From an uncultured Saprospiraceae bacterium (GTDB lineage: Bacteria; Bacteroidota; Bacteroidia; Chitinophagales; Saprospiraceae): 64,000 bases of DNA. The stretch is from contig CALFUU010000052.1 of assembly GCA_937929835.1 (NCBI GenBank), forward strand, positions 1-64,000. The letters are read 5' to 3'. The notes under the pieces were generated by a model, which ran no database searches, was not told the DNA's origin, and worked only from the letters and a program-made list of their open reading frames with translations. The position numbers were made by a program, and so were the translations under genes. This document shows positions 1-64,000 of this stretch, one piece after another; positions within the stretch are counted from its first letter, which is position 1, and the number at the start of each line of letters is the position of its first letter.

Positions 1-13
1 GACGCTATACCCC

Positions 14-50
14 AAAAAAAGCGTCCCCACATCGACGAAAATGTGAGGAC
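14..50 (-). terminator. Intrinsic terminator of tRNA-Glu
   Basis: Read on the minus strand, a 10-bp stem (arms 41-50 and 23-32, one G-U pair) with an 8-nt loop is followed two bases later by seven T's (14-20). It lies 19 bases past the 3' end of the tRNA gene, in the right orientation to end its transcript. Confidence 0.8.
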
Positions 51-68
51 AATGCCTTATTCAAAGAG

Positions 69-140
69 TAGCCCGTACGGGATTCGAACCCGTGCTACCA
101 GGATGAAAACCTGGCGTCCTAACCCCTAGACGAACGGGCC
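69..140 (-). tRNA. tRNA-Glu (anticodon UUC)
   Basis: The minus strand folds as a complete cloverleaf: a 7-bp acceptor stem beginning GGCCCGU, a D arm with GGGGUUAGGA, a 5-bp anticodon stem (CCAGG/CCUGG) around the loop UUUUCAU, and a T arm with GGUUCGAAUCC. The anticodon at loop positions 34-36 is UUC, reading GAA/GAG. The discriminator base is A and the 3' CCA is not encoded, so it must be added after transcription. A perfect TAnnTTTG box lies upstream and a hairpin terminator downstream, so it looks like a single-gene unit. Confidence 0.96.
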
Positions 141-155
141 AAAATTTAGATATCT

Positions 156-171
156 GCTTAGCGCTCTAAGC
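156..171. repeat. Small perfect hairpin in tRNA-Glu leader
   Basis: GCTTAG and CTAAGC form a 6-bp perfect inverted repeat with a 4-base loop. It sits between the -7 box at 177-184 and the tRNA 5' end at 140, so it would be in the 5' leader of the pre-tRNA. It lies past the end of the upstream protein gene but has no T-run, so it is not a good terminator. Confidence 0.4.
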
Positions 172-176
172 GGATG

Positions 177-184
177 CAAATATA
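177..184 (-). promoter_or_regulatory. -7 box TATATTTG of tRNA-Glu
   Basis: Perfect match to the Bacteroidota -7 consensus TAnnTTTG on the minus strand. The expected transcription start is near 170, about 30 bases before the mature tRNA. No clear -33 TTG was seen. Confidence 0.55.
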
Positions 185-229
185 TAAATTTTGTCATTTG
201 CAGTAAGTGTTTTGCAAAATCTGTACCTA

Positions 230-2638
230 TTATTTTATTACTACTCGTGTACTGCGTGATAAGCCTGATACCGTATCTATTAATAGGGTGTAAGCTCCTG
301 ACTCTAAGTCACTTACGTCTATTTTTGTTTTGTTGCCATTTTGTAAGACTAATTGTCCTAGGCTATTGTAGAGACTTATACGTTCTATTTCCTCCTCTGT
401 AGAAGAGATATTTAAGATATCATCTGCAGGATTTGGAAATACTCTAATGAAGTCTAACTCAGACAGCTCCTCAGTACTAATAGAGTTAGCTTCTACTACT
501 TTAAATACATCCACAGCAGCTTCTACAAGGTGACCTGGATCATCATCAGCAGCGGTATAACTTATTGTTATAGGCTGTGTCATATCAAGGCCAGTTTCTT
601 CAATATTGAATCTTAAGACATCTGTCCAATCTCCTGTACTTGCATTGGTGCCTGCAGCTGGATCTGATCTAAACTCAGTTAATAGAACGGTACTCAGACC
701 ATCTGTCAGCTCTACTGTAATGAAGTCGTTGGGTGCACCTCCGTTACCACCGGCATTGAAAAAGTAAGTTCTGAATTCAACTACTGGGTTGTCATATCTA
801 TCTAAGATTATGGCTGGAGAAGTCAACGTTGTTGCACCATCATCAATATCATCAGCACCGCCACCTCCTGGGCCATTTCCAGTGACATAAGCAATTTCAC
901 CAATATCACCTTCAATATCTTGACCTATAGCTGATGGTTGCCCTTGGAACACAGTACCACTGGGTACTTCTCGTACCCAAGCACCTGTGGGTGCATTGCC
1001 ATCGACAGTCCAGCCCAAGTCTAATACAAAATCATCCATATAACCGAAATCCAGTCTAAATATCGGCTCATCTGTTACTGGATTAAAGGTCGTCAGCACT
1101 CTATGCTCATATCCCCAAGCAGCAACAATAACCTCATAGTCTTCTTCAAAAGTCTCCAACAAAAAGGCACCACTTGCATCGCTATCGGCTTCAAATACTC
1201 TTTGACCTGCAGTGAAGACGAGTTGTGCATCAGGGATGCTAGCACCTGTCTCAGCGTCTATGACCATACCAGAGACAGTCGCTCTATTAGGCTGTGTCAG
1301 TTCTACATCTAGAATTGTCAATTCGCCATTAATAAGCTCTACATTATCAATCTCTAGTGTATTGTATAATGGATGAGTAAATTGGACTGTGTACGTTCCA
1401 GCTTGTGCTAGACCAGTCTTATAATTTCCGGCTACATCTGAGCTGGTATTAATATCAGTGTCAATAATCGTGATGGAGGCATCATTTATATTCGTTCCGT
1501 CTACTGCGCTAACAACGTTTCCTTCTAGGTAACACGCTCTCTGATAGGTAGGTCTAAAGATGTAAAGACCTGTATTGATATCATTAGCTAATATTAGTCC
1601 TGAAGGTAACCAAGGATGTACTCCCCAGCAGCCACTAAATCCGCCATCTGGACCCAAAAAGGTATCATAAGCACCGACCTTGATCATATTGTCTGGTCTA
1701 GAGACATCGGTAATCACAACACCATCTGTGTACCAAGAAGTGACGACGTAGCCATCGATATAATGCGTATTGTGTGGGATAACCCCATTGCCAGCTGTTT
1801 CTGCTGGTTGGAAGAGATCTAGTCTTCTAATATTGGTCGGATCAGACACATCATAAGAATCTACAAAGGCATTACCTCTTTCATCTGTCGTAAATACATA
1901 ATTCTGATCATCAGAAACCCAAGCATTGTGTGTGAAATTAAATGAAGTATTGACAGCACCTAATTCTACAATATTGGCTTTATCGGTGACATCGAAAAGA
2001 GCCAATCGACCTACATTAATCTCTGAGCTGTACATAATATTATTTTTCACCATAAGATCATGTGCATAATCAGCTCCATTGTCCCCGTGCGCACCGACTA
2101 CTGGAGGTGTCCATGGATCAACATTGAGGTCAAATATGACCGCCTTATTCATTCCTGTACTGCAACCAGCTAAGTAAGCAAAGCCATTTTCGTCAATAAA
2201 GATGTTATGACATGAGGCTAAAGTCAGCAGTCCATTATTGGTCATTACTTCTGGATTCAGAAATTGGAATCTAATAGAATCACTATCAGATACTTCTGAC
2301 ATGTCTATTACGAGAAGCCCATCTCCTGCATTGTCCGCAGATACATAGACATAATCGCCCCAGTTTTTCATATCTCTCCATGTCGTTTGATCCCCTGGGA
2401 TAGCAATGATTTCTCTCGGAGCGGTAGGGTCGCTTAGATCATAAATTCTTGTTGAACGCGTAGTACCTACAATCGCATATTCAGTTCCATTAGAATGCTC
2501 AAACCCCCATATATCATTACCACTTTCGTTGTTGATATCTGTATAGTCCATTTGACCAACAAGTTCTAGATTGAAATTTTCTTGTCCTTGGAGAAAGGCT
2601 GCAGTAAAGCAGAGCACCAATGCGTAAAATAGCTTCAT
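230..2638 (-). CDS. Choice-of-anchor B family protein, T9SS-secreted
   Basis: An 802-residue secreted protein of unknown substrate. The start chosen at 2638 opens directly into a signal peptide (MKLFYALVLCF...LQGQ); the longer ORF adds 14 residues that overlap the promoter region. Residues ~15-370 form the choice-of-anchor B region, a beta-propeller of LVIVD-like repeats (visible as ...ARLALFDVTD, ...VVITDVSRP). Two carboxypeptidase-regulatory-like beta-sandwich domains follow (~380-550), then a jelly-roll-like region (~555-720), then a type A sorting domain (VFPNPADD...LYNSLGQ...) at the C-terminus that directs T9SS export and cell-surface anchoring. A TACTTTTG box and an inverted repeat lie just upstream. 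Domain names are from family knowledge; function in the cell is unknown. Confidence 0.88.
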   Translation of the reverse strand: MKLFYALVLCFTAAFLQGQENFNLELVGQMDYTDINNESGNDIWGFEHSNGTEYAIVGTTRSTRIYDLSDPTAPREIIAIPGDQTTWRDMKNWGDYVYVSADNAGDGLLVIDMSEVSDSDSIRFQFLNPEVMTNNGLLTLASCHNIFIDENGFAYLAGCSTGMNKAVIFDLNVDPWTPPVVGAHGDNGADYAHDLMVKNNIMYSSEINVGRLALFDVTDKANIVELGAVNTSFNFTHNAWVSDDQNYVFTTDERGNAFVDSYDVSDPTNIRRLDLFQPAETAGNGVIPHNTHYIDGYVVTSWYTDGVVITDVSRPDNMIKVGAYDTFLGPDGGFSGCWGVHPWLPSGLILANDINTGLYIFRPTYQRACYLEGNVVSAVDGTNINDASITIIDTDINTSSDVAGNYKTGLAQAGTYTVQFTHPLYNTLEIDNVELINGELTILDVELTQPNRATVSGMVIDAETGASIPDAQLVFTAGQRVFEADSDASGAFLLETFEEDYEVIVAAWGYEHRVLTTFNPVTDEPIFRLDFGYMDDFVLDLGWTVDGNAPTGAWVREVPSGTVFQGQPSAIGQDIEGDIGEIAYVTGNGPGGGGADDIDDGATTLTSPAIILDRYDNPVVEFRTYFFNAGGNGGAPNDFITVELTDGLSTVLLTEFRSDPAAGTNASTGDWTDVLRFNIEETGLDMTQPITISYTAADDDPGHLVEAAVDVFKVVEANSISTEELSELDFIRVFPNPADDILNISSTEEEIERISLYNSLGQLVLQNGNKTKIDVSDLESGAYTLLIDTVSGLSRSTRVVIK

Positions 2639-2677
2639 TTTAAATATTAACCTGATTAATAATGTATTACCAAACCA

Positions 2678-2685
2678 CAAAAGTA
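2678..2685 (-). promoter_or_regulatory. -7 box TACTTTTG of choice-of-anchor B gene
   Basis: Perfect TAnnTTTG on the minus strand, 39 bases before the chosen ATG. Its position inside the longer ORF supports the start at 2638. Confidence 0.6.
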
Positions 2686-2691
2686 CAATTA

Positions 2692-2718
2692 TCTATGTAG
2701 TCTATAGGTCTACATAGA
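2692..2718. repeat. Inverted repeat overlapping promoter, possible operator
   Basis: TCTATGTAG and CTACATAGA are a perfect 9-bp inverted repeat with a 9-base spacer that contains CTATAG, itself palindromic. It covers the region from about -20 to -45 of the minus-strand promoter at 2678-2685, where a regulator could bind. It could instead be a weak hairpin after the neighbouring menI-like gene (stop at 2741), but that gene reads the same way and would not need a terminator there. Confidence 0.45.
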
Positions 2719-2740
2719 CGTACATACCGACATTTGCGAC

Positions 2741-3166
2741 TTATGATTTTGATAAGACCATCGTCGTTAATCTAGATATACAGATGTTTTTTCCGGCTTC
2801 ATCAGCTATAGCGATATTCCATACATGCATCCGTCTCCCTATTTTAATAGGCGTCACCTTGCCTATGACATACCCTTCCTTTGCGGAGCTGAGGTGGTTG
2901 GCATTGATTTCTACTCCGACGATAGGCGTTTCGAGTGGATTGTCGACCAGACATACCGAGGCCACAGATCCCAAGGTTTCTGCTAGGCTCACAGAGGCTC
3001 CACCATGGAGCAGCCCCATAGGCTGCTTGGTTCTCTGATCGACTGGCATAGTGGCTATCAGGTAATCTTCTCCGATTTCAGTAAACTCTATACCTAAGTG
3101 TTGTACAAGAGTTTGATGGCCACTGGCATTGAGCATTTCTAGTGTAGGATTATGTTTCCAGAGCAT
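2741..3166 (-). CDS. menI: Hotdog-fold acyl-CoA thioesterase, MenI/YdiI-like
   Basis: A 141-residue single hotdog domain, the usual length for the family. It closely follows E. coli YdiI/MenI along its length: MLWK start, ATMPVDQRTKQP, GLLHGGASVSLAE, INANHLSSA and SRLTTMVL. The active-site acid is Glu63 in the LAE motif, with His54 just before it. MenI hydrolyses 1,4-dihydroxy-2-naphthoyl-CoA in menaquinone synthesis, in the cytoplasm. Menaquinone is the usual quinone of Bacteroidota, which fits, but no other men gene is nearby and YdiI-type enzymes accept other acyl-CoAs, so the exact substrate is inferred. Divergent from the ArsC-like gene. Confidence 0.85.
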   Translation of the reverse strand: MLWKHNPTLEMLNASGHQTLVQHLGIEFTEIGEDYLIATMPVDQRTKQPMGLLHGGASVSLAETLGSVASVCLVDNPLETPIVGVEINANHLSSAKEGYVIGKVTPIKIGRRMHVWNIAIADEAGKNICISRLTTMVLSKS

Positions 3167-3170
3167 AACT

Positions 3171-3178
3171 TATTTTCG
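3171..3178 (+). promoter_or_regulatory. Near-consensus -7 box TATTTTCG of arsC-like gene
   Basis: Seven of eight positions agree with TAnnTTTG (C for T at the seventh). It lies 26 bases before the ATG at 3205, and would be inside the coding region if the GTG at 3178 were the start. Confidence 0.35.
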
Positions 3179-3204
3179 TGTCTTATTTTAATGAATACGA
3201 ACAT

Positions 3205-3543
3205 ATGGAAATATACCACAACCCTAGATGTAGAAAGAGTAGAGAAACCTTACAACTCTTAGAAGACAAAGGGCATAAACCTCAGATTGTCTTATATCTC
3301 GATAAGCCACCTACCAAAACCAAACTGAAGTCCATACTCAAAATGCTTGGCATCAAGGCGCAAGATCTCGTCAGAAAAACGGAATCTATCTACAAAGAAC
3401 AGTTTAAAGGAAAAACCTTAACGGAAACGGAGTGGATAGATGCCCTTATCGATTATCCTAAGCTCATAGAAAGACCTATAGTTATTAATGGCGATAAGGC
3501 AGCCTTAGGGAGGCCTCCAGAGCAAGTCTTGGAGATTCTTTAA
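3205..3543 (+). CDS. arsC: ArsC/Spx-family thiol reductase (arsenate reductase-like)
   Basis: 112 residues, a typical length for glutaredoxin-coupled ArsC. The start at 3205 gives MEIYHNPRCRKS, the normal N-terminus of the family; a longer GTG start at 3178 would overlap the probable promoter. The catalytic cysteine lies in NPRCRKS. KFRKxE-type RK contacts are seen as LVRKTE, and the conserved RP(I/V) and GRPPE near the C-terminus support the arsenate-reductase branch. Members reduce arsenate to arsenite with glutathione/glutaredoxin, but many Bacteroidota members have no known arsenic role and no arsenite exporter gene is close. The 3' end overlaps miaA by 4 bases, convergent. Confidence 0.82.
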   Translation: MEIYHNPRCRKSRETLQLLEDKGHKPQIVLYLDKPPTKTKLKSILKMLGIKAQDLVRKTESIYKEQFKGKTLTETEWIDALIDYPKLIERPIVINGDKAALGRPPEQVLEIL

Positions 3544-4454
3544 TTATTAGATCCATTCTCCGTAAACTGTGTAATGGTCTCTTTGACCTTATCAATCTCG
3601 TCAGGATGAAAGTGCTGGCCGTCAATTTGATTTCTAAACCAAGTCATCTGTCGCTTGGCATATCTTCGAGAGTTTTTCTGGATTTCTGATACGGCTTCAT
3701 CGAGACTATAGACTCCTTCCATGTGCTTAAATAATTCTTGGTAACCGACACTCTGAAGTGCTTTCAGATGTCTATGCGCCCATAACCCCCTGACTTCTTC
3801 TTCCAGACCTAGTTCTATCATCTGATGCACTCTCAGATTGATGCGTTGATACAGCTCTTCTCTTGGTCTATCTAGGACGATATACAGAGTCTCAAAGTTG
3901 CGCGGCGCCTTCTTGTTGAGATAACTACTAAAGGGCTGGCCAGTTTCTCTTATAACAGAAAGGGCTCTGACAACGCGGTGGGTATTTTGAGATTCTATTT
4001 GATTGAAGTAGATGGAATCTTTTGTTTCTAATTCGTGCACAAGGGCAGGGTAGTCCTCTGTAGCTTGTTGATTCAACTTTGCAATCGTCTCTGGTAGAAC
4101 GGACGGTATCACATCCAACCCTTCAGCTACTGCTTTCAGGTATAAGCCAGTCCCCCCGCTCAGCACGGGTACTTGACCTTGAGCAAAGGCGGGGGTGATG
4201 ATGTCCATCGCCTGTTTTTCGTAGAGCCCTGCGTGATAAGGCTCTTCGATACTCCAATGGTTGACCAACTGCAAGTCCAATGCCTTGATCTCATCATCTG
4301 AGGGCTTGGCTGTACCTATAGACATCTCTTTATAGACTTGACGGCTGTCTGCAGATAGGACTGGACCTCTATTTTCTTTAAAGAGTTCTAGGAGCAAGGT
4401 GCTTTTGCCGACGGCAGTAGGTCCTGTGATGATGATGAGCTTCGGTGTATTCAA
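3540..4454 (-). CDS. miaA: tRNA dimethylallyltransferase MiaA
   Basis: 304 residues, full length. Adds a dimethylallyl group to N6 of A37 in tRNAs that read UNN codons. Visible motifs: P-loop GPTAVGKS (residues 11-18), the catalytic-acid segment SADSRQVY (Asp36), IGTAKP, LSGGTGLYLKA, and the C-terminal RRYAKRQMTWFRN basic segment that holds tRNA. The start is a TTG: the first in-frame ATG lies past the P-loop, and the upstream frame closes at a TAA about 75 bases away with no ATG. A second gene of the same modification pathway, miaE, lies 42 kb away. Confidence 0.97.
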   Translation of the reverse strand: MNTPKLIIITGPTAVGKSTLLLELFKENRGPVLSADSRQVYKEMSIGTAKPSDDEIKALDLQLVNHWSIEEPYHAGLYEKQAMDIITPAFAQGQVPVLSGGTGLYLKAVAEGLDVIPSVLPETIAKLNQQATEDYPALVHELETKDSIYFNQIESQNTHRVVRALSVIRETGQPFSSYLNKKAPRNFETLYIVLDRPREELYQRINLRVHQMIELGLEEEVRGLWAHRHLKALQSVGYQELFKHMEGVYSLDEAVSEIQKNSRRYAKRQMTWFRNQIDGQHFHPDEIDKVKETITQFTENGSNN

Positions 4455-4767
4455 GTTGACCTGTTGGATTTGGCTGTATAAAGGTATTTCTAGGATGCCA
4501 AGATAAGGATTGTACCCTAGCCACCAACCTTAGCACTTTAGCAAATCCATCTTCAATCAGAAATTCTATTACTTGAAACATTAGAAGCATCCTATTATTG
4601 TAATTCTCATTTTGTACTTGTCATTTTGGATATTCAATAGCAAACTACGGAATTATGAATCTTAGATAAAAAGAACATGCTTCGCAGAAATGATTATTGA
4701 AGCTTATACAATCGCACGCGGTTGACATTAAGCGAATCCCTCGTATATTAGTTATCAATCAACTGAT
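4455..4767. other. 313-bp intergenic region between miaA and iaaA
   Basis: Divergent spacer. It holds the candidate promoter of the asparaginase gene near its right end. A 70-codon minus-strand frame crosses into miaA but shows no family signal. No RNA gene or terminator was recognised. Confidence 0.6.
4722..4751 (+). promoter_or_regulatory. Candidate promoter of iaaA-like gene
   Basis: TTGACA at 4722-4727 and TATATTAG at 4744-4751 (seven of eight to TAnnTTTG), with a spacing that suits the Bacteroidota -33/-7 pair. The ATG follows 16 bases later. Confidence 0.4.
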
Positions 4768-5802
4768 ATGAAAGCACATTACCTTTTCCCTATCCTTGCC
4801 ATCTTGATTTCTTGTAATAGTCCATTGAGTCCTATTCCAAGAGAATCAGAGCCTACAAAAAGTACCCAATCTGAGTATGCTCTCGTCATACACGGAGGAG
4901 CGGGAACGATACTCAAGAAGAATATGACAGCTGAGTTGGAGCAAGCATATACGGCTAAGATGAACGAAGCACTGGATCTGGGGGAGGGTATCTTGAATCA
5001 AGGTGGTACAAGCCAAGCAGCCGTCGTAGCCGTCATCCAGTTACTGGAAAACTCTCCACTCTTCAATGCGGGCAAAGGGGCTGTCTTTACCAATCAAGGC
5101 ACTAATGAGATGGATGCTTCGATTATGGATGGCAAAACACTTAATGCGGGAGCGGTAGGTGGAGTAACCAATATTAAAAATCCGATCACAGCTGCCCTTG
5201 CTGTTATGGAGCATTCCGATCATGTATTTATGGTCGGAAAAGGGGCGGAAGAATTTGCTAAACTACAAAGCTGTCAGACTGTCGATCCCAGTTACTTCAG
5301 AACAGACAGAAGATGGAATAGTCTACAACGTATCAAAGAAAAGGAAGCCACAGAAGCAAAAAAGAATTTAACTGAATTATCAGAAAGTAAGCACGGCACA
5401 GTAGGCGCGGTAGCATTGGACAAAGCTGGAAATATCACTGCTGGCACTTCTACAGGCGGTATGACCAATAAGCGATACAATAGAGTAGGAGACAGTCCCA
5501 TAATTGGAGCAGGCACTTACGCTGATAATGAGACTTGTGGAGTCTCTTGTACAGGTCACGGAGAGTATTTTATCAGATATGCAGTGGCTTATGATGTCTC
5601 TGCTGCAATGCGTCACGGCGGCAAGGATCTAATATCAGCTAGCCAAGATGTTATCCACGGCAGAATGAAACACGCTGGAGGTACTGGAGGTCTGATTGCT
5701 CTAGATAAGAAGGGCAATATCTCTATGCCATTCAATACGGCTGGTATGTATAGAGGCTATGTCACTGATAATGAACGAGTTGTGAAAATATATGGAGATT
5801 AA
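4768..5802 (+). CDS. iaaA: Isoaspartyl peptidase/L-asparaginase (Ntn hydrolase), lipoprotein
   Basis: 344 residues. An N-terminal-nucleophile hydrolase of the plant-type asparaginase family that cleaves isoaspartyl dipeptides and asparagine after autoproteolysis. The nucleophile is Thr211 in KHGTVGAVA, exposed when the chain is cut between Gly210 and Thr211. STGGMTNK, RVGDSPIIGAG and GHGEYFIR are the usual substrate-site motifs. The N-terminus is a lipoprotein signal (hydrophobic stretch ending LISC, Cys16), so the enzyme should sit in the envelope, not the cytoplasm. It stands alone, between miaA and the YfhO gene. Family is certain; the balance of the two activities is not visible. Confidence 0.93.
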   Translation: MKAHYLFPILAILISCNSPLSPIPRESEPTKSTQSEYALVIHGGAGTILKKNMTAELEQAYTAKMNEALDLGEGILNQGGTSQAAVVAVIQLLENSPLFNAGKGAVFTNQGTNEMDASIMDGKTLNAGAVGGVTNIKNPITAALAVMEHSDHVFMVGKGAEEFAKLQSCQTVDPSYFRTDRRWNSLQRIKEKEATEAKKNLTELSESKHGTVGAVALDKAGNITAGTSTGGMTNKRYNRVGDSPIIGAGTYADNETCGVSCTGHGEYFIRYAVAYDVSAAMRHGGKDLISASQDVIHGRMKHAGGTGGLIALDKKGNISMPFNTAGMYRGYVTDNERVVKIYGD

Positions 5803-5851
5803 TGAACGATAACTTTCTAGTCAATGATGGTGATCTTCTATTAAATTAAAA

Positions 5852-5859
5852 TAGATTTG
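5852..5859 (+). promoter_or_regulatory. -7 box TAGATTTG of yfhO-like gene
   Basis: Perfect TAnnTTTG, 27 bases before the ATG at 5887. Confidence 0.5.
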
Positions 5860-5886
5860 TAAAACATTGATTACTAGTAACCTATT

Positions 5887-8292
5887 ATGGATCATCTAAA
5901 GAAATATGCAGTTCACTTAGCTGCTCTAGTCGTATTCTTTTTCTGCGCTTTCATTCATTTTCAGCCAGCTTTCCAAGGTAAGAAACTCCAACAAAGTGAT
6001 ACACTCCAGTGGAAGGGAATGGCACAAGAGGCTAAAGCATATGAAGAGAAAACGGGTGAGTCCTCCTTATGGACCAACTCGATGTTTGGAGGGATGCCAA
6101 CCTACTACATATGGTTCAAGCAAGCCAATGGCCCTATAGACTATGTTAGAAAGATTTTGAGTCTAGGCTTTACCAATGAAGTGGGCAAGTTTATGACAGG
6201 AATGATTTTGTTCTACATCCTTTTATTACTTCTCAAAGTCAATGCGTGGCTAGCAATGTTTATGGCCCTAGCTTTTGCTTTTGGTACTAATAATCTGGTC
6301 TTGCTCAATGCAGGACACAATACCAAGATAGCCACATTGATGGCCAGCCCACTGATCATTGCTGGAGTGCTCTTGGCTTATCGGAGCAAGTATCTGTTAG
6401 GGACTATTGTATTTACGCTAGGGATGTCCATCAACTTAAAATCGCAGCACCCACAGATGACCTACTATCTGGGATTGGTTTTGATGATCTATGTTCTTGC
6501 AGTGTTTATTAATAAGATAAAGTCTGGTGAGTTAGTGGATTTTGTCAAGGCTTCAGGCTTCTTAGCGATTGGCTTATTACTGGCAGTTGGTACAACAGCC
6601 AATAAGACACTACCGATCTACGAGTACTCTAAAGATACTATGAGAGGTGCGCCCATACTCCAGCAAACATCTGGCAATGGAAGCAGTAGTGAGGTAGATG
6701 GTTTGGCTTGGGATTATGCTATGAACTGGAGTAATGGATCTGAGGACTTATTACAGAGTTGGATTCCACTAGCCAATGGGGGTTCTACTTCAGAACCCTT
6801 AGATAGTGATTCTGGATTTGCGAAAGTGCTGAGGAAAAATAATATTCCTTCTCGCAGTATACGACCACCAATGTACTGGGGGAGTCTCCCATTTACCAGT
6901 GGACCGATTTATTTTGGAGCTATTATTTTCTTTCTCTTTTTTATAGCTCTATTTACGTATAAGGACACGATTAAGTGGTGGGTTCTGTCAGCTGCTGTAC
7001 TTACCTTTCTCTTATCTATGGGTAAGAATTTTGAATTTCTAAATCGACTATTTTTTGATTATTTCCCCTATTACAATAAGTTCAGGACGCCTAACTCTAT
7101 ACTCTCAGTGACGGCAATTATAATTCCTCTGTTAGCCGCACTTGGTCTACAGAGTCTGGTAAATTTGAAGGAATTACCACTCAAAAAAACATTGATAGCG
7201 GGTGGGGGATTTATCCTCTTTACTGTTTTCATAGGGTTCGTAGGTCCAGGCATTTTTGATTTAAGTTCTTCCGGTGATGCCCGACTCGCTCAGAATGGAT
7301 TCGATATAGATGTACTCATTGACGATAGAGCATCTATGCTGCGTTCGAGTGCGCTGCGTTCTGCGTTTTTGATGTCTATTTGTCTAGCCGCCATATGGGC
7401 TTATGCAAAAGGTTATATCAATAAAATCATTCTTTTTGTTGTTGTAGGCGTCTTTTCATTCGGGGATTTGTATCTCACCAACCTCCGATATGTGAGTTCT
7501 GATAATTATGTATCCGAAAGAAGGTATCAAGCCAATTATACACCGAGACAAGTAGATAAGCAGATCTTGTCAGACCCTGATCCACATTACAGAGTCTTGG
7601 ACAGTAGTGCCAATACTTTTAATTCTTCATTTGCCAGTTATTTCCATAAGTCTATAGGCGGATATCACGCTGCGAAATTGCAAAGGTTCCAAGATATCAT
7701 TGATTACCACATTGTCAAAAACAACAATAAGGTGCTCAATATGCTGAATACCAAATATGTCATTTCTGGTTCTCCTCAAAAAGAACAAGTTGGACTTAAT
7801 TCTGCTGCTCTTGGAAATGCTTGGTTTGTCAATTCTGTCAAGTTTGTCAATACGCCAGACGAAGAAATCCAGATGTTAAATGACTTTGATCCTCTAGGAG
7901 AGGCCATTGTCCACAAGGAATTCAAAGATGTCCTTAAGTCAAGTACGCAGTATGATAAAAGCGGCAGCACAATTAACCTCTCAGAATATAAACCCAATAA
8001 ACTAACCTATGCTGTCAATGCTAATGGTAACCAATTGGCCGTGTTTTCAGAAGTATGGTATGGACCTGATAAAGGATGGAATGCATACATCGACGGTCAA
8101 GCAGTGGATCATATAAGAGCCAATTATATACTGAGAGCCCTTGAGATACCTAGTGGTCAGCATACGGTTGTCTTTGAGTTTGAGCCTAAGAGTAATAAGA
8201 CAGGGCTTCTTATCAGTATGATTTCTAGTCTTATCTTTCTCTTGCTTAGTGGTTATTTTTTCTGGACAGAATACAAGAGAATAAAAGCATAG
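5887..8292 (+). CDS. YfhO family polytopic membrane protein
   Basis: 801 residues with roughly a dozen hydrophobic helices spread from residue 8 to ~545 and one more close to the C-terminus (LLISMISSLIFLLLSGYFF), and a large soluble region at ~550-765. The family (DUF6044/YfhO) belongs to the GT-C-like membrane proteins; a Bacillus member is linked to glycosylation of surface polymers. The early segment LQWKGMAQEAKAYEEKTGE and GGMPTYY are typical of the Bacteroidota branch. The start is supported by a TAGATTTG box 27 bases upstream. pyrR follows after 34 bases but has its own -7 box. The transferred sugar and acceptor, if any, cannot be read from sequence. Confidence 0.82.
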   Translation: MDHLKKYAVHLAALVVFFFCAFIHFQPAFQGKKLQQSDTLQWKGMAQEAKAYEEKTGESSLWTNSMFGGMPTYYIWFKQANGPIDYVRKILSLGFTNEVGKFMTGMILFYILLLLLKVNAWLAMFMALAFAFGTNNLVLLNAGHNTKIATLMASPLIIAGVLLAYRSKYLLGTIVFTLGMSINLKSQHPQMTYYLGLVLMIYVLAVFINKIKSGELVDFVKASGFLAIGLLLAVGTTANKTLPIYEYSKDTMRGAPILQQTSGNGSSSEVDGLAWDYAMNWSNGSEDLLQSWIPLANGGSTSEPLDSDSGFAKVLRKNNIPSRSIRPPMYWGSLPFTSGPIYFGAIIFFLFFIALFTYKDTIKWWVLSAAVLTFLLSMGKNFEFLNRLFFDYFPYYNKFRTPNSILSVTAIIIPLLAALGLQSLVNLKELPLKKTLIAGGGFILFTVFIGFVGPGIFDLSSSGDARLAQNGFDIDVLIDDRASMLRSSALRSAFLMSICLAAIWAYAKGYINKIILFVVVGVFSFGDLYLTNLRYVSSDNYVSERRYQANYTPRQVDKQILSDPDPHYRVLDSSANTFNSSFASYFHKSIGGYHAAKLQRFQDIIDYHIVKNNNKVLNMLNTKYVISGSPQKEQVGLNSAALGNAWFVNSVKFVNTPDEEIQMLNDFDPLGEAIVHKEFKDVLKSSTQYDKSGSTINLSEYKPNKLTYAVNANGNQLAVFSEVWYGPDKGWNAYIDGQAVDHIRANYILRALEIPSGQHTVVFEFEPKSNKTGLLISMISSLIFLLLSGYFFWTEYKRIKA

Positions 8293-8312
8293 TGCACTCT
8301 CTTGTGATTATA

Positions 8313-8320
8313 TATCTTTG
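8313..8320 (+). promoter_or_regulatory. -7 box TATCTTTG of pyrR, very close to ATG
   Basis: Perfect TAnnTTTG ending six bases before the ATG at 8327. The transcript should begin at or next to the start codon, giving a leaderless or almost leaderless mRNA. No -33 TTG at proper spacing was seen. Confidence 0.5.
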
Positions 8321-8326
8321 TTGTTG

Positions 8327-8872
8327 ATGCAGAAAGGAAGACAAATCCTCAGTCCAGAAAGATTCAAGATAACCCTACAACGTCTTGCTAGTCAGATAAT
8401 TGAGAATTATAGTTCTAATGAACTCATAAATGTAGTCGGTATCCAAGAGAAGGGTGTCGTTCTTGCAGAGAGACTTATCGCTATAATACATAAAGCCTAC
8501 CCTAAGCAAAAAATTCAGCTTGGAAAGTTGGATATCACTTTTTATCGTGATGATTTCAGAATGCGACAGACACCTCTCAAGGCCAATGCCACCCAAATGG
8601 ACTTTAACATAGACGGTAAGAAGATACTACTGGTTGATGACGTCTTATATACTGGTAGAACCATACAAGCGGCAATGTCCTCACTTCAGGATTTCGGGAG
8701 GGTAGAGCGGATAGAGTTATTAACGATGGTAGATAGACGGTTTAATAGGCATTTGCCCATAATGACAGACTATACTGGGATAGAAGTAGATGCTGTTGAT
8801 GAAGCTTATGTAAGTGTAGAGTGGGAGCATCTAGAGGGTGAGGATAAGGTATTGATATACTCAAAAAAGTAA
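8327..8872 (+). CDS. pyrR: PyrR, uracil phosphoribosyltransferase/pyr regulator homologue
   Basis: 181 residues. The start is the ATG at 8327; three TTG codons before it fall in or next to the promoter. Type I phosphoribosyltransferase fold with the PRPP loop LLVDDVLYTGRT, the FYRDDF segment and VDRRFNRHLPI, which are PyrR signatures. In Gram-positives PyrR binds pyr mRNA with UMP and attenuates transcription, and also has weak uracil phosphoribosyltransferase activity. Here it sits 9 bases ahead of pyrB in an evident operon. No leader long enough for attenuation is visible upstream, because the -7 box abuts the start codon, so an RNA-binding role would have to act elsewhere. Confidence 0.93.
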   Translation: MQKGRQILSPERFKITLQRLASQIIENYSSNELINVVGIQEKGVVLAERLIAIIHKAYPKQKIQLGKLDITFYRDDFRMRQTPLKANATQMDFNIDGKKILLVDDVLYTGRTIQAAMSSLQDFGRVERIELLTMVDRRFNRHLPIMTDYTGIEVDAVDEAYVSVEWEHLEGEDKVLIYSKK

Positions 8873-8881
8873 TGAAGGAAG

Positions 8882-9832
8882 ATGGGTGAAGGAATGATAA
8901 GCACTAAACATCTACTCGGTATTAAAGACCTCACTAGAGATGACATCAAGCTTATTTTTTCGACGGCGAGAAAATTTAAGGATGTTATTAATAGACCTAT
9001 CAAGAAAGTGCCTTCTCTGCGAGATGTGACTATCGCCAATTTATTTTTTGAGAATTCTACTAGGACTAAGTTGTCATTTGAATTAGCAGAGAAGCGGCTT
9101 TCAGCTGACGTCATCAATTTCTCTTCCTCCAATAGTTCGGTCAAGAAAGGAGAGACCCTTCTAGATACTGTTAATAACATCCTCTCCATGAAAGTGGATA
9201 TGATCGTGATACGACACCCGGCTCCTGGTACAGCAGACTTTTTATCTAAGCATATAGATGCTCAGATCATTAATGCAGGTGATGGCACCCATGAGCATCC
9301 GACACAAGCCCTGCTGGATGCCTTCAGTATGGAAGAAGCCCTTGGTGCTGACTTAAGAAATAAGAAGATTTGCATATTTGGTGATATCCTGCACTCTCGA
9401 GTAGCGCTTAGTAATATATTTTGTTTGCAAAAATTGGGTGCCAAGGTCCGTGTTTGTGGGCCGCCGACGCTAATTCCAAAGCATCTCACAGCCTTAGGTG
9501 TCGAGACCTCTTATAGTGTTAAGGATAGCCTAGCGTGGTGTGATGTAGCCAATGTTTTGAGGATTCAACTAGAAAGACAGGATATAAAATATATTCCTTC
9601 GCTGAGAGAGTACAGTCGCTATTATGGTATATCGAAGGAGTTGCTGGATTCTATAGATGGCCATAAGATAATTATGCATCCAGGCCCAATTAATCGTGGA
9701 ATAGAATTAGATAGTGATGTAGCGGATAGCGAGCACGCGATCATACTCCAGCAAGTAGAGAATGGGGTGGCCATCAGAATGGCAGTTTTATTTTTATTGG
9801 CTAGCCAGAGAGGTGTAAAAGCTGAAGCTTAA
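8882..9832 (+). CDS. pyrB: Aspartate carbamoyltransferase catalytic subunit
   Basis: 316 residues. Joins carbamoyl phosphate and aspartate, the first committed step of pyrimidine synthesis. Carbamoyl-phosphate loop FENSTRTKLSFE (Ser59-Thr62), the SSVKKGET loop that reaches the neighbouring active site, DGTHEHPTQALLD, and HPGPINRG near the C-terminus are all present. Another ATG at 8894 (MISTKH) is an equally good start. Second gene of the pyrR-pyrB unit. No pyrI regulatory subunit is adjacent. Confidence 0.97.
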   Translation: MGEGMISTKHLLGIKDLTRDDIKLIFSTARKFKDVINRPIKKVPSLRDVTIANLFFENSTRTKLSFELAEKRLSADVINFSSSNSSVKKGETLLDTVNNILSMKVDMIVIRHPAPGTADFLSKHIDAQIINAGDGTHEHPTQALLDAFSMEEALGADLRNKKICIFGDILHSRVALSNIFCLQKLGAKVRVCGPPTLIPKHLTALGVETSYSVKDSLAWCDVANVLRIQLERQDIKYIPSLREYSRYYGISKELLDSIDGHKIIMHPGPINRGIELDSDVADSEHAIILQQVENGVAIRMAVLFLLASQRGVKAEA

Positions 9833-9857
9833 ATATTCATTAAAATTACTTGATTCG

Positions 9858-9888
9858 TTGACCCTTGGCGTAGCTGCACAGTTATTTG
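9858..9888 (+). promoter_or_regulatory. Candidate promoter of thioredoxin-like gene
   Basis: A TTG at 9858-9860 is about 20 bases before GTTATTTG (9881-9888), whose TTTG half matches the -7 consensus but whose TA does not. The ATG begins 4 bases after the box, again pointing to a near-leaderless transcript. Confidence 0.3.
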
Positions 9889-9892
9889 TATT

Positions 9893-11344
9893 ATGAAATA
9901 TGTATTTTTCTTTTTGACCATTGGATTTTGTTTACTAGGGATTAATTCTCAGGCACAATCTGATGTTGGATTCTATGATATAACTATCAAGGTCGACAAC
10001 TATGACAACGATACGTTGCTTGTCGGCTATTACTACGGAGACAAACAACTCGTCCGAGACACCTTATATAGTTCCGCTCCAGGTTCATTCAAACTGGCTG
10101 GTCAAGATACTTTGGACAACGGTATCTACATTCTCTTGACTTATCCTGACAATCAATATGTGCAGTTCCACGTCAATGAAGGTGACAAAGAATTCCAAAT
10201 AGAATTTGATTATAACGATAAGAAGAATACTAGGTTCCGAGGCACTGAAGACAACGAGCGCTTTCAAGCCTATATTAATCTGTTATCAGAGCATAGACCT
10301 AGAGCTGTTGTTCTGAGGGATACAATTCAGGCGCTCGCTGAAAAGAATCTGCCTACTGAAGCGTTTGATAAAGAGCTAGATGCAATCGATGCTATCATCA
10401 TTAAAGCCCAAGAAGATATAATTAACAAGGCACCACAATCGATATCCGCTATTATATTGAAGGCAAGTGAGGAGGTAGAGGTGCCTCTGTTTGAGGATGA
10501 TGCAGAAGCACAACTAAAACGGTATCTCTACTTTAAGGAGCATTATTTTGATAATGTAGATTTGGCCAATCCTGTGGTATTAAAATCAGGTGTGCTTTCT
10601 CCTAAGGTAGATTATTTTCTGGAGAAGCTTACGATCAATCATCCTGATAGCATTAAAGAAAGTATTGATATTCTATTAGACAAAATGGAACCCGCGGAGG
10701 ATACCTATAGGTACTTTCTAAGCACATTCTTAAATAAGTATGGCACTTCAAAAATTATAGGCTATGATGCCATTTATGTACACTTAGTGAAAGAGTATTA
10801 CCAAAAAGGTAAAGCCCCGTGGGTAGGCGAGGAGAGTCTAGCCAAGATTATAGATAATGCCAAGAAGCTTGAGCCTGTCCTCATAGGTAATATTGGTGCA
10901 GACATCAAAGTATATAAAGAGGACGGCACTCCAATTTCTATTTCTGACATTGACTATGAGTATCTCGTCTTATTGTTTTGGGCTCCAGATTGTGGCCACT
11001 GCACTAAGATGATGCCTAAGTTTGTAGAGTTCAATAATAAGTGGAAGGATAGTGGTGTCAAGTTATTTGCTATCTGCTCTAAGCATCAAGACAAAACAAA
11101 AACTTGCTGGGAAAACTTAGAGAAAAAAGATATGCTAGGCTTTATTAATGCTGCAGACCAATATCACCAGTCAAGATTCAAACTGAAGTATAATGTGAGT
11201 ACGACTCCTAAGGTATTTATTCTAGATAAAAATCGTGAGATTTTACTAAAGAATATAGGCGGGGATCAACTAGACGAGGTGATGCAAGAAATCCTCAAGC
11301 GTCAAGACAGGGAAGATCTTATCCCCAAAGCAGCTGTGAAATAA
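9893..11344 (+). CDS. DUF4369/DUF5106-type envelope thioredoxin-like protein
   Basis: 483 residues with an export signal (MKYVFFFLTIGFCLL...AQA). The N-terminal ~100 residues resemble the beta-rich DUF4369 domain, the middle ~120-330 is helical (DUF5106-like), and the C-terminal ~150 residues are a TlpA/thioredoxin fold with the redox pair C367-G-H-C370 and a cis-proline region (VSTTPKVFILD). Likely a periplasmic thiol-disulfide protein. Such proteins are common in Bacteroidota and their partners are mostly unknown. It follows pyrB by 60 bases but probably has its own promoter. Confidence 0.85.
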   Translation: MKYVFFFLTIGFCLLGINSQAQSDVGFYDITIKVDNYDNDTLLVGYYYGDKQLVRDTLYSSAPGSFKLAGQDTLDNGIYILLTYPDNQYVQFHVNEGDKEFQIEFDYNDKKNTRFRGTEDNERFQAYINLLSEHRPRAVVLRDTIQALAEKNLPTEAFDKELDAIDAIIIKAQEDIINKAPQSISAIILKASEEVEVPLFEDDAEAQLKRYLYFKEHYFDNVDLANPVVLKSGVLSPKVDYFLEKLTINHPDSIKESIDILLDKMEPAEDTYRYFLSTFLNKYGTSKIIGYDAIYVHLVKEYYQKGKAPWVGEESLAKIIDNAKKLEPVLIGNIGADIKVYKEDGTPISISDIDYEYLVLLFWAPDCGHCTKMMPKFVEFNNKWKDSGVKLFAICSKHQDKTKTCWENLEKKDMLGFINAADQYHQSRFKLKYNVSTTPKVFILDKNREILLKNIGGDQLDEVMQEILKRQDREDLIPKAAVK

Positions 11345-11359
11345 CTTACACTTCGAGTG

Positions 11360-12559
11360 CTAACTATATGTAGCTAAGACTTTAGCAATTCTATACATCG
11401 CTTCTTCTAGTATGTCATTTGATGTAGCGTAAGAAATTCTAAACGAGTTGGGGTCACCAAAGGCTCTACCCGTCACCGCAGCCACGTGGGCTTCATCCAA
11501 TAGCACATCTACAAACTCATCTGCATCATTGATTCTTCTAGTTCCATTTGACTTCCCAAAGAATTCTGATATATCTGGGAAGAAATAGAAGGCTCCCTGA
11601 GGATCATTTATTTTGACTCCTGGGATAGCACCAAGTTTGCTTTTGACGAGTTCCTTTCTTTCTAAGAACTTCGTCTTCATATAGTCGAGATCAGCAGGTT
11701 GTCGGAGTAGTGCAATGGATGCTGCCTTCTGACCGAAACTCGTGGCCCCTGAGGTAAACTGTCCCTGCACCTTAGCACAAGCACTCGCTATCCATTTTGG
11801 TGCCGCCATATAGCCCAATCTCCATCCTGTCATCGCAAAGCCCTTAGACATGCCATTAACCGTTATGGTTCTGTCATACATTCCAGGCTGTGCAGCGATG
11901 CTTGGATTTTTGCCTTGAAAGCAGATGTATTCGTAGATTTCATCCGATAGAACAAACAGATCGTTATGCTTAGAAATAACTGCTGATAAGGCTTTTAATT
12001 CCTCTTCAGTGTAGACACTGCCAGTAGGATTACTAGGGCTAGAGAATATGATCAGCTTCGTCTTGTCATTGATCGCTGCTTCTAGTTGCTCAGGTGTTAC
12101 TTTGAAGTTTTGGTCTATACCAGCAAACAGCGGCTTGGGTTGGCCACCACTAAACTTTACTATCTCGAAGTAACTGACCCAATAAGGCGTAAAAATGATG
12201 ACCTCGTCAGTGGGGTTCAATAGGGCTAGGCAGACATTGGCAATGCACTGTTTGGCACCATTGGAAACTACTATTTGGTCTATTGCATAATCTAAGTGAT
12301 TGTCTCGTTTTAATTTGGTGCATATGGCCTCTCTGAGCTCCACTAGTCCAGGTACAGGTGTGTATTTAGTATACCCCGCATAGACTGCATCTCTTGCAGC
12401 ATCTTTTATGAAGTCTGGTGTATCAAAATCTGGCTCACCTAGACTTAGGCTTATGATGTCTATTCCTTGGGATTTGAGCTCCCTTGCCTTCTGCGCCATT
12501 GCGATGGTAGCAGACTGTGACATCGATTGTAATTTGGTAGATAAAAGATGACTTGACAT
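11360..12559 (-). CDS. aspC: Aspartate aminotransferase, class I PLP enzyme
   Basis: 399 residues. Fold-type I aminotransferase exchanging the amino group between aspartate and 2-oxoglutarate. PLP lysine Lys239 in MSKGFAMTGWRLGY, the SPSNPTG phosphate/ring contact segment, DEIYEY, and the C-terminal FRISYA arginine for the substrate carboxylate. It resembles the Ib (thermophile/Bacillus-type) AspAT subgroup, which in some species also serves as prephenate aminotransferase; that dual role is not excluded. Divergent from a small asparaginase-like gene, so asparagine to aspartate to oxaloacetate may be linked. Confidence 0.93.
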   Translation of the reverse strand: MSSHLLSTKLQSMSQSATIAMAQKARELKSQGIDIISLSLGEPDFDTPDFIKDAARDAVYAGYTKYTPVPGLVELREAICTKLKRDNHLDYAIDQIVVSNGAKQCIANVCLALLNPTDEVIIFTPYWVSYFEIVKFSGGQPKPLFAGIDQNFKVTPEQLEAAINDKTKLIIFSSPSNPTGSVYTEEELKALSAVISKHNDLFVLSDEIYEYICFQGKNPSIAAQPGMYDRTITVNGMSKGFAMTGWRLGYMAAPKWIASACAKVQGQFTSGATSFGQKAASIALLRQPADLDYMKTKFLERKELVKSKLGAIPGVKINDPQGAFYFFPDISEFFGKSNGTRRINDADEFVDVLLDEAHVAAVTGRAFGDPNSFRISYATSNDILEEAMYRIAKVLATYS

Positions 12560-12577
12560 ATCGAGTATTTATTGTTT

Positions 12578-12585
12578 CAAAAGTA
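12578..12585 (-). promoter_or_regulatory. -7 box TACTTTTG of aspC
   Basis: Perfect TAnnTTTG on the minus strand, 18 bases before the ATG at 12559. A TTG lies 16 bases further upstream of the box, a little close for a -33 element. Confidence 0.55.
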
Positions 12586-12635
12586 TGATTTACTTTATCA
12601 AGAAGTTAGTTTTACTGCTATAACCCTACCGAGCT

Positions 12636-13136
12636 ATGAAAGAAAAAATTCAAGTTTTTGTTACAGGCGGCACTTTTGATAAGGAATACAATTATATAAC
12701 TGGAGAGCTATACTTTAAGGATACTCACCTTCGGGATATGTTCGAGCTAGGTCGGTGCACTTTAGATATAGATCTCAAGACTTTAATGATGATTGATAGT
12801 CTGGAGATGAAAAGTGCAGAGCGCAAACTCATCTATAAGAATTGTAAGTCCTCAGACTCTGATAATATAGTGATTACCCATGGTACCGATACCTTGGTCA
12901 AAACTGCAAAATACCTTGCAAGAAAAAAGCTAACCCAAAAAACTATAGTGATGACTGGGGCAATGATTCCAATTGCCTTCGGTAACTCTTCAGATGGCTT
13001 TTTTAATCTTGGTGCAGCTCTGGCTTTTGCTCAGGCTCTACCACCTGGTGTCTATATAGCGATGAATGGACGATATTATAATTGGGACGACGTAACTAAG
13101 AACAGAAAGACTGGATATTTTGAATCGTTAAGCTAG
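12636..13136 (+). CDS. One-domain type I asparaginase-like protein
   Basis: 166 residues, half the usual length: it covers only the N-terminal, catalytic domain of bacterial L-asparaginase. Both catalytic triplets are kept: TGGTFDK (Thr13) and THGTDT with the following Lys (Thr84-Asp85, Lys89). MTGAMIP and SSDGFFNLGAAL agree with the family. The C-terminal domain that completes the intersubunit active site is missing, yet the gene ends cleanly and no second half follows, so it is not a recent truncation. Stand-alone domains of this kind are known in proteobacteria and Bacteroidota, with unclear activity. Divergent from aspC. Confidence 0.82.
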   Translation: MKEKIQVFVTGGTFDKEYNYITGELYFKDTHLRDMFELGRCTLDIDLKTLMMIDSLEMKSAERKLIYKNCKSSDSDNIVITHGTDTLVKTAKYLARKKLTQKTIVMTGAMIPIAFGNSSDGFFNLGAALAFAQALPPGVYIAMNGRYYNWDDVTKNRKTGYFESLS

Positions 13137-13198
13137 ATTGCTGGTTTCGTGAACGTTAAATCTTTTACATTATCAGATAGACTCCTCTAGATTGCTGG
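13133..13198. repeat. 12-bp direct repeat, two copies
   Basis: CTAGATTGCTGG occurs at 13133-13144, where it includes the stop codon of the asparaginase-like gene, and again at 13187-13198. The flanks do not match, so this is a short repeat rather than a longer duplication. Confidence 0.5.
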
Positions 13199-13271
13199 CT
13201 TTCAGAAGAGAATGTATATTTAATTTTCCCCATATATTCAATCAAAAGGACGTTTTTAGGTTAGGATACGT

Positions 13272-13279
13272 TACTTTTG
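13272..13279 (+). promoter_or_regulatory. -7 box TACTTTTG of OmpA-like gene
   Basis: Perfect TAnnTTTG, 14 bases before the ATG at 13294. It lies within the upstream extension of the reading frame, which argues that the extension is not translated. Confidence 0.6.
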
Positions 13280-13293
13280 TGTCTATTCAAAGA

Positions 13294-14886
13294 ATGAATG
13301 AAATGAGGAAACATCTATTAATTCTCTTGTTCTCAGTTGTCATTATGACAGCTGCTCAAGCTCAAAATCCACAATATCCATACGGTCTTTCGTTCAAGAC
13401 CCTTTTTATGGATTATCAATCTCAGAATGGTGGATCCATCACGGATTTCTCTGCCTATCACCACGGATTTGAGATAAGTCTGCAGAAAAATCTTAATCAG
13501 AACCTTAATCTCATCTTACCAGTCAAAGTGGGTGTAGTCAATAGCCATAACGCTGAGATAGAGGGCTGCTTCCATAAGAATGTTTATGGTGCAGATGCAC
13601 AATTGCAATATCAATTTTATAAGCCAGAGACTAAGGTGACACCTTATGTAATGGCTGGACTTGGTGGCGTATTAGAAGACGAAGGAGAGTTTAATGTGCA
13701 GATTCCATTTGGTGTGGGACTATACTTTTATGTAAGGGACAACGCCTATATCAATTGGCAGTCTGAGTACAGATATTCGCTTTCTGATGACAGGAATAAT
13801 CTTCATCACGGTATAGGATTTACCTATCTATTTGGCAATAAGTTGCCTATAGAAGATAAGATGAAGGATATGGGCAAATTGGATTCTGATGGAGACGGAT
13901 TAGAAGATGATATTGATCTCTGCCCTCAAATTGCAGGTCCTGCCGATCTCAAGGGCTGTCCAGATAAAGATGGTGATGGTATTCCTGATTACAGAGATGA
14001 TTGTCCATCTATCAAGGGTGTAAGTCTCTTTAAAGGATGTCCTGATACAGATGGGGATGGTATCTCAGATAATGATGATGAGTGTCCTAACAAAGCTGGC
14101 ACGAAAGAAAATAATGGATGTCCAGATGGTAACGACGATATGATGGATAAGGATACAGATGGTGATGGTGTCCTGGATAAAAATGACGAATGTCCCAACC
14201 AGAAAGGAGATATAACCAACAATGGATGTCCTAAGACAGTCATTGATGCAGACTCTGATGGCGATGGCATTCCTGATTCTATAGATAAATGTCCTAAAGT
14301 GAGAGGGCTAGCCAGTAATGATGGATGCCCAAGCAAAACAGTTACTGTGTCAGATAGAGACGGTGATGGCATCGCCGATAGCGCCGACAAATGTCCAGAT
14401 AGTGCTGGCCTTGCAGCCTTTAATGGTTGTCCAGATACTGATGGTGATGGTATAGATGACAGTAGAGATAGATGTCCTAACTCTCCTGGAACAGTAGCCT
14501 CTAACGGTTGCCCAGAGATTACAGCTTCAGACAGGTCTACTCTAGACTTGGCGATGAGAGCCGTGTCCTTTGACACTGGTAATGCTGTTCTGCGAAGCGA
14601 ATCATTTCGGGTCTTAGATCAGATTGCACAGATTATGAATAGATATCCTGACTATAATTTGATTATAGAAGGCCATACGGATAATGTCGGTAGTGCGGTT
14701 AACAATCAGCTTCTCTCAGAACGAAGAGCTAAAGCTTGTTACGATTACTTAAGAGACCAGGGTTATGTTAGTTCTAGTAGAATGACCCACGCAGGATATG
14801 GAGAAGCGAAACCTATCTCATCTAACGACAATCTTGAAGGAAGAAAGCTGAATAGGAGAGTAGCCTTCAATCTTGTGCCTAGATAA
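13294..14886 (+). CDS. OmpA-family outer-membrane protein with TSP3 calcium-binding repeats
   Basis: 530 residues from the ATG at 13294 (an ATG at 13303 is also possible; both lead into the signal peptide RKHLLILLFSVV...AQA). Three parts are visible. Residues ~25-190 form an 8-strand-like beta-barrel region. Then come seven thrombospondin type 3 repeats of the form DxDGDGxxDxxDxCP...GCP, which bind calcium. The last ~120 residues are an OmpA C-terminal domain (FDTGNAVL...IIEGHTDNVGS...LSERRAKACYDYL...YGEAKP...GRKLNRRV) that binds peptidoglycan. It should tie the outer membrane to the wall. The gene is single, with a strong terminator after it. Confidence 0.94.
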   Translation: MNEMRKHLLILLFSVVIMTAAQAQNPQYPYGLSFKTLFMDYQSQNGGSITDFSAYHHGFEISLQKNLNQNLNLILPVKVGVVNSHNAEIEGCFHKNVYGADAQLQYQFYKPETKVTPYVMAGLGGVLEDEGEFNVQIPFGVGLYFYVRDNAYINWQSEYRYSLSDDRNNLHHGIGFTYLFGNKLPIEDKMKDMGKLDSDGDGLEDDIDLCPQIAGPADLKGCPDKDGDGIPDYRDDCPSIKGVSLFKGCPDTDGDGISDNDDECPNKAGTKENNGCPDGNDDMMDKDTDGDGVLDKNDECPNQKGDITNNGCPKTVIDADSDGDGIPDSIDKCPKVRGLASNDGCPSKTVTVSDRDGDGIADSADKCPDSAGLAAFNGCPDTDGDGIDDSRDRCPNSPGTVASNGCPEITASDRSTLDLAMRAVSFDTGNAVLRSESFRVLDQIAQIMNRYPDYNLIIEGHTDNVGSAVNNQLLSERRAKACYDYLRDQGYVSSSRMTHAGYGEAKPISSNDNLEGRKLNRRVAFNLVPR

Positions 14887-14911
14887 TAGAATCCGCAAAA
14901 AGAAAATACGA

Positions 14912-14942
14912 AAGGGATGGGCTGAAGCTTATCCCTTTTTTG
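14912..14942 (+). terminator. Intrinsic terminator after OmpA-like gene
   Basis: AAGGGAT (14912-14918) and ATCCCTT (14931-14937) form a perfect 7-bp stem, extended inside by AAGC/GCTT pairing, followed by a T-run to 14941. It overlaps the last codons of the convergent purE. Confidence 0.8.
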
Positions 14943-15423
14943 TTTGCTCTACCCGAAGAGCTTTTTCCATTACGGCAGCTTTCATAGATTGTGAGTAGGA
15001 CTCTAATTTGGTAGAGATAGCAGCATCAGTGCTGCCTAATATACGAGCAGCTAATAGACCAGCGTTCTTTGCTCCGTTGAGTGCAACCGTCGCTACAGGT
15101 ATTCCATTAGGCATCTGTAGAATGCTGAGTATAGAATCCCATCCATCTATCGAATTTGAACTTTTGATAGGTACGCCGATTACAGGAAGTGTTGTCAGCG
15201 AAGCTATCATTCCTGGGAGATGCGCCGCTCCTCCAGCACCAGCAATAATGACTTGAAGGCCTCGATTTTTTGCTGATTGACCATACTCAAACATCCGCTG
15301 TGGTGTCCTGTGCGCTGAGACTACAGTTATTTCATAATCTATACCTAATTCATCTAGGACAGCTGCTGCTTGCCCCATCACGGGTAGATCTGAATCTGAA
15401 CCCATTATGATTCCAACATTCAT
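14929..15423 (-). CDS. purE: N5-carboxyaminoimidazole ribonucleotide mutase
   Basis: 164 residues, full-length class I PurE. Converts N5-CAIR to CAIR in purine synthesis. Motifs: [10 protein letters not shown] for nucleotide phosphate, VSAHRTP with the catalytic His, [12 protein letters not shown] and GVPIKSS. Its start overlaps the stop of purK by 4 bases, so the two are translated together. Class I PurE requires PurK, which is present. Confidence 0.97.
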
Positions 15424-16598
15424 ATTGATGCTTTGACTTTTAGTAAGGATTTGACTTTCTGTAATTTTTCGAGAACTTCATCTTTTGTGTCTCCAATGAT
15501 ATTTACATGTCCCATTTTGCGCAATGGTTTGGTTATTGTTTTGCCATAAAGATGCACGTAGACTTGTGGAAATGCATACACTTGATCTAGACCTTCGTAG
15601 ATGGCCTCTCCGGTATAACCAGGCTCACCGACTATATTACACATAAGCGCATAGCCTTTATGTGCAGTCTGATGGGGTAAATCCATATTTAACAACGTCC
15701 TCAGATGTAAATCATACTGAGAGTTAGGCCCAGCATTGATCGTATGGTGTCCAGAATTATGTGGACGTGGAGCGGCTTCATTGACGATAATTTGTCCAGC
15801 TTTATCCAGAAAAAATTCCACCGCTAGGATACCTACCATATTGAGTTTGGAGATAATTTCTGTAGCCAATTGGCTGCATTGTGCAGTTTGCTCTTCAGTA
15901 ATTGCACTAGGGGTAATCAGATAATCAAGGAGGTTGCCTCTTTCGTCAAAGACCATTTCAGTAAGTGGCAATTGAGTCATTTGTCCTGATTGGTTTCTGG
16001 CCACTATAATGGCCAACTCTTTATCAATATCAATCAGATCCTCTATAACTGAAGGTCCCTCAAAAAGTTTGGATAACTGTTGGTCATCCTTGATGACAGT
16101 GACACCTTTCCCATCGTATCCCGCAGTACGTGTCTTCTGAATAAACGGGTAGGTCAAGGTGCCTTCTTCCAATTTTGTGAGTATTTCTTCCTTTCCAGAA
16201 ACAAGAAAGAAGGGTGCGGTTGCTATGCCTTGCTCGGCATAAAATTCTTTCTGGAGGCCTTTGTCTTTGATCGTTTGGATCACCCTAGGCTGCGGATAGA
16301 CCTGTGTACCTTGCTGCTCTAATTGGATAAGCGCTTCAGTATTTACATTCTCAATTTCTATGGTTAAGATGTCTTTATCACTTCCAAATTTCAGAACAGA
16401 ATTATAATCTGTAAAATCACCTATCTCAAAGTTGGGATGTACCTTAGGCACTGGAAAGTCCTCGCTCTTATCCAAAAATGACAACTGTAGGTTCCAACCC
16501 ACAGCTTCTTGTGCCAACATCCTGCCGAGTTGACCACCTCCTAGAACGCCTATTTTTAATTTCTGAATGTCTCTGATGTCTCTAGTTTTTAGAATCAT
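15420..16598 (-). CDS. purK: N5-carboxyaminoimidazole ribonucleotide synthetase
   Basis: 392 residues from the ATG at 16598; a codon 27 bases upstream is also open but gives an N-terminus that runs into the pyrC promoter region. ATP-grasp enzyme that carboxylates AIR with bicarbonate and ATP. Seen: [15 protein letters not shown] (~residues 14-28), GYDGKGV, the ATP-grasp [11 protein letters not shown](I/V), VEFF and [12 protein letters not shown]. Forms a purK-purE operon; divergent from pyrC with overlapping upstream regions. Confidence 0.96.
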
Positions 16599-16640
16599 AA
16601 AGGTATTTATAATCCCTACCTTCACCTCTGTAATAGTTAG

Positions 16641-16648
16641 TAATTTTG
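16641..16648 (+). promoter_or_regulatory. -7 box TAATTTTG of pyrC
   Basis: Perfect TAnnTTTG, 23 bases before the GTG at 16672. It favours this GTG over an ATG at 16567 that would put the first 35 codons inside purK. Confidence 0.55.
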
Positions 16649-16671
16649 TAAGAACTCAAAATGGAAATATA

Positions 16672-18015
16672 GTGGGGAAGATACTTTTCAAAAATGCACG
16701 CTTAGTTAATGAAGGTTCGATCAAAGAAGGCGATCTTCTAGTCAAAGATGACAGAATAGCTAAGATAGCGCCTAGCATCACAGCTGATCCCAATACTGAA
16801 GTTGTAGACGTCAAGGGCAAAATGATTATACCAGGTATAATAGATGATCAGGTCCACTTTAGAGAACCAGGCCTTACACATAAGGAGGATATCAACTCAG
16901 GTGCAAGATCTGCTGCTGCCGGGGGTGTAACTTCCTTTATGGAAATGCCCAACACCAAACCAACTAGCACAACGCAGGAAGAATTACAAAAAAAGTATGA
17001 GATCGCTGCGAGCACCAGTACAGTCAATTACTCTTTTTATATGGGTGCCACAAATGATAACGTAGAGGAGGTCTTGAAGACCAATCCCAAAGACGTATGT
17101 GGGGTCAAAATATTTATGGGTTCAAGTACAGGCAATATGCTCGTAGATAATGAGAAGACACTAGACAATCTCTTCTCTAAGGTGCCTATGCTTATCGCTA
17201 CCCATTGCGAAGATGAGGCGACCATAAGACGCAATATGGCAGCTTTCAAGGAAAAGTATGCGGTCATCCAACCTTATATGCACCCTCTCATAAGAAATGA
17301 GGAAGGATGTTATCTGTCTTCTCGTCTCGCTGTAGATCTAGCAAGGAAGCACGGTACAAGATTACATATCCTACATATCAGCACAGCAAAAGAAATCAGT
17401 TTGTTCGATAACGATATTCCGTTAAAAGACAAGAAGGTTACTGCAGAAATCTGCGTCCATCATCTCTACTTTGATGATGGGTATTATTATACGTTGGGTA
17501 ATAATGTTAAGTGCAACCCTGCTGTAAAGTCTGCATCAGATCGGGAGGCTCTTCTCCAAGGTCTAAAGGACGGGTATTTTGATGTGATTGCTACCGATCA
17601 TGCACCGCACACTAAAGAAGAAAAAGCAAAGCCTTACTTAGAGGCGCCATCTGGCTTGCCACTTGTCCAGCATAGCTTAGCCGTTATGATGTCTTTCTAC
17701 CATAGGGGAGAGTTGAGTATGGAATTTATTGTTGATAAGATGTGTCATAGTCCCGCAGTCCTCTTTGATGTAGAAGATCGTGGATATTTAAGAGAGGGAT
17801 ATTTTGCAGATTTAGCTGTAGTGGATCCTGATCTCGAATGGCAAGTAGCTAAAGACAATATTGAATACAAATGTGGTTGGTCACCAATCGAGAATTTTGA
17901 TATCAAAGGAAAGGTCACAGATACGTTATGCAATGGACAGTGGGTCTATCGCCACAACAAAATAACAGGTACAAAAGCAGGAAAACGGCTGAGCTTTACA
18001 CCTAGAAGCCTATAG
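16672..18015 (+). CDS. pyrC: Dihydroorotase, class I
   Basis: 447 residues from the GTG at 16672. Cyclises carbamoyl aspartate to dihydroorotate. Amidohydrolase barrel with two zinc sites: DDQVHFREPGLTHKED (metal His pair and substrate Arg), the carbamylated-lysine region GVKIFMGSS, THCED, LHILHIST and IATDHAPHT with the catalytic Asp. The start gives VGKILFKNARLV, a normal N-terminus. The 3' end overlaps the convergent ribH by 14 bases. Confidence 0.95.
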   Translation: MGKILFKNARLVNEGSIKEGDLLVKDDRIAKIAPSITADPNTEVVDVKGKMIIPGIIDDQVHFREPGLTHKEDINSGARSAAAGGVTSFMEMPNTKPTSTTQEELQKKYEIAASTSTVNYSFYMGATNDNVEEVLKTNPKDVCGVKIFMGSSTGNMLVDNEKTLDNLFSKVPMLIATHCEDEATIRRNMAAFKEKYAVIQPYMHPLIRNEEGCYLSSRLAVDLARKHGTRLHILHISTAKEISLFDNDIPLKDKKVTAEICVHHLYFDDGYYYTLGNNVKCNPAVKSASDREALLQGLKDGYFDVIATDHAPHTKEEKAKPYLEAPSGLPLVQHSLAVMMSFYHRGELSMEFIVDKMCHSPAVLFDVEDRGYLREGYFADLAVVDPDLEWQVAKDNIEYKCGWSPIENFDIKGKVTDTLCNGQWVYRHNKITGTKAGKRLSFTPRSL

Positions 18016-18514
18016 ATTTGGCGGGTTGACAGAGGTCTTTTATGGTAGAGACCATCTTGACAGCCGTGAGTGCAGCTTCTGCCCCTTTATTGCCATATTT
18101 ACCACCAGCTCGCTGCTGAGCTTGCTCCATAGAGTTGACTGTCAGTACGCCAAAAGTGATGGGCTTAGAACTAGCAATCGCAAGTTGGTTAAGAGCGGTG
18201 GCTACTGATTGATTGATGAAAAGATCGTGTTCAGTTTCCCCCTTGATAACACAGCCTAGACAAATAATAGCGTCTGCCGCTTTATGCTTGAGCAGTGTCT
18301 TAGCTGCAACAGGTAATTCGAAGGTGCCTGGCACTTTCATTATGGTTATCTCTTCCTTATCAAGCCCTAGCGTAGCAAGGGTAGAGATAGCAGCATCTAA
18401 CAACTTAGATGTAATACCGTCATTCCACTCAGATACAGCTATATGTATTTGCATACCCTTTGCGGACGGGGCATTGTCTAGATTATGTTCTGGTGTAAAA
18501 TCTGCAGAGCTCAT
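18002..18514 (-). CDS. ribH: 6,7-dimethyl-8-ribityllumazine synthase
   Basis: 170 residues. Penultimate step of riboflavin synthesis. Visible: substrate contact SEWND, KVPGTFELP, CLGCVIKGETEHDLF with the catalytic His, and FGVLTVNSMEQAQQRAG. N-terminal ~20 residues precede the fold. Located one base after the TPR gene, so co-transcribed with it. No FMN riboswitch was recognised upstream. Confidence 0.96.
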   Translation of the reverse strand: MSSADFTPEHNLDNAPSAKGMQIHIAVSEWNDGITSKLLDAAISTLATLGLDKEEITIMKVPGTFELPVAAKTLLKHKAADAIICLGCVIKGETEHDLFINQSVATALNQLAIASSKPITFGVLTVNSMEQAQQRAGGKYGNKGAEAALTAVKMVSTIKDLCQPAKSIGF

Positions 18515-18515
18515 C

Positions 18516-19202
18516 TTAGCTAACAGATCGAATCATCATATCTATCGTTTCTCCTTCATTGGAGTTAGGATATTTATTCTTGATTCTGCTAAAGGCATTT
18601 AGTGCCGTAGAATTATCACCTTGTTTGCGTGCAAGCAAGCCTAGTTTATATAGATAATAAGGGGTCAAAAGAGCATCTTCTGAGGTCGTAGTTGCCTTTT
18701 GATACATACTTATGGCTTTACCAAAGTCTCCTTTTTCCGAGTAAGCATCTCCTAGATTGCCAAACTTCATAATAGGCGAGTAAGCACCAGCAGCACTATG
18801 AGAATCTAAATAGGATATCGCATCATCAAATCTTCCTAGATTGAGGTAGCTAATGCCAGCATACAACTTTGCGAGATTTGCAGTTTTGGTACCGCCGTAA
18901 TTATCTATGATGTCTAAGAAACCCTCAGCTTCTAGCCCAGGCCCATCAAGTGCCAAAGCAAATGAATCTTGGGCAAATCGCTGCTCAGCTTGATAGATAG
19001 CTGCTTTTGCAGCCTTCTCTTTAGGCTCTTTTATAAAGAACTTGAAGATGATAAATGCTGCTGTGAGCAACACTAATAAACCAATCAGCCCCATAATGAG
19101 ACCTTTATTTTTCTCAAACCAAGCAGTGGATTTGTCAGTTTGATGCTCTACTGTTCCTACTACTTCTTCAACTAACTCCTCCTCTTTTCTTCTTTTACCC
19201 AT
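18516..19202 (-). CDS. Membrane-anchored TPR protein (YfgM/BamD-like organisation)
   Basis: 228 residues: a charged N-terminus (MGKRRKEEELVEE), one transmembrane helix at ~35-55 (LIMGLIGLLVLLTAAFIIF), then about four tetratricopeptide repeats in the remaining soluble part (LAKLYAGISYLNLGRFDDAI, FGNLGDAYSEKGDFGKAI, LYKLGLLARKQGDNSTAL). The order, N-in anchor followed by a periplasmic TPR, is that of YfgM, a chaperone-network protein in E. coli; homology beyond this layout is not certain. First gene of a two-gene unit with ribH, an arrangement without obvious functional logic. Confidence 0.85.
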   Translation of the reverse strand: MGKRRKEEELVEEVVGTVEHQTDKSTAWFEKNKGLIMGLIGLLVLLTAAFIIFKFFIKEPKEKAAKAAIYQAEQRFAQDSFALALDGPGLEAEGFLDIIDNYGGTKTANLAKLYAGISYLNLGRFDDAISYLDSHSAAGAYSPIMKFGNLGDAYSEKGDFGKAISMYQKATTTSEDALLTPYYLYKLGLLARKQGDNSTALNAFSRIKNKYPNSNEGETIDMMIRSVS

Positions 19203-19225
19203 TATTGTATTTTAAAAAATTTGCG

Positions 19226-19233
19226 CAAAAATA
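19226..19233 (-). promoter_or_regulatory. -7 box TATTTTTG of TPR-ribH unit
   Basis: Perfect TAnnTTTG on the minus strand, 23 bases before the ATG at 19202. Confidence 0.5.
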
Positions 19234-19278
19234 AATAAACTATAAGTAAGGTGACTTACTAGACATATCTATTATTTA

Positions 19279-20313
19279 TTAATCCATTATGAATGGATAA
19301 TCTTTTTGCACATAGTTATCATCATATAACTCCGAAGCCATTGGAGAGTCAGAGTTCTCAGCAAACTCTATACAGTCTGCAATTTCCGCTTTGATCTTGT
19401 CTTTGATGGCATCAATTTCCTTTTGAGTCGCTATTTTATCAGAGAGCATTTTTTCTTCAGTTTCCTTGATAGGGTCCCTGTCTTTAAAAGAATTGAGCTC
19501 TTCTTTAGTCCTATACTTCCCTGGATCTGAGACTGAATGGCCTCTATATCTGTAGGTTTTGATTTCTAAGTAGTAAGGACCCTTTCCACTTCTGATATGC
19601 TCAGCAGCTCGAGTCAGTGCTTCGTGAACAGCTTCCGGAGACATACCATCTACTTGCTCGCTAGGCATTTCATAACTAAGCGCTTGCTTATACATATCAG
19701 GTACATTAGAGGTTCTTTCTACCGATGTACCCATTGCATATTGATTATTCTCACAGATATATAGTACGGGGAGCTTCCATGTCATAGCCATATTGAAGGC
19801 TTCGTGTAGGGCGCCTTGTCTTGCAGCTCCGTCACCAAACATAGTTACACAAAGGTTTTTGGTACCTCTATATTGCTCTGCTAAAGCTACACCAGTCCCA
19901 ATAGGAATCTGAGCACCAACGATACCATTACCGCCAATATAATTATGTGCTTTGGAAGAAAAGTGCATAGATCCTCCTTTCCCCTTGACTATGCCTGTAA
20001 CTTTTCCAAATAACTCTGCCATACACTTACGAGAAGAAATGCCTCTACAGAGTGCTATTCCGTGTTGGCGATAGGCAGTTGCAATCTTGTCATCCATAGT
20101 CAAAGCAGAAACTAGCCCAGCAGCTATAGCTTCTTGCCCTATATATACATGTAAGAATCCTCTTATTTTTTGCTGACTGTACGCCTTTAGGGATGCTTCT
20201 TCGAATCTTCTGATTCTCAACATCACTTCATACCAATTGAGGTAAGTCGCCTTATCGAACTCTACTTTCTTAGATTTCGTCTTTTTTTGAGGTTTGTTTG
20301 CTACTTCTGCCAT
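19279..20313 (-). CDS. pdhA: Pyruvate dehydrogenase E1 component, alpha subunit
   Basis: 344 residues. Thiamine-diphosphate subunit that decarboxylates pyruvate in the PDH complex. Motifs: YIGQEAIAAGL, YRQHGIALCRG, KGGSMHFSS, GGNGIVGAQIPIGTG, the TPP/Mg motif GDGAARQGALHEAFN...ENNQYAMGTS, and the phosphorylation-loop region YRYRGHSVSDP. The N-terminus carries a lysine-rich extension (KPQKKTKSKK). E1 beta and E2 are not in the window. Branched-chain E1 alpha is less likely given the sequence around GGSMH. Confidence 0.93.
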   Translation of the reverse strand: MAEVANKPQKKTKSKKVEFDKATYLNWYEVMLRIRRFEEASLKAYSQQKIRGFLHVYIGQEAIAAGLVSALTMDDKIATAYRQHGIALCRGISSRKCMAELFGKVTGIVKGKGGSMHFSSKAHNYIGGNGIVGAQIPIGTGVALAEQYRGTKNLCVTMFGDGAARQGALHEAFNMAMTWKLPVLYICENNQYAMGTSVERTSNVPDMYKQALSYEMPSEQVDGMSPEAVHEALTRAAEHIRSGKGPYYLEIKTYRYRGHSVSDPGKYRTKEELNSFKDRDPIKETEEKMLSDKIATQKEIDAIKDKIKAEIADCIEFAENSDSPMASELYDDNYVQKDYPFIMD

Positions 20314-20346
20314 TGTTTTAATGCACTTAATACTGATAAATAGACC

Positions 20347-20354
20347 TAACTTTG
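20347..20354 (+). promoter_or_regulatory. -7 box TAACTTTG of recF
   Basis: Perfect TAnnTTTG, 29 bases before the TTG start at 20384, in the divergent pdhA-recF spacer. Confidence 0.5.
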
Positions 20355-20383
20355 GTCTCCAACCAAGCTATAAAGATAACTAA

Positions 20384-21493
20384 TTGAATCATATCAGTAT
20401 AGAATTATTAGGACTGACTAATTACAGAAACTATGATAGGCTCAAAGTTGCATTTGGTAGTGGATTGAACCTGATTACTGGGATGAATGGTGCTGGTAAG
20501 ACAACCATACTGGATGCCATTTACTATTTATGCAACGGTAAGTCTTTTTTTACCCACTTGGACAGACACATCTATAAGACAAACCAAGAGTTTTTTAGAA
20601 TAACAGGGCAATTTCTGAAGGCTGAGTCGAACTTGGATATGTCCATCGTTTCATCTTTAGGAAAGAAGAAAACCTTATCTATAGATGAAAAGCCTCTCAA
20701 ATCTATAGTCGAGCTGATGGGAGTCATTCCCGCTTTTGCTATTGCACCCAAGGACATCCTTATACTTTTAGACAGTAGCCAGGCAAGACGCAGATTGCTG
20801 GACAAGACAATCTCTCACTCTGACAAGCAATATCTCCATAACCTATTAAAGTATAATAAAACCCTCAAGCTGAGGAATGCTTATCTCAAAGAGGCCAGCA
20901 AAAAAGGTATTTCTGATAGTACCTATCTCGACTCATTGGATGTAAGCCTAGCTGAGCCAGCTCGGTATATCTATAAGGCTCGTTCTGAACATATTAGTGC
21001 CTTAATCACCCAGTTTGAAGCTTTGTATAAGCAACTAAGCGATGGCAAAGAATCTGTAAGTCTAGAATACACTTCTCAACTCTCGGATAAGACTTTAGTA
21101 CAGCTACTAAAAACAGATTTGCGAAAGGATTTGATCACGGCAAAAACCAATTCTGGTATTCATAAGGATGATCTATACATCTCTATAGACGGTCAAGCGA
21201 TCAAGAAGTATGGCTCCCAGGGCCAACTCAAGACTGCTATCATAGCCCTTAAACTAGCGCAAATGCAATGGATGGAATCTATTACCTCAGTGGTGTCCAT
21301 TTTGTTGTTGGATGATATTTTTGATAAGCTAGACAAGCAGCGTGTTAAGCAACTTTTGGCCAAAGTCTGCCATGAGGGTAGACAAGTCTTTATCTCTGAT
21401 ACAGATAATGAGAGACTTTTACCGATTTTTGGAGAACTCAATCTCGAGTATAATCAGTTAATAATAGCGGACGGTACCGTTTCTAATGGATGA
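20384..21493 (+). CDS. recF: DNA replication and repair protein RecF
   Basis: 369 residues. SMC-like ATPase that loads RecA at single-strand gaps with RecO/RecR. Walker A GMNGAGKTT (~residues 33-41), signature KYGSQGQLKTAIIALKLAQ, and Walker B SILLLDDIFDKLD. The start is TTG (TTGAATCAT...); the next ATG is at the Walker A itself, so TTG is required. Followed with an 8-base overlap by the DUF721 gene, the normal Bacteroidota pair. Confidence 0.95.
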   Translation: MNHISIELLGLTNYRNYDRLKVAFGSGLNLITGMNGAGKTTILDAIYYLCNGKSFFTHLDRHIYKTNQEFFRITGQFLKAESNLDMSIVSSLGKKKTLSIDEKPLKSIVELMGVIPAFAIAPKDILILLDSSQARRRLLDKTISHSDKQYLHNLLKYNKTLKLRNAYLKEASKKGISDSTYLDSLDVSLAEPARYIYKARSEHISALITQFEALYKQLSDGKESVSLEYTSQLSDKTLVQLLKTDLRKDLITAKTNSGIHKDDLYISIDGQAIKKYGSQGQLKTAIIALKLAQMQWMESITSVVSILLLDDIFDKLDKQRVKQLLAKVCHEGRQVFISDTDNERLLPIFGELNLEYNQLIIADGTVSNG

Positions 21494-21773
21494 CAAAAAG
21501 CAAATAAAGGACATACTCTCTAATATCTTTTCTGATAAGAGTAAATTATCTAAAGGCTACAATCAGTATCACGTAGAGGATACTTGGCGGAAGACCTTTG
21601 GAGAGATGATCTCAAAGTATACATCTGGGGTCAGATTCTATAATGGAACCTTAGAGGTATACATTACGTCAGCATCTCTTAAGCAAGAGCTAGAAATGAG
21701 TAAGGAGAGTGTTATGAATAAACTCAATGCGGCTCTATCTCATAAGAAGGTATCTAAGCTGGTTATTAGATAG
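21486..21773 (+). CDS. DUF721/DciA-like protein
   Basis: 95 residues, single domain: a helix with YHVEDTWRKTFGEMISKYT, then the beta-hairpin NGTLEVYITSASLKQELEMSK that marks DUF721. DciA of this family recruits the replicative helicase DnaB in bacteria that lack DnaC. That role is plausible but short Bacteroidota members are unproven. Overlaps recF by 8 bases, so probably translationally coupled. Confidence 0.88.
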   Translation: MDDKKQIKDILSNIFSDKSKLSKGYNQYHVEDTWRKTFGEMISKYTSGVRFYNGTLEVYITSASLKQELEMSKESVMNKLNAALSHKKVSKLVIR

Positions 21774-21785
21774 TGAGATAGTGCA

Positions 21786-22382
21786 CTAGAATAGCATATT
21801 GACTAGAAAGAAGACAACAAGGTATATCCATAAGGCATCTAGAAAGTGCCAATATAACGTCATCATCTTGAGATGCCTCTTCTTAACGGGGTCCGTAAAA
21901 TAAACCAAGACACTTATGGGCTCTACAATTTGCTTTACTGCTCGGTAATAAAACACAGCTAAGAAAGGAATACCTGCAATCACGTGTGCAAAGTGGACGC
22001 CGGATATAATATACAGGTAGGAAGCCATATTGCTATGGTTGATAGCAATGCCTTCTGTCAGTAATTGCTTCCAAGCTACAATCTGACTGGCTAAGAAGAG
22101 CAAAGTAAGGAGTAGGGTAAGGCCTAGACTTTTCTTGTATTTTTCGGTTTCATCAGATCTATAGTAATCCATAGACTTAACCAGTACATAACTGGAGGCT
22201 AGAAGGATAAGCGTATTAACGATAAATAGTACGGGCAATTGTAATGGTTCGAGGCCAGATTGTACCCGCGTGTATATGTAGGCAAAGCTGAATCCAACAA
22301 ACAATGCTGTGACTCCCATCAACAACAGCCCTAAGGCAATGAAACTTGGATGTATAAGAAAGTTGCGATTTTCGTTTATCAT
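21786..22382 (-). CDS. Cytochrome c oxidase subunit III family protein
   Basis: 198 residues, about five transmembrane helices. The family motif is seen as SGVHFAHVIAGIPFL and the C-terminal YWHFLDALWIYLVVFFL, which carries the WHFLD signature of subunit III. Part of a haem-copper oxidase in the inner membrane. It stands alone here: no subunit I or II gene is next to it, so it probably supplies a complex encoded elsewhere. Ends 12 bases from the convergent DUF721 gene. Confidence 0.92.
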   Translation of the reverse strand: MINENRNFLIHPSFIALGLLLMGVTALFVGFSFAYIYTRVQSGLEPLQLPVLFIVNTLILLASSYVLVKSMDYYRSDETEKYKKSLGLTLLLTLLFLASQIVAWKQLLTEGIAINHSNMASYLYIISGVHFAHVIAGIPFLAVFYYRAVKQIVEPISVLVYFTDPVKKRHLKMMTLYWHFLDALWIYLVVFFLVNMLF

Positions 22383-22436
22383 TAGATCTGGATTGTAGCT
22401 ATAACAACAGGCGGAACGTTTTGCTCATTAGTATTC

Positions 22437-22470
22437 AAAAAAAAAGCCCCCAATAATTTATTGGAGACTT
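22437..22470 (-). terminator. Intrinsic terminator of the M43-sucC unit
   Basis: On the minus strand a stem of about 10-12 bp (arms 22458-22469 and 22445-22456, two G-U pairs) is followed by a run of nine T's. It begins 24 bases after the sucC stop. Confidence 0.85.
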
Positions 22471-22493
22471 TTCTTGTATGAATCTTATAATGA

Positions 22494-23693
22494 CTACAGT
22501 ACTTCCTTTACAAGATCAGCAGCTTCCTTAAGAAGAATGGCTGACTTTACAGAAAGTCCACTTTCGTCAATGATTGTTTTTGCTATATCTGCATTGGTAC
22601 CTTGTAATCTTACGATAATGGGCACATTGATGTCTTTCATATTCTTGTAGGCGTCTACGACACCTTGGGCAACTCTATCACACCTTACGATACCACCGAA
22701 GATGTTAATAAGAATGGCCTTTACATTAGGGTCTCTTAAGATGATTCTAAAAGCTTGTTCTACTCTGGCAGCATCTGCAGTACCACCCACATCTAGAAAA
22801 TTGGCAGGTGATCCACCTGATAGCTTGATGATATCCATCGTCGCCATAGCTAATCCGGCACCATTCACCATACAACCAACGTTACCATCTAGCTTTACAT
22901 AGTTAAGACCCACTTTCTTAGCTTCTACTTCGGTAGGATCTTCTTCACTTTCGTCTCTTAGTACAGCTAAGTCCTTATGTCTATAGAGTGCATTTTCGTC
23001 AAGGCTTATCTTCGTATCTACTGCTACGATTCTATCATCAGCAGTCTTTAGTGTAGGGTTGATCTCAATAAGAGAAGCGTCAGAACCTACAAATGATTTA
23101 TAGAGGTTGGAAATGAACTTTGACATATTCTTGTATGCAGCTCCACTCAGTCCTAGATTAAAGGCAATCTTTCTCAGTTGAAAGCCTTGCAGGCCGAGCA
23201 TTGGATCCACCCATTCTTTATGCACAAGTTCTGGCGTTTTTTCAGCTACAGCTTCTATATCCATACCACCTTCGGTAGAGTAGATGATGACATTTTTTTG
23301 CTTTTCTCTGTCCATCAAAATAGAGACATATATCTCACTACAGGCATCAAAGTCAGGAGCATAGGCATCCTCTGCTACCAGAATCTTCTGAACCAACTTA
23401 CCTGGACCTTCCATTCCTCCTGGAGTCTGAGGCGTTTTTAGCATCATACCTAGAATGTTGCCTGCATGCTCTTTTAGCTCAGCTTCATTTTTAGCTAGTT
23501 TGACTCCGCCTCCTTTTCCTCTTCCACCTGCGTGGATTTGAGCTTTGACGATAGCAACTTCTGACCCACTTTCAGCCGTAATCTTCTTGTAGGCAGCTAT
23601 GGCTTCATCTAGTGTCTCTGCCATAATGCCTTTCTGAATCGGCACTCCATAGCTTTCTATGAGTTCTTTTGCTTGATACTCGTGTAAATTCAT
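22494..23693 (-). CDS. sucC: Succinyl-CoA synthetase (ADP-forming) beta subunit
   Basis: 399 residues, full length. Beta subunit of the TCA-cycle ligase that makes ATP from succinyl-CoA. ATP-grasp N-terminal half begins [11 protein letters not shown], with [16 protein letters not shown] and EINPT; the C-terminal ligase domain has [27 protein letters not shown] and [10 protein letters not shown]. sucD is not adjacent. Only 8 bases follow the stop of an extracellular metalloprotease gene, so the two are probably on one transcript. Confidence 0.97.
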
Positions 23694-23701
23694 ATGAAAT
23701 T

Positions 23702-25210
23702 TTATTCAACTATTATTTTCTCTAAAATAGATCCTGATTTTGTTTTTATCTCGAGGATAAGAATTCCTGATGTCACGTTAGACTCATCAATAAGGACTCT
23801 GTTCTCGCCTGATTGTATCTGTACTTGAAAAGAATGTACTAGCGCACCTGTTATAGTGTGTAGCTTGACTTGAGCTAATTCTGTTTGTGTACTTGTAAAC
23901 TGTACAGTAATGTCAGAATTAGACGTGATGGGGTTAGGGTAGATGTTAAGCTCAGAGACAAAATCTAGTTCATTGACAGCTGATGAAGAAGTACCTGTAT
24001 TGAAGTTTCTCGTCATGCTACCGTTGCAGCCTCCGCCAAATACATTATAGGCTCTTACAGACCACGAAGCAAAGAATTCATTGGGTTGTAATTCTGTGAA
24101 GGTCAATCTTGGTTCTGTTGTTCTCTCTCTGAATGTTTGACTACCTATGATGGTTACAATGTAGTATTCTGCATTCTCTACTGGCTCCCATTCGAATGTG
24201 ACCTCATCAAAAATCTCTACTGTCTCGCCAGCAGCTGGTGAGGAAAGGGCAACTTCTCCTCTTACTGGTCTATATTGGGTCTCAGTCACATTTGTTCTGA
24301 GGTAATCTCGATTATTGGCATCTAATGAGGCTTGTATTGCAACGAGTTGATCTGGAGAGAATGTCTGTATGTCACAGCCTTGAGAATAAGACATAATGTT
24401 TTCCATTAGTGGCTCAATAGCATCACCATTTCTATCAAACACTTCCCAAGGGAGTATGCAGCAGTTACAAGAGAAACCAAAGCCATAGTCTGGTGGTGTA
24501 TCACAGATCAAGTCTCCTGCTGTATCACAGTTAGATCCATCTTGTAGTTCTATAGAGACAATATCACCTATAGGTCCTTGTTCTGTGATGGTAATTGAGG
24601 TTTGGAAAATTGTGTCTCCATTGTTGGAAGGATCATAATATTGACCATCCCATCCATAGTGTGTATGGCGTAATGTAAAAAAGTGGCCAATTTCGTGTTC
24701 TAAAGTATAAGCTCTAGCCGTCATTTGGTCTTTTCTCATAACGAGATAGTCACCATTAGGTGAATAAAAGCCTAAGATTCTTCCCAACCCACCTGAGGCT
24801 ATTTCATCTACAATAAAGACGTTAATAGAGGCGTCATCTGTTTGATTTCTCATTAGAAATCCAGAACCAGAGGGATTTGTGTTGATTGCCGTATTGTTAA
24901 TGACATTAAATTCCTTGACATAGAAAAACATATTAGACCCACTTAGTTCAAATGACTCATTCAATATGCATAGTCCTTCAAGTGCTAATTCTTCTGTAGG
25001 TTGTGAGGATCCGTCATTATTTGCCACCAAATGAAATGTCACAGGTATAAAATTGGGCATAGACCCTTTAGCTAAGGTTTGATTCCAATGCTTTTTATTG
25101 TCTAGAAATGATTGAGTCATTTCCTCAGTCTGGATTGTTCCACATCTTCCTTGGCTGCTCGCATAAGCTACAGTCAGCATAAAGACTAGAAAAATGGATA
25201 TAGATTTCAT
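23702..25210 (-). CDS. M43-family zinc metalloprotease, T9SS-secreted
   Basis: 502 residues. Signal peptide MKSISIFLVFMLTVAYASSQ. The catalytic domain (~50-310) carries the metzincin zinc motif HEIGHFFTLRH (His172, Glu173, His176, His182) and a Met-turn ENIMSYS; this is the pappalysin (M43B) pattern. A fibronectin III-like segment follows (~325-415), then a type A T9SS sorting domain (IYPNPITSN...). Cleaves proteins outside the cell; cysteines in the catalytic part (SNCDTAGDLICDT, CNCCILP) suggest disulfides. It has a -7 box 13 bases ahead of its ATG and is followed at once by sucC. Confidence 0.92.
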   Translation of the reverse strand: MKSISIFLVFMLTVAYASSQGRCGTIQTEEMTQSFLDNKKHWNQTLAKGSMPNFIPVTFHLVANNDGSSQPTEELALEGLCILNESFELSGSNMFFYVKEFNVINNTAINTNPSGSGFLMRNQTDDASINVFIVDEIASGGLGRILGFYSPNGDYLVMRKDQMTARAYTLEHEIGHFFTLRHTHYGWDGQYYDPSNNGDTIFQTSITITEQGPIGDIVSIELQDGSNCDTAGDLICDTPPDYGFGFSCNCCILPWEVFDRNGDAIEPLMENIMSYSQGCDIQTFSPDQLVAIQASLDANNRDYLRTNVTETQYRPVRGEVALSSPAAGETVEIFDEVTFEWEPVENAEYYIVTIIGSQTFRERTTEPRLTFTELQPNEFFASWSVRAYNVFGGGCNGSMTRNFNTGTSSSAVNELDFVSELNIYPNPITSNSDITVQFTSTQTELAQVKLHTITGALVHSFQVQIQSGENRVLIDESNVTSGILILEIKTKSGSILEKIIVE

Positions 25211-25223
25211 CGAATATTTTTAA

Positions 25224-25231
25224 CAAAAGTA
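25224..25231 (-). promoter_or_regulatory. -7 box TACTTTTG of M43 protease gene
   Basis: Perfect TAnnTTTG on the minus strand, 13 bases before the ATG, giving a leader of only a few bases. Confidence 0.55.
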
Positions 25232-25333
25232 GTTACTTCTAAACTCCTTACATATCTTCTTCGTTACAAAAGGGTGCAAAAGCCCCTATTCATCAATATT
25301 TCTGGAGTCCCATTCCTAAATTCAAAATATATA

Positions 25334-25341
25334 TACTTTTG
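25334..25341 (+). promoter_or_regulatory. -7 box TACTTTTG of mdh
   Basis: Perfect TAnnTTTG, 36 bases before the ATG at 25378. Confidence 0.55.
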
Positions 25342-25377
25342 CAGCGCAATATTATACAAATTAAATAAAAAGATAAC

Positions 25378-26313
25378 ATGAGTAAAGTTACTGTTGTAGG
25401 TGCTGGAAACGTTGGAGCTACGGTTGCCAATGTCCTTGCGCACAAAGACATAGTCAATGAGGTAGTCCTTGTTGATATTAAGGGCGATTTTGCAAAAGGA
25501 AAGGCACTTGACACGTGGCAACAAGCCCCTGTTGACTATTACAGTACCAAAGTAACTGGTACGGACAATTATAAAGACACCAAAGGTTCTGATATAGTTG
25601 TTATAACGGCTGGTATTCCTAGAAGACCAGGTATGAGCAGAGACGATCTCATCTCAACCAATGCGAAAATTGTTGTCTCAGTCACAAAATCAATTCTAAA
25701 GCATACTAAGAATCCTATCTTCATCATCGTTTCTAATCCACTTGATGTAATGTCATTTGCTGCATTGAAAGCTTCTGGATTGGACCCAAAGAGAGTTATG
25801 GGAATGGCCGGAATACTAGATACTGCTAGATACAGAGCATTCTTAGCTACTGAGTTAGACGTTTCTCCAAAAGATATACAGGCGGTTTTGATGGGAGGAC
25901 ACGGGGATACTATGGTGCCTTTGCCTAGATTTACAACTGTAGCTGGCATACCTGTTACTGACCTGATTAAGAAGTCTGAACTCAATAAAATCGTAAAACG
26001 AACGCAGAAAGGTGGTGGAGAGTTAGTGAAGCTGATGGGTACTTCTGCTTGGTATGCTCCCGGTGCAGCAGCTGCACAGATGGTAGAATCTATAATCAAG
26101 GATGATGGTAGAATTTTCCCTGTGAGTGCTTGGTTACAAGGAGAGTATGGCGTAAAGGATATGTTTCTTGGCGTACCTGTGCAATTAGGTAAAGAAGGTA
26201 TCAAGCGCATCATAACACTAAAACTAAATGCACAAGAAAAGAAAGGCCTCAAAACTTCAGCTGCAGCTGTTAAGAAGGTTATCACTGATTTTAAGAAAAT
26301 GAAGCTGGTTTAG
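25378..26313 (+). CDS. mdh: Malate dehydrogenase, LDH-like type
   Basis: 311 residues. Oxidises malate to oxaloacetate with NAD. Rossmann motif VVGAGNVGATVA with the adenine-ribose Asp in VLVDIKGDFAKGKALD; substrate loop AGIPRRPGMSRDDL, where the second Arg after IPR marks malate over lactate; SNPLDVM; active-site His in MGGHGDTMVPL. Together with sucC this places two TCA genes side by side, transcribed divergently with the protease between. Confidence 0.96.
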   Translation: MSKVTVVGAGNVGATVANVLAHKDIVNEVVLVDIKGDFAKGKALDTWQQAPVDYYSTKVTGTDNYKDTKGSDIVVITAGIPRRPGMSRDDLISTNAKIVVSVTKSILKHTKNPIFIIVSNPLDVMSFAALKASGLDPKRVMGMAGILDTARYRAFLATELDVSPKDIQAVLMGGHGDTMVPLPRFTTVAGIPVTDLIKKSELNKIVKRTQKGGGELVKLMGTSAWYAPGAAAAQMVESIIKDDGRIFPVSAWLQGEYGVKDMFLGVPVQLGKEGIKRIITLKLNAQEKKGLKTSAAAVKKVITDFKKMKLV

Positions 26314-26320
26314 ATTATAG

Positions 26321-26824
26321 ATGAAGATACCTTCAGGCATTACGACAAATAGGGGTTTTGATCTCGCCGAAATGGCAGATCAAAACCCCGTTTTATTGAT
26401 ATTCCTCCGTCATTTTGGTTGCATCTTTTGTAGAGAGTCACTTTATGACCTTGGTCAGGAGCAAAGTTTTTTCCAAGAGCGCTCGGTCAGACTCGTTTTT
26501 GTTCATATGGATTCTAATGAGCAAGCTGAGTCGTATTTTAAGAAGTATGGGCTTACAGATGCCCAGCATATATCTGACCCTGAGTGCAGATTATATCAGC
26601 ACTTTGGACTTGAAAAAGGAAGAGTCAGCCAACTCTTCGGGCTTAAGACTTGGATGAGAGGATTTGAAGCCAATAAGAAAGGTGTGCATTACCAGCTCAA
26701 AAAAGCTGGTGACAGTTTGCAAATGCCAGGAGTCTTTGTTTTGGACCAAGGAGAAGTAAAGAATAGCTTTATCCATAATAGCATTGCAGATCAACCAGAC
26801 TACATCAAGCTTCTCGACTACTAA
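26321..26824 (+). CDS. Peroxiredoxin-like redox protein (AhpC/TSA-2, PRXL2/SelL type)
   Basis: 167 residues, thioredoxin fold with a CxxC pair in RHFGCIFCRES (Cys34, Cys37), a VHMDSNEQAESYFKKYG segment and MPGVFVLDQGEV before the last strand. This fits the AhpC/TSA-like family 2, which includes SelL-related and PRXL2 proteins, thought to act in thiol redox reactions. It starts 7 bases after mdh, so the two share a transcript. No signal peptide, so cytoplasmic. Confidence 0.83.
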   Translation: MKIPSGITTNRGFDLAEMADQNPVLLIFLRHFGCIFCRESLYDLGQEQSFFQERSVRLVFVHMDSNEQAESYFKKYGLTDAQHISDPECRLYQHFGLEKGRVSQLFGLKTWMRGFEANKKGVHYQLKKAGDSLQMPGVFVLDQGEVKNSFIHNSIADQPDYIKLLDY

Positions 26825-26842
26825 ACTCTAAGAAAAGAACTA

Positions 26843-26866
26843 GAACAATGTTGTAACATATTGTTC
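26843..26866. repeat. Imperfect palindrome between prx-like gene and secreted protein gene
   Basis: GAACAAT and ATTGTTC flank a further ATGTT/AACAT pairing; together they give an almost complete hairpin or two-fold operator of about 24 bases. There is no T-run, so it is a poor intrinsic terminator. It lies 18 bases after the stop of the redox gene and 78 before the next ATG. Confidence 0.45.
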
Positions 26867-26944
26867 AGTTAGGATCGTTAATATCTGTAGGTAGCTTGCT
26901 CAGCTCATTAGCCTTAGAACTTATTCACATTAAATCAAGGAATT

Positions 26945-27787
26945 ATGATTCGTATAATCGTTGCAGTGCATTTCTTACTTCTGTCAGCTTCTCTAATCGC
27001 ACAAGAATTAGAATCTGAGTTATTTTTCTATGGAGATGTAATGACTTATGCATTTGAGGATGAGAATAGAATGCGTGCCGCCAATGAGTTCGCTATATTG
27101 CTAGAGACCTACTTAGGCAATGATCCTATGCTAGATAAAGAAGCAGATTTCAAAAAGTATCTAATCGTCTTGGACTTGGATAAAGGCAGAAAGCTCATCA
27201 GCTGGAAGGCTAGACTTAAAGCGCATAAATATAGGTATGGTTGCTATCTTCTCGAGAAAGGCAAAGACCCAAGACCATTTAAAAGAACAGAAGCATTGAC
27301 AGCTGACATGGCATTTATGACTTCAACTGCTGATGATTGGTACGGTTGTCAATACTACAACTTTAAAAAGATGTCTAAGGACAAGTATCTTATTTTAGGC
27401 ATAGATCCTACTAGTGAATATGATAATCAGAAAATCGCTGATATACTCACTTTTAATAAAGACGGTTCTATTACACTTGGAGGTCCCCACTTTGAGGACA
27501 AGGAGTCTCCTGGCACCTATGCCAACCGCATCATTATCTCTTATTCTTCTGATGCAGCGGTAACCTTTAACTATAACCCGCAACTGGACATACTCATTAA
27601 AGATCACTTAGAACCACGTCTCGGAATGCAAGCCGGTCAAGGAGCGACCAATATTCCTGACGGCACATACGAGGGATATAAGTTGGAAAAGGATAAGTGG
27701 AAGTATGTAGAGAAAATTTTTGATCATGTCTATGAGACTGCCCCGATTCCAAAACCTACACAAAGTGGTTTGTTTAAGGGAAAGTAA
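26945..27787 (+). CDS. Secreted protein of unknown function
   Basis: 280 residues, not recognised. A cleavable signal peptide is clear (MIRIIVAVHFLLLSASLIAQ). The mature part is mixed alpha/beta with two cysteines (YRYGCYL, DWYGCQYY), a repeated Tyr/Lys-rich character and the segments GSITLGGPHFEDKESPG and RIIISYSSDAAVTF. No sorting domain or lipobox, so probably periplasmic. Its 3' end overlaps tilS by 14 bases, convergent. Confidence 0.75.
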   Translation: MIRIIVAVHFLLLSASLIAQELESELFFYGDVMTYAFEDENRMRAANEFAILLETYLGNDPMLDKEADFKKYLIVLDLDKGRKLISWKARLKAHKYRYGCYLLEKGKDPRPFKRTEALTADMAFMTSTADDWYGCQYYNFKKMSKDKYLILGIDPTSEYDNQKIADILTFNKDGSITLGGPHFEDKESPGTYANRIIISYSSDAAVTFNYNPQLDILIKDHLEPRLGMQAGQGATNIPDGTYEGYKLEKDKWKYVEKIFDHVYETAPIPKPTQSGLFKGK

Positions 27788-29054
27788 TTTTGGAAATTAG
27801 AAGAAAAGGACCGTCTTTTTCCACCTTATAATCTTCTGAATTCATTATTGAAGGAACCCAAATTACTTCATCCTTGTGAGTAAAAATGGGTACGGTTTGC
27901 TTCTCTATCAAGTCGATTTTCTTATCCGAAAAAACTTTTTTAAGCTTCTTCGTTTTTCCACCCATTCCGAGTGGCTTTATCACGTCGCCAGCTTCCCAAC
28001 GCCTTATGAGCATATCAGCTGGCATCAAGTAAGTTGGAATTGTACACGCGTTTTTATCGTGTAACCTGTCAGCTGTATCCTCTATGGATAGAGTAAATCG
28101 ATAGTTATTTATGATAATCGATAAAGGCAATTGAGTCAGATCTACTTGCAATGGTTTCCATAAGACAGGTTTGGCATCTATAATAAGATGGTCAGAGCCT
28201 ACGACACATATCTTATCATCGGTATAGAAAGTGGCTCCTTTATGGGATAGAGAAGAATGTATCTGACTACAAATATCTCTGCCAAATCCATACTCTTTGA
28301 TTATGTGATAAAGGAATGTTGAGGAATAATCTTGTAGGTTTTCCTTGAGGATTCTGAGTTGTGCATTCTTTCTTTGAGGTCGTATTTTGTCTGCTATTAA
28401 TGATGTAAGTAAGAGCTGGTCTTGCCGTGTTCGCTCGGAAAGAGATATAAGCCTCTGACTAACATTTTTATCAATCACTGTAGTCAAGTCTGGAAGTATC
28501 TGATTCCTGATAAGATTGCGGAGGTATTTGTTTTCTGTATTGGAACTGTCCTCTCTGTATTCAAGATGGTGCGCTGTAGCATAAGCTATTATGTCCGCTT
28601 TAGAAAATTGTAAGAGCGGTCTCAGAACAGGCCCATTGATTTCTGGAATACCAACTACTGACCTACCGTTTAGAAAATTGAGAAAGATGGTTTCGACCTC
28701 GTCATCACGATGATGTGCCGTCAATATTTTGTCATACCCTAACGAAGCAAAGAATTTGTAACGCTCTTTGTGAGCCCAATCGTGAAAATTGCCTTTAGGT
28801 TCCTTAGGACTTAGGTTATGTATATGGCAAGTCAGATTGTTTATGGTTGCATAATTTTCTACAAAGTATCTATCCTCGGTCGATTGTCCATCTCGTGTAT
28901 GATGATCTATGTGGGCAACACTATGGGATAGGCCACACCCCAATAATAGGTTAGAAAGCACCATAGAATCTATTCCACCACTCATAGCGACAAGAATTCT
29001 ATCTTCTAAAGTTATTTCTAACTGAACCAATTGTTTTTTAAACCTATTTAACAA
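27774..29054 (-). CDS. tilS: tRNA(Ile)-lysidine synthetase
   Basis: 426 residues. Attaches lysine to C34 of the CAU-anticodon tRNA-Ile so that it reads AUA. PP-loop AMSGGIDSMVL (Ser25-Ser30), HIDHHTRDG, TAHHRDDEVETIFLNFL, and RPLLQFSKADI are typical; the C-terminal substrate-binding domain has IKPLGMGGKTKKLKKVFSDKKI. The start is TTG; the frame closes at a TAG seven codons upstream and the only nearby ATG is at the P-loop. Divergent from a small lipoprotein gene, also TTG-started. Confidence 0.96.
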   Translation of the reverse strand: MLNRFKKQLVQLEITLEDRILVAMSGGIDSMVLSNLLLGCGLSHSVAHIDHHTRDGQSTEDRYFVENYATINNLTCHIHNLSPKEPKGNFHDWAHKERYKFFASLGYDKILTAHHRDDEVETIFLNFLNGRSVVGIPEINGPVLRPLLQFSKADIIAYATAHHLEYREDSSNTENKYLRNLIRNQILPDLTTVIDKNVSQRLISLSERTRQDQLLLTSLIADKIRPQRKNAQLRILKENLQDYSSTFLYHIIKEYGFGRDICSQIHSSLSHKGATFYTDDKICVVGSDHLIIDAKPVLWKPLQVDLTQLPLSIIINNYRFTLSIEDTADRLHDKNACTIPTYLMPADMLIRRWEAGDVIKPLGMGGKTKKLKKVFSDKKIDLIEKQTVPIFTHKDEVIWVPSIMNSEDYKVEKDGPFLLISKITFP

Positions 29055-29088
29055 CTTTCCTATATTGCCGTTCTAAAATGCGAAGATC

Positions 29089-29712
29089 TTGAAAATACAA
29101 TCATTTACCTATCTATTGTTTATATCGCTTACTCTCTTAGCTTGTAAGAGCGATCCAGTAAGACCCACGAGCACAGTCAATAATATGCAAGGGTCAGGTG
29201 GTGTCGTCGAGGAAGAGCGGGTTGTTACAGAGCCAAAAACCTCTAAGGATACCGCACCACGCGACCGATTGCGCTATAAAGTTAAGTTGACAGATGAAAA
29301 AGCCATAGTCAAACATAGAGCTTCTGCACTCAACATCCTTAATTATAGATTGAAGAATGATGATTCATATATGGCCATGATAGAAGCGGATACTTGGGAG
29401 TATGCCTTTGTATTTGACGGAGAGATGTCAGCGCTTGGTGTCCACGACGGCATATGGATAGACTTTAAGAAAGACCACACATATACCTATGGAAAGAATA
29501 ATGTTATCCATGGCACAGGTAAGTATAATTATCAGCTAGATAGAGGCGAATTGCTGATGATAGACGATCAGCCAGGCAAGAAACCTGAAGAATGGACTAT
29601 TAAGTCAGCTGATGATACTATGATTATGGTCGGTACTGCAACCTATAACGATAACCATATCCAAATGAAACTTGTCAAGGTGCCAGATGCTATTCAGCAA
29701 CAAAAAGGCTAG
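29089..29712 (+). CDS. Small lipoprotein of unknown function
   Basis: 207 residues, not recognised. TTG start followed by a lipoprotein signal, FTYLLFISLTLLACKS, with the lipid cysteine at ~19. A Thr/Ser/Pro-rich linker (~20-65) precedes a compact domain with antiparallel strands (WEYAFVFDGEM, GIWIDFKKDHTYTYG, GELLMIDDQPGK, DTMIMVGTATYND). The last part looks like a lipocalin-type or meander beta-barrel, but this is a guess from strand pattern. Stops one base before the convergent mltG ends. Confidence 0.72.
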   Translation: MKIQSFTYLLFISLTLLACKSDPVRPTSTVNNMQGSGGVVEEERVVTEPKTSKDTAPRDRLRYKVKLTDEKAIVKHRASALNILNYRLKNDDSYMAMIEADTWEYAFVFDGEMSALGVHDGIWIDFKKDHTYTYGKNNVIHGTGKYNYQLDRGELLMIDDQPGKKPEEWTIKSADDTMIMVGTATYNDNHIQMKLVKVPDAIQQQKG

Positions 29713-29713
29713 C

Positions 29714-30733
29714 CTATTTATAGATTTTGAGCTTATTTAGAAAGGCTCTGTACTTATCAGCATTTCTATTGTGCTCTATCAAGCTCCTAGCAAACTGGTG
29801 CTGCCCTGAGTTATCTGGTGCTGCACAGAAGTAGAGATACTTGTGTTTTTCATAATTGAGTACGGCATCTATACTTGATACATCTGGCATACAGATAGGA
29901 CCAGGAGGTAGTCCTTTGTATTTGTATGTATTGTAAGGGGAATCTTTGGAGAGGTGTCTGTTCAGGACTCTTTTTATGGTAAAATCTTGATTGGCAAAGA
30001 CGACCGTGGGATCAGCTTGTAGCAATTGTCCACGTTTAAGCCTATTGATATATACGCCTGCTACCCGCGGCTTTTCTTCATTTACTAGAGTTTCTTTTTG
30101 GACTATTGAAGCCAATGTATAGACCTCCTCTTTTGTCATATCTAGACTGGCTAGCTTTTTTGTTCTGGATTTGTTGTAGAAGGTCTTCTGCTCTGAGGCG
30201 AAGCGACTGATAACCGATTCAGGTGAGGAGTTCCAAAATATTTGGTATGTATTCGGAATAAACAGAGTCATAACGGTCTCTCTAGTGACTCCATATTTCT
30301 TCAGTGTTGCGGGTGCGACAAAATGATTAAGGAAAGAAAAGCTGTCTGATTCTAGCTTAGAAGCCATCATTCCGCATAGTTGCTCTATATTTCGAGCATT
30401 GTTAAATGTCAACGATAAGGCTTGTTGGTTACCTCTTCTTAGATTTGATATCAATTCTTTGTTACTCCAACCTTGCTCTAGTTTATATCTCCCTGGCTTA
30501 GGCGTATCAAACTGCATCAACTTGGCGACCAAATTGAATGAAGTCGGCTCCACCGCATAATCTGACTCTAGACCAGCAATTAATGCCTCATAACTAGAGC
30601 CTGTAGGTACATAATAGAAGGATTCTTCGTCTGGCAGCTCTACGGCACTACCAAAAATGATCTTGTACCCATAAAGGCCTACGATAAAGGCTATTAGAGT
30701 ACAGATCAGAAAGAAATAATAAAGTTTCTTCAT
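29714..30733 (-). CDS. mltG: Endolytic murein transglycosylase MltG
   Basis: 339 residues. Single N-terminal transmembrane helix (residues ~4-28), then a LysM-like subdomain (YYVPTGSSYEALIAGL) and the YceG catalytic domain: FIPNTYQIFW, ASIVQKET with the active-site glutamate, VAGVYINRLKRGQLLQADPTV, and PYNTYKYKGLPPGPICMP. It cuts growing glycan strands at the inner membrane. It lies 6 bases after panB in the same direction. Confidence 0.95.
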   Translation of the reverse strand: MKKLYYFFLICTLIAFIVGLYGYKIIFGSAVELPDEESFYYVPTGSSYEALIAGLESDYAVEPTSFNLVAKLMQFDTPKPGRYKLEQGWSNKELISNLRRGNQQALSLTFNNARNIEQLCGMMASKLESDSFSFLNHFVAPATLKKYGVTRETVMTLFIPNTYQIFWNSSPESVISRFASEQKTFYNKSRTKKLASLDMTKEEVYTLASIVQKETLVNEEKPRVAGVYINRLKRGQLLQADPTVVFANQDFTIKRVLNRHLSKDSPYNTYKYKGLPPGPICMPDVSSIDAVLNYEKHKYLYFCAAPDNSGQHQFARSLIEHNRNADKYRAFLNKLKIYK

Positions 30734-30739
30734 CAGAGA

Positions 30740-31558
30740 TTAATACTGTTCCTTTTCATTTGGAAAGTCTGTCGACTTCACATCTTTAATGTAGTGCTCT
30801 ACGGCTTCCTTCATTATGTCATAGAGTGTGGCATACCGCCTTAAGAAGCGTGGATGAAATTCCTTTGTGATACCAAATAAATCATGGCTGACTAAGACTT
30901 GTCCATCTGTACCATTTCCTGCTCCTATACCTATAGTTGGTATGCTGAGTGTCTTTGAAACTTCAGTGGCCAGTTGGGCTGGGATTTTTTCCATCACCAA
31001 CCCGAAGACACCCGTTTCTTCAAGAAGTTTGGCGTCCTCAAGTAATTTTGCAGCCTCAGCTTCTTTCTTGGCTCTGACGGTATAGGTTCCAAACTTATAG
31101 ATGGACTGTGGTGTCAAGCCAAGATGACCCATCACAGGAACCCCGGCAGATAAAATTCGACTAACTGATTCTATGATCTCAGAGCCGCCTTCAAGTTTTA
31201 CAGCATGTGCTCCACTTTCCTTCATTATACGTATAGCAGACTCCAAGGCTAACTCCGAATTACCTTGATAAGAACCGAAAGGTAGATCGACCACAACCAG
31301 TGAGCGCTCCACTGCTCTTATAACTGAGGTCGCGTGGTATATCATTTGATCTAGTGTAATCGGAAGTGTCGTCTCATGGCCTGCCATAACATTGGAAGCC
31401 GAGTCTCCGACCAGGATCACATCTATGCCTGCAGCATCGATAATCTTAGCCATACTATAATCGTAGGCCGTCAACATACTTATTTTCTCTCCGGCATCTT
31501 TCATCCTTTTGAGGGTATGGACAGTCATTCTCTTTGCATCTTTGCTTACTGCTGACAT
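30740..31558 (-). CDS. panB: 3-methyl-2-oxobutanoate hydroxymethyltransferase
   Basis: 272 residues. First step of pantothenate synthesis: transfers a hydroxymethyl group from 5,10-methylene-THF to ketoisovalerate. Motifs: [36 protein letters not shown] (metal Asp), [29 protein letters not shown] and [18 protein letters not shown]. Upstream partner of mltG in a two-gene unit. Confidence 0.97.
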
Positions 31559-31627
31559 TCTTTATTTGTTTCTATGATAGGCAAGATATAAAACGTCCCA
31601 TATAATTACCATATTTATTATTTGGCT

Positions 31628-31635
31628 TAATTTCG
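31628..31635 (+). promoter_or_regulatory. Near-consensus -7 box TAATTTCG close to ATG
   Basis: Seven of eight positions agree with TAnnTTTG. It ends six bases before the ATG at 31642, so the mRNA would be leaderless or nearly so. Confidence 0.35.
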
Positions 31636-31641
31636 CGGGCT

Positions 31642-32691
31642 ATGAGATATATCCTAGGTTTTATACTTTTCTCTGCTTTCGTGCTACTAGTCAGTTGTGA
31701 TAATACACTAGATATTGTTGAAGAATCGGGTGACATACCTGTAGTTTATGGATTTTTATCAGCTTCTGATACCATTCAGCTTATAAGAGTCGAAAGAGCT
31801 TTTATTGACGAAAATACATCTGGATTAGAGTTGGCTCAAGATCCTAGTAATTTCTTCTATGACGAGAGCACCACAGTAAGTCTGGTCAATCTAGACACAC
31901 AGGAAGAGTTTGCTATGACGAGAGTAGACGGAAATCAGATTGGATATGTGAGAGATACAGGTGTTTTTGCTAATGAACCTAACTATCTGTATGCTCTTGA
32001 TACGGATGCATTAAATCTTGATCTAGATAATCTAGAGACTGTCTATCAATTGCAGATACAGAGGCCTGGGGATTTGCCTCTAGTAACGGCGAGAACCTTG
32101 TTAGTAGGAGAGTCGCGTATAAGAAGACCACTGGAATCCAACCCCTCTATAGATTTTGGCAATTATATCAATCCAGTCCTCTTTATCTGGAGAAAAGGAA
32201 CCAATGCGAGGATTTATGACATCAATCTCCGTTTCAATTACCAAGAAAGAATAGCCAATAGCGGCGACGACTGGATTAATAAATCAGCAACCTGGGTAGT
32301 AGCTCAAAATATTGAAGATCCAGAAAACGCTAATGAATCAACGATAGAGTACAGTGAACGAGCAGAGCAGTTCTATAATTTTGTCGCGAACACGATCCCT
32401 GTAGATGAAAGTCTCATAAGAAGAGCAATCGATGTGGATGTACAGATTATAGGCGCTGGAGGAGGCGTCAATGAGGTTGACCAAGTAGATATTGTAGAAT
32501 ATATAAGAGTGGAAGGTGCTAACTTGGGTATAACTTCTACGCAGGTCGTGCCTTCAGTAACCAATCTTTCTGAAGGTAGAGGAATAGTTGGATCTACCTT
32601 CACAACAACGCTAGAAGGTGTAAGACTCACTGACCTCTCCAAAGATTCCTTGATCAATGGTCAGAGAACTCGAAATCTAAATTTCCAATAA
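31642..32691 (+). CDS. DUF4249-like surface lipoprotein
   Basis: 349 residues. Lipoprotein signal ends in LLVSC (Cys19). The start of the mature part, DIPVVYGFLSASDTIQLIRVERAF, and a beta-rich body with a long Asp/Asn-rich stretch resemble the DUF4249 family, surface lipoproteins frequently paired with TonB-dependent receptors in Bacteroidota. Here no receptor gene is next to it. Assignment to the family is moderate; lipoprotein status is firm. Confidence 0.62.
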   Translation: MRYILGFILFSAFVLLVSCDNTLDIVEESGDIPVVYGFLSASDTIQLIRVERAFIDENTSGLELAQDPSNFFYDESTTVSLVNLDTQEEFAMTRVDGNQIGYVRDTGVFANEPNYLYALDTDALNLDLDNLETVYQLQIQRPGDLPLVTARTLLVGESRIRRPLESNPSIDFGNYINPVLFIWRKGTNARIYDINLRFNYQERIANSGDDWINKSATWVVAQNIEDPENANESTIEYSERAEQFYNFVANTIPVDESLIRRAIDVDVQIIGAGGGVNEVDQVDIVEYIRVEGANLGITSTQVVPSVTNLSEGRGIVGSTFTTTLEGVRLTDLSKDSLINGQRTRNLNFQ

Positions 32692-32702
32692 GGTGGATTA
32701 AG

Positions 32703-32777
32703 ACATTTTGTCAGCCACATTGGCATCCTGTCCTCTTCTTGTCAGTCTGATACTTCCCAGATTAGTACATTTTGTCA
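32703..32777. repeat. Direct repeat ACATTTTGTCA upstream of dnaK
   Basis: Two identical 11-mers at 32703-32713 and 32767-32777, with a related TTGTCAG at 32739-32745. They lie 77-151 bases before the dnaK ATG in a 162-base spacer where no TAnnTTTG box is seen, so they may be part of the regulation of this heat-shock gene. Confidence 0.4.
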
Positions 32778-32853
32778 TAATTGTCTAAGGGCATACCATT
32801 TGATACAGTGTGGGTGTATTAAAAATCTTTAAAACAGAAATCAAAAAATACAC

Positions 32854-34770
32854 ATGGGTAAAATAATTGGAATAGACCTGGGAACTACTAACTCAGTGGT
32901 TGCTGTAATGGAAGGAAATGAGCCCGTTGTCATTCCTAATGACGAAGGGAGAAGGACTACGCCATCAGTAGTTGCATTCTTGGATAATGGTGAAAGAAAA
33001 GTGGGGGATCCCGCCAAAAGGCAAGCCATAACCAATCCTACAAAAACTATAGCCTCTGTCAAAAGGTTTATGGGGCAACGATTTGAGGAATGCGCTAAAG
33101 AAATAAGGCGCTCCGCCTTTGATGTTGTAAAAGGAGAAAACAGCACTATACGAATCAAAATTGATGATCGTCAATATACACCACAAGAGATCTCAGCGAT
33201 GGTCCTTCAGAAGATGAAGAAGACTGCTGAAGACTTTCTTGGTTCTGAAGTGACTGATGCTGTTATTACTGTACCTGCTTACTTCAATGATTCTCAGAGA
33301 CAAGCTACTAAAGAAGCTGGTGAGATCGCAGGGCTGAATGTCCAGAGAATTATCAATGAGCCTACAGCTGCAGCTTTAGCATATGGTCTAGATAAGAAAA
33401 ATCAAGATTCTACGATTGTTGTATATGACTTAGGGGGAGGTACCTTTGATGTCTCCATTCTAGAGTTGGGCGACGGTGTCTTTGAGGTTAAGTCTACAAA
33501 TGGAGATACTCACTTAGGTGGGGATGACTTTGATCAAGTACTTATAGATCATCTTGCAGAAACATTTATAAAGCAAGAAAACATAGATCTCAGAAAAGAT
33601 CCTATGGCACTACAACGTCTTAAAGAGGCTGCAGAAAAAGCTAAAATAGAATTGTCTGCTTCTGCTGAGACGGACATTAATCTTCCTTACGTAACAGCAG
33701 TAGATGGGGTGCCTAAGCACTTAGTACTAAAGTTATCTAGAGCAAAGTTCGAACAACTTGCTGATTCTCTAGTGGAGAGAACATTAGAACCTTGTAAAGA
33801 GGCACTTAAAGATGCAGGCTTGTCAATTACAGATATTGATGAAGTCATTTTGGTAGGTGGTTCTACTAGAATCCCTAAGATCCAAGAAACGGTAGAAAAG
33901 TTCTTTGGTAAAAAGCCAAATAGATCAGTCAATCCTGATGAGGTAGTTGCGGTAGGAGCTTCTATCCAAGGAGGTGTATTAAGTGGGGATGTCCAAGATG
34001 TCTTACTTCTAGATGTAACACCTCTATCTATGGGAATCGAGACGATGGGTGGAGTCTATGATGTTGTAATAGAAGCCAACTCTACTATTCCAACTAAGAA
34101 GTCTAAGACCTACTCTACGGCTGCTGATAATCAACCGAGTGTCGAGATTCATATTCTTCAGGGTGAAAGACCTATGGCCCAACAGAATAGAACAGTAGGG
34201 AGATTTATCTTAGGAGATATTCCACCAGCACCAAGAGGCGTACCTCAGATAGAGGTAAGTTTCGATATGGATGCAAATGGTATCCTTAATGTATCTGCAA
34301 AGGATAAGGGAACAGGTAAAGAACAAACCATTAAGATCGAAGCATCTACAGGTCTGTCTAAAGAAGAGATCGAAAAAATGAAAGCAGAAGCTGCTGCCAA
34401 CGCGGATACGGATAAGCAGGCAAGAGAAAATGCAGATAAGGTCAATCAGGCTGATAGTCTAATTTTCCAGACAGAAAAGCAAATGTCTGAATACGGTGAT
34501 AAGATACCAGAAGATAAGAAAGGGGCTATAGATACAGCTCTAGCAGAGCTAAAGGAAGCTCATAAGCTACAAGATATTGCTCAGATCGATACTGCTCTAG
34601 AGAAAATGAATACAGCTTGGCAAGCAGCTAGTCAGGATATATATGCTGCCTCTCAAGAAGGTGCAGCGGCGGACCCAGGTGCAGCTACAACAGACGCAGG
34701 AGCTAAAGATGGAGGTGACGGTAAAGAAGAAGTGACTGATGTAGAATTCGAAGAAGTCGACGATAAGTAG
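32854..34770 (+). CDS. dnaK: Chaperone DnaK (Hsp70)
   Basis: 638 residues. ATP-driven folding chaperone. [10 protein letters not shown] (phosphate 1), [20 protein letters not shown] in the ATPase domain; [15 protein letters not shown] at the linker, and the substrate-binding domain with TTIPTKKS-like [14 protein letters not shown]. The tail ends in an acidic EEVDDK motif. grpE and dnaJ are not adjacent. A strong terminator follows. Confidence 0.98.
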
Positions 34771-34794
34771 AAATTTAATACGAGAATAAATTTC

Positions 34795-34828
34795 AAAGGC
34801 GAGCAATTTATTTTGTTCGCCTTTTTTT
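34795..34828 (+). terminator. Intrinsic terminator of dnaK
   Basis: AAAGGCGA (34795-34802) and TCGCCTTT (34817-34824) form a perfect 8-bp stem with a 14-base loop, followed by seven T's in total. It touches the stop codon of the convergent DCC gene. Confidence 0.9.
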
Positions 34829-35225
34829 ATTTTATAATACGACTATTCAGCTCTTCATTGAGCTTGCACATCGTCATATTTGAAGAAATAGCTAACCTTG
34901 ATTTTGCAATTAGATCATAAATAAAATTGGTAATTGCTTTAGGTGTATACCTCATAACTATTTGTAAAAATCTGAGACCATTTATAGTTTCAAGGATTTT
35001 CAGTATGGCTTCAGATTTGGTGTAGACTCGATCACCAGTCTTATAAACCAGCGTGTTCTTGTCTTGAATGTATTGCGTGGGGATAGTTTTTGATGCAGTA
35101 ATAGATTGGAGATGTGCATAATGAAGAATCGACTCAGTATCTAAACTGTCTAGATAGATGACTGCACGATTACAGAGGATACAATCCCCATCAATAAATA
35201 CTATGTGTTCTTGAGTTGGTTGCAT
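34827..35225 (-). CDS. DCC-family thiol-disulfide oxidoreductase-like protein (DUF393)
   Basis: 132 residues from the ATG at 35225. The family motif is IDGDCILCN (the DxxCxxC pattern) near residue 12-20, followed by YAHLQS and a C-terminal helical part. Members are small thioredoxin-related proteins of unclear substrate. A GTG at 35240 extends the frame by five codons, but these are the stem and T-run of the upstream gene's terminator, so the ATG directly behind the T-run is preferred. Any expression must come from terminator read-through or a promoter inside the hairpin region. Confidence 0.83.
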   Translation of the reverse strand: MQPTQEHIVFIDGDCILCNRAVIYLDSLDTESILHYAHLQSITASKTIPTQYIQDKNTLVYKTGDRVYTKSEAILKILETINGLRFLQIVMRYTPKAITNFIYDLIAKSRLAISSNMTMCKLNEELNSRIIK

Positions 35226-35257
35226 AAAAAAAGCCTTCACAATTAAGTAAAGGCTTT
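35226..35257 (-). terminator. Intrinsic terminator of S46 peptidase gene
   Basis: On the minus strand, AAGCCTT (35250-35256) and AAGGCTT (35231-35237) form a perfect stem with a 12-base loop, followed by a seven-T run that ends at the ATG of the next gene. Confidence 0.88.
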
Positions 35258-35267
35258 AGAGTAGATT

Positions 35268-37346
35268 TTAGTTTTGCGGTAGCAACTCATTTATTATTCT
35301 ATCTGCTTTATAAATATATTTCATAGCAGCATAGATTCCACCAGCGTGAACTGAGACAGATCTATTGGATTCTTCGTCATAGATAAAGTTGCCAGGTAGG
35401 GACTCTATATTGCCATCAAAAATGAGCCCAACTGCTTCTCCTTTCTGATTAATAATCGCACTTCCTGAATTTCCGCCAATTATATCATTAGTCGATACAA
35501 AATTTAATGGTGATCGGAGCAATTCAGATGGCGGATTCATCCATTTGTCTGGAAGAGCCCAAGGGAAGATGCCAGCATTGGAGTAATGTCTATCGTACAT
35601 TCCATAATATGTTGTCATAATCGGTGCAGTAGTACCATTGTAATCATATGACTTGACGAGCCCATCACTAATCCTCAGTGTAAAGGTTGCATCTGGAGGT
35701 AGAGAAGTCCCAAAAACATTAAAAGCTTGGTTGGCTATTTTTGTTTCTAGTGATCTTCTATAAGCTGATGATGCGCTGAAAGCCTCATTGGCCTCTTGAT
35801 ATCTGTTGACCATTGTTTCAGACGCTTTTATCATAGGATCCTTTAGCTTGGTAATCTTTTTATCTTTTGACAAAAGCTTTTCTACACCTCGTCTATCTTT
35901 TAAAAATGTAGAGTTTTGAAACAGATTATTCACAAATCCATCAACTGTCATGCCATTGAGCATTCTTGTAAGTGTATTATCACCTTGATAAATATTGCTC
36001 TTTACTTCGTTTAGAAGGACGGTGAGCAGTTGTTTTTCCTTGTCTTTATCTAAGGCTTCTGTTAATCCTAGAATGGATTCTTTGGCCGCTGTTATCTCTG
36101 CCTCTTCAGCTTTATTCTCCACTAAAGCTTTGTACCTAGCTACTTCGTGCATCAAGAGAAAGGCATTACCTCTCAGAGCGGATTGGCCTAGAAGGTTAAT
36201 CGCCCATGCATGAGGATTTAGCTTCTCATATTCATTGGATAACTCATCCCAGTAGTCCAGATCTCCAGAACTAGCTTTTATTTTTTCCTCCATTGCTTCT
36301 TTCCGACCCATAAATTTTGAGTTATGTAGACCGCCCATTATGCCTGTATAGGCTTTTATAGAGTTACTTAGGTTGTTGATAGTACTTAACAATTCTTGTG
36401 CTTGTCTCACCATACCAGCTTCGTCTTTCATTACATTGTAATCTACAAGCATCATATCCCTTCTGTTGGTTAACCATGTCAATAGATGTTTGAATCGGTA
36501 ATCTCTATCAAATTCTAGTTGAGCTACCGTTCTGTAACGCTCTGTGCGCCCCGGGTTCCCTATAACGAATACAGGAGTACCTTCTTCAATGCCGTCGATA
36601 TTGAACTTGTAATAGTTCTCCGATGTATTTAACGGGTTGCCATTTTCATCATAAGCTCTCCAGAATGTACAATCTAGATTATACCGTGGAAACGTAAAGT
36701 TGTCAGGATCTCCTCCATAAAAGCCTAAGTCATTCTCAGGTATAAGTACTAACCTGATATCGTCATACTTCTTATAACCGTATAGGGAGTATTTGCCTCC
36801 AGAATAAAAAGAAACAGTTTGGAGTCTTAGACCTGCCCACTCAGCTTTCTGTTCATATTCTGCTTGTATAGTTTTGAGCATTTCTTGGGCTTTAACTAGC
36901 GCATCGTTGTCGTCAGCAGCCATAGACTTAGCTTTGAGAACACGTGCAGTAATATCTTCGATCTTGATCAGCTGTTCTACAAATAAGTCATCGACTCTTC
37001 TTTCGTCCTCTAACTGCTTGGCATAATAGCCGTTTTTATCAAAATTTTCATTGCCCTGCTGAACTGATATAGCAACATCTCTGCTACAGTGGTGATTGGT
37101 CATAATAAGACCATCTGGTGACACAAAACTTGCGGAACACCAAGATGCAAAGCGTAATGATGACATCCTGACGTCATCAAACCAAGCTTGATCAACTTCC
37201 ATATCATAAGCTTCCTTGAACCATTCTGTTGGTGGCTGTTCAAATGTCCACATTCTACCAAAATCATAGGGTGATACCTCTTCTTGTGAGAAGGAGGGTA
37301 GACTAATCGAAATAAATAAACCAATAAAGAGTAACTGTATTTTCAT
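35268..37346 (-). CDS. S46-family dipeptidyl peptidase (DPP7/DPP11 type)
   Basis: 692 residues, usual length. Signal peptide MKIQLLFIGLFISISLPSFS. Chymotrypsin-fold halves hold the catalytic His in IMTNHHCS (~85-86) and Ser in IIGGNSGSAI (~627); FDGNIESLPGNF is the family's conserved C-terminal segment. S46 enzymes release dipeptides from peptides in the periplasm of Bacteroidota. The residue that sets specificity (Gly in DPP7, Arg in DPP11) falls in SVHAGG; the glycine here favours DPP7-like preference for hydrophobic side chains, but I could not align this exactly. Works downstream of the extracellular proteases also encoded here. Confidence 0.93.
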   Translation of the reverse strand: MKIQLLFIGLFISISLPSFSQEEVSPYDFGRMWTFEQPPTEWFKEAYDMEVDQAWFDDVRMSSLRFASWCSASFVSPDGLIMTNHHCSRDVAISVQQGNENFDKNGYYAKQLEDERRVDDLFVEQLIKIEDITARVLKAKSMAADDNDALVKAQEMLKTIQAEYEQKAEWAGLRLQTVSFYSGGKYSLYGYKKYDDIRLVLIPENDLGFYGGDPDNFTFPRYNLDCTFWRAYDENGNPLNTSENYYKFNIDGIEEGTPVFVIGNPGRTERYRTVAQLEFDRDYRFKHLLTWLTNRRDMMLVDYNVMKDEAGMVRQAQELLSTINNLSNSIKAYTGIMGGLHNSKFMGRKEAMEEKIKASSGDLDYWDELSNEYEKLNPHAWAINLLGQSALRGNAFLLMHEVARYKALVENKAEEAEITAAKESILGLTEALDKDKEKQLLTVLLNEVKSNIYQGDNTLTRMLNGMTVDGFVNNLFQNSTFLKDRRGVEKLLSKDKKITKLKDPMIKASETMVNRYQEANEAFSASSAYRRSLETKIANQAFNVFGTSLPPDATFTLRISDGLVKSYDYNGTTAPIMTTYYGMYDRHYSNAGIFPWALPDKWMNPPSELLRSPLNFVSTNDIIGGNSGSAIINQKGEAVGLIFDGNIESLPGNFIYDEESNRSVSVHAGGIYAAMKYIYKADRIINELLPQN

Positions 37347-37693
37347 TTTAATGCCATTTGAATAAAATCATCAATTAAAACATCTTCAAAATACCAAAAT
37401 ACTCAGTCTTATATCTTTTGTTGGTCTTTAACTTTTACCCAAAGGTTAAAGTCTATCTATAATGCATTGAATATCAAATAGTTAGGTTTAGTACAGTCTG
37501 CTGTGTTAACTTAGTTGAGTCTATAAATTGAAAATACAAGACTTAGTCTTAACTTCGTTATTCGATCAATTAGAGTTTATTTATATATGTTTTTTAGACA
37601 TATGTATAAAAAGCTGATTTACAACAGTATATTTGGGTCACTAAATATGCTCACACTATCGTTGTCTATTTTAATAATAACCAAAAGCGTAAA
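37347..37693. other. 347-bp intergenic region upstream of the repeat protein
   Basis: Divergent spacer between the S46 peptidase and the 1624-residue protein. It holds a 7-bp inverted repeat (CTTTAAC 37426-37432 and GTTAAAG 37445-37451) and a perfect -7 box at 37628. It is strongly AT-rich; no gene is convincing. Confidence 0.6.
37628..37635 (+). promoter_or_regulatory. -7 box TATATTTG of the 1624-residue protein gene
   Basis: Perfect TAnnTTTG, 58 bases before the ATG at 37694, leaving a leader of about 50 bases. Confidence 0.5.
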
Positions 37694-40600
37694 ATGAATT
37701 ACCGCAATTTGATGACCAAGTTCTTAGCTATTGTAGCTATATGTGGCTTTTCAAACTTAACTCTAGCCGATGGGGGAGACTTCTCCACCTCGACTGTCCA
37801 TTTTAACTTAGATGCTTGTTCATCTTTTATTACACAAGGGACTAATAGTGACTACAGTGAATTTACAGCCTCAATTGATAATGCAGCTTCTTGTTTGCAA
37901 TTAGATGTTGTCGGTGGAAATCTCTACAGAGTGTCACCAATGATAAACCCCCACTCGTGTACTGAGGGTATTAATGGATCAAACGCCATGTGTGTGAGTT
38001 CATTAGCTACTTGTGGTTATGATGCAGGGAATATGAGATCCGTGAAATTCGACTTATTGGTAACCCCAGGGTCTGACGGAACTGGTACTCTGAGCGGCTT
38101 ATCTTTTTACGAACAAGCTCCAGAAACATACTCTTGGATACAAGGTCCTACGGGACTTAACAATTATCCTACACAATATGGTGTAAGGGTACTCAGAGAT
38201 GGTGCTGAGATATGGAGAAGCGAGGATAATGCTACAACAACTGGATGGACTCTAGAGTCTTTCAGTTTTACAAGCGAAGATTTTACAGTAACAAGTCCAG
38301 CTACATTTACCTTTGAGTTTCTAGGCTATTGCACAGTTGGCAATGGATCTACTGTTACAGCTTGGGATTTGGATGAAATATCTGTACAAGCTAGTTGTGG
38401 AGATCCAATAGATGGAGGTAACCTAACACTTTCAGGTGGTATTATGAACACATCAACTTGTGTTGGATTGGGTACAAGTGATCCGATAGAAACAGTTCTT
38501 ACAGGTGCTGTTGGTCCTAACTCAGGTTATATCATTACAGATTTAGATGGTAATATTTTAGGATTACCTACCGCACCTCCGTTTGATTTTGAAGGTGCTG
38601 GTACTGGTGCTTGCCTTATCTGGCACGCTTCATTTACTGGTACATTGACTGGTCTTACTGTCGGCGCCAATGCAGCAGATATTGAAGGATGTTTTGATTT
38701 ATCTAATAGTGTTAGAGTGGATAGATTTACTGCTGATGGTGGTACAATTTCTACACCTAACGGCAGTGCTATCTGTGCTACTGGTAATAACTTATTAGAT
38801 GTTTCGGTAAGTGGAGTAATAGGATCTTCAAGACTCTTAATAACAGACTTAAATGGAAATATATTAGCACTTCCTTCTGGTTCACCAGTTGATCTTTCTA
38901 ATATCAATGCTTCAGAGTGTTTGGTCTGGAATCTTGGATTCAATGGTAATATCAATGGTCTTGCTGTTGGTCAGAATGCCAATAACCTGACAGGAACTTG
39001 TTTCAGTTTGTCTAATGCGATATCAGTTTCCAAAACAGTCGTTGATCCAGGCGTATTGTCTACAAACGGTGTGACATTTGTAAATATTTGTGAGGGTAAT
39101 GGTACATCAAACATTATCAATACCACTCTTAATGATGTTCAGGGTAATGCACAACTGATATTAACAGATGCGAATGGAAATATTATAAATTCAAATCTCT
39201 CATCTCCAGTAGATTTTTCTGGTTTTGATTCAGCTACTTATTTCATCTATAATGTGGCCTATGATGGAAACATCAATGGTCTTACCAATGGTGCAAATAT
39301 CAATGGTCTTTCAGGTGATTGTGTAGGTTTATCTAATTCTATAGAAATAGAAAAGGAGAGTGCTTCAGGAGGTACAATCAGCTCTTCTATGGGTTCTGAT
39401 TTCGAACTATGTATCGAGGGAGTTGTATCTGATCCTATTGATGTGTCACTAAGTGGCGCCGAAGGCGCATTTAGTAGATGGGTCATCACGGATGATAATG
39501 GTGTTATTATAGCACTACCTGGTCCACCACCTTTCAATCTTGACCCAGTAGTAGGTGACGTATGTAACATATGGCACCTTGGATTCGAAAGTTCTTTCAC
39601 AGGACTTTTTCTCGGACAAAATGTATCTGCATTTACGGGTTGCTTTGGTTTGTCTAACAGCATAAGAGTTACAAAAAGATCATCAAGTGCCGGTAGAATA
39701 AGTGCCAATGGTGGTTTTACCTTTATAGATGTTTGTGGCACAGGTAATCAAACTGTTAATGTCAACTTACTCAATAACTTCGGAGAAAATCAGACTTGGG
39801 TAGTTTCTGATCCTAATGGAATGATCCTGAGTGTTGGTGGAGGTCCAAATTTCGATTTTAGTAGCTTCCCACTAGGAGAGTACAGAATAAATCATATTTC
39901 CTATTTCTCTGGAGCAGCTCCACAAGTAGGCGGTAATATCAATACACTAACTGCTGACTGTCTCGATGTATCCAATCAAATGGTGATCAACAAGACAGAT
40001 CCAGTTGGCGGTACGATAAGTTTCCAAGGTGGTACAAGCCTGTCTGTATGTGGAGATGGTCAAGCTGATAATATCAATGTTACTATCGCAGGTAACCAAG
40101 GAGGCTTTATGAGATGGTTGGTTACAGATGCCAACGGTAACATCCTTGCTCTACCTGGTAACCCACCTTTCAATTTTGAAGGTCTACCAGAAGGTGTCTG
40201 TTTCTTATGGAACTTAAGTTTCGAAGACGGTATAAGTGGCCTTTCAGTAGGCGCAAACGTTAGCGGGCTTACAGGCTGTGCTAGTCTTTCTAACTCTATC
40301 GAAATAACTAAGAAATCTATAAGTCCTGGTTCTGTATCTTTACCAGACGGCAGCGTGAGCATTGGTATCTGTCTAGAAGATGACATGTCTAATGAAGTTG
40401 ATGTTGTTCACTCAGGAGCTAATGGAAATAATGGTGAATTTGTCATTACTGACGATTCAGGAAATATACTTGGTGTAGGACCATCATTTCCGTTTGATTT
40501 CACTCCTGCTGGCCCAGGCATATGCAGAGTTTATTTTGTAAGTTATGATGATATCACTGGTCTACAGATGGGTGGTACAATAGCTGGACTAGATGGGTGC

Positions 40601-42568
40601 TTTGCAGTTTCTAACTTTGTAACTGTATCTAGGAGTGTATCTAATGGAGGTACTATCAGCCTCGATGGAGGAGCTACGACAACTACTATATGTGTTGGAG
40701 AAGGAACCTTAGACCAGATCAATGTAAATATTGGAGGAACACAATCTGGAAACATCAATAGATGGATAATTACGGATGCAGATGGCAACATTTTAGGTCT
40801 TCCAAGTGCACCTCCTTTCAATTTTGAAGGGGCGGGTCCTGGAGTATGTTCTATATATAACGTTAACTATTCTGGTTCTCTTACTGGATTAGCTATGGGC
40901 GCAAACATAAGTGATCTGGAAGGATGCTTTGACTTATCTAACAGAGTTACTGTTAATAGAGTAACGATAGATAATTCTTCTAGTACTTCAACCCTGACAT
41001 ATAATATGAACGCTTGTAATGCTCAGAATGCAGGAACAGGTGGGTCTGACTACACAGAGCTTACTGGAATTGCAAATAATAGTGGTTCTTGTTCTACACT
41101 TTCTGGTGGTCACATATTTAGAAATAACCCTACGGTTAACCCTCATTCATGTACACCAGGTCTAAATGGTTCTACCGCAGTATGTGTGAGTTCATCTACA
41201 AGTTGTGACTTTATTGCAAACAGTGATTTGGCTGTTAGATTTGATGTTACTGTCGACCCTGCAGCCAACGGTGTAGGACAATTGACTAGTGTTAGTTTCT
41301 ATGAAGCGGCACCAACAATGTTTAATTGGATAAATGGATCTTCTGGACCGAACAACTATCCGACTAGATATGGTATCCGAGTATTGAAAAATGGAACTGA
41401 AGTATTCAGACAAGTTGGTATTGCCACATCTAATGACTTCTCTCTAGAAAGTTTCAATTTCTCTAATAACCCAGAGTTTTCAGTTACAACTGCCACAACA
41501 TTCTCTTTCGAATTGCTTGGGTATTGTACTGCTGGCATTAATTCTACTGTAACGGCTTGGGATATAGAAGATCTTGTAATAACATCTCAATGTCCTGGTG
41601 GTCTTAGTGGTGGTGATATAACACTTTCCAATGGCGCTACTGCAGGAAGCACTACAATAGACGTATGTGTTGATGATGGCATAAATGAAGATATCACTGT
41701 CAATCTTGTAAATGCAGCGGGTCCTAATATGACTTATGTTATTACAGATAGTGATTTAAATATTTTGGCATTACCAATGTCTCAGCCATTCAACTTTGAA
41801 GGCGTACCACCAGGAGTTTGTTTGATATGGAACTTGGCTTTTGTAGATGGTCTAACTGGCGCATCTGTAGGTGCGAATGCGGCTAACCTATCAGGTTGCT
41901 TCTCTCTATCTAATCCGATCACAGTGAATAGATTTGTTGGTGATGATTGTCCAGATCCATTTGTGTCTGGAGGAAACCTAACAAGCTTAAACGGATTTGT
42001 AGCTGAGGAACTATGTGTAACAGATGGTGAGTCTGACTTAATTGATGTGCAACTGACAGATGCTGCGGGCACACACTCTGCTTGGGTAATAACGAATGCC
42101 GATCACGTAATAGTGGATATGCCTTCTGGATTTCCTATTGATGTGGAGGGTAGTGCTGTAGGAACTTCTTACCTCTATCATATCAGTTATGTAGGTGCCT
42201 TGAGCAATATGGCTGTAGGTAACGAACTCAGTATGATAGAAGGACTGCATGCCTTCTCAAATGCTCTAATCATCAACAAAGTGGATTGTAATGTAACAGA
42301 GTCTGTAAGAGAGTCTATAGACAGATTTCCTACTGATTTCAGTGTTTATCCTAATCCTGCTAATAATGCAGTCACAGTTGCAGCTAATGCAGTTAATTCA
42401 ACTGTTTCTACAGTAGAAGTATTTGATACCTTTGGTCAGTTAGTTGGATCATACCAATTGACAACCAAAGATGTAAGCATTGACTTAACAGAATACCCTG
42501 AAGGTTATTATCTAGTGAAAGTAAGCTCAGGAGGAAACTCTTACAGCAGAAGCTTTATCAAGATATAA
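37694..42568 (+). CDS. Large T9SS-secreted repeat protein (ten ~107-residue repeats)
   Basis: 1624 residues; repeat family not recognised by name. Layout: signal peptide 1-25; module M (31-236) with cysteines and VNPHSC/INPHSC; repeats 1-8 (~237-1096); a second module M (~1097-1300) with the same landmarks (NPHSC, FYE.AP, NNYPT.YG.RVL, ELLGYCT, VTAWD); repeats 9-10 (~1301-1536); a type A T9SS sorting domain (VYPNPANN...). Each repeat runs: GGTIS, a first cysteine (ICVGxG), V(I/V)TDxxGNILALP, PFxFEG, GxCxIWxLxF, GLxxGxN, GCFxLSNxIxVxK. Repeat 10 has lost the last two cysteines. Probably a surface adhesin or scaffold; ligand unknown. Preceded by a -7 box and closed by a strong terminator, so it is a single-gene unit. 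Confidence 0.9.
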   Translation: MNYRNLMTKFLAIVAICGFSNLTLADGGDFSTSTVHFNLDACSSFITQGTNSDYSEFTASIDNAASCLQLDVVGGNLYRVSPMINPHSCTEGINGSNAMCVSSLATCGYDAGNMRSVKFDLLVTPGSDGTGTLSGLSFYEQAPETYSWIQGPTGLNNYPTQYGVRVLRDGAEIWRSEDNATTTGWTLESFSFTSEDFTVTSPATFTFEFLGYCTVGNGSTVTAWDLDEISVQASCGDPIDGGNLTLSGGIMNTSTCVGLGTSDPIETVLTGAVGPNSGYIITDLDGNILGLPTAPPFDFEGAGTGACLIWHASFTGTLTGLTVGANAADIEGCFDLSNSVRVDRFTADGGTISTPNGSAICATGNNLLDVSVSGVIGSSRLLITDLNGNILALPSGSPVDLSNINASECLVWNLGFNGNINGLAVGQNANNLTGTCFSLSNAISVSKTVVDPGVLSTNGVTFVNICEGNGTSNIINTTLNDVQGNAQLILTDANGNIINSNLSSPVDFSGFDSATYFIYNVAYDGNINGLTNGANINGLSGDCVGLSNSIEIEKESASGGTISSSMGSDFELCIEGVVSDPIDVSLSGAEGAFSRWVITDDNGVIIALPGPPPFNLDPVVGDVCNIWHLGFESSFTGLFLGQNVSAFTGCFGLSNSIRVTKRSSSAGRISANGGFTFIDVCGTGNQTVNVNLLNNFGENQTWVVSDPNGMILSVGGGPNFDFSSFPLGEYRINHISYFSGAAPQVGGNINTLTADCLDVSNQMVINKTDPVGGTISFQGGTSLSVCGDGQADNINVTIAGNQGGFMRWLVTDANGNILALPGNPPFNFEGLPEGVCFLWNLSFEDGISGLSVGANVSGLTGCASLSNSIEITKKSISPGSVSLPDGSVSIGICLEDDMSNEVDVVHSGANGNNGEFVITDDSGNILGVGPSFPFDFTPAGPGICRVYFVSYDDITGLQMGGTIAGLDGCFAVSNFVTVSRSVSNGGTISLDGGATTTTICVGEGTLDQINVNIGGTQSGNINRWIITDADGNILGLPSAPPFNFEGAGPGVCSIYNVNYSGSLTGLAMGANISDLEGCFDLSNRVTVNRVTIDNSSSTSTLTYNMNACNAQNAGTGGSDYTELTGIANNSGSCSTLSGGHIFRNNPTVNPHSCTPGLNGSTAVCVSSSTSCDFIANSDLAVRFDVTVDPAANGVGQLTSVSFYEAAPTMFNWINGSSGPNNYPTRYGIRVLKNGTEVFRQVGIATSNDFSLESFNFSNNPEFSVTTATTFSFELLGYCTAGINSTVTAWDIEDLVITSQCPGGLSGGDITLSNGATAGSTTIDVCVDDGINEDITVNLVNAAGPNMTYVITDSDLNILALPMSQPFNFEGVPPGVCLIWNLAFVDGLTGASVGANAANLSGCFSLSNPITVNRFVGDDCPDPFVSGGNLTSLNGFVAEELCVTDGESDLIDVQLTDAAGTHSAWVITNADHVIVDMPSGFPIDVEGSAVGTSYLYHISYVGALSNMAVGNELSMIEGLHAFSNALIINKVDCNVTESVRESIDRFPTDFSVYPNPANNAVTVAANAVNSTVSTVEVFDTFGQLVGSYQLTTKDVSIDLTEYPEGYYLVKVSSGGNSYSRSFIKI
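38405..42300 (+). repeat. Diverged in-frame repeats, unit about 320 bp
   Basis: Ten units begin near 38416, 38740, 39047, 39369, 39692, 40009, 40325, 40645, 41611 and 41969. A non-repeat insertion at about 40981-41593 is itself a second copy of the sequence at about 37785-38400 at protein level. The units differ by many substitutions, so this is old duplication, not recent tandem copying. Confidence 0.88.
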
Positions 42569-42587
42569 TCTAACATACAGATATATA

Positions 42588-42621
42588 AAAGCCTTGTCAG
42601 TTACTGGCAAGGCTTTTTTTG
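42588..42621 (+). terminator. Intrinsic terminator of the repeat protein gene
   Basis: AAAGCCTTG (42588-42596) and CAAGGCTTT (42608-42616) pair perfectly and CAG/CTG extends the stem to a three-base loop; a T-run follows. Confidence 0.92.
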
Positions 42622-42632
42622 TTTCCTAGTAT

Positions 42633-42640
42633 TACCTTTG
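42633..42640 (+). promoter_or_regulatory. -7 box TACCTTTG of dynamin-like gene
   Basis: Perfect TAnnTTTG, 25 bases before the ATG at 42666, immediately after the preceding terminator. Confidence 0.55.
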
Positions 42641-42665
42641 CACTTTACTGACGTCATAATTACTG

Positions 42666-44405
42666 ATGAAGAACTCAAGTCTCCTTAACGCTAACGATAC
42701 AGCCAAACACAAAGCTTTGCTGAATAATGCTGTGAGTACTCTATTGCAGATTACTCAAAAAATTGATCATAAGGAGCTTGAAAAAACTGTAACCGATATA
42801 AAGGAACGCATAGATGATCCATTTATGTTTGTCATTGCTGGTGAGGTAAAGGCTGGAAAAAGTAGTTTTATCAATGCACTCCTTGATGCTAATAAGGAGA
42901 TATGTAAGGTTGCAGCCTCTCCTATGACCGATACTATACAGCAAATAGTCTATGGTGAAAAAGAGTCTATTACAGACATCAATGAATACCTTAAGCGTAT
43001 TACCCAACCCGTAGAAATTCTTAAAGAAATTGCAATCGTTGATACACCTGGAACAAATACGATTGTAGATCATCATCAAGAGATAACTGAGAGATTTATC
43101 CCTTCATCGGATCTGATTGTTTTTGTTTTTGAGTCTAAGAACCCTTACCGCCAGTCTGCTTGGGACTTCTTTGAGTTTATTAAAGATGAGTGGAAAAAGA
43201 AAATTATTTTCATTCTCCAACAGAAGGATCTGATGGTGCCTGAGGATTTGGTAACTAACATAAATGGGGTAAAAGAGTATGCAGTGAAACAGGGTATTAA
43301 AGATCCGAAGGTCTTTCCAGTTTCGGCCTTAATGGAACTCAATGGTGAAAAAGAAGAAAGCGGTTTCAAGCCAGTGAGGAAATATATACAAGACAATATT
43401 ACGGGTGGTAAAGCTCCTTTTTTGAAAATTCTTAATAATGCAGAAACTGCATTAAATATTAATGATAAGATTTACAAAGGTGTAATCATACGCAAAGAGC
43501 AGTTTCAATCTGACTCCAGATTTAGGACAGATATCCGCGATACTTTAGATAAGCAAGAGGAAAAGACAAAGCGCCAAGTAGATCAATTGGTAGAAAATCT
43601 ATTGGCCAGTTATGATAGAATTACCAATAAGAAAAAGGAGAAACTTAAGGGAGGAGTCGGTGTTGTCTCGATGCTTAGAAGATCCATCTCTTCAAAATTT
43701 GGCAAGACAAAAAGTCCCAAAGAATGGTTTGATGCCTTGGCTGCTGATTTGGAGAAAGACCTCAATACAGAATTTAAGGACAAGCTTAGAGAAGGTGTTG
43801 TTGACATAGCAGATAGTATCCAAACTATGGGTAAACTAATTGATGCTAAGATCAAGAACAGTGAGACAATCTTAAAAGACAATCACGAAATATTTAGTGA
43901 TATCGCGGAGCGCAGAGCCAATGTGTTGAGAGACTTGCAAGAGACATTTTCTGGTTTTCTTAAGTCGTCTGAGAACTTCTATAATAGAGAACTAATCCAC
44001 GGTGCAGATGATATAGCGCCTAATCTTGCCAAGGGTGGCGGTATAGCCATAATTGGGATGATCCTTACAACATTGACAAGTACAATTGCTCTAGATGTGA
44101 CAGGGGGTATCTTGACCGCAATAGGATTTGTTTTTGCTGGGGTGACTGTTGGCCTCAATAGGAGTAAAATTATTAAGGGGTACGAAACAGAAGTTGCGAA
44201 TGGTAGAGAACGCATCAAGGAGGAGATTACTATAAAACTCAATGAATACACTACCAAAATCAAGAATAGAATCAATGACAACTTTGTAAGATTCGATCAG
44301 CTTTTGGAAGAAGAACAAAAAACCATTACCTATCTAGAAGAAGAACATCACCGGATTACTGCAGAGATTTCTCAAGTGAAACAAGAAGTAGCTCAGATGG
44401 TCTAA
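42666..44405 (+). CDS. Bacterial dynamin-like GTPase
   Basis: 579 residues. G domain with P-loop GEVKAGKSSFIN (59-70), switch I Thr in SPMTDT, DTPGTNT (126-132) and LQQKD in place of the usual TKxD base-recognition motif. A helical stalk follows (~250-450), then a paired hydrophobic segment at ~455-495 (IAIIGMILTTLTSTIAL and ILTAIGFVFAGVTVGL) that should act as the membrane paddle, and a C-terminal coiled coil (EEEQKTITYLEEEHHRIT). Bacterial dynamins remodel or repair membranes; some protect against phage or antibiotics. Here it is a single gene without the usual second dynamin. Role in this organism is unknown. Confidence 0.9.
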   Translation: MKNSSLLNANDTAKHKALLNNAVSTLLQITQKIDHKELEKTVTDIKERIDDPFMFVIAGEVKAGKSSFINALLDANKEICKVAASPMTDTIQQIVYGEKESITDINEYLKRITQPVEILKEIAIVDTPGTNTIVDHHQEITERFIPSSDLIVFVFESKNPYRQSAWDFFEFIKDEWKKKIIFILQQKDLMVPEDLVTNINGVKEYAVKQGIKDPKVFPVSALMELNGEKEESGFKPVRKYIQDNITGGKAPFLKILNNAETALNINDKIYKGVIIRKEQFQSDSRFRTDIRDTLDKQEEKTKRQVDQLVENLLASYDRITNKKKEKLKGGVGVVSMLRRSISSKFGKTKSPKEWFDALAADLEKDLNTEFKDKLREGVVDIADSIQTMGKLIDAKIKNSETILKDNHEIFSDIAERRANVLRDLQETFSGFLKSSENFYNRELIHGADDIAPNLAKGGGIAIIGMILTTLTSTIALDVTGGILTAIGFVFAGVTVGLNRSKIIKGYETEVANGRERIKEEITIKLNEYTTKIKNRINDNFVRFDQLLEEEQKTITYLEEEHHRITAEISQVKQEVAQMV

Positions 44406-44445
44406 TCTGGAACATAATACGAATACCTGCTATCTCTCTGACTAG

Positions 44446-45039
44446 CTATTGCACATAGGCAGCACCCTCAGGCCCTAGATTAAAAATAAGATCGAGACAA
44501 CTTAGGTTAGCTACAAAACCATATTTATTCTCAAAGACTTGCCCATAGGATTTAATTTGTTGTGTCTGCGGTATGTCCATTCTGTAATCTTGATATATTA
44601 TGTCTTTGCTTGACACATATTTTTTGGAGTAGCTCCAACTCTTACAATAGTCTATAGATTTCAGATAGTTTAAAATTGATAAGTTGAGTAGCCATAGGGT
44701 CGGCGGACTTTGACCAATCAATTCAGAAATATCGTCTATGTAATGCTCATAAAACGGTGCGGAGCCGTAAGATGATTTTATATGCTTAAGATGTTGGACT
44801 TGCCATGCTTCATCATATGAGATCTCGGTTTCAGTAATCAGGGACTTAGTTTTACCTTTTTTTAATGGAACAGAAAGTTGATATGGGCCATTAGCATTTA
44901 GAATTGTAGTTCGATTACGTATAGTTCTTTTTTGATAGTTTTCATGTGCTTCTAGAATAACAGAATGGGTATTCATTACCTTGAGGTAGGATAAGGGAGG
45001 AAAATAACTTGTCGGTAGTAGGGCAATAATTTCTTTCAT
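44446..45039 (-). CDS. WbqC-family protein
   Basis: 197 residues. Begins IIALLPTSYFPPLSYL, the WbqC start (P..YFP...Y), with NRTTILNANGPYQLSVPLKKG and FYEHYIDDISELI. The family is often found in O-antigen and surface polysaccharide loci and is thought to serve sugar modification or transfer, without a proven reaction. Its ATG is only 12 bases from the ATG of a divergent glycosyltransferase gene, which supports a glycan role. Confidence 0.88.
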   Translation of the reverse strand: MKEIIALLPTSYFPPLSYLKVMNTHSVILEAHENYQKRTIRNRTTILNANGPYQLSVPLKKGKTKSLITETEISYDEAWQVQHLKHIKSSYGSAPFYEHYIDDISELIGQSPPTLWLLNLSILNYLKSIDYCKSWSYSKKYVSSKDIIYQDYRMDIPQTQQIKSYGQVFENKYGFVANLSCLDLIFNLGPEGAAYVQ

Positions 45040-45051
45040 CTAACTGGCAAT

Positions 45052-46344
45052 ATGACTAAAAAACCTAAATATCTCCAACACTATCAAGAAAAGAGATGTG
45101 ATATAGCGCTCTATACGAATGAACTAAGAGCATCTAACCCAGCAGATTTATTTATAGTTATTCCTTGTTATAAAGAGAACTGGACTACTGTTTCTGCGAC
45201 CTTGGCTAGTCTAGCAAATGCCGAGCGGGGAAATCTAAGTATCACGACTTTAATATTAATTAACTATAAGGAATCTGATTCCCCTAAAGTCAAGTCAGAC
45301 TCTCAGCTACTCTATGGCCAGCTTACATCTTACAGTCACGATAATCCTAATTTATTTGTTTTCCTTAAAGAACTCAGTGGTAAGCACAAAGGCGTAGGCT
45401 TAGCGAGAAAGCTCCTTATGGATGCCGCCTTTTTACACTGTATGGAATATGATCAGGACAGTATTATTGTCAATTTGGATGCTGACACCTGTATCCAACC
45501 CAACTATTATCAAGCTCTGTACCGCAGCTTTGAGGAAGATAAGAGTATGGAGGCTGGAAGTATTGACTTCCATCATACGCATATAGAATCCAATGATGCT
45601 ATCCTCAACTATGAGTTTCATCTCAACTATTTTATTCAAATGCAGCGATGGGTAGGACTTCCTTTTGCTTATCAGACAATAGGAAGTGCTATGGCCGTCA
45701 AGTCTTATGCCTATGCTAAGCAAGGTGGTATGAATCTAAGACAGGCTGGAGAAGACTTTTACTTTTTGCAGAAGTATGCTAAGAGTTACACACTTAGAGA
45801 TGTCTATACGACTACTGTCTGTCCTTCAGGAAGAGAATCCGATAGGGTGCCTTTTGGAACAGGTAAGGCGGTCAAAGATTTTAATCTATTAGAACAACCC
45901 ATCGGGACTACTTACAACCCCAATAGTTTTATTCTCCTTAAAAGCTGGTTATCGAAAATAGTCGCTCGGTTGATCGCATCTGAAGACTATCAACAATCCG
46001 GTAATTCTATTTTGGATGGCTATTTGAAACTAATCAACGCTAGGGTCAATTATGAGAAGATTCTAAGCTCTAGTCTAGATGCGAACACTAGAGTACGCCA
46101 TTTCTTTATATGGTTTGATGCTTTCTTATTCTTCAAATATCTTCACTATTGTAGAGATATGGGTCTCGATGATGTACCTAATACGCAGGCTTGCAGAACA
46201 CTCTGCCAACTCAAAGGATGGGAAGTCCAAGAGGATCTACACAATAACCTACTACTTATTAGAGAAATGGGCCAAGTAGAGGCTTATCACGATCAATGGA
46301 GAGCTGGTCTGATTTCTAAGCCATCAATAACCTCTGCCTCTTGA
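45052..46344 (+). CDS. Family 2 (GT-A) glycosyltransferase
   Basis: 430 residues. GT-A fold: FIVIPCYKENWTTVSATLASL at ~35-55 for nucleotide binding, VNLDADTCIQPNYYQ (~141-155) with the DxD metal site, and QAGEDFYFLQKYA with the ED general-base region. No transmembrane helix, so cytoplasmic or membrane-associated. The sugar is not predictable. Divergent from WbqC; its last 52 bases overlap the convergent miaE. Confidence 0.87.
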   Translation: MTKKPKYLQHYQEKRCDIALYTNELRASNPADLFIVIPCYKENWTTVSATLASLANAERGNLSITTLILINYKESDSPKVKSDSQLLYGQLTSYSHDNPNLFVFLKELSGKHKGVGLARKLLMDAAFLHCMEYDQDSIIVNLDADTCIQPNYYQALYRSFEEDKSMEAGSIDFHHTHIESNDAILNYEFHLNYFIQMQRWVGLPFAYQTIGSAMAVKSYAYAKQGGMNLRQAGEDFYFLQKYAKSYTLRDVYTTTVCPSGRESDRVPFGTGKAVKDFNLLEQPIGTTYNPNSFILLKSWLSKIVARLIASEDYQQSGNSILDGYLKLINARVNYEKILSSSLDANTRVRHFFIWFDAFLFFKYLHYCRDMGLDDVPNTQACRTLCQLKGWEVQEDLHNNLLLIREMGQVEAYHDQWRAGLISKPSITSAS

Positions 46345-46877
46345 TCTATCCACCATTGTAATCTGTCATATACGAGGTCTTTATCAAAATACTCCAATGC
46401 CATCTTGACAAAGATATGACCGTGCTTAGCCTCTGACGTCCATAGCCTTTTGTAGAATTTCTTTAGATCAGGTTCTATCAAGGCCTCAGCGACTAGTCTA
46501 AATCGCTCTGCACCTCTAGTTTCCAACACAGAAGCAATTAAGAGCCTATCCATAAATCTTTCATTACGACCAGAATGGCACTTCTTGATCAGTTGCTTGA
46601 CATATAAATCCTCTTCCATAGCAGCTCTTAATTGCACACCTCTCGCTTGCATAAGCTGGTATACATCTCTGAAATGCTCTAATTCTTCCACTCCAGTCTC
46701 TATAAGCTCTGGCAGTATAGCTAGACGGTCAGGATACTTAGCTACAAAACTCATAGCCATAGAGGATGCCTTCCGCTCACAGTCAGCGTGGTCTTGCAAA
46801 AAGCTGTTAAAGTCAGACATTACAGCGTCCAGCCATTCCTGCTTGCTATCTGTAGCAAGATCAAGATTCAGTTTCAT
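46293..46877 (-). CDS. miaE: tRNA 2-methylthio-N6-isopentenyl adenosine(37) hydroxylase-like, MiaE
   Basis: 194 residues, all-helical ferritin-like di-iron protein. The iron ligands are in DCERKAS, GVEELEHF, ETRGAERF and SEAKHGHIF (the E..ExxH pattern twice). MiaE hydroxylates the isopentenyl group that MiaA adds to A37, using O2. MiaA is also in this window; MiaB, which adds the methylthio group, is not. It follows a 49-residue membrane protein by 18 bases on the same strand, so they are probably one transcript. Its 3' end overlaps the glycosyltransferase gene by 52 bases. Confidence 0.92.
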   Translation of the reverse strand: MKLNLDLATDSKQEWLDAVMSDFNSFLQDHADCERKASSMAMSFVAKYPDRLAILPELIETGVEELEHFRDVYQLMQARGVQLRAAMEEDLYVKQLIKKCHSGRNERFMDRLLIASVLETRGAERFRLVAEALIEPDLKKFYKRLWTSEAKHGHIFVKMALEYFDKDLVYDRLQWWIDQEAEVIDGLEIRPALH

Positions 46878-46895
46878 ATAGTAAGATGGACTATG

Positions 46896-47045
46896 TTATG
46901 TGCGGATTTGGAAGAGAACAAAAAGAATGATGAGCAATACAACAGTAATAACACCTACAATTGTATAGAACTTGCGCTCTTCAGCTTTATTGACAACTTC
47001 TTCTTGTTGTTTCTTTTTACTCTTTCTAGATCGGGACTTACCCAT
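46896..47045 (-). CDS. 49-residue single-pass membrane protein
   Basis: Found by reading the 243-base gap between miaE and the helicase gene; it is below common length cut-offs. ATG at 47045, TAA at 46896-46898. The first ~25 residues are highly basic (MGKSRSRKSKKK...) with an acidic patch (QEEVVNKAEER), followed by one transmembrane helix (FYTIVGVITVVLLIILFVLF) and a four-residue tail. This is a typical tail-anchored or signal-anchor micro-protein. It begins the miaE unit and a TATATTGG box (seven of eight to consensus) lies 17 bases upstream. Family not recognised. Confidence 0.7.
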   Translation of the reverse strand: MGKSRSRKSKKKQQEEVVNKAEERKFYTIVGVITVVLLIILFVLFQIRT

Positions 47046-47062
47046 AGATTATTTATTTAGCA

Positions 47063-47070
47063 CCAATATA
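47063..47070 (-). promoter_or_regulatory. Near-consensus -7 box TATATTGG of small membrane protein-miaE unit
   Basis: Seven of eight positions match TAnnTTTG on the minus strand, 17 bases before the ATG at 47045. A weak hairpin (AAAACT/AGTTTT, 47073-47087) lies just upstream and may end the helicase transcript. Confidence 0.3.
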
Positions 47071-47119
47071 AGAAAACTCAGAGTTTTGAGAATAGCCCTC
47101 ACAGCTAAATAGAGTGTTG

Positions 47120-48370
47120 TTAACGTCTTATCTGCGTGTCATAATACTCTATGATAGCTTGATCGACTAGTATATCTCTTGGTCTAATGGGTTGCTTAAG
47201 CGTAATACCATCCAAGGTTCTACACCTACTCAGAGCTACATATGTCTGGCCGTGATCAAAGGCACCTCTACCTAGATCTATAATTATCTTATCAAATGTC
47301 TTCCCTTGTGCCTTATGGATCGTCATAGCCCAAGCAAGTTTTAGTGGAAATTGGGAGAAAGTCCCTGCTATACGCGTTTTGAATCTATCTTGATTTTCCG
47401 GATCTACCTGATATTTGAGCAATTCCCACTCTACAGGAGTAACTTCAATATTCTTAAGCTCACCACGATCTGATATCTGTACAGTGATAGCTTCAGGGGC
47501 TATATCTACAACCTTTCCTAGTGTTCCATTCACAAATCTGCGCTCTTGGTCATTTCTAACAAACATCACCTGAGCCCCCTTCTTCAGTAACAAGAACTGA
47601 TCAGCAGGACAGGCTGATGGATTGAATTCTCCACCTAGTCTGGCCTTGAATTCATTAAGTGGTGTACTCAGGGCTTTAAGTTGCTCACTATTAATTCTAT
47701 TGACTGTGGAATTGGTACTACAAAGCGTAATGGCCCATTCTCCATCATCATTAGTGGTCTCTAAGTCATTGTACCGGGAGTTGATTTCCTCCATATCTTC
47801 AAAGTCTAGATTCCGAGTCCTTATTTTATCGAGCAGATTGATGAAATTTCTCTCAGTTTGTCTATAGACGGTCCTCAATTCGATCATCTGCATATCCAGT
47901 TCATTGAAAACATTGGCCGCAAAGAAGTAGGGACACGAATAGCGCTCCTTTAAGACTTTTCGTTCAAATTGACTAGATATTACTGGCGGCAGCTGAAAAA
48001 GATCTCCAAATACGACCAATTGTATCCCTCCAAAGGGGGCATTTATCTCTAGATTGATCCTGAGAAACATATCTATAGTATCCATCATATCAGCCCGTAC
48101 CATCGATATCTCGTCGATAATTAGGAGCTTAAGCTTCTTGAAGAAACGATGATTCTTCCTCTTAGAGAGATCGTGAGGATCTATCATCTTAGGTGGTAAC
48201 TTAAAGAAGGAATGGATAGTCTGCCCACCAACATTGAGGGCGGCAATGCCTGTAGGTGCTAAGACAACCGCATTTTTTCTGGTAGTTTTCTTTAATAGAT
48301 TGAGTAGCGTAGACTTACCCGTTCCAGCCCTACCAGTAATAAATAGGCTGTCATTGTAATTCTCCACCAT
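47120..48370 (-). CDS. Pif1/RecD-like superfamily 1 DNA helicase
   Basis: 416 residues from the ATG at 48370. Walker A ITGRAGTGKSTLL near residue 12-24, APTGIAALNVGGQTIHSFF (motif Ia), LLIIDEISMVRADMMD (Walker B/motif II), VFGDLFQLPPV (motif III), LRTVYRQ, and near the end AWAMTIHKAQGKTFD and YVALSRCR (motifs V and VI). These are 5'-3' helicases of the Pif1 group. The codons just before the ATG (for NDEFNAILD) look like the normal start of the family, yet no ATG, GTG or TTG precedes them before a TGA, so initiation may be at an unusual codon. Lies behind the secreted nuclease gene and slightly inside its mRNA. Confidence 0.9.
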   Translation of the reverse strand: MVENYNDSLFITGRAGTGKSTLLNLLKKTTRKNAVVLAPTGIAALNVGGQTIHSFFKLPPKMIDPHDLSKRKNHRFFKKLKLLIIDEISMVRADMMDTIDMFLRINLEINAPFGGIQLVVFGDLFQLPPVISSQFERKVLKERYSCPYFFAANVFNELDMQMIELRTVYRQTERNFINLLDKIRTRNLDFEDMEEINSRYNDLETTNDDGEWAITLCSTNSTVNRINSEQLKALSTPLNEFKARLGGEFNPSACPADQFLLLKKGAQVMFVRNDQERRFVNGTLGKVVDIAPEAITVQISDRGELKNIEVTPVEWELLKYQVDPENQDRFKTRIAGTFSQFPLKLAWAMTIHKAQGKTFDKIIIDLGRGAFDHGQTYVALSRCRTLDGITLKQPIRPRDILVDQAIIEYYDTQIRR

Positions 48371-48429
48371 ATCTAGAATGGCATTGAATTCATCATTGAT
48401 GAGGAGGGGAGACTTGTTGGCTAAGCGGT

Positions 48430-49482
48430 CTATACTTGTTTTTTCAAGTAAATGTAAACAGGAAAATGATCACTATACCCAGCTTGATAGACATCTCCTG
48501 AAAATGTTCTTTTAGGATATCCCTTGAACTCTCCAGTTTTCTGGATCATAAAGTTCTTTTTATAGATTTTGGCCTTATGAAAAACGAGTCCTCCTGATTC
48601 TGCATTCACTAGAGGTGCACTGATTATGATCTGATCAAATAGGCTCCATTTATCTCTAAAGGCATTTGATCCCATCCCTTTATCATAGAAGGCGTGCATC
48701 GGGTTATACATTTCAGTATCCTTGACCTTCTTGACTTTCTTCTCGGCGCCGAGTATTTTGGCGACACTTTCATTATTGGGATCGTCGTTAAGATCACCCA
48801 TAACTATCAATTTGGATGAGGGATCCTCATTGAGCAAGGAATCGAGAATGGTTCTGTTGACACTTGCTGCGTGATTACGGAATTTGGAGGTTAACTTTTC
48901 GCCTCCTCCCCTCGAGGGCCAATGATTGACTGTGACGTGGATCAATTCTCCATCTAGTAGACCACTGACAAGCAGTACATCTCTCGTAGGTCGATTGCTG
49001 TCCTTATGCCTCGCATTGTACATCTTGTGACTAATGGGTTCAAATACATCCTTGTCATAAATAAGGGCAACATCAATCCCTCTGGAATCTTTGGAATTAA
49101 CGTGGATATAATCATAATTGCGGGAAGATAATATGGGATGCGCTACTATCGAGGCCATAACTGTATCATTTTCTACCTCAGAAACACCCAATAGAGAAAC
49201 ACCTTCCTTGCAAAGCTCTTTGCCCAACTGCGAAATAACAGAAGCAATGTTGGCTACTTTCTCATTATACTTTGCTGTATTCCATACCTTTTCTCCTTGA
49301 GGGGTAAATTCTTCATCTCTAATCTGGCTGTTGTCCAGGGTGTCAAATAAGTTTTCGACATTATAAAAGCCTATAGAATAGACCTTATAAGTCAAATCCT
49401 GAGCTGACAATTGGCTTATCGTCACCTTTAAGACCATAAGCGTAAATACTAAACAAACTTGCTTCAAATAAGGCTTAACCAT
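48430..49482 (-). CDS. Secreted endonuclease/exonuclease/phosphatase family protein
   Basis: 350 residues with an export signal (residues 1-27, ending LSAQ). DNase I-like fold: GFYNVENLFDT (metal Asn/Glu region), GVSEVEND (catalytic Glu), VNHWPSRGGGE (His), VMGDLNDDPNNES (Asp-x-Asn) and YSDHFPV (final catalytic His). It should hydrolyse phosphodiester or phosphomonoester bonds outside the cytoplasm. ATG 61 bases from the divergent TonB-receptor gene, so shared regulation is likely. The helicase is downstream on the same strand. Confidence 0.92.
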   Translation of the reverse strand: MVKPYLKQVCLVFTLMVLKVTISQLSAQDLTYKVYSIGFYNVENLFDTLDNSQIRDEEFTPQGEKVWNTAKYNEKVANIASVISQLGKELCKEGVSLLGVSEVENDTVMASIVAHPILSSRNYDYIHVNSKDSRGIDVALIYDKDVFEPISHKMYNARHKDSNRPTRDVLLVSGLLDGELIHVTVNHWPSRGGGEKLTSKFRNHAASVNRTILDSLLNEDPSSKLIVMGDLNDDPNNESVAKILGAEKKVKKVKDTEMYNPMHAFYDKGMGSNAFRDKWSLFDQIIISAPLVNAESGGLVFHKAKIYKKNFMIQKTGEFKGYPKRTFSGDVYQAGYSDHFPVYIYLKKQV

Positions 49483-49517
49483 AATGTGTTTCCTGCTAAT
49501 AAATATTGAAATTAAAC

Positions 49518-49525
49518 TAACTTCG
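49518..49525 (+). promoter_or_regulatory. Near-consensus -7 box TAACTTCG of TonB receptor gene
   Basis: Seven of eight positions match TAnnTTTG, 18 bases before the ATG at 49544. It would fall inside the coding frame if the ATG at 49484 were used, so it supports the later start. Confidence 0.35.
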
Positions 49526-49543
49526 TCTCATAGCATAATCATA

Positions 49544-52330
49544 ATGAAATACATATCGTTTCTCTTATTTGTCCTTTATGTTTTCCTTAATCCATTTACT
49601 TCAATAGGACAGAATATAAAAGGCAAAATATTAGATGAAGCCGAGGGAAATAGCATAAGCAATCAAGTGCTCACGATAAATGGTAGCGAGTTCGTTACCG
49701 ACCCATCAGGCCAGTTTGTTGTTAAAAATAAATTTACTACACCTGAATTAACGCTATCAGTAGAACGAGAGGGCTATAATCCGTACAAGCTAGTTTTCAG
49801 TAATGAAAAAAATAGGGATATCGAATTGGGACTACTGTTCCTGGAGTCCAGTCAAATTAGTGTGAATGAAGCCTCAGAGCTATTGAGTGCGGATGATTTG
49901 GAGATATTTGACGATCAGAATGCTGTCTCTAGTTTGCTAACAGCTGCTTGGGATCCATTTCTTTCTATGGCCAACTTTAACTTTAGAGTAACCAGATTTA
50001 CACCTAGAGGCTTGGGTGCTGATCACCAAAAGATATACCTGAATGGACTCCAATTCAACAATCTAGAGAATGGTCGTTATTTCTGGAGTTTATGGGGTGG
50101 ACTCAATGACGTACTAAGAAATCAGTATAATGAACAAGGGATGTCCTCATCTGACTTTGGGGTAGGCGGTTTTTCTGGTTTAGGGAATATAGACCTGAGA
50201 GCGACCAATATGAGAGAGGGGACGAGATTTAGTACCAACTTCTCTAACCGATCATATCAATACAGAACTATGCTCACACACAGTAGTGGACCTCAACAGA
50301 ATGGATGGGCCTATACGTTGAGTGCTTCTAGGAGATGGGGTGAGTCGGGGTTCATACAGGGTACTTATTTTGATGGCTATTCTTATTTTGCCTCCGTAGA
50401 TAAGATCCTTAATAGACGTCACACGCTTAATGCAACAGTATTGGCTGCGCCTACTGTGCGGGGAAGATCAACTGCCTCAACACAGTTTGTTTATGATCTC
50501 GTAGGCGATAATTTTTATAATCCTAATTGGGGTTACCAAAATGGTGAAGTTAGAAACTCTAGAGAGTATAGGACTCATCAACCTGTAGCAACTATTAGAC
50601 ACGATTTCAATATCAATGACAACTCGCAACTAACAACATCCATCGGGATGCAAACAGGAAAATTTGGGTCTACAAGATTGAGCTGGTTGGATGCGGCTGA
50701 TCCTCGCCCAGATTATTATGGTAATCTGCCTTATGACAATAGGAATCTTTTATCAGAGGCTGATCTAGCCAGCTTGACAGCACAGTTTCAAAATGAAGCC
50801 ACTTCTCAGTTAGATTGGGATGAATTTTATCAAATAAATAGAAATCGACAGTATCCTGTACTTGGAGACGATGGAGTATTCAGAGATGAAAACATATCAG
50901 CTTACGTCGTCGATGAGCAAAGGTTTGACAATACCAAACTTGTGCTGAATTCTAATCTCGTACATACTATCAATGATAAATTAAGCTTACAAAGTGGTAT
51001 AGGTCTACAGTATGATCGCGTACATAATTTCGTCGTACTTGATGATTTGTTAGGTGGGTCGCACTTTTTAGACATAGACGGATTTGCCCTAAGAGATAAT
51101 AATTCTAATGTGTTTGTGCAAAACAATATTGACGATCCCAACAGGTTAGTGAATGAAGGTGATACCTATAGTTATGATTTTACTATTCACGATCAGAATG
51201 TCAATACCTGGGCCAACTTGAATATTGCTCTAGCCAAACTTGACTTCACGCTGAGCGGTCGCATAGACTATAGTCGTTTTTGGAGAACTAGTGATATAGC
51301 CAATGGAAAATTTCCGGAAGATTCTAAAGGCACATCAGATGTTGCATCTTTTGTGCACGGGACGTTTAAGCTAGCGACTACCTACAAGATCAATGGAAGA
51401 AATTATGTATACGGAAACATAGGATACATAACCCGAGCGCCTTACAGCAGAAATTCATTTGAGTCACCGAGGACAAGGGATTTTTTGGTGGACGATCTTA
51501 AGACAGAAAAAATTTGGGGTGGAGAGCTAGGTTATATAGCTAGACATCCTAGGCTCAACGCTAGAGTCACAGGCTATTACTTTAATAGTAATGACGCGAT
51601 TAACACTACAGCATTCTTTTTCCAAAATTCAGACAATTCAATAGGACAATTTGTTAATCTTATCACGAAGGATGTCGAGATGATAAATTATGGCGTTGAG
51701 ATAGGCCTAGATTATAAATTAACCTCTACTGTCAATCTTAAATTTGCTTCCAATATTGGTGAATACTATATCAATTCTAGACCTGAGTTATTGATTACTG
51801 TAGATAACAGTGCTACCAATATTTCTGATGAGTTACAGGGGATCAGTTACCTACAAAACTTTAACCAAAGAGGGATGCCACAGGTAGCTAACAGTTTCCA
51901 AGTAGAGTACAGGAGTCCAAAGTTTTGGTCTATATCTCTCAATGCAAATTATTTTCAAGATATATACATTGATGCCAATCCTGTTCGTAGAACGCCATTG
52001 CTTAGCCAAGCTGTCGAGCAGGTTACATCCATTAAAGATTATGAAGGATTATCTGCACAAGAACTCCTCGATGAACTTGTTAGCCAAGAGGAGTTGGACC
52101 CAGTTTTTACTTTGGATTTATTTGCGAGAAAGAGCTTTAGAATAAAGGGTAAATACACCTTGTCATTAACGGCGGCCGTGAGTAATATACTTGACAATCG
52201 GAACATCAGAACCAGCGGATTCGAACAATTAAGATTTGATTACGAAGGATTAGATCCAGATAGATGGGCTACAAGATACTTCTACTCGTTTGGTAGAAAT
52301 TTTAATGTAGGAGCAGCTTTAACTTTTTAG
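49544..52330 (+). CDS. TonB-dependent outer-membrane receptor
   Basis: 928 residues from the ATG at 49544 (signal peptide MKYISFLLFVLYVFL...SIGQ). Order: carboxypeptidase-regulatory-like domain (~22-100, GKILDEAEGNSI), plug domain (~105-220, with VTRFTPRGLGADHQKIYLNGLQ), and a 22-strand beta-barrel ending in aromatic-terminal NVGAALTF. It imports a large substrate using TonB energy. No SusD gene follows; instead a DUF5689 lipoprotein follows after 23 bases and could be the surface lid. Divergent from the secreted nuclease, suggesting a product of phosphodiester cleavage as substrate. Confidence 0.93.
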   Translation: MKYISFLLFVLYVFLNPFTSIGQNIKGKILDEAEGNSISNQVLTINGSEFVTDPSGQFVVKNKFTTPELTLSVEREGYNPYKLVFSNEKNRDIELGLLFLESSQISVNEASELLSADDLEIFDDQNAVSSLLTAAWDPFLSMANFNFRVTRFTPRGLGADHQKIYLNGLQFNNLENGRYFWSLWGGLNDVLRNQYNEQGMSSSDFGVGGFSGLGNIDLRATNMREGTRFSTNFSNRSYQYRTMLTHSSGPQQNGWAYTLSASRRWGESGFIQGTYFDGYSYFASVDKILNRRHTLNATVLAAPTVRGRSTASTQFVYDLVGDNFYNPNWGYQNGEVRNSREYRTHQPVATIRHDFNINDNSQLTTSIGMQTGKFGSTRLSWLDAADPRPDYYGNLPYDNRNLLSEADLASLTAQFQNEATSQLDWDEFYQINRNRQYPVLGDDGVFRDENISAYVVDEQRFDNTKLVLNSNLVHTINDKLSLQSGIGLQYDRVHNFVVLDDLLGGSHFLDIDGFALRDNNSNVFVQNNIDDPNRLVNEGDTYSYDFTIHDQNVNTWANLNIALAKLDFTLSGRIDYSRFWRTSDIANGKFPEDSKGTSDVASFVHGTFKLATTYKINGRNYVYGNIGYITRAPYSRNSFESPRTRDFLVDDLKTEKIWGGELGYIARHPRLNARVTGYYFNSNDAINTTAFFFQNSDNSIGQFVNLITKDVEMINYGVEIGLDYKLTSTVNLKFASNIGEYYINSRPELLITVDNSATNISDELQGISYLQNFNQRGMPQVANSFQVEYRSPKFWSISLNANYFQDIYIDANPVRRTPLLSQAVEQVTSIKDYEGLSAQELLDELVSQEELDPVFTLDLFARKSFRIKGKYTLSLTAAVSNILDNRNIRTSGFEQLRFDYEGLDPDRWATRYFYSFGRNFNVGAALTF

Positions 52331-52353
52331 ATAACCTAACAACGACTCTAGAT

Positions 52354-54399
52354 ATGAGATACTTAATATTATTTGCTTTTTTGCTTTTTGGATTTGTTGG
52401 TTGTGTTGATAGAGATTTTGATGCACCACCTTTAGATGAGAGGGTAGACCCGGATATACCTGCCGATCAAATAATCTCTATCGCAGAGCTCAAAGCACTT
52501 AGGGACAATAATGAATTTACTGCTATACAATTAGACAGATATATCAGTGCAGTTATCGTTGCAGATGACGAATCAGGCAATTTTTTTAGAACTATTGTTC
52601 TGGAAGATGAGACAGGGGGCATATCTATATTATTAGATGATGTAGAGTTGTGGAATAGATATTTTGTAGGTAATAGAGTATTCATTCACTTAGAAAGAAT
52701 TTGGTTGGGCGAGTTCGCTGGATTACCTCAGATAGGTTTTGAGCCGTTCCTAGATGATTCTAACAGGCTTTCTATGGCTAGAATACCTTCTGTCGAGATA
52801 CCCAATGTTGTCATACTCGGTGCATTTGCAGGTTCACCACAAGGCAGAGTTACGACTATAGCTCAACTGTCAGATGATGATCTCAATACTTTGGTGACAA
52901 TAGAAAATGCAGAATTTAGTACAGGTTCTGCTGGGGCACCCTATGCAGACTCTGCTGGATCTAGAGCTGTCAACCATACGCTTACTGAGTGTAATGGTGG
53001 AAGTATCATCGTGAGATCTAGTGGATTTTCCAATTTTGCAGATGCCCTTACACCTACAGGTGGAGGCAGTATAACAGCGATATATGGCGTATTTAATTCG
53101 GATAAACAATTGCTTATAAGAGACCTAGATGATGTCGCTATGGAAGGCAGTAGATGTGATGGCTCAGGTGGAGGCGGTGGTTCCGATGTCGAGATAGATC
53201 CCGATAAAGTGGTCAGTATTAGCTCCATTCTTGATCAATGGGTGCCTGGTGAGGAAACAGTGTTAGGGACTGATGAATTTATCAGAGGAGTTGTTGTCTC
53301 AAGTGATGAGACGGGCAATATATTTAAGACGCTAACCATTCAGGATGGTACTACTGGTATAGCCATACTAGTTGATGCGTTTGATATCCACATAAATTAT
53401 ACTCTAGGTACTGAAGTCTTTGTACATCTTCAAGATCTTTTTATAGCAGACTTCAGTGGCTTGCCACAGTTAGGCTATAGCCCAAGTGGGGATAATGTAA
53501 GAAGAATTCCAGAGGGACTAGTATCATCAATTATTTTAAAAAGTGGAGACTCAGAATTAGTGGAACCTATTAATACATCCATAGCTGATCTTACTGATGG
53601 TCAATTAAATACTCTAATAGAAATCGATGAAATTCAATTTATAGATTCTGATACAGGAAGGACATTTGCTGATGGTGCTAACAATTCAGCATATAATGCT
53701 ACGTTAGAAGATTGTGATGGCAATCAGTTAACACTAAGAACTTCTGGTTTTGCTGATTATGCAAACGATAGGATCCCTTCAGAAAATGGTAGAATCAGAG
53801 GTTTGTTACAAGTTTTTGACGGTGCTTATCAATTAGCACTTAATTTTCCAGAAAATATAAATTTTAGTTCGCAAAGGTGTGATGGCTCTGGAGGCGGGGG
53901 AGGAAACGATGACGATATTTTCCAAACCAACTTTGAGGATCAAGCCGACTTTGATAATTTAAATTTAAATGGCTGGCTGAATATTGCGGCTCAAGGTGAT
54001 CGCGTATGGATAAAAAGATCCTTTAGTGGTAATGGTTTTGCTGAGGTAACTGCTTTTCAGGATGCCAATCCCAATACAGAAGCTTGGCTGATTAGTCCTG
54101 AAGTAACAACAGCAGAAAGATCAGAATTAAGTTTTATTTCTGCTACTGCATTTTTCAGACATGATGGATTAGAGGTTTTATATTCAAGTGACTTTGATGG
54201 TGCTAATGTTAGCAATGCAACTTGGAATATGGTAGATGTAACCTTGGCAGGATCTAGTAATGAAGATTATGAATGGGTATCTTCAGAGCGGGTTGATTTG
54301 ACTCAGTATGGAAGCAATATTCACATTGCTTTTAGATATACTGGTACGAGTGGGGGTAATACAAGTACCTTCCGAATTGACGATCTTTCAATAAATTAG
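52354..54399 (+). CDS. Double DUF5689 surface lipoprotein with choice-of-anchor J domain
   Basis: 681 residues. Lipoprotein signal ends FVGC (Cys17). Two DUF5689 domains (~38-267 and ~285-507) are internal duplicates: both have DESGN(F/I)F(R/K)T, ILLDD/ILVDA, NRVFIHL/TEVFVHL, FAGLPQ(I/L)G and end in the same linker RCDGSGGGGG (~268 and ~508). DUF5689 has an OB-like fold in family descriptions, a fold frequently used to bind nucleic acid. The C-terminal ~140 residues form a choice-of-anchor J jelly roll (TEAWLISPEV, DDLSI). Co-transcribed with the TonB receptor; likely its substrate-binding partner on the cell surface. Confidence 0.9.
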   Translation: MRYLILFAFLLFGFVGCVDRDFDAPPLDERVDPDIPADQIISIAELKALRDNNEFTAIQLDRYISAVIVADDESGNFFRTIVLEDETGGISILLDDVELWNRYFVGNRVFIHLERIWLGEFAGLPQIGFEPFLDDSNRLSMARIPSVEIPNVVILGAFAGSPQGRVTTIAQLSDDDLNTLVTIENAEFSTGSAGAPYADSAGSRAVNHTLTECNGGSIIVRSSGFSNFADALTPTGGGSITAIYGVFNSDKQLLIRDLDDVAMEGSRCDGSGGGGGSDVEIDPDKVVSISSILDQWVPGEETVLGTDEFIRGVVVSSDETGNIFKTLTIQDGTTGIAILVDAFDIHINYTLGTEVFVHLQDLFIADFSGLPQLGYSPSGDNVRRIPEGLVSSIILKSGDSELVEPINTSIADLTDGQLNTLIEIDEIQFIDSDTGRTFADGANNSAYNATLEDCDGNQLTLRTSGFADYANDRIPSENGRIRGLLQVFDGAYQLALNFPENINFSSQRCDGSGGGGGNDDDIFQTNFEDQADFDNLNLNGWLNIAAQGDRVWIKRSFSGNGFAEVTAFQDANPNTEAWLISPEVTTAERSELSFISATAFFRHDGLEVLYSSDFDGANVSNATWNMVDVTLAGSSNEDYEWVSSERVDLTQYGSNIHIAFRYTGTSGGNTSTFRIDDLSIN

Positions 54400-54402
54400 A
54401 AA

Positions 54403-55128
54403 TTGTTGCAAGACTACTTCTATTTTAAGGACTTTGCGCTAAGAAATAGAGATGCTGCATTAAAGATTAATACAGATGGCGTTCTCTTAGCTGCTTGGGC
54501 AGACATAGAGAACGCCATTTCAATTTTAGATATCGGTACCGCAGGTGGAGTTATTGCTTTTGTCTTGGCTTATAGATATTCTGATGCTTCAATTTTAGGT
54601 ATTGATATCTGCCCGCATTCTATTCTCGAAGCGGAATATAATAGGACGATAAATCCTCAACTTGCAACCAATGTGAGGTTTGTACACCAATCGCTCCAAG
54701 AGCATAGCTTAGAATGTGGTCAGACTTATGACCACATTGTGTGCAACCCACCATTTTTCGATATTGATAAATCTCATACCTCGGTAGTATCTCCTAAGCA
54801 AAAGGCTAAGCATAGTTATACTTTATCCTTAGATGTTCTACTCAAAAGCTGCTCAATTTTGATGGCCGAAGATGCGAAGTTGTCAATTGTTATCGACTAC
54901 AGAGATGATGTCTCAATTGACAATTATTGTTCTCTATATAAATTCTACATTACTCGAAAGATGTTGGTCTCTGGCACCCCAAGTAAAGAACCCAATCGCC
55001 TTTTGCTAGAGCTGTCAAAGACTAAGCCCAGTAATGTTGCAGTTAGTGACTTAGCAATTCGCGACAAAAATGGAAATTATAGTGAAGATTATATAACGCT
55101 TACAAAAGATCTTTACCTCAATTTTTAA
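54403..55128 (+). CDS. trmN6: tRNA1(Val) (adenine37-N6)-methyltransferase-like
   Basis: 241 residues. SAM-dependent N6-adenine methyltransferase: FYFKDFALRNRDAALKINTDGVLLAAW (family start), DIGTAGGVIAFVLAYR (SAM site), LGIDICP, and VCNPPFF, the NPPF catalytic motif of N6-adenine enzymes. E. coli TrmN6 (YfiC) makes m6A37 in tRNA1(Val). The start is TTG at 54403 or the next TTG at 54406; no ATG precedes the fold. It begins three bases after the DUF5689 stop in the same frame, so it is in that transcript, an odd companion for surface genes. Confidence 0.9.
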   Translation: MLQDYFYFKDFALRNRDAALKINTDGVLLAAWADIENAISILDIGTAGGVIAFVLAYRYSDASILGIDICPHSILEAEYNRTINPQLATNVRFVHQSLQEHSLECGQTYDHIVCNPPFFDIDKSHTSVVSPKQKAKHSYTLSLDVLLKSCSILMAEDAKLSIVIDYRDDVSIDNYCSLYKFYITRKMLVSGTPSKEPNRLLLELSKTKPSNVAVSDLAIRDKNGNYSEDYITLTKDLYLNF

Positions 55129-55165
55129 CTAGAAGAAGTTCTGTGGTTAGATGTGCTATTAGCAG

Positions 55166-56800
55166 TTAGTTGTTAAATATCGAGATTACTTGGCTTGCTT
55201 TGTTTTTCTCATTACTAATTGTTAGGATGTAGTTTCCATTAGTTTCTATGGAACTAAGATCCACAGCAAAGGTCTTTTCTTCAAACAGCATTGGTCTAAA
55301 TTGAGCTGTCATTATTTTTTGTCCTAGAATATTGAAGATCGTATAGTTATGCACTTCAAATATGTCAGTGTTATAATGTACAGTGAGAGTTTGCCTTTCT
55401 GTGGAAGCCGATCTAATTGACAACTCTGTTGACTGTGAATCTGTACAATACTCTTCTAGCTTCAAGAATGAGCCTAGCGCATCGAGGCGCCCCTTAGAGA
55501 GAGTATTTTCCAATGATGTTTTCTGAACAACGCCACCAAGTAGGACATCTTTTACAACAAGTGCTGCCGCGGGTGGATCTGACATAGTCAAATCTGCTAG
55601 CTTATCGCAAGAGCTAAATAGCAAAGCAGCTAGTCCTGCAACGTGAGGAGAAGAGCCTGAAGTGCCTGATATGGTTTGGTATTCATTATTTAGTGAGGTA
55701 CTTGTAACATTTTCTCCGGGTGCACCTAGGTCAACATTCAGAGGACCTACTGCGGATTGCGGTACTCTTTCATCATCTATGCTGGTATTGGTTGTCGTTA
55801 TCAAAAAATCACTTTGACATAGACTAGGTAAGTCACCTTCAACATCAACGTTATAAAACTCGTTAGGTACAGCTGCCACAGAAAGAATACCTACTGCACC
55901 AGCAGCATCATAGAGGTCGCACCAATCAGGATGATTTTCAGGAAAAGATCTGTCTTTGCCCAATGACAAATTGGATACAAGAATATTGGCACCTCTCGTG
56001 CCATTAGAAGATAGATAGAGTTCCTTCATACGTATGATATAATCCATACTCTTGATAACCTCTGGGATAAACCCAACGCCACTTATAGGTAGGATCTTGA
56101 CATTCCAATTAATACCTGTGACGCCTTCCTCATTGTCGCCCTTACTGCCTATGATACCTGCTACACGCGTGCCGTGGCTCAGTGGAATAATATCATCATT
56201 ATCTGTGTCTACATTGTACCCCTGATAATCATCAATAACACCGTTGCCATCATTGTCTATACCATCATTAGGTGTTTCTCCTAGATTAGTCCAAAGATTG
56301 TCTCTTAGGTCGATATGATCTTTCTGAAATCCATCATCTATTACAGCCACTACTATCTCGTTTCCATTACGGGTCTGGCCTCCTGTAGTGATCTCCCAGA
56401 CATCAGGCATATTGATAATATCCATATTCCATTGTCGAGGGTAGAGTTGGTCGTTAGGTGTAATTCCTCTCATCGATAAGGGCCCACCAGCTGCATAATA
56501 TCGAATAGGAGAGAGAGGCTGTAAAACCTTGGATATCGATTCCTTTGATACTGATTCTGTAGTCTTTACTTCATATAGACCAAACTGCCCGCTTAGTAAG
56601 ATTACTTCATTTATCAAAGGATCATCTAATAATGCCTCACTTGCACGCGTATCACCAGCTTCAAATTTCACTATCCAAGAGTTGTCTATAGAGTTGTCTA
56701 TAGGAGCAGCTATACTTTGTCCACTAAGAGGAGACCCTATAAGGCAAAGTGATAAGACTAGAGTACTTAGAAGTATATAGCAGTTGACCCTGATTATCAT
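55166..56800 (-). CDS. Subtilisin-like S8 serine protease, T9SS-secreted
   Basis: 544 residues. Signal peptide, then an inhibitor-like N-region (~40-105), then the S8 domain with the full triad: Asp155 (AVIDDGF), His209 (SHGTRVAGI) and Ser381 (GTSGSSPHVAG, variant of GTSMAAPHVAG). A calcium-type loop NDGIDNDGNGVIDD is inserted before His. The last ~80 residues are a type A T9SS sorting domain (YTIFNILGQKI). Acts outside the cell on proteins. Last gene of a run of minus-strand secretion genes; probably has its own promoter at 56885. Confidence 0.93.
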   Translation of the reverse strand: MIIRVNCYILLSTLVLSLCLIGSPLSGQSIAAPIDNSIDNSWIVKFEAGDTRASEALLDDPLINEVILLSGQFGLYEVKTTESVSKESISKVLQPLSPIRYYAAGGPLSMRGITPNDQLYPRQWNMDIINMPDVWEITTGGQTRNGNEIVVAVIDDGFQKDHIDLRDNLWTNLGETPNDGIDNDGNGVIDDYQGYNVDTDNDDIIPLSHGTRVAGIIGSKGDNEEGVTGINWNVKILPISGVGFIPEVIKSMDYIIRMKELYLSSNGTRGANILVSNLSLGKDRSFPENHPDWCDLYDAAGAVGILSVAAVPNEFYNVDVEGDLPSLCQSDFLITTTNTSIDDERVPQSAVGPLNVDLGAPGENVTSTSLNNEYQTISGTSGSSPHVAGLAALLFSSCDKLADLTMSDPPAAALVVKDVLLGGVVQKTSLENTLSKGRLDALGSFLKLEEYCTDSQSTELSIRSASTERQTLTVHYNTDIFEVHNYTIFNILGQKIMTAQFRPMLFEEKTFAVDLSSIETNGNYILTISNEKNKASQVISIFNN

Positions 56801-56884
56801 ATTAAGAAATTACTTTATATAAAAATACATCTAATAGAGATCATAGGCTAGGAGTAGATTAGATAACCTCTTGATTAGTCTGTT

Positions 56885-56892
56885 CAAATATA
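56885..56892 (-). promoter_or_regulatory. -7 box TATATTTG of S8 protease gene
   Basis: Perfect TAnnTTTG on the minus strand, 84 bases before the ATG. The leader holds an inverted repeat, ATCTAAT (56828-56834) and ATTAGAT (56857-56863). Confidence 0.45.
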
Positions 56893-56920
56893 TCTCCTAT
56901 GGGGATTAACTGAGACGACA

Positions 56921-57796
56921 CTAGCCTTCATTTACGACAATAAGGCTGTTTCTACGTGCTGCAATTCTTTTAATATTGCTTAATCCAGCATCTACTAGAT
57001 CAATAAGTTCGACCCAATCCGAATTAGACCGGGGATTATAGGCGCTGATCACACTGGCCTTCCCAATTATAAATGTACCATCATTGAGTAATTCAAAATC
57101 CTCGACATCTGTAGGCATTGTAATGATGGTGCTACTTTTATTTGTAGAAGTGTTATAGGACTTAAGAATCCACTCTGTTGCGCTGACCTTATGTACAAAT
57201 AATAGATTACCGTTCTTATCTTTCTTAATGCATCGTCCGACCTTATCTAGAATGATCTTACGTCGTTCGCTCTGAGCATCAGCAATCGCAAGGTTGTGAT
57301 GTGGTGCTTCTACTAAGAAGAGACCTAGTGTGGAATCATCTAGCCAACAATGGTAACCTATATTATTGGTGTTGTTCATATAGCGCTTTGCATACCCAAT
57401 GCCATCAAGTGGATAAAGGCTGAGGGTTTGCGTTTTATCATCCGCTTCCACTCTCACTACCGAGAAAGCATCTCTACCGGGAACTGGGGTGGGAGAGTAT
57501 TCCTTCTCATCTGTGAAGGTAATGCGGGTAAGCGATTTATCAAACAGATCAAACTTGGCTATTTCTGTTCTCTCTGAGTCGTAATAGTTTGTCGTAAAAT
57601 AAATGACTTTGTCATCAAAAAATGCGGGTTGATTGTTGTAACCTTTTGCATTAAAAGCTGTCATAAATTCTGGAGAATTAATGCGGTAGGATTTGCCAAC
57701 TTTAGTCATTTTAAAATGATAGATGTTGGTATTGGGTAGCTGTGTATAGCCTAGCACTGGCAGTAGTAAGGCTATGAGAATATTTTTAATCGACAT
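56921..57796 (-). CDS. Secreted TolB/WD40-like beta-propeller protein
   Basis: 291 residues. Signal peptide MSIKNILIALLLPVLGYTQ. The mature part shows repeating propeller-blade strands (QPAFFDDKVIYFTTNYYD, EKEYSPTPVPGRDAFSVVRV, GYHCWLDDSTLGLFLV, FELLNDGTFIIGKA), as in TolB-type periplasmic propellers. No sorting domain. Its start overlaps the end of lepB by 11 bases, so it is translationally coupled with signal peptidase. Function unknown. Confidence 0.78.
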   Translation of the reverse strand: MSIKNILIALLLPVLGYTQLPNTNIYHFKMTKVGKSYRINSPEFMTAFNAKGYNNQPAFFDDKVIYFTTNYYDSERTEIAKFDLFDKSLTRITFTDEKEYSPTPVPGRDAFSVVRVEADDKTQTLSLYPLDGIGYAKRYMNNTNNIGYHCWLDDSTLGLFLVEAPHHNLAIADAQSERRKIILDKVGRCIKKDKNGNLLFVHKVSATEWILKSYNTSTNKSSTIITMPTDVEDFELLNDGTFIIGKASVISAYNPRSNSDWVELIDLVDAGLSNIKRIAARRNSLIVVNEG

Positions 57797-59381
57797 TAGC
57801 TGATTTGAATAGTCTATTAAATCTTATACCGTCAAAAAGTCTTGCATTTCGTGTAGAGAACCAAATAAATAGCGGCTTACCCACTATATGATCATGCGGT
57901 ACATAACCCCACATACGAGAATCCTCACTATTATGTCTGTTATCTCCCATAGCCCAGTAATAGTCCTGCTTGAACGTATATGTATTCGCTGGTTGACCAT
58001 TAATGCTAATTTGATTGCCCTTAACCAGTAGCTCATTGTCTTCGTAGACATCAATAATCCTTCTATAAAATGGTAGATTTTCAACTGTCAAGTCTATAGT
58101 CTCACCAGCTTTAGGAATCCACACTGGGCCATAATTATCAACTGACCATCCTTTAGTTATCTTGGCATCGTGAGGAAATAATTTAGAACCATCGATTGGC
58201 GATTGATGATAGCTAACTTTTAGACCATCTATTGATTTTAGTTTTTCTCTCTGGTCTTCAGTAATATAGAATCCATAGTTGCCTGCGAAGTCACTTTGAG
58301 TATCTCCAATTCCCCATTCTTTGAGTTTGTCTCCTTGCAGTTGTACTTGAGGCTGCTTTTCTACTTTATTGAGAAATTGCATTTGCGAAGGATTGACGCC
58401 TGGCTCACCATTGATATAGATTTGACGATTTTTTATTTCCAATTTGTCGCCAGGTACAGCCACACATCTTTTGATATAGTGATCCTTCTTATCTAGAGGT
58501 CTGACGACAAAGTCCTTTTTTCTCACTTTGGACCTCAATTCCTTGTCCTTGCTCGTATAGGCTGGTTCTCTCGATACTTGTCCTACTGTGTAAGAACGAT
58601 TTGAGGTTATGTATACGCTATCACCAACTGGCCAATTAAATACAATTGGTTTATTTCTTCCAATTTCTTCTAGGGCAGGAAGTCTGTAATAATCTAGGCT
58701 TGGTTTTTTAAGATAGGATTCTGAATCTGTCTTCGGTATTCGATTATGCAAGAGTGGAATCATTGCAATGGTCATAGGCGTACGTATTCCGTAACTTACT
58801 TTTGAGACAAATAGAAAGTCTCCTACCATAAGCGAACCCTCCATTGATGGGGTAGGGATAACAAAGGCCTCTATTAAAAACATACGTATGAAAGCTGCCG
58901 CAAATACTGCAAAGAATATTGATTCAATCCATTCACGACCTGCAGACTTTTTGTAAGGACTTTTTTGATTGAGTCTGGCCAATTTGTTCTTATCTCCAGC
59001 TTTTGTCAATGCCTTGACTTCATCCAGATATGCTTTCTCTGTAAGATAATTTGGACCTATATATTTTGCGCTATCATTCTTGGCTAATAAGGCAAGAGCA
59101 GCTGGTGCATAGAATACAGCACCCGCACTATGTTTTAGTTTGTATTGTCCAAATGACCGCACAAGATCTACAGCCATACCAGCAAAAATGAAGATGTTCA
59201 CTATCGGAACAAGAAGTAGGAGTGGCCACCAACTTGGTCTACCGATAATTTTTGCCCACTGGATGAAGTTCTTCCCAGGAATAACCCCGTCGATAGCTGG
59301 GAGATCTGCTTTGGGGAAGAGCATATACAGTGCAATGCTCAATAGAACGTAGGATACTAATAGAAATATAAGTACAGACAC
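57786..59381 (-). CDS. lepB: Signal peptidase I, long Bacteroidota form
   Basis: 531 residues, far longer than the ~320 of E. coli. Two N-terminal transmembrane helices (1-22 and 52-75; DUF5684-like) precede the usual anchor (~151-175). Catalytic Ser179 in IPTPSMEGSL and Lys304 in HYIKRCVAVPGDKL; box E is WAMGDNRHNSEDSR. A large periplasmic insertion (~200-290 and ~330-430) separates the boxes. It removes signal peptides from the many exported proteins seen here. Preceded by a -7 box 19 bases from its ATG. Confidence 0.96.
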   Translation of the reverse strand: MSVLIFLLVSYVLLSIALYMLFPKADLPAIDGVIPGKNFIQWAKIIGRPSWWPLLLLVPIVNIFIFAGMAVDLVRSFGQYKLKHSAGAVFYAPAALALLAKNDSAKYIGPNYLTEKAYLDEVKALTKAGDKNKLARLNQKSPYKKSAGREWIESIFFAVFAAAFIRMFLIEAFVIPTPSMEGSLMVGDFLFVSKVSYGIRTPMTIAMIPLLHNRIPKTDSESYLKKPSLDYYRLPALEEIGRNKPIVFNWPVGDSVYITSNRSYTVGQVSREPAYTSKDKELRSKVRKKDFVVRPLDKKDHYIKRCVAVPGDKLEIKNRQIYINGEPGVNPSQMQFLNKVEKQPQVQLQGDKLKEWGIGDTQSDFAGNYGFYITEDQREKLKSIDGLKVSYHQSPIDGSKLFPHDAKITKGWSVDNYGPVWIPKAGETIDLTVENLPFYRRIIDVYEDNELLVKGNQISINGQPANTYTFKQDYYWAMGDNRHNSEDSRMWGYVPHDHIVGKPLFIWFSTRNARLFDGIRFNRLFKSANVD

Positions 59382-59400
59382 ATTAAAGTTTTAATTGTCC

Positions 59401-59408
59401 CAAAGATA
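59401..59408 (-). promoter_or_regulatory. -7 box TATCTTTG of lepB
   Basis: Perfect TAnnTTTG on the minus strand, 19 bases before the ATG at 59381. Confidence 0.55.
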
Positions 59409-59439
59409 CTAAAGTGTGGCTGTTAAGGACTTCATAATA

Positions 59440-59485
59440 CGGATTAGAACAGGCCATTTTTAGATGAATGACCTGTTCTAATCCG
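59440..59485. repeat. Strong 14-bp inverted repeat between porP and lepB
   Basis: CGGATTAGAACAGG (59440-59453) and CCTGTTCTAATCCG (59472-59485) are perfect complements; CATT/AATG adds four pairs inside after one mismatch. On either strand no T-run follows, so this is not a normal intrinsic terminator. It starts 7 bases after the porP stop and probably ends or protects that mRNA. Confidence 0.7.
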
Positions 59486-59492
59486 ATATAAG

Positions 59493-60416
59493 TTAATCTA
59501 AGTCAAGTGTGTAGGCGGCAAAAAACTCGAAACTAGCACCTGCATTTGATACTGCTCCTCCATTGAGGCTTGCAAGCACACCTATCTTTAACTCGGTATA
59601 TCTACCTCCAATATCATCTAAAATGATACCTCCATTGATCGCAAAATCATTGAGACTAGAGAATGAGAGACCACCCCAGAAAGCTTCCTCTTTCTCAAAT
59701 TTTGCTCCTATGACATAATCGATGAGTTGTGGATCTACATAATTGACTTGGAATGAAGGTTCTATGTAATAATCATATCCAAATAGCTTAGTACCCATAT
59801 TGGCAAAATAATGCACTTGCCTCTGAGCATTCCCTGTTTCCAATAAGATATCGGTCGAAAGCAGCTGCATAGTACTGAATCCTACATAGAATAAATTATC
59901 ACTATTATATTCTTCCGTACCTGAGAAGTAAGCAATACCCGCACCGAATGATGGGAGGAACTTGCTTTGTGTATTGGTACTAGTGAGTGGGTCATCTGAT
60001 ATCAAAGTTGTTGCCTGCGAAGCATCAAACCTATATTGATGGAAGTAACCATTTATCGCTAATACTAATTGATCATCCCTATTGAGTATTTCCTTCAGCT
60101 TATAGGCATAATTGGCTTGTAAGCCTGTTTTATTGATATTCCCTGTCCAGTCTGAGATAATAGCTCCGCCGGCGCTCATATTCATATCTACAAAAGGGTA
60201 GGCAACAGAGGCGAGTGCCGTATTGGGAGCGCCTTCAAATCCTACCCACTGTTGTCGATAGAAAGTCGATATCTGCATTTTTGTACCAGGGGCCGTAAAG
60301 GCTGGATTCCAAATATGATGCATATCTTGAAATGGCGTCGTATGCGTAAGTTGCTGAGCATGTCCACAAACGATGACTGCTCCCAAAATGATAAGTGTAA
60401 TTAATATATTTTTCAT
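59493..60416 (-). CDS. PorP/SprF family T9SS outer-membrane protein
   Basis: 307 residues, signal peptide plus beta-barrel. Typical motifs: QQLTHTTPFQDMHHIWNPAFTAPG, FYRQQWVGFEGAPNT, and GAGIAYFSG. SprF-type proteins serve the secretion or surface attachment of one type B T9SS cargo, and their genes usually follow the cargo gene, as here (4-base gap after the giant protein). Not the core PorP of the machine, which lies with other por genes; this is a cargo-specific paralogue by context. Confidence 0.93.
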   Translation of the reverse strand: MKNILITLIILGAVIVCGHAQQLTHTTPFQDMHHIWNPAFTAPGTKMQISTFYRQQWVGFEGAPNTALASVAYPFVDMNMSAGGAIISDWTGNINKTGLQANYAYKLKEILNRDDQLVLAINGYFHQYRFDASQATTLISDDPLTSTNTQSKFLPSFGAGIAYFSGTEEYNSDNLFYVGFSTMQLLSTDILLETGNAQRQVHYFANMGTKLFGYDYYIEPSFQVNYVDPQLIDYVIGAKFEKEEAFWGGLSFSSLNDFAINGGIILDDIGGRYTELKIGVLASLNGGAVSNAGASFEFFAAYTLDLD

Positions 60417-60420
60417 AATC

Positions 60421-63400
60421 CTAGTCTCTTAAAAGGGTTAAACTACTCTTGATCTCGAAACCATCGAATTCTAAGATATAGTAATAAGTATCTGCTGGCA
60501 ATGGATCTCCATTTCTAGTGCCATCCCATCTATCCGCATCTCTTTGATAGCCACGCTTTTCATAAACCACATTTCCCCATCTGGAAAAGACTGTTAGATT
60601 AATCCTTTCAAATTGCTCTAAACCTTCAAATTCCAACTCGTCGTTAATACCATCTTGATTGGGAGTAAACATCGTGATGGTTCTGACTACAGATCCAGGA
60701 TCCATATTGATATTGATGGTTATATCGTCAGTGCCAATACAACCATTATTATCGACAACAGTTACCGTAAATGTCGTCGCCTCAGTTATTGCAATGGTCG
60801 GTGTACTTGATGAAGCTCCTACAAGAATTACATCTGTATTATCCCAATTATAAGAAACACCACCTGTCGCCTCAAGTGTAAATTCTGCATCAGGTAGTAC
60901 CTCTCTGTCTTCTCCAGCATTCACTACAGGAAGGTCATTGACAATTACAGTTATATCAATAACAACCACATCATCTGGGCAAGTACCTGTTACTAATACT
61001 GTGTATGTTGTTGTCTCTATAGGTGTGGCTACTGGGCTGGCACTTATAGTTGTACTTAATGTCCCAGAAGGATCTTCCCATTCGTAATTGAAGCCAGGTG
61101 TAACTTCTAGCGGAACAGAATCACCTAGGCATATTTCAAGAGTTTCGTTGGCTGCGACGGCCATAACTCTCGGTTGGAAAGTTACATTAAAGGACTGCGT
61201 CACCTCACAACCTTCTGTAGTCATACCAACAAAAGTGACTGTCTCCGTAGTTACAGTACTGACATCTTGATAAGAGACTACATAGTTCTCGTCATTACTG
61301 GTCGCAGATCCTCCTGACCAGACATATGTATCAAATACTGCTGGAACGGTAACTGTGACATTAGGATCGTTAGGGCATAAATCTAGATCATTAAATGAGA
61401 TAGACGGTATCACAATTTCAGAGACAACTATTTGTTCACTTACCGAACAATCTTGTGGTGTAGTTGCTGTCACTGTATAAGTTCCTGGTTGGTTAGCCGT
61501 ATAAGTATCGACATCGCTGGCCACTATGGTACCATCTAACATCCAGATAATTAAGTTAGCATTGGTCATGGCTGTAAGCACAACATTATCACCTTCGCAG
61601 AATGATTCTGTTGGATTAACAGATAGTGTAGGAAAATCAATAAATGTAACCTCAACAGATGCTGACGATTCACATTGTATATCATTAATAGCTGTCAGCT
61701 CATAGGTACCACTTTCCGTAACGGTCAAGAAGCTCTCATTTTCTCCATTTATTGGCGCCCCGTTTCTAGTCCATTGATATAGTACATCTACCTCTGAGGG
61801 AGTACTTAATTCAATTGTTTCATTTACGCAAGCTTCAACCACTGATGGACCTAAGTCTATCAAAGGTGCTTCTCTAAATTCTAAACTAAAATCGAAGACC
61901 GTTGCACAATCAATAGCATTGTAAGCAACAAAGCTATAATCTCCAGATTGGGAAAATTCTTGCGTCAAGCCCGTTGCACCCTGTATAGGATTCCCATTTG
62001 AATCTAACCATTCAAAGCGTACTCCATCACTAGTTGCTTCGAGCGGCACACTGATGCCTGCACATACACCAGCGGGTAGGTTGTCAATTGTAGCCATCGC
62101 CTCTGCAAAGAATTGTACCTCTTGACTCACTGAAGATGTACATCCCGCCATATTCATAACTGTAGCTGTATATACTCCTGGATCACTTACCGTAATCATA
62201 TTGCCTGATTCACCGGCTAGAATATCTCCTCCACGATCCCATACGACATCAGCGTTTGTGTCGGAAGTCAAGACAAGATCAACTGGTGTACCTGCACACT
62301 CTTCTACATCAGGACCTAGTTCCAAGACCGGTGCCGAAACTGCTATGACCTCTATAGAAGCGGATGCTTCACACTGTTGACCTTCTGCAGCGATGGCTTC
62401 GTAAGTTCCTGGCTCTGTAATATCTAAGGTCACACCATTTTCTCCCATTATAGGTGTACCATTAAGGTACCAATTCACAACAGTGACAGAGGATTGTAGT
62501 GTTAATACTTCAGTTGTTCCCTCACAAAACTCCAACGTTTCCGGTAGCGAAACCATAGGCGCTTCTACAAATTCCACATTGGCCGTTACGGTGGTAGAAC
62601 AATTGTTGTCATCTGTTGCTGTGACTTCCACAGTGCCCATCAAACCGACAAGCGTTTCATTAACTTCAAGACTGCCAGAAGGATTGTCAATTGCCCCTCC
62701 ATTTACTGACCACTCGTAAGTAAATAGTCCGTCTTGTCCAGCTTCTAAAATATCAGTCTGTCCTTGGCAAATTGATTGATCATCCAAGTCAATTATTGGT
62801 GCTTCAAAAATTTCTACAGCTACTTCTGCTCTCGCTTCACATTGTGTACCGAATCCAGCAATAATTTCATATGTACCAGATTGGGTAGCAACAATAGTTG
62901 GGTCTGTTTCACCCATCAATTCATTTCCATTCAATAACCAAATAACTGATCCTGTAGAGGCTGTGCCTACAATTTCAGTATCGTCATTATTGCAAAAATC
63001 TAGAGTGGCATCAGGTAAGGTAACCGTTGGCGTATCAAGAAAATCTACACGTGTAGAAATTACAGTTTCGCAGCCTGCAGAATTTACAGCGGTAAGGGTG
63101 TAAGTATCCGTTGTCGTAACCTCTAATGGATCGATATCATCAGAGCCCATACCTAATACATCACCATTTTCATTTACCCATGTGTAATCAAATTGTCCAG
63201 AGCCCATCCCAACTATAGGAACCAACTCTCCTTCACAGGCTTCTTGATCATCTGGAAGGGATACGTCTGGTGCATCTACAAAGGTCACATTGGTGGTGGA
63301 TTCAGAAGAACATAATAATCCTTCGCCAGCGATAACTCGATATTCGCCAGAAGTTGTAATCTCTAAAGTTGTATCGGTTTCGTCAATTATTTCTTCACCA

Positions 63401-64000
63401 TTAAAATACCACTTTACGGCCGTCACATTAATAGCATCGGCACTCAGTATAGCCATTTCTCCATTGCAGAATTCTAGGTTAGGTTCTAGAGTGACTACTG
63501 GAGCTTCAAGAATTTCTACGCTTACGGTATCTGCAGTTGTACATCCTGCTGAGTTTGTAGCAGAAACAAAATATCTGCCACTCACCATTGCTGTATAACT
63601 GCCCATCATTCCTGCCTGTATTTCACCAACGCCTTCTTGTATCCAGACATAATCAAAATCCCCATCGGGACCTGCGGTGAGCGGTACTGCATCTGGTTCA
63701 CAAGCTGTTTCTAATTCTGGTAAGGCAATATCTGGAGCCTCTATGAATGTCACTAACGTAGTGGCCTCAGAGGAACATTGTAGACCCTCACCTGCAACGA
63801 CACGATATGTCCCAGGTTCTGTAACTGTTAGAACGGCATCTGTTTCACCTAAGATCTCGTCGCCTTCAAAATACCATTTTACAACTGTAACATTGACTGC
63901 GTCTGTTATGAGAGTTCCAACTTCTCCTTCACAAAATTCATATGTTGCATCGAGAGTTACTACAGGTGCTTCAAGGATTTGTACAACTGTACTATCGGTA
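60421..64000 (-). CDS. Giant Ig-like-repeat surface protein with type B T9SS sorting domain (partial)
   Basis: 1192 residues visible; the frame is open to the right edge, so the start is outside. A GTG at 63753 is internal, since the same repeat pattern continues upstream of it. About eleven Ig-like repeats of ~78 residues are visible, ending EAP; they mostly alternate between two kinds, one with FCEG...WYLNG...EGxQC and one with ACEG...YxW...NxAGC. Two further Ig/PKD-like domains follow, then the C-terminal type B (gliding motility-associated) sorting domain: TPNQDGINDELEFEGLE...FSRWGNVVYEKRGY...WDGT...PADTYYYIL. Expected to be an SprB-like adhesin exported by T9SS. The PorP/SprF gene follows 4 bases later. 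Confidence 0.93.
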   Translation of the reverse strand, partial: TDSTVVQILEAPVVTLDATYEFCEGEVGTLITDAVNVTVVKWYFEGDEILGETDAVLTVTEPGTYRVVAGEGLQCSSEATTLVTFIEAPDIALPELETACEPDAVPLTAGPDGDFDYVWIQEGVGEIQAGMMGSYTAMVSGRYFVSATNSAGCTTADTVSVEILEAPVVTLEPNLEFCNGEMAILSADAINVTAVKWYFNGEEIIDETDTTLEITTSGEYRVIAGEGLLCSSESTTNVTFVDAPDVSLPDDQEACEGELVPIVGMGSGQFDYTWVNENGDVLGMGSDDIDPLEVTTTDTYTLTAVNSAGCETVISTRVDFLDTPTVTLPDATLDFCNNDDTEIVGTASTGSVIWLLNGNELMGETDPTIVATQSGTYEIIAGFGTQCEARAEVAVEIFEAPIIDLDDQSICQGQTDILEAGQDGLFTYEWSVNGGAIDNPSGSLEVNETLVGLMGTVEVTATDDNNCSTTVTANVEFVEAPMVSLPETLEFCEGTTEVLTLQSSVTVVNWYLNGTPIMGENGVTLDITEPGTYEAIAAEGQQCEASASIEVIAVSAPVLELGPDVEECAGTPVDLVLTSDTNADVVWDRGGDILAGESGNMITVSDPGVYTATVMNMAGCTSSVSQEVQFFAEAMATIDNLPAGVCAGISVPLEATSDGVRFEWLDSNGNPIQGATGLTQEFSQSGDYSFVAYNAIDCATVFDFSLEFREAPLIDLGPSVVEACVNETIELSTPSEVDVLYQWTRNGAPINGENESFLTVTESGTYELTAINDIQCESSASVEVTFIDFPTLSVNPTESFCEGDNVVLTAMTNANLIIWMLDGTIVASDVDTYTANQPGTYTVTATTPQDCSVSEQIVVSEIVIPSISFNDLDLCPNDPNVTVTVPAVFDTYVWSGGSATSNDENYVVSYQDVSTVTTETVTFVGMTTEGCEVTQSFNVTFQPRVMAVAANETLEICLGDSVPLEVTPGFNYEWEDPSGTLSTTISASPVATPIETTTYTVLVTGTCPDDVVVIDITVIVNDLPVVNAGEDREVLPDAEFTLEATGGVSYNWDNTDVILVGASSSTPTIAITEATTFTVTVVDNNGCIGTDDITININMDPGSVVRTITMFTPNQDGINDELEFEGLEQFERINLTVFSRWGNVVYEKRGYQRDADRWDGTRNGDPLPADTYYYILEFDGFEIKSSLTLLRD
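61400..64000 (-). repeat. Ig-like repeats, unit about 234 bp
   Basis: Unit starts (reading on the minus strand) near 63735, 63503, 63272, 63032, 62798, 62561, 62331, 62095, 61864 and 61630, plus one running off the edge. Alternate units are more alike than neighbours, which implies growth by doubling of a two-domain block. Confidence 0.8.

Follow-up and report, generated by a model that had tools for sequence, protein, structure and literature searches.

What kind of protein is built from two copies of one unnamed module and ten copies of a second unnamed unit, and how did a gene with this plan arise? The question is raised by an open reading frame (37694–42568, + strand, ATG start; product 1624 residues) in a stretch of 64,000 nucleotides from an uncultured Saprospiraceae bacterium, hereafter the window. 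An earlier note on this DNA had given the coordinates, the length and the order of units, all of which proved correct against the reading frame and the alignment: a signal-like segment is followed by the module M (M1), eight repeats R (R1–R8, residues 241–1089), a second M (M2), R9, a short linker, R10 and a C-terminal tail of the type IX secretion system (T9SS) kind (Table 1). The ten repeats and the duplicated module are also real, with every unit far above shuffled sequences. M1 recovered M2 at 207 bits, compared to 8.3 bits for the best of 1000 shuffles, and each R was found at 72–133 bits by a profile of the other nine, compared to 14.6 bits or less in 1000 shuffled versions of each.

Table 1 Features of the M–R gene and its two neighbours, in window coordinates.
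Feature	Residues	Coordinates	Strand	Basis
Signal-like segment	1–25	37694..37768	+	Hydrophobic N-terminus, called by eye in the translation
M1 (first module M)	26–240	37769..38413	+	Identity with M2; jelly-roll model
R1		38414..38737	+	Alignment; leave-one-out 124.3 bits; part of R1–R2 model
R2		38738..39046	+	Alignment; leave-one-out 95.6 bits; part of R1–R2 model
R3, without middle cysteine		39047..39367	+	Alignment; leave-one-out 91.0 bits
R4		39368..39688	+	Alignment; leave-one-out 111.7 bits
R5, without middle cysteine		39689..40006	+	Alignment; leave-one-out 72.1 bits
R6		40007..40324	+	Alignment; leave-one-out 128.6 bits
R7		40325..40645	+	Alignment; leave-one-out 101.3 bits
R8		40646..40960	+	Alignment; leave-one-out 132.5 bits
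M2 (second module M)	1090–1305	40961..41608	+	Alignment; clusters with the second M of orthologues and apart from M1
R9	1306–1413	41609..41932	+	Alignment; leave-one-out 120.0 bits; clusters with orthologue R1 and R8 repeats
R10, first cysteine only	1426–1529	41969..42280	+	Alignment; leave-one-out 83.3 bits
Type A T9SS C-terminal sorting domain	1551–1624	42344..42565	+	PF18962, TIGR04183
Peptidase_S46 neighbour, divergent		35268..37346	-	PF10459, E 7.2e-154; homologue at 7/9 orthologue loci
Dynamin-family GTPase neighbour		42666..44405	+	PF00350, E 1e-16; homologue at 5/9 orthologue loci

Module M spans about 205 residues, with 46% identity between M1 and M2 in the alignment, and neither the window protein nor 72 M copies from relatives yielded a credible Pfam or NCBIfam match; SGL, which reached a best E of 0.0057 in lone M copies, was dropped as inconsistent between members. 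An AlphaFold2 model of M (mean pLDDT 97.7, pTM 0.93) confidently predicts a jelly roll, similar to those of CBM4, CBM22 and MAM domains. The best Foldseek match was CBM4-2 of a Rhodothermus xylanase (E 8.6e-6, with TM-scores that are low, 0.39–0.49, and an identity of 10–15%), and the same domain headed the VIA comparison (Z 11.6, 3.3 Å over 151 residues). It was followed by a CBM-like domain from the B components of clostridial binary toxins, CBM22, meprin MAM, CBM16 and a Kgp adhesin domain, and Stig cyclases appeared among the matches of both Foldseek and VIA. We read these structural matches as pointing to a common fold, with nothing beyond it implied.

At the level of sequence profiles, M is a member of neither CBM_4_9 nor Cleaved_Adhesin. 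Compared with 14 Saprospiraceae CBM_4_9 domains (PF02018) it reached an hhalign probability of 0.6%, and CBM_4_9 was absent from the Pfam matches of the 72 copies at E ≤ 1; for 15 Saprospiraceae Cleaved_Adhesin domains (PF07675) the probability was 17.5% only, and this family was likewise absent from the Pfam matches of the 72 copies. M shares its predicted jelly-roll fold with CBM4/CBM22-type modules such as CBM4-2 of the Rhodothermus marinus xylanase (3jxs, 4bj0, 1k42), but it is longer, carries up to seven conserved cysteines and has no sequence-profile relation to them; in the proteins scanned, no glycoside hydrolase catalytic domain was recognised. The MAM domains of meprins and the cleaved adhesin of gingipain (Kgp K1, 4itc) fall in the same fold class (VIA Z 9.9–10.8), and Kgp is itself a T9SS cargo. 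Across the 72 copies, E25, R48, H56, S57, N125, N126 and D194 (model numbering) are invariant or near-invariant.

The repeat R spans about 107 residues, its ten copies being 25–57% identical to one another in the alignment, and again no credible Pfam or NCBIfam match was found in the window protein or in 80 repeat pairs from relatives. Neither SprB repeats nor any other named Pfam repeat family was credibly detected, the best E over the 80 pairs being 0.0051 in scattered, unrelated families. Several candidates were set aside as inconsistent between members: SepRS_C, DUF4141 and DUF4988, each in single pairs and with that same best E, and, in NCBIfam, a BapA/Bap/LapF adhesin (E 0.0012) and choice-of-anchor A (E 0.0014), each in one member. 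A mistletoe lectin match of R profiles (E 0.002–0.004) was judged to be chance because it covers part of a beta-trefoil, whereas the model of R shows an Ig-like sandwich. The AlphaFold2 model of R1–R2 (mean pLDDT 96.4, pTM 0.84) predicts, with high confidence, an Ig/FN3-like sandwich, with FN3-like modules of CbhA as the best Foldseek match (E 4.1e-5). The best VIA Z, 8.0, is common to MAdCAM-1 and titin tandems and may reflect a common arrangement and no more; the Foldseek and VIA lists consist mostly of FN3- or Ig-like tandems from adhesion or structural proteins. Comparison of R with the Ig-like T9SS tail gave an hhalign probability of 27.2%, with no supported membership. The earlier proposals that both units are unnamed and that the conserved core of R looks like a folded domain are supported: profile searches of Pfam and NCBIfam placed neither unit credibly in a known family, and both are confidently modelled.

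The same note had taken regular cysteines as a sign of disulfide-braced units. The regularity holds, in three columns of R (16, 67 and 93), but it is not uniform, since the middle cysteine is missing in R3 and R5 of the window and R10 retains the first only. Among 440 repeats, at least two of the three cysteines are kept in 427, and any of the three can be the absent one; one cysteine or none occurs in 13, compared to 28.8 in shuffles (0/2000 as low), with repeats counted despite their kinship. No repeat keeps the middle cysteine alone (0/440), and the outer cysteines are not lost jointly, so a simple fixed cysteine pair is not supported. The columns suggest disulfides in R, and the odd number of columns, any one of which may be lost, would be explained by a shared three-cysteine cluster or by a cross-link between repeats.

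The C-terminal tail matched PF18962 (E 1.3e-13, 51.5 bits, cut-off 27) and TIGR04183 (E 1.2e-11, 44.4 bits, cut-off 23), and the bacterium's own genome contains a SprA_N match (E 5.0e-121) as part of a T9SS machinery, together with about 150 sorting-tail matches. Given the sorting domain and the translocon gene, the protein would pass first through Sec and then through the T9SS. Type A cargo is described as being directed to the surface by its C-terminal domain, with PorU cutting before attachment or release (PMC10202324). By analogy with such substrates, the PorU sortase probably removes the C-terminal domain after translocation, leaving the protein surface-linked or released.

Both units belong to a larger family. 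Searching with M, we obtained 56 loci, 55 with Saprospiraceae titles and one titled 'Bacteroidetes bacterium'. M was present in 40 of 150 Saprospiraceae genomes and in 2/395 genomes across the phylum, one of the two being the bacterium's own; R was present in 33 of 60 relatives and in 9/395 genomes across the phylum, 6 of these 9 outside Saprospiraceae. Viral or phage relatives were not found by tblastn in two scans of viral contigs (115 and 185 peptide-pattern stretches). The own genome holds 65 R matches and 7 M matches, in at least five M+R genes: the window gene, those on contigs C86, C91 and C66, and one split across C192 and C22, where the end of one frame and the start of the other (L024, G000:C192; L026, G000:C22) overlap in residues. 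The C86 paralogue is a 3453-residue frame with 27 R matches; an apparent lamin-tail-like stretch in it had no Pfam match and is not claimed.

Judged from 46 M+R frames, the two domains make up a multi-gene family in which the order, head and then stalk, is strict. In all 45 frames with a visible N-terminus M comes first, before residue 100; a second M occurs in 16/46, and 26 of the 27 complete frames end in a type-A-like tail, the exception (L090) having a type B tail. The M-plus-repeat order thus recurs in other Bacteroidota, nearly all of them Saprospiraceae records. These loci were gathered via M, and the counts are therefore silent on R without M. Such genes exist on C170 and C51. The former (L028, G000:C170, frame 1835–6511, +) encodes 1559 residues with 11 distant R, no M and a T9SS tail; the latter (L027, G000:C51, frame 1828–5724, -) encodes a lactonase-like propeller, Spondin_N, one R, a second propeller copy and a T9SS tail, so that R is also used outside M proteins. 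Conversely, R is missing from 20 further M-bearing frames, some of which include DUF4331, dockerin-like or PKD-like domains; the DUF4331 proteins that contain M at L048 (5298–9839) and L056 (5268–9848) also have matches to dockerin-like, CarboxypepD_reg and T9SS tail domains. A C-terminal portion of M also occurs inside a different long secreted protein with many other cysteine-rich repeats (L029, G000:C18, frame 3–3869, -). Tandem adjoining M–R genes were seen at L053 (2844–9224 and 9291–15068) and at L060 (7824–14252 and 14318–16606).

We identified likely orthologues of the window gene at nine loci (L040–L047 and L052). At least one conserved neighbour was present at eight of them, the ninth (L042) being a 4.5-kb contig with too little flank. 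The numbers of repeats before and after M2 are 8+2 in the window, L040 and L041, 9+0 in L043–L045, 11+1 in L046 and 13+1 in L047; in L042 (8+1) and L052 (11+0) the frames are cut and the counts partial. The plan with two M copies, separated by 8–13 repeats, is old and has been conserved at a single syntenic position, as far as these loci show. Compared to L040, the window protein is 90.9% identical with a dN/dS of 0.04, indicating that the gene is under purifying selection; the loosest repeat in this comparison, R1, has a dN/dS of 0.12, and synonymous change is saturated in two repeats. The repeats group by position across species, not within a gene, and are therefore old and not homogenised. 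Elsewhere in the family, the last two R before the contig end in L023 (G000:C91, frame 3–2708, -) read letter-identical, a sign of recent repeat gain, whereas the window repeats have diverged.

The second M followed by two repeats had earlier been likened to two fused paralogues, a history that the trees of the repeats and M copies do not establish. They do separate the M1s of the orthologues from their M2s, yet a tree holding M1s and M2s as a single clade was not rejected (AU p 0.269). In the repeat tree, R9 pairs with R1 (SH-aLRT 80), R8 joins them in a wider set (95), and R10 does not group with R2. This was a quick tree (93 rows, 108 columns) in which 46 of 90 inner branches fall below 80, so the kinship of R1, R8 and R9 constitutes moderate evidence; it fits the copying of an M–R block inside one gene as well as a fusion of two genes of like plan. 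The M tree, the AU test and the repeat tree do not decide between the two histories.

What the protein does is best explained, in our view, by a fibrillar-adhesin-like T9SS cargo in which M is a binding head and R a stalk, a reading that we consider fairly likely. In a study covering Firmicutes and Actinobacteria, fibrillar adhesins are described as large proteins with an adhesive region, a repetitive stalk and a surface anchor, the adhesive domain being mostly N-terminal (PMC9210967). The window protein resembles them in being large and probably secreted, with a putative N-terminal head, a stalk of repeated beta-sandwiches, a C-terminal surface-targeting domain and a variable repeat number; it differs in that no named Pfam family includes its head or its stalk, in having a T9SS tail instead of sortase motifs and in carrying a second head copy near the C-terminus. 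Its 1624 residues and its ten repeats of predicted folded Ig-like domains match this plan; the sorting domain would lead to either attachment or release, and M, N-terminal in all 45 frames and CBM/MAM-like in its predicted fold, may be the adhesive domain. Given this resemblance, and since lectin-bearing T9SS adhesins such as RemA are known (PMC11205867), we read M as head, R as stalk and M2 as a basal second site. The ten R would form a stalk stabilised by disulfides, whose length changes between orthologues via repeat number; M1, at the N-terminus, would serve as the binding head at the far end, for a ligand that may be sugar or protein; and M2, closer to the anchor, may be a second site of the same kind, making a second ligand contact or a contact between molecules. 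A counterweight to M as a head is that CBM4-like jelly rolls also act as structural parts and as enzymes. More tentatively, M could be a new family of carbohydrate- (or ligand-) binding modules and the M–R proteins Saprospiraceae-specific surface fibres of variable length, with the two-headed member holding heads at tip and base and bridging two ligands or cells.

Among known T9SS cargo, the gliding and aggregation adhesins SprB and RemA of Flavobacterium johnsoniae are large surface proteins, as the window protein would be, RemA carrying both a lectin domain and a tail of type A (PMC10202324, PMC11205867). The window protein differs from both in having no Pfam match to SprB repeats or to a named lectin family.

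An unlikely alternative is that the protein belongs to a structural matrix or sheath, where M makes intermolecular contacts as MAM domains do, R packs into a fibre or layer, and no outside ligand is involved. M resembles meprin MAM as well as CBMs, contacts of a head-to-tail or dimeric kind would fit with two M copies placed at or near the ends of the array, one genome carries at least five M+R genes, and Sap S-layer domains appear among the weak VIA matches of R. However, S-layer-like layers usually consist of one or two major proteins, whereas repeat number here varies widely among paralogues (27 R matches in C86), and the frames with M but without R, some joined to DUF4331, dockerin-like or PKD-like domains, better suit a movable binding module. 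We regard it as improbable that M is instead an enzyme or sensor domain carried on the stalk and more than a passive binder, its invariant polar residues forming an active site or a metal site within a CBM-like fold, as Stig cyclases do. The conservation of these residues and the presence of Stig cyclases in both structural match lists speak for this, but the residues may be structural, and no credible enzyme-family match in Pfam or NCBIfam was obtained for any of the 72 copies.

Least probable of all, at only a slight chance, is an appendage for catching prey, similar to GhpA, the Aureispira grappling hook protein (PDB 9fly, 9fls, 9flv, 9flx). GhpA comes from Saprospiraceae, and we know of no M-like head in it. 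It is T9SS-exported and has Ig-like domains, and several of its fragments appear in the structural match lists of R (Foldseek 9fly, E 2.2e-3; VIA 9fls, Z 7.7, and 9flv, Z 7.2), but unrelated Ig/FN3 tandems, titin and MAdCAM-1 among them, score equally high; the structural resemblance goes no further than that to other Ig/FN3 domains, and no GhpA chain occurs among the R-profile matches up to E 10. T9SS-exported hooks are known in ixotrophic predators (PMC11205867).

The adhesin-like reading places the window protein in a known kind, while neither domain family, nor the fixed order of the two, has a name in the libraries searched, and we found no description of M–R proteins in the open literature, most subscription journals lying outside that scope. 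Water and sludge communities commonly contain Saprospiraceae, and two domain families without a Pfam or NCBIfam model, with confidently predicted folds, offer direct targets for testing to what these bacteria attach; if M binds sugars, it would constitute a new family of binding modules. The protein appears to belong to a set of surface fibres with which the bacteria may stick to or sense something.
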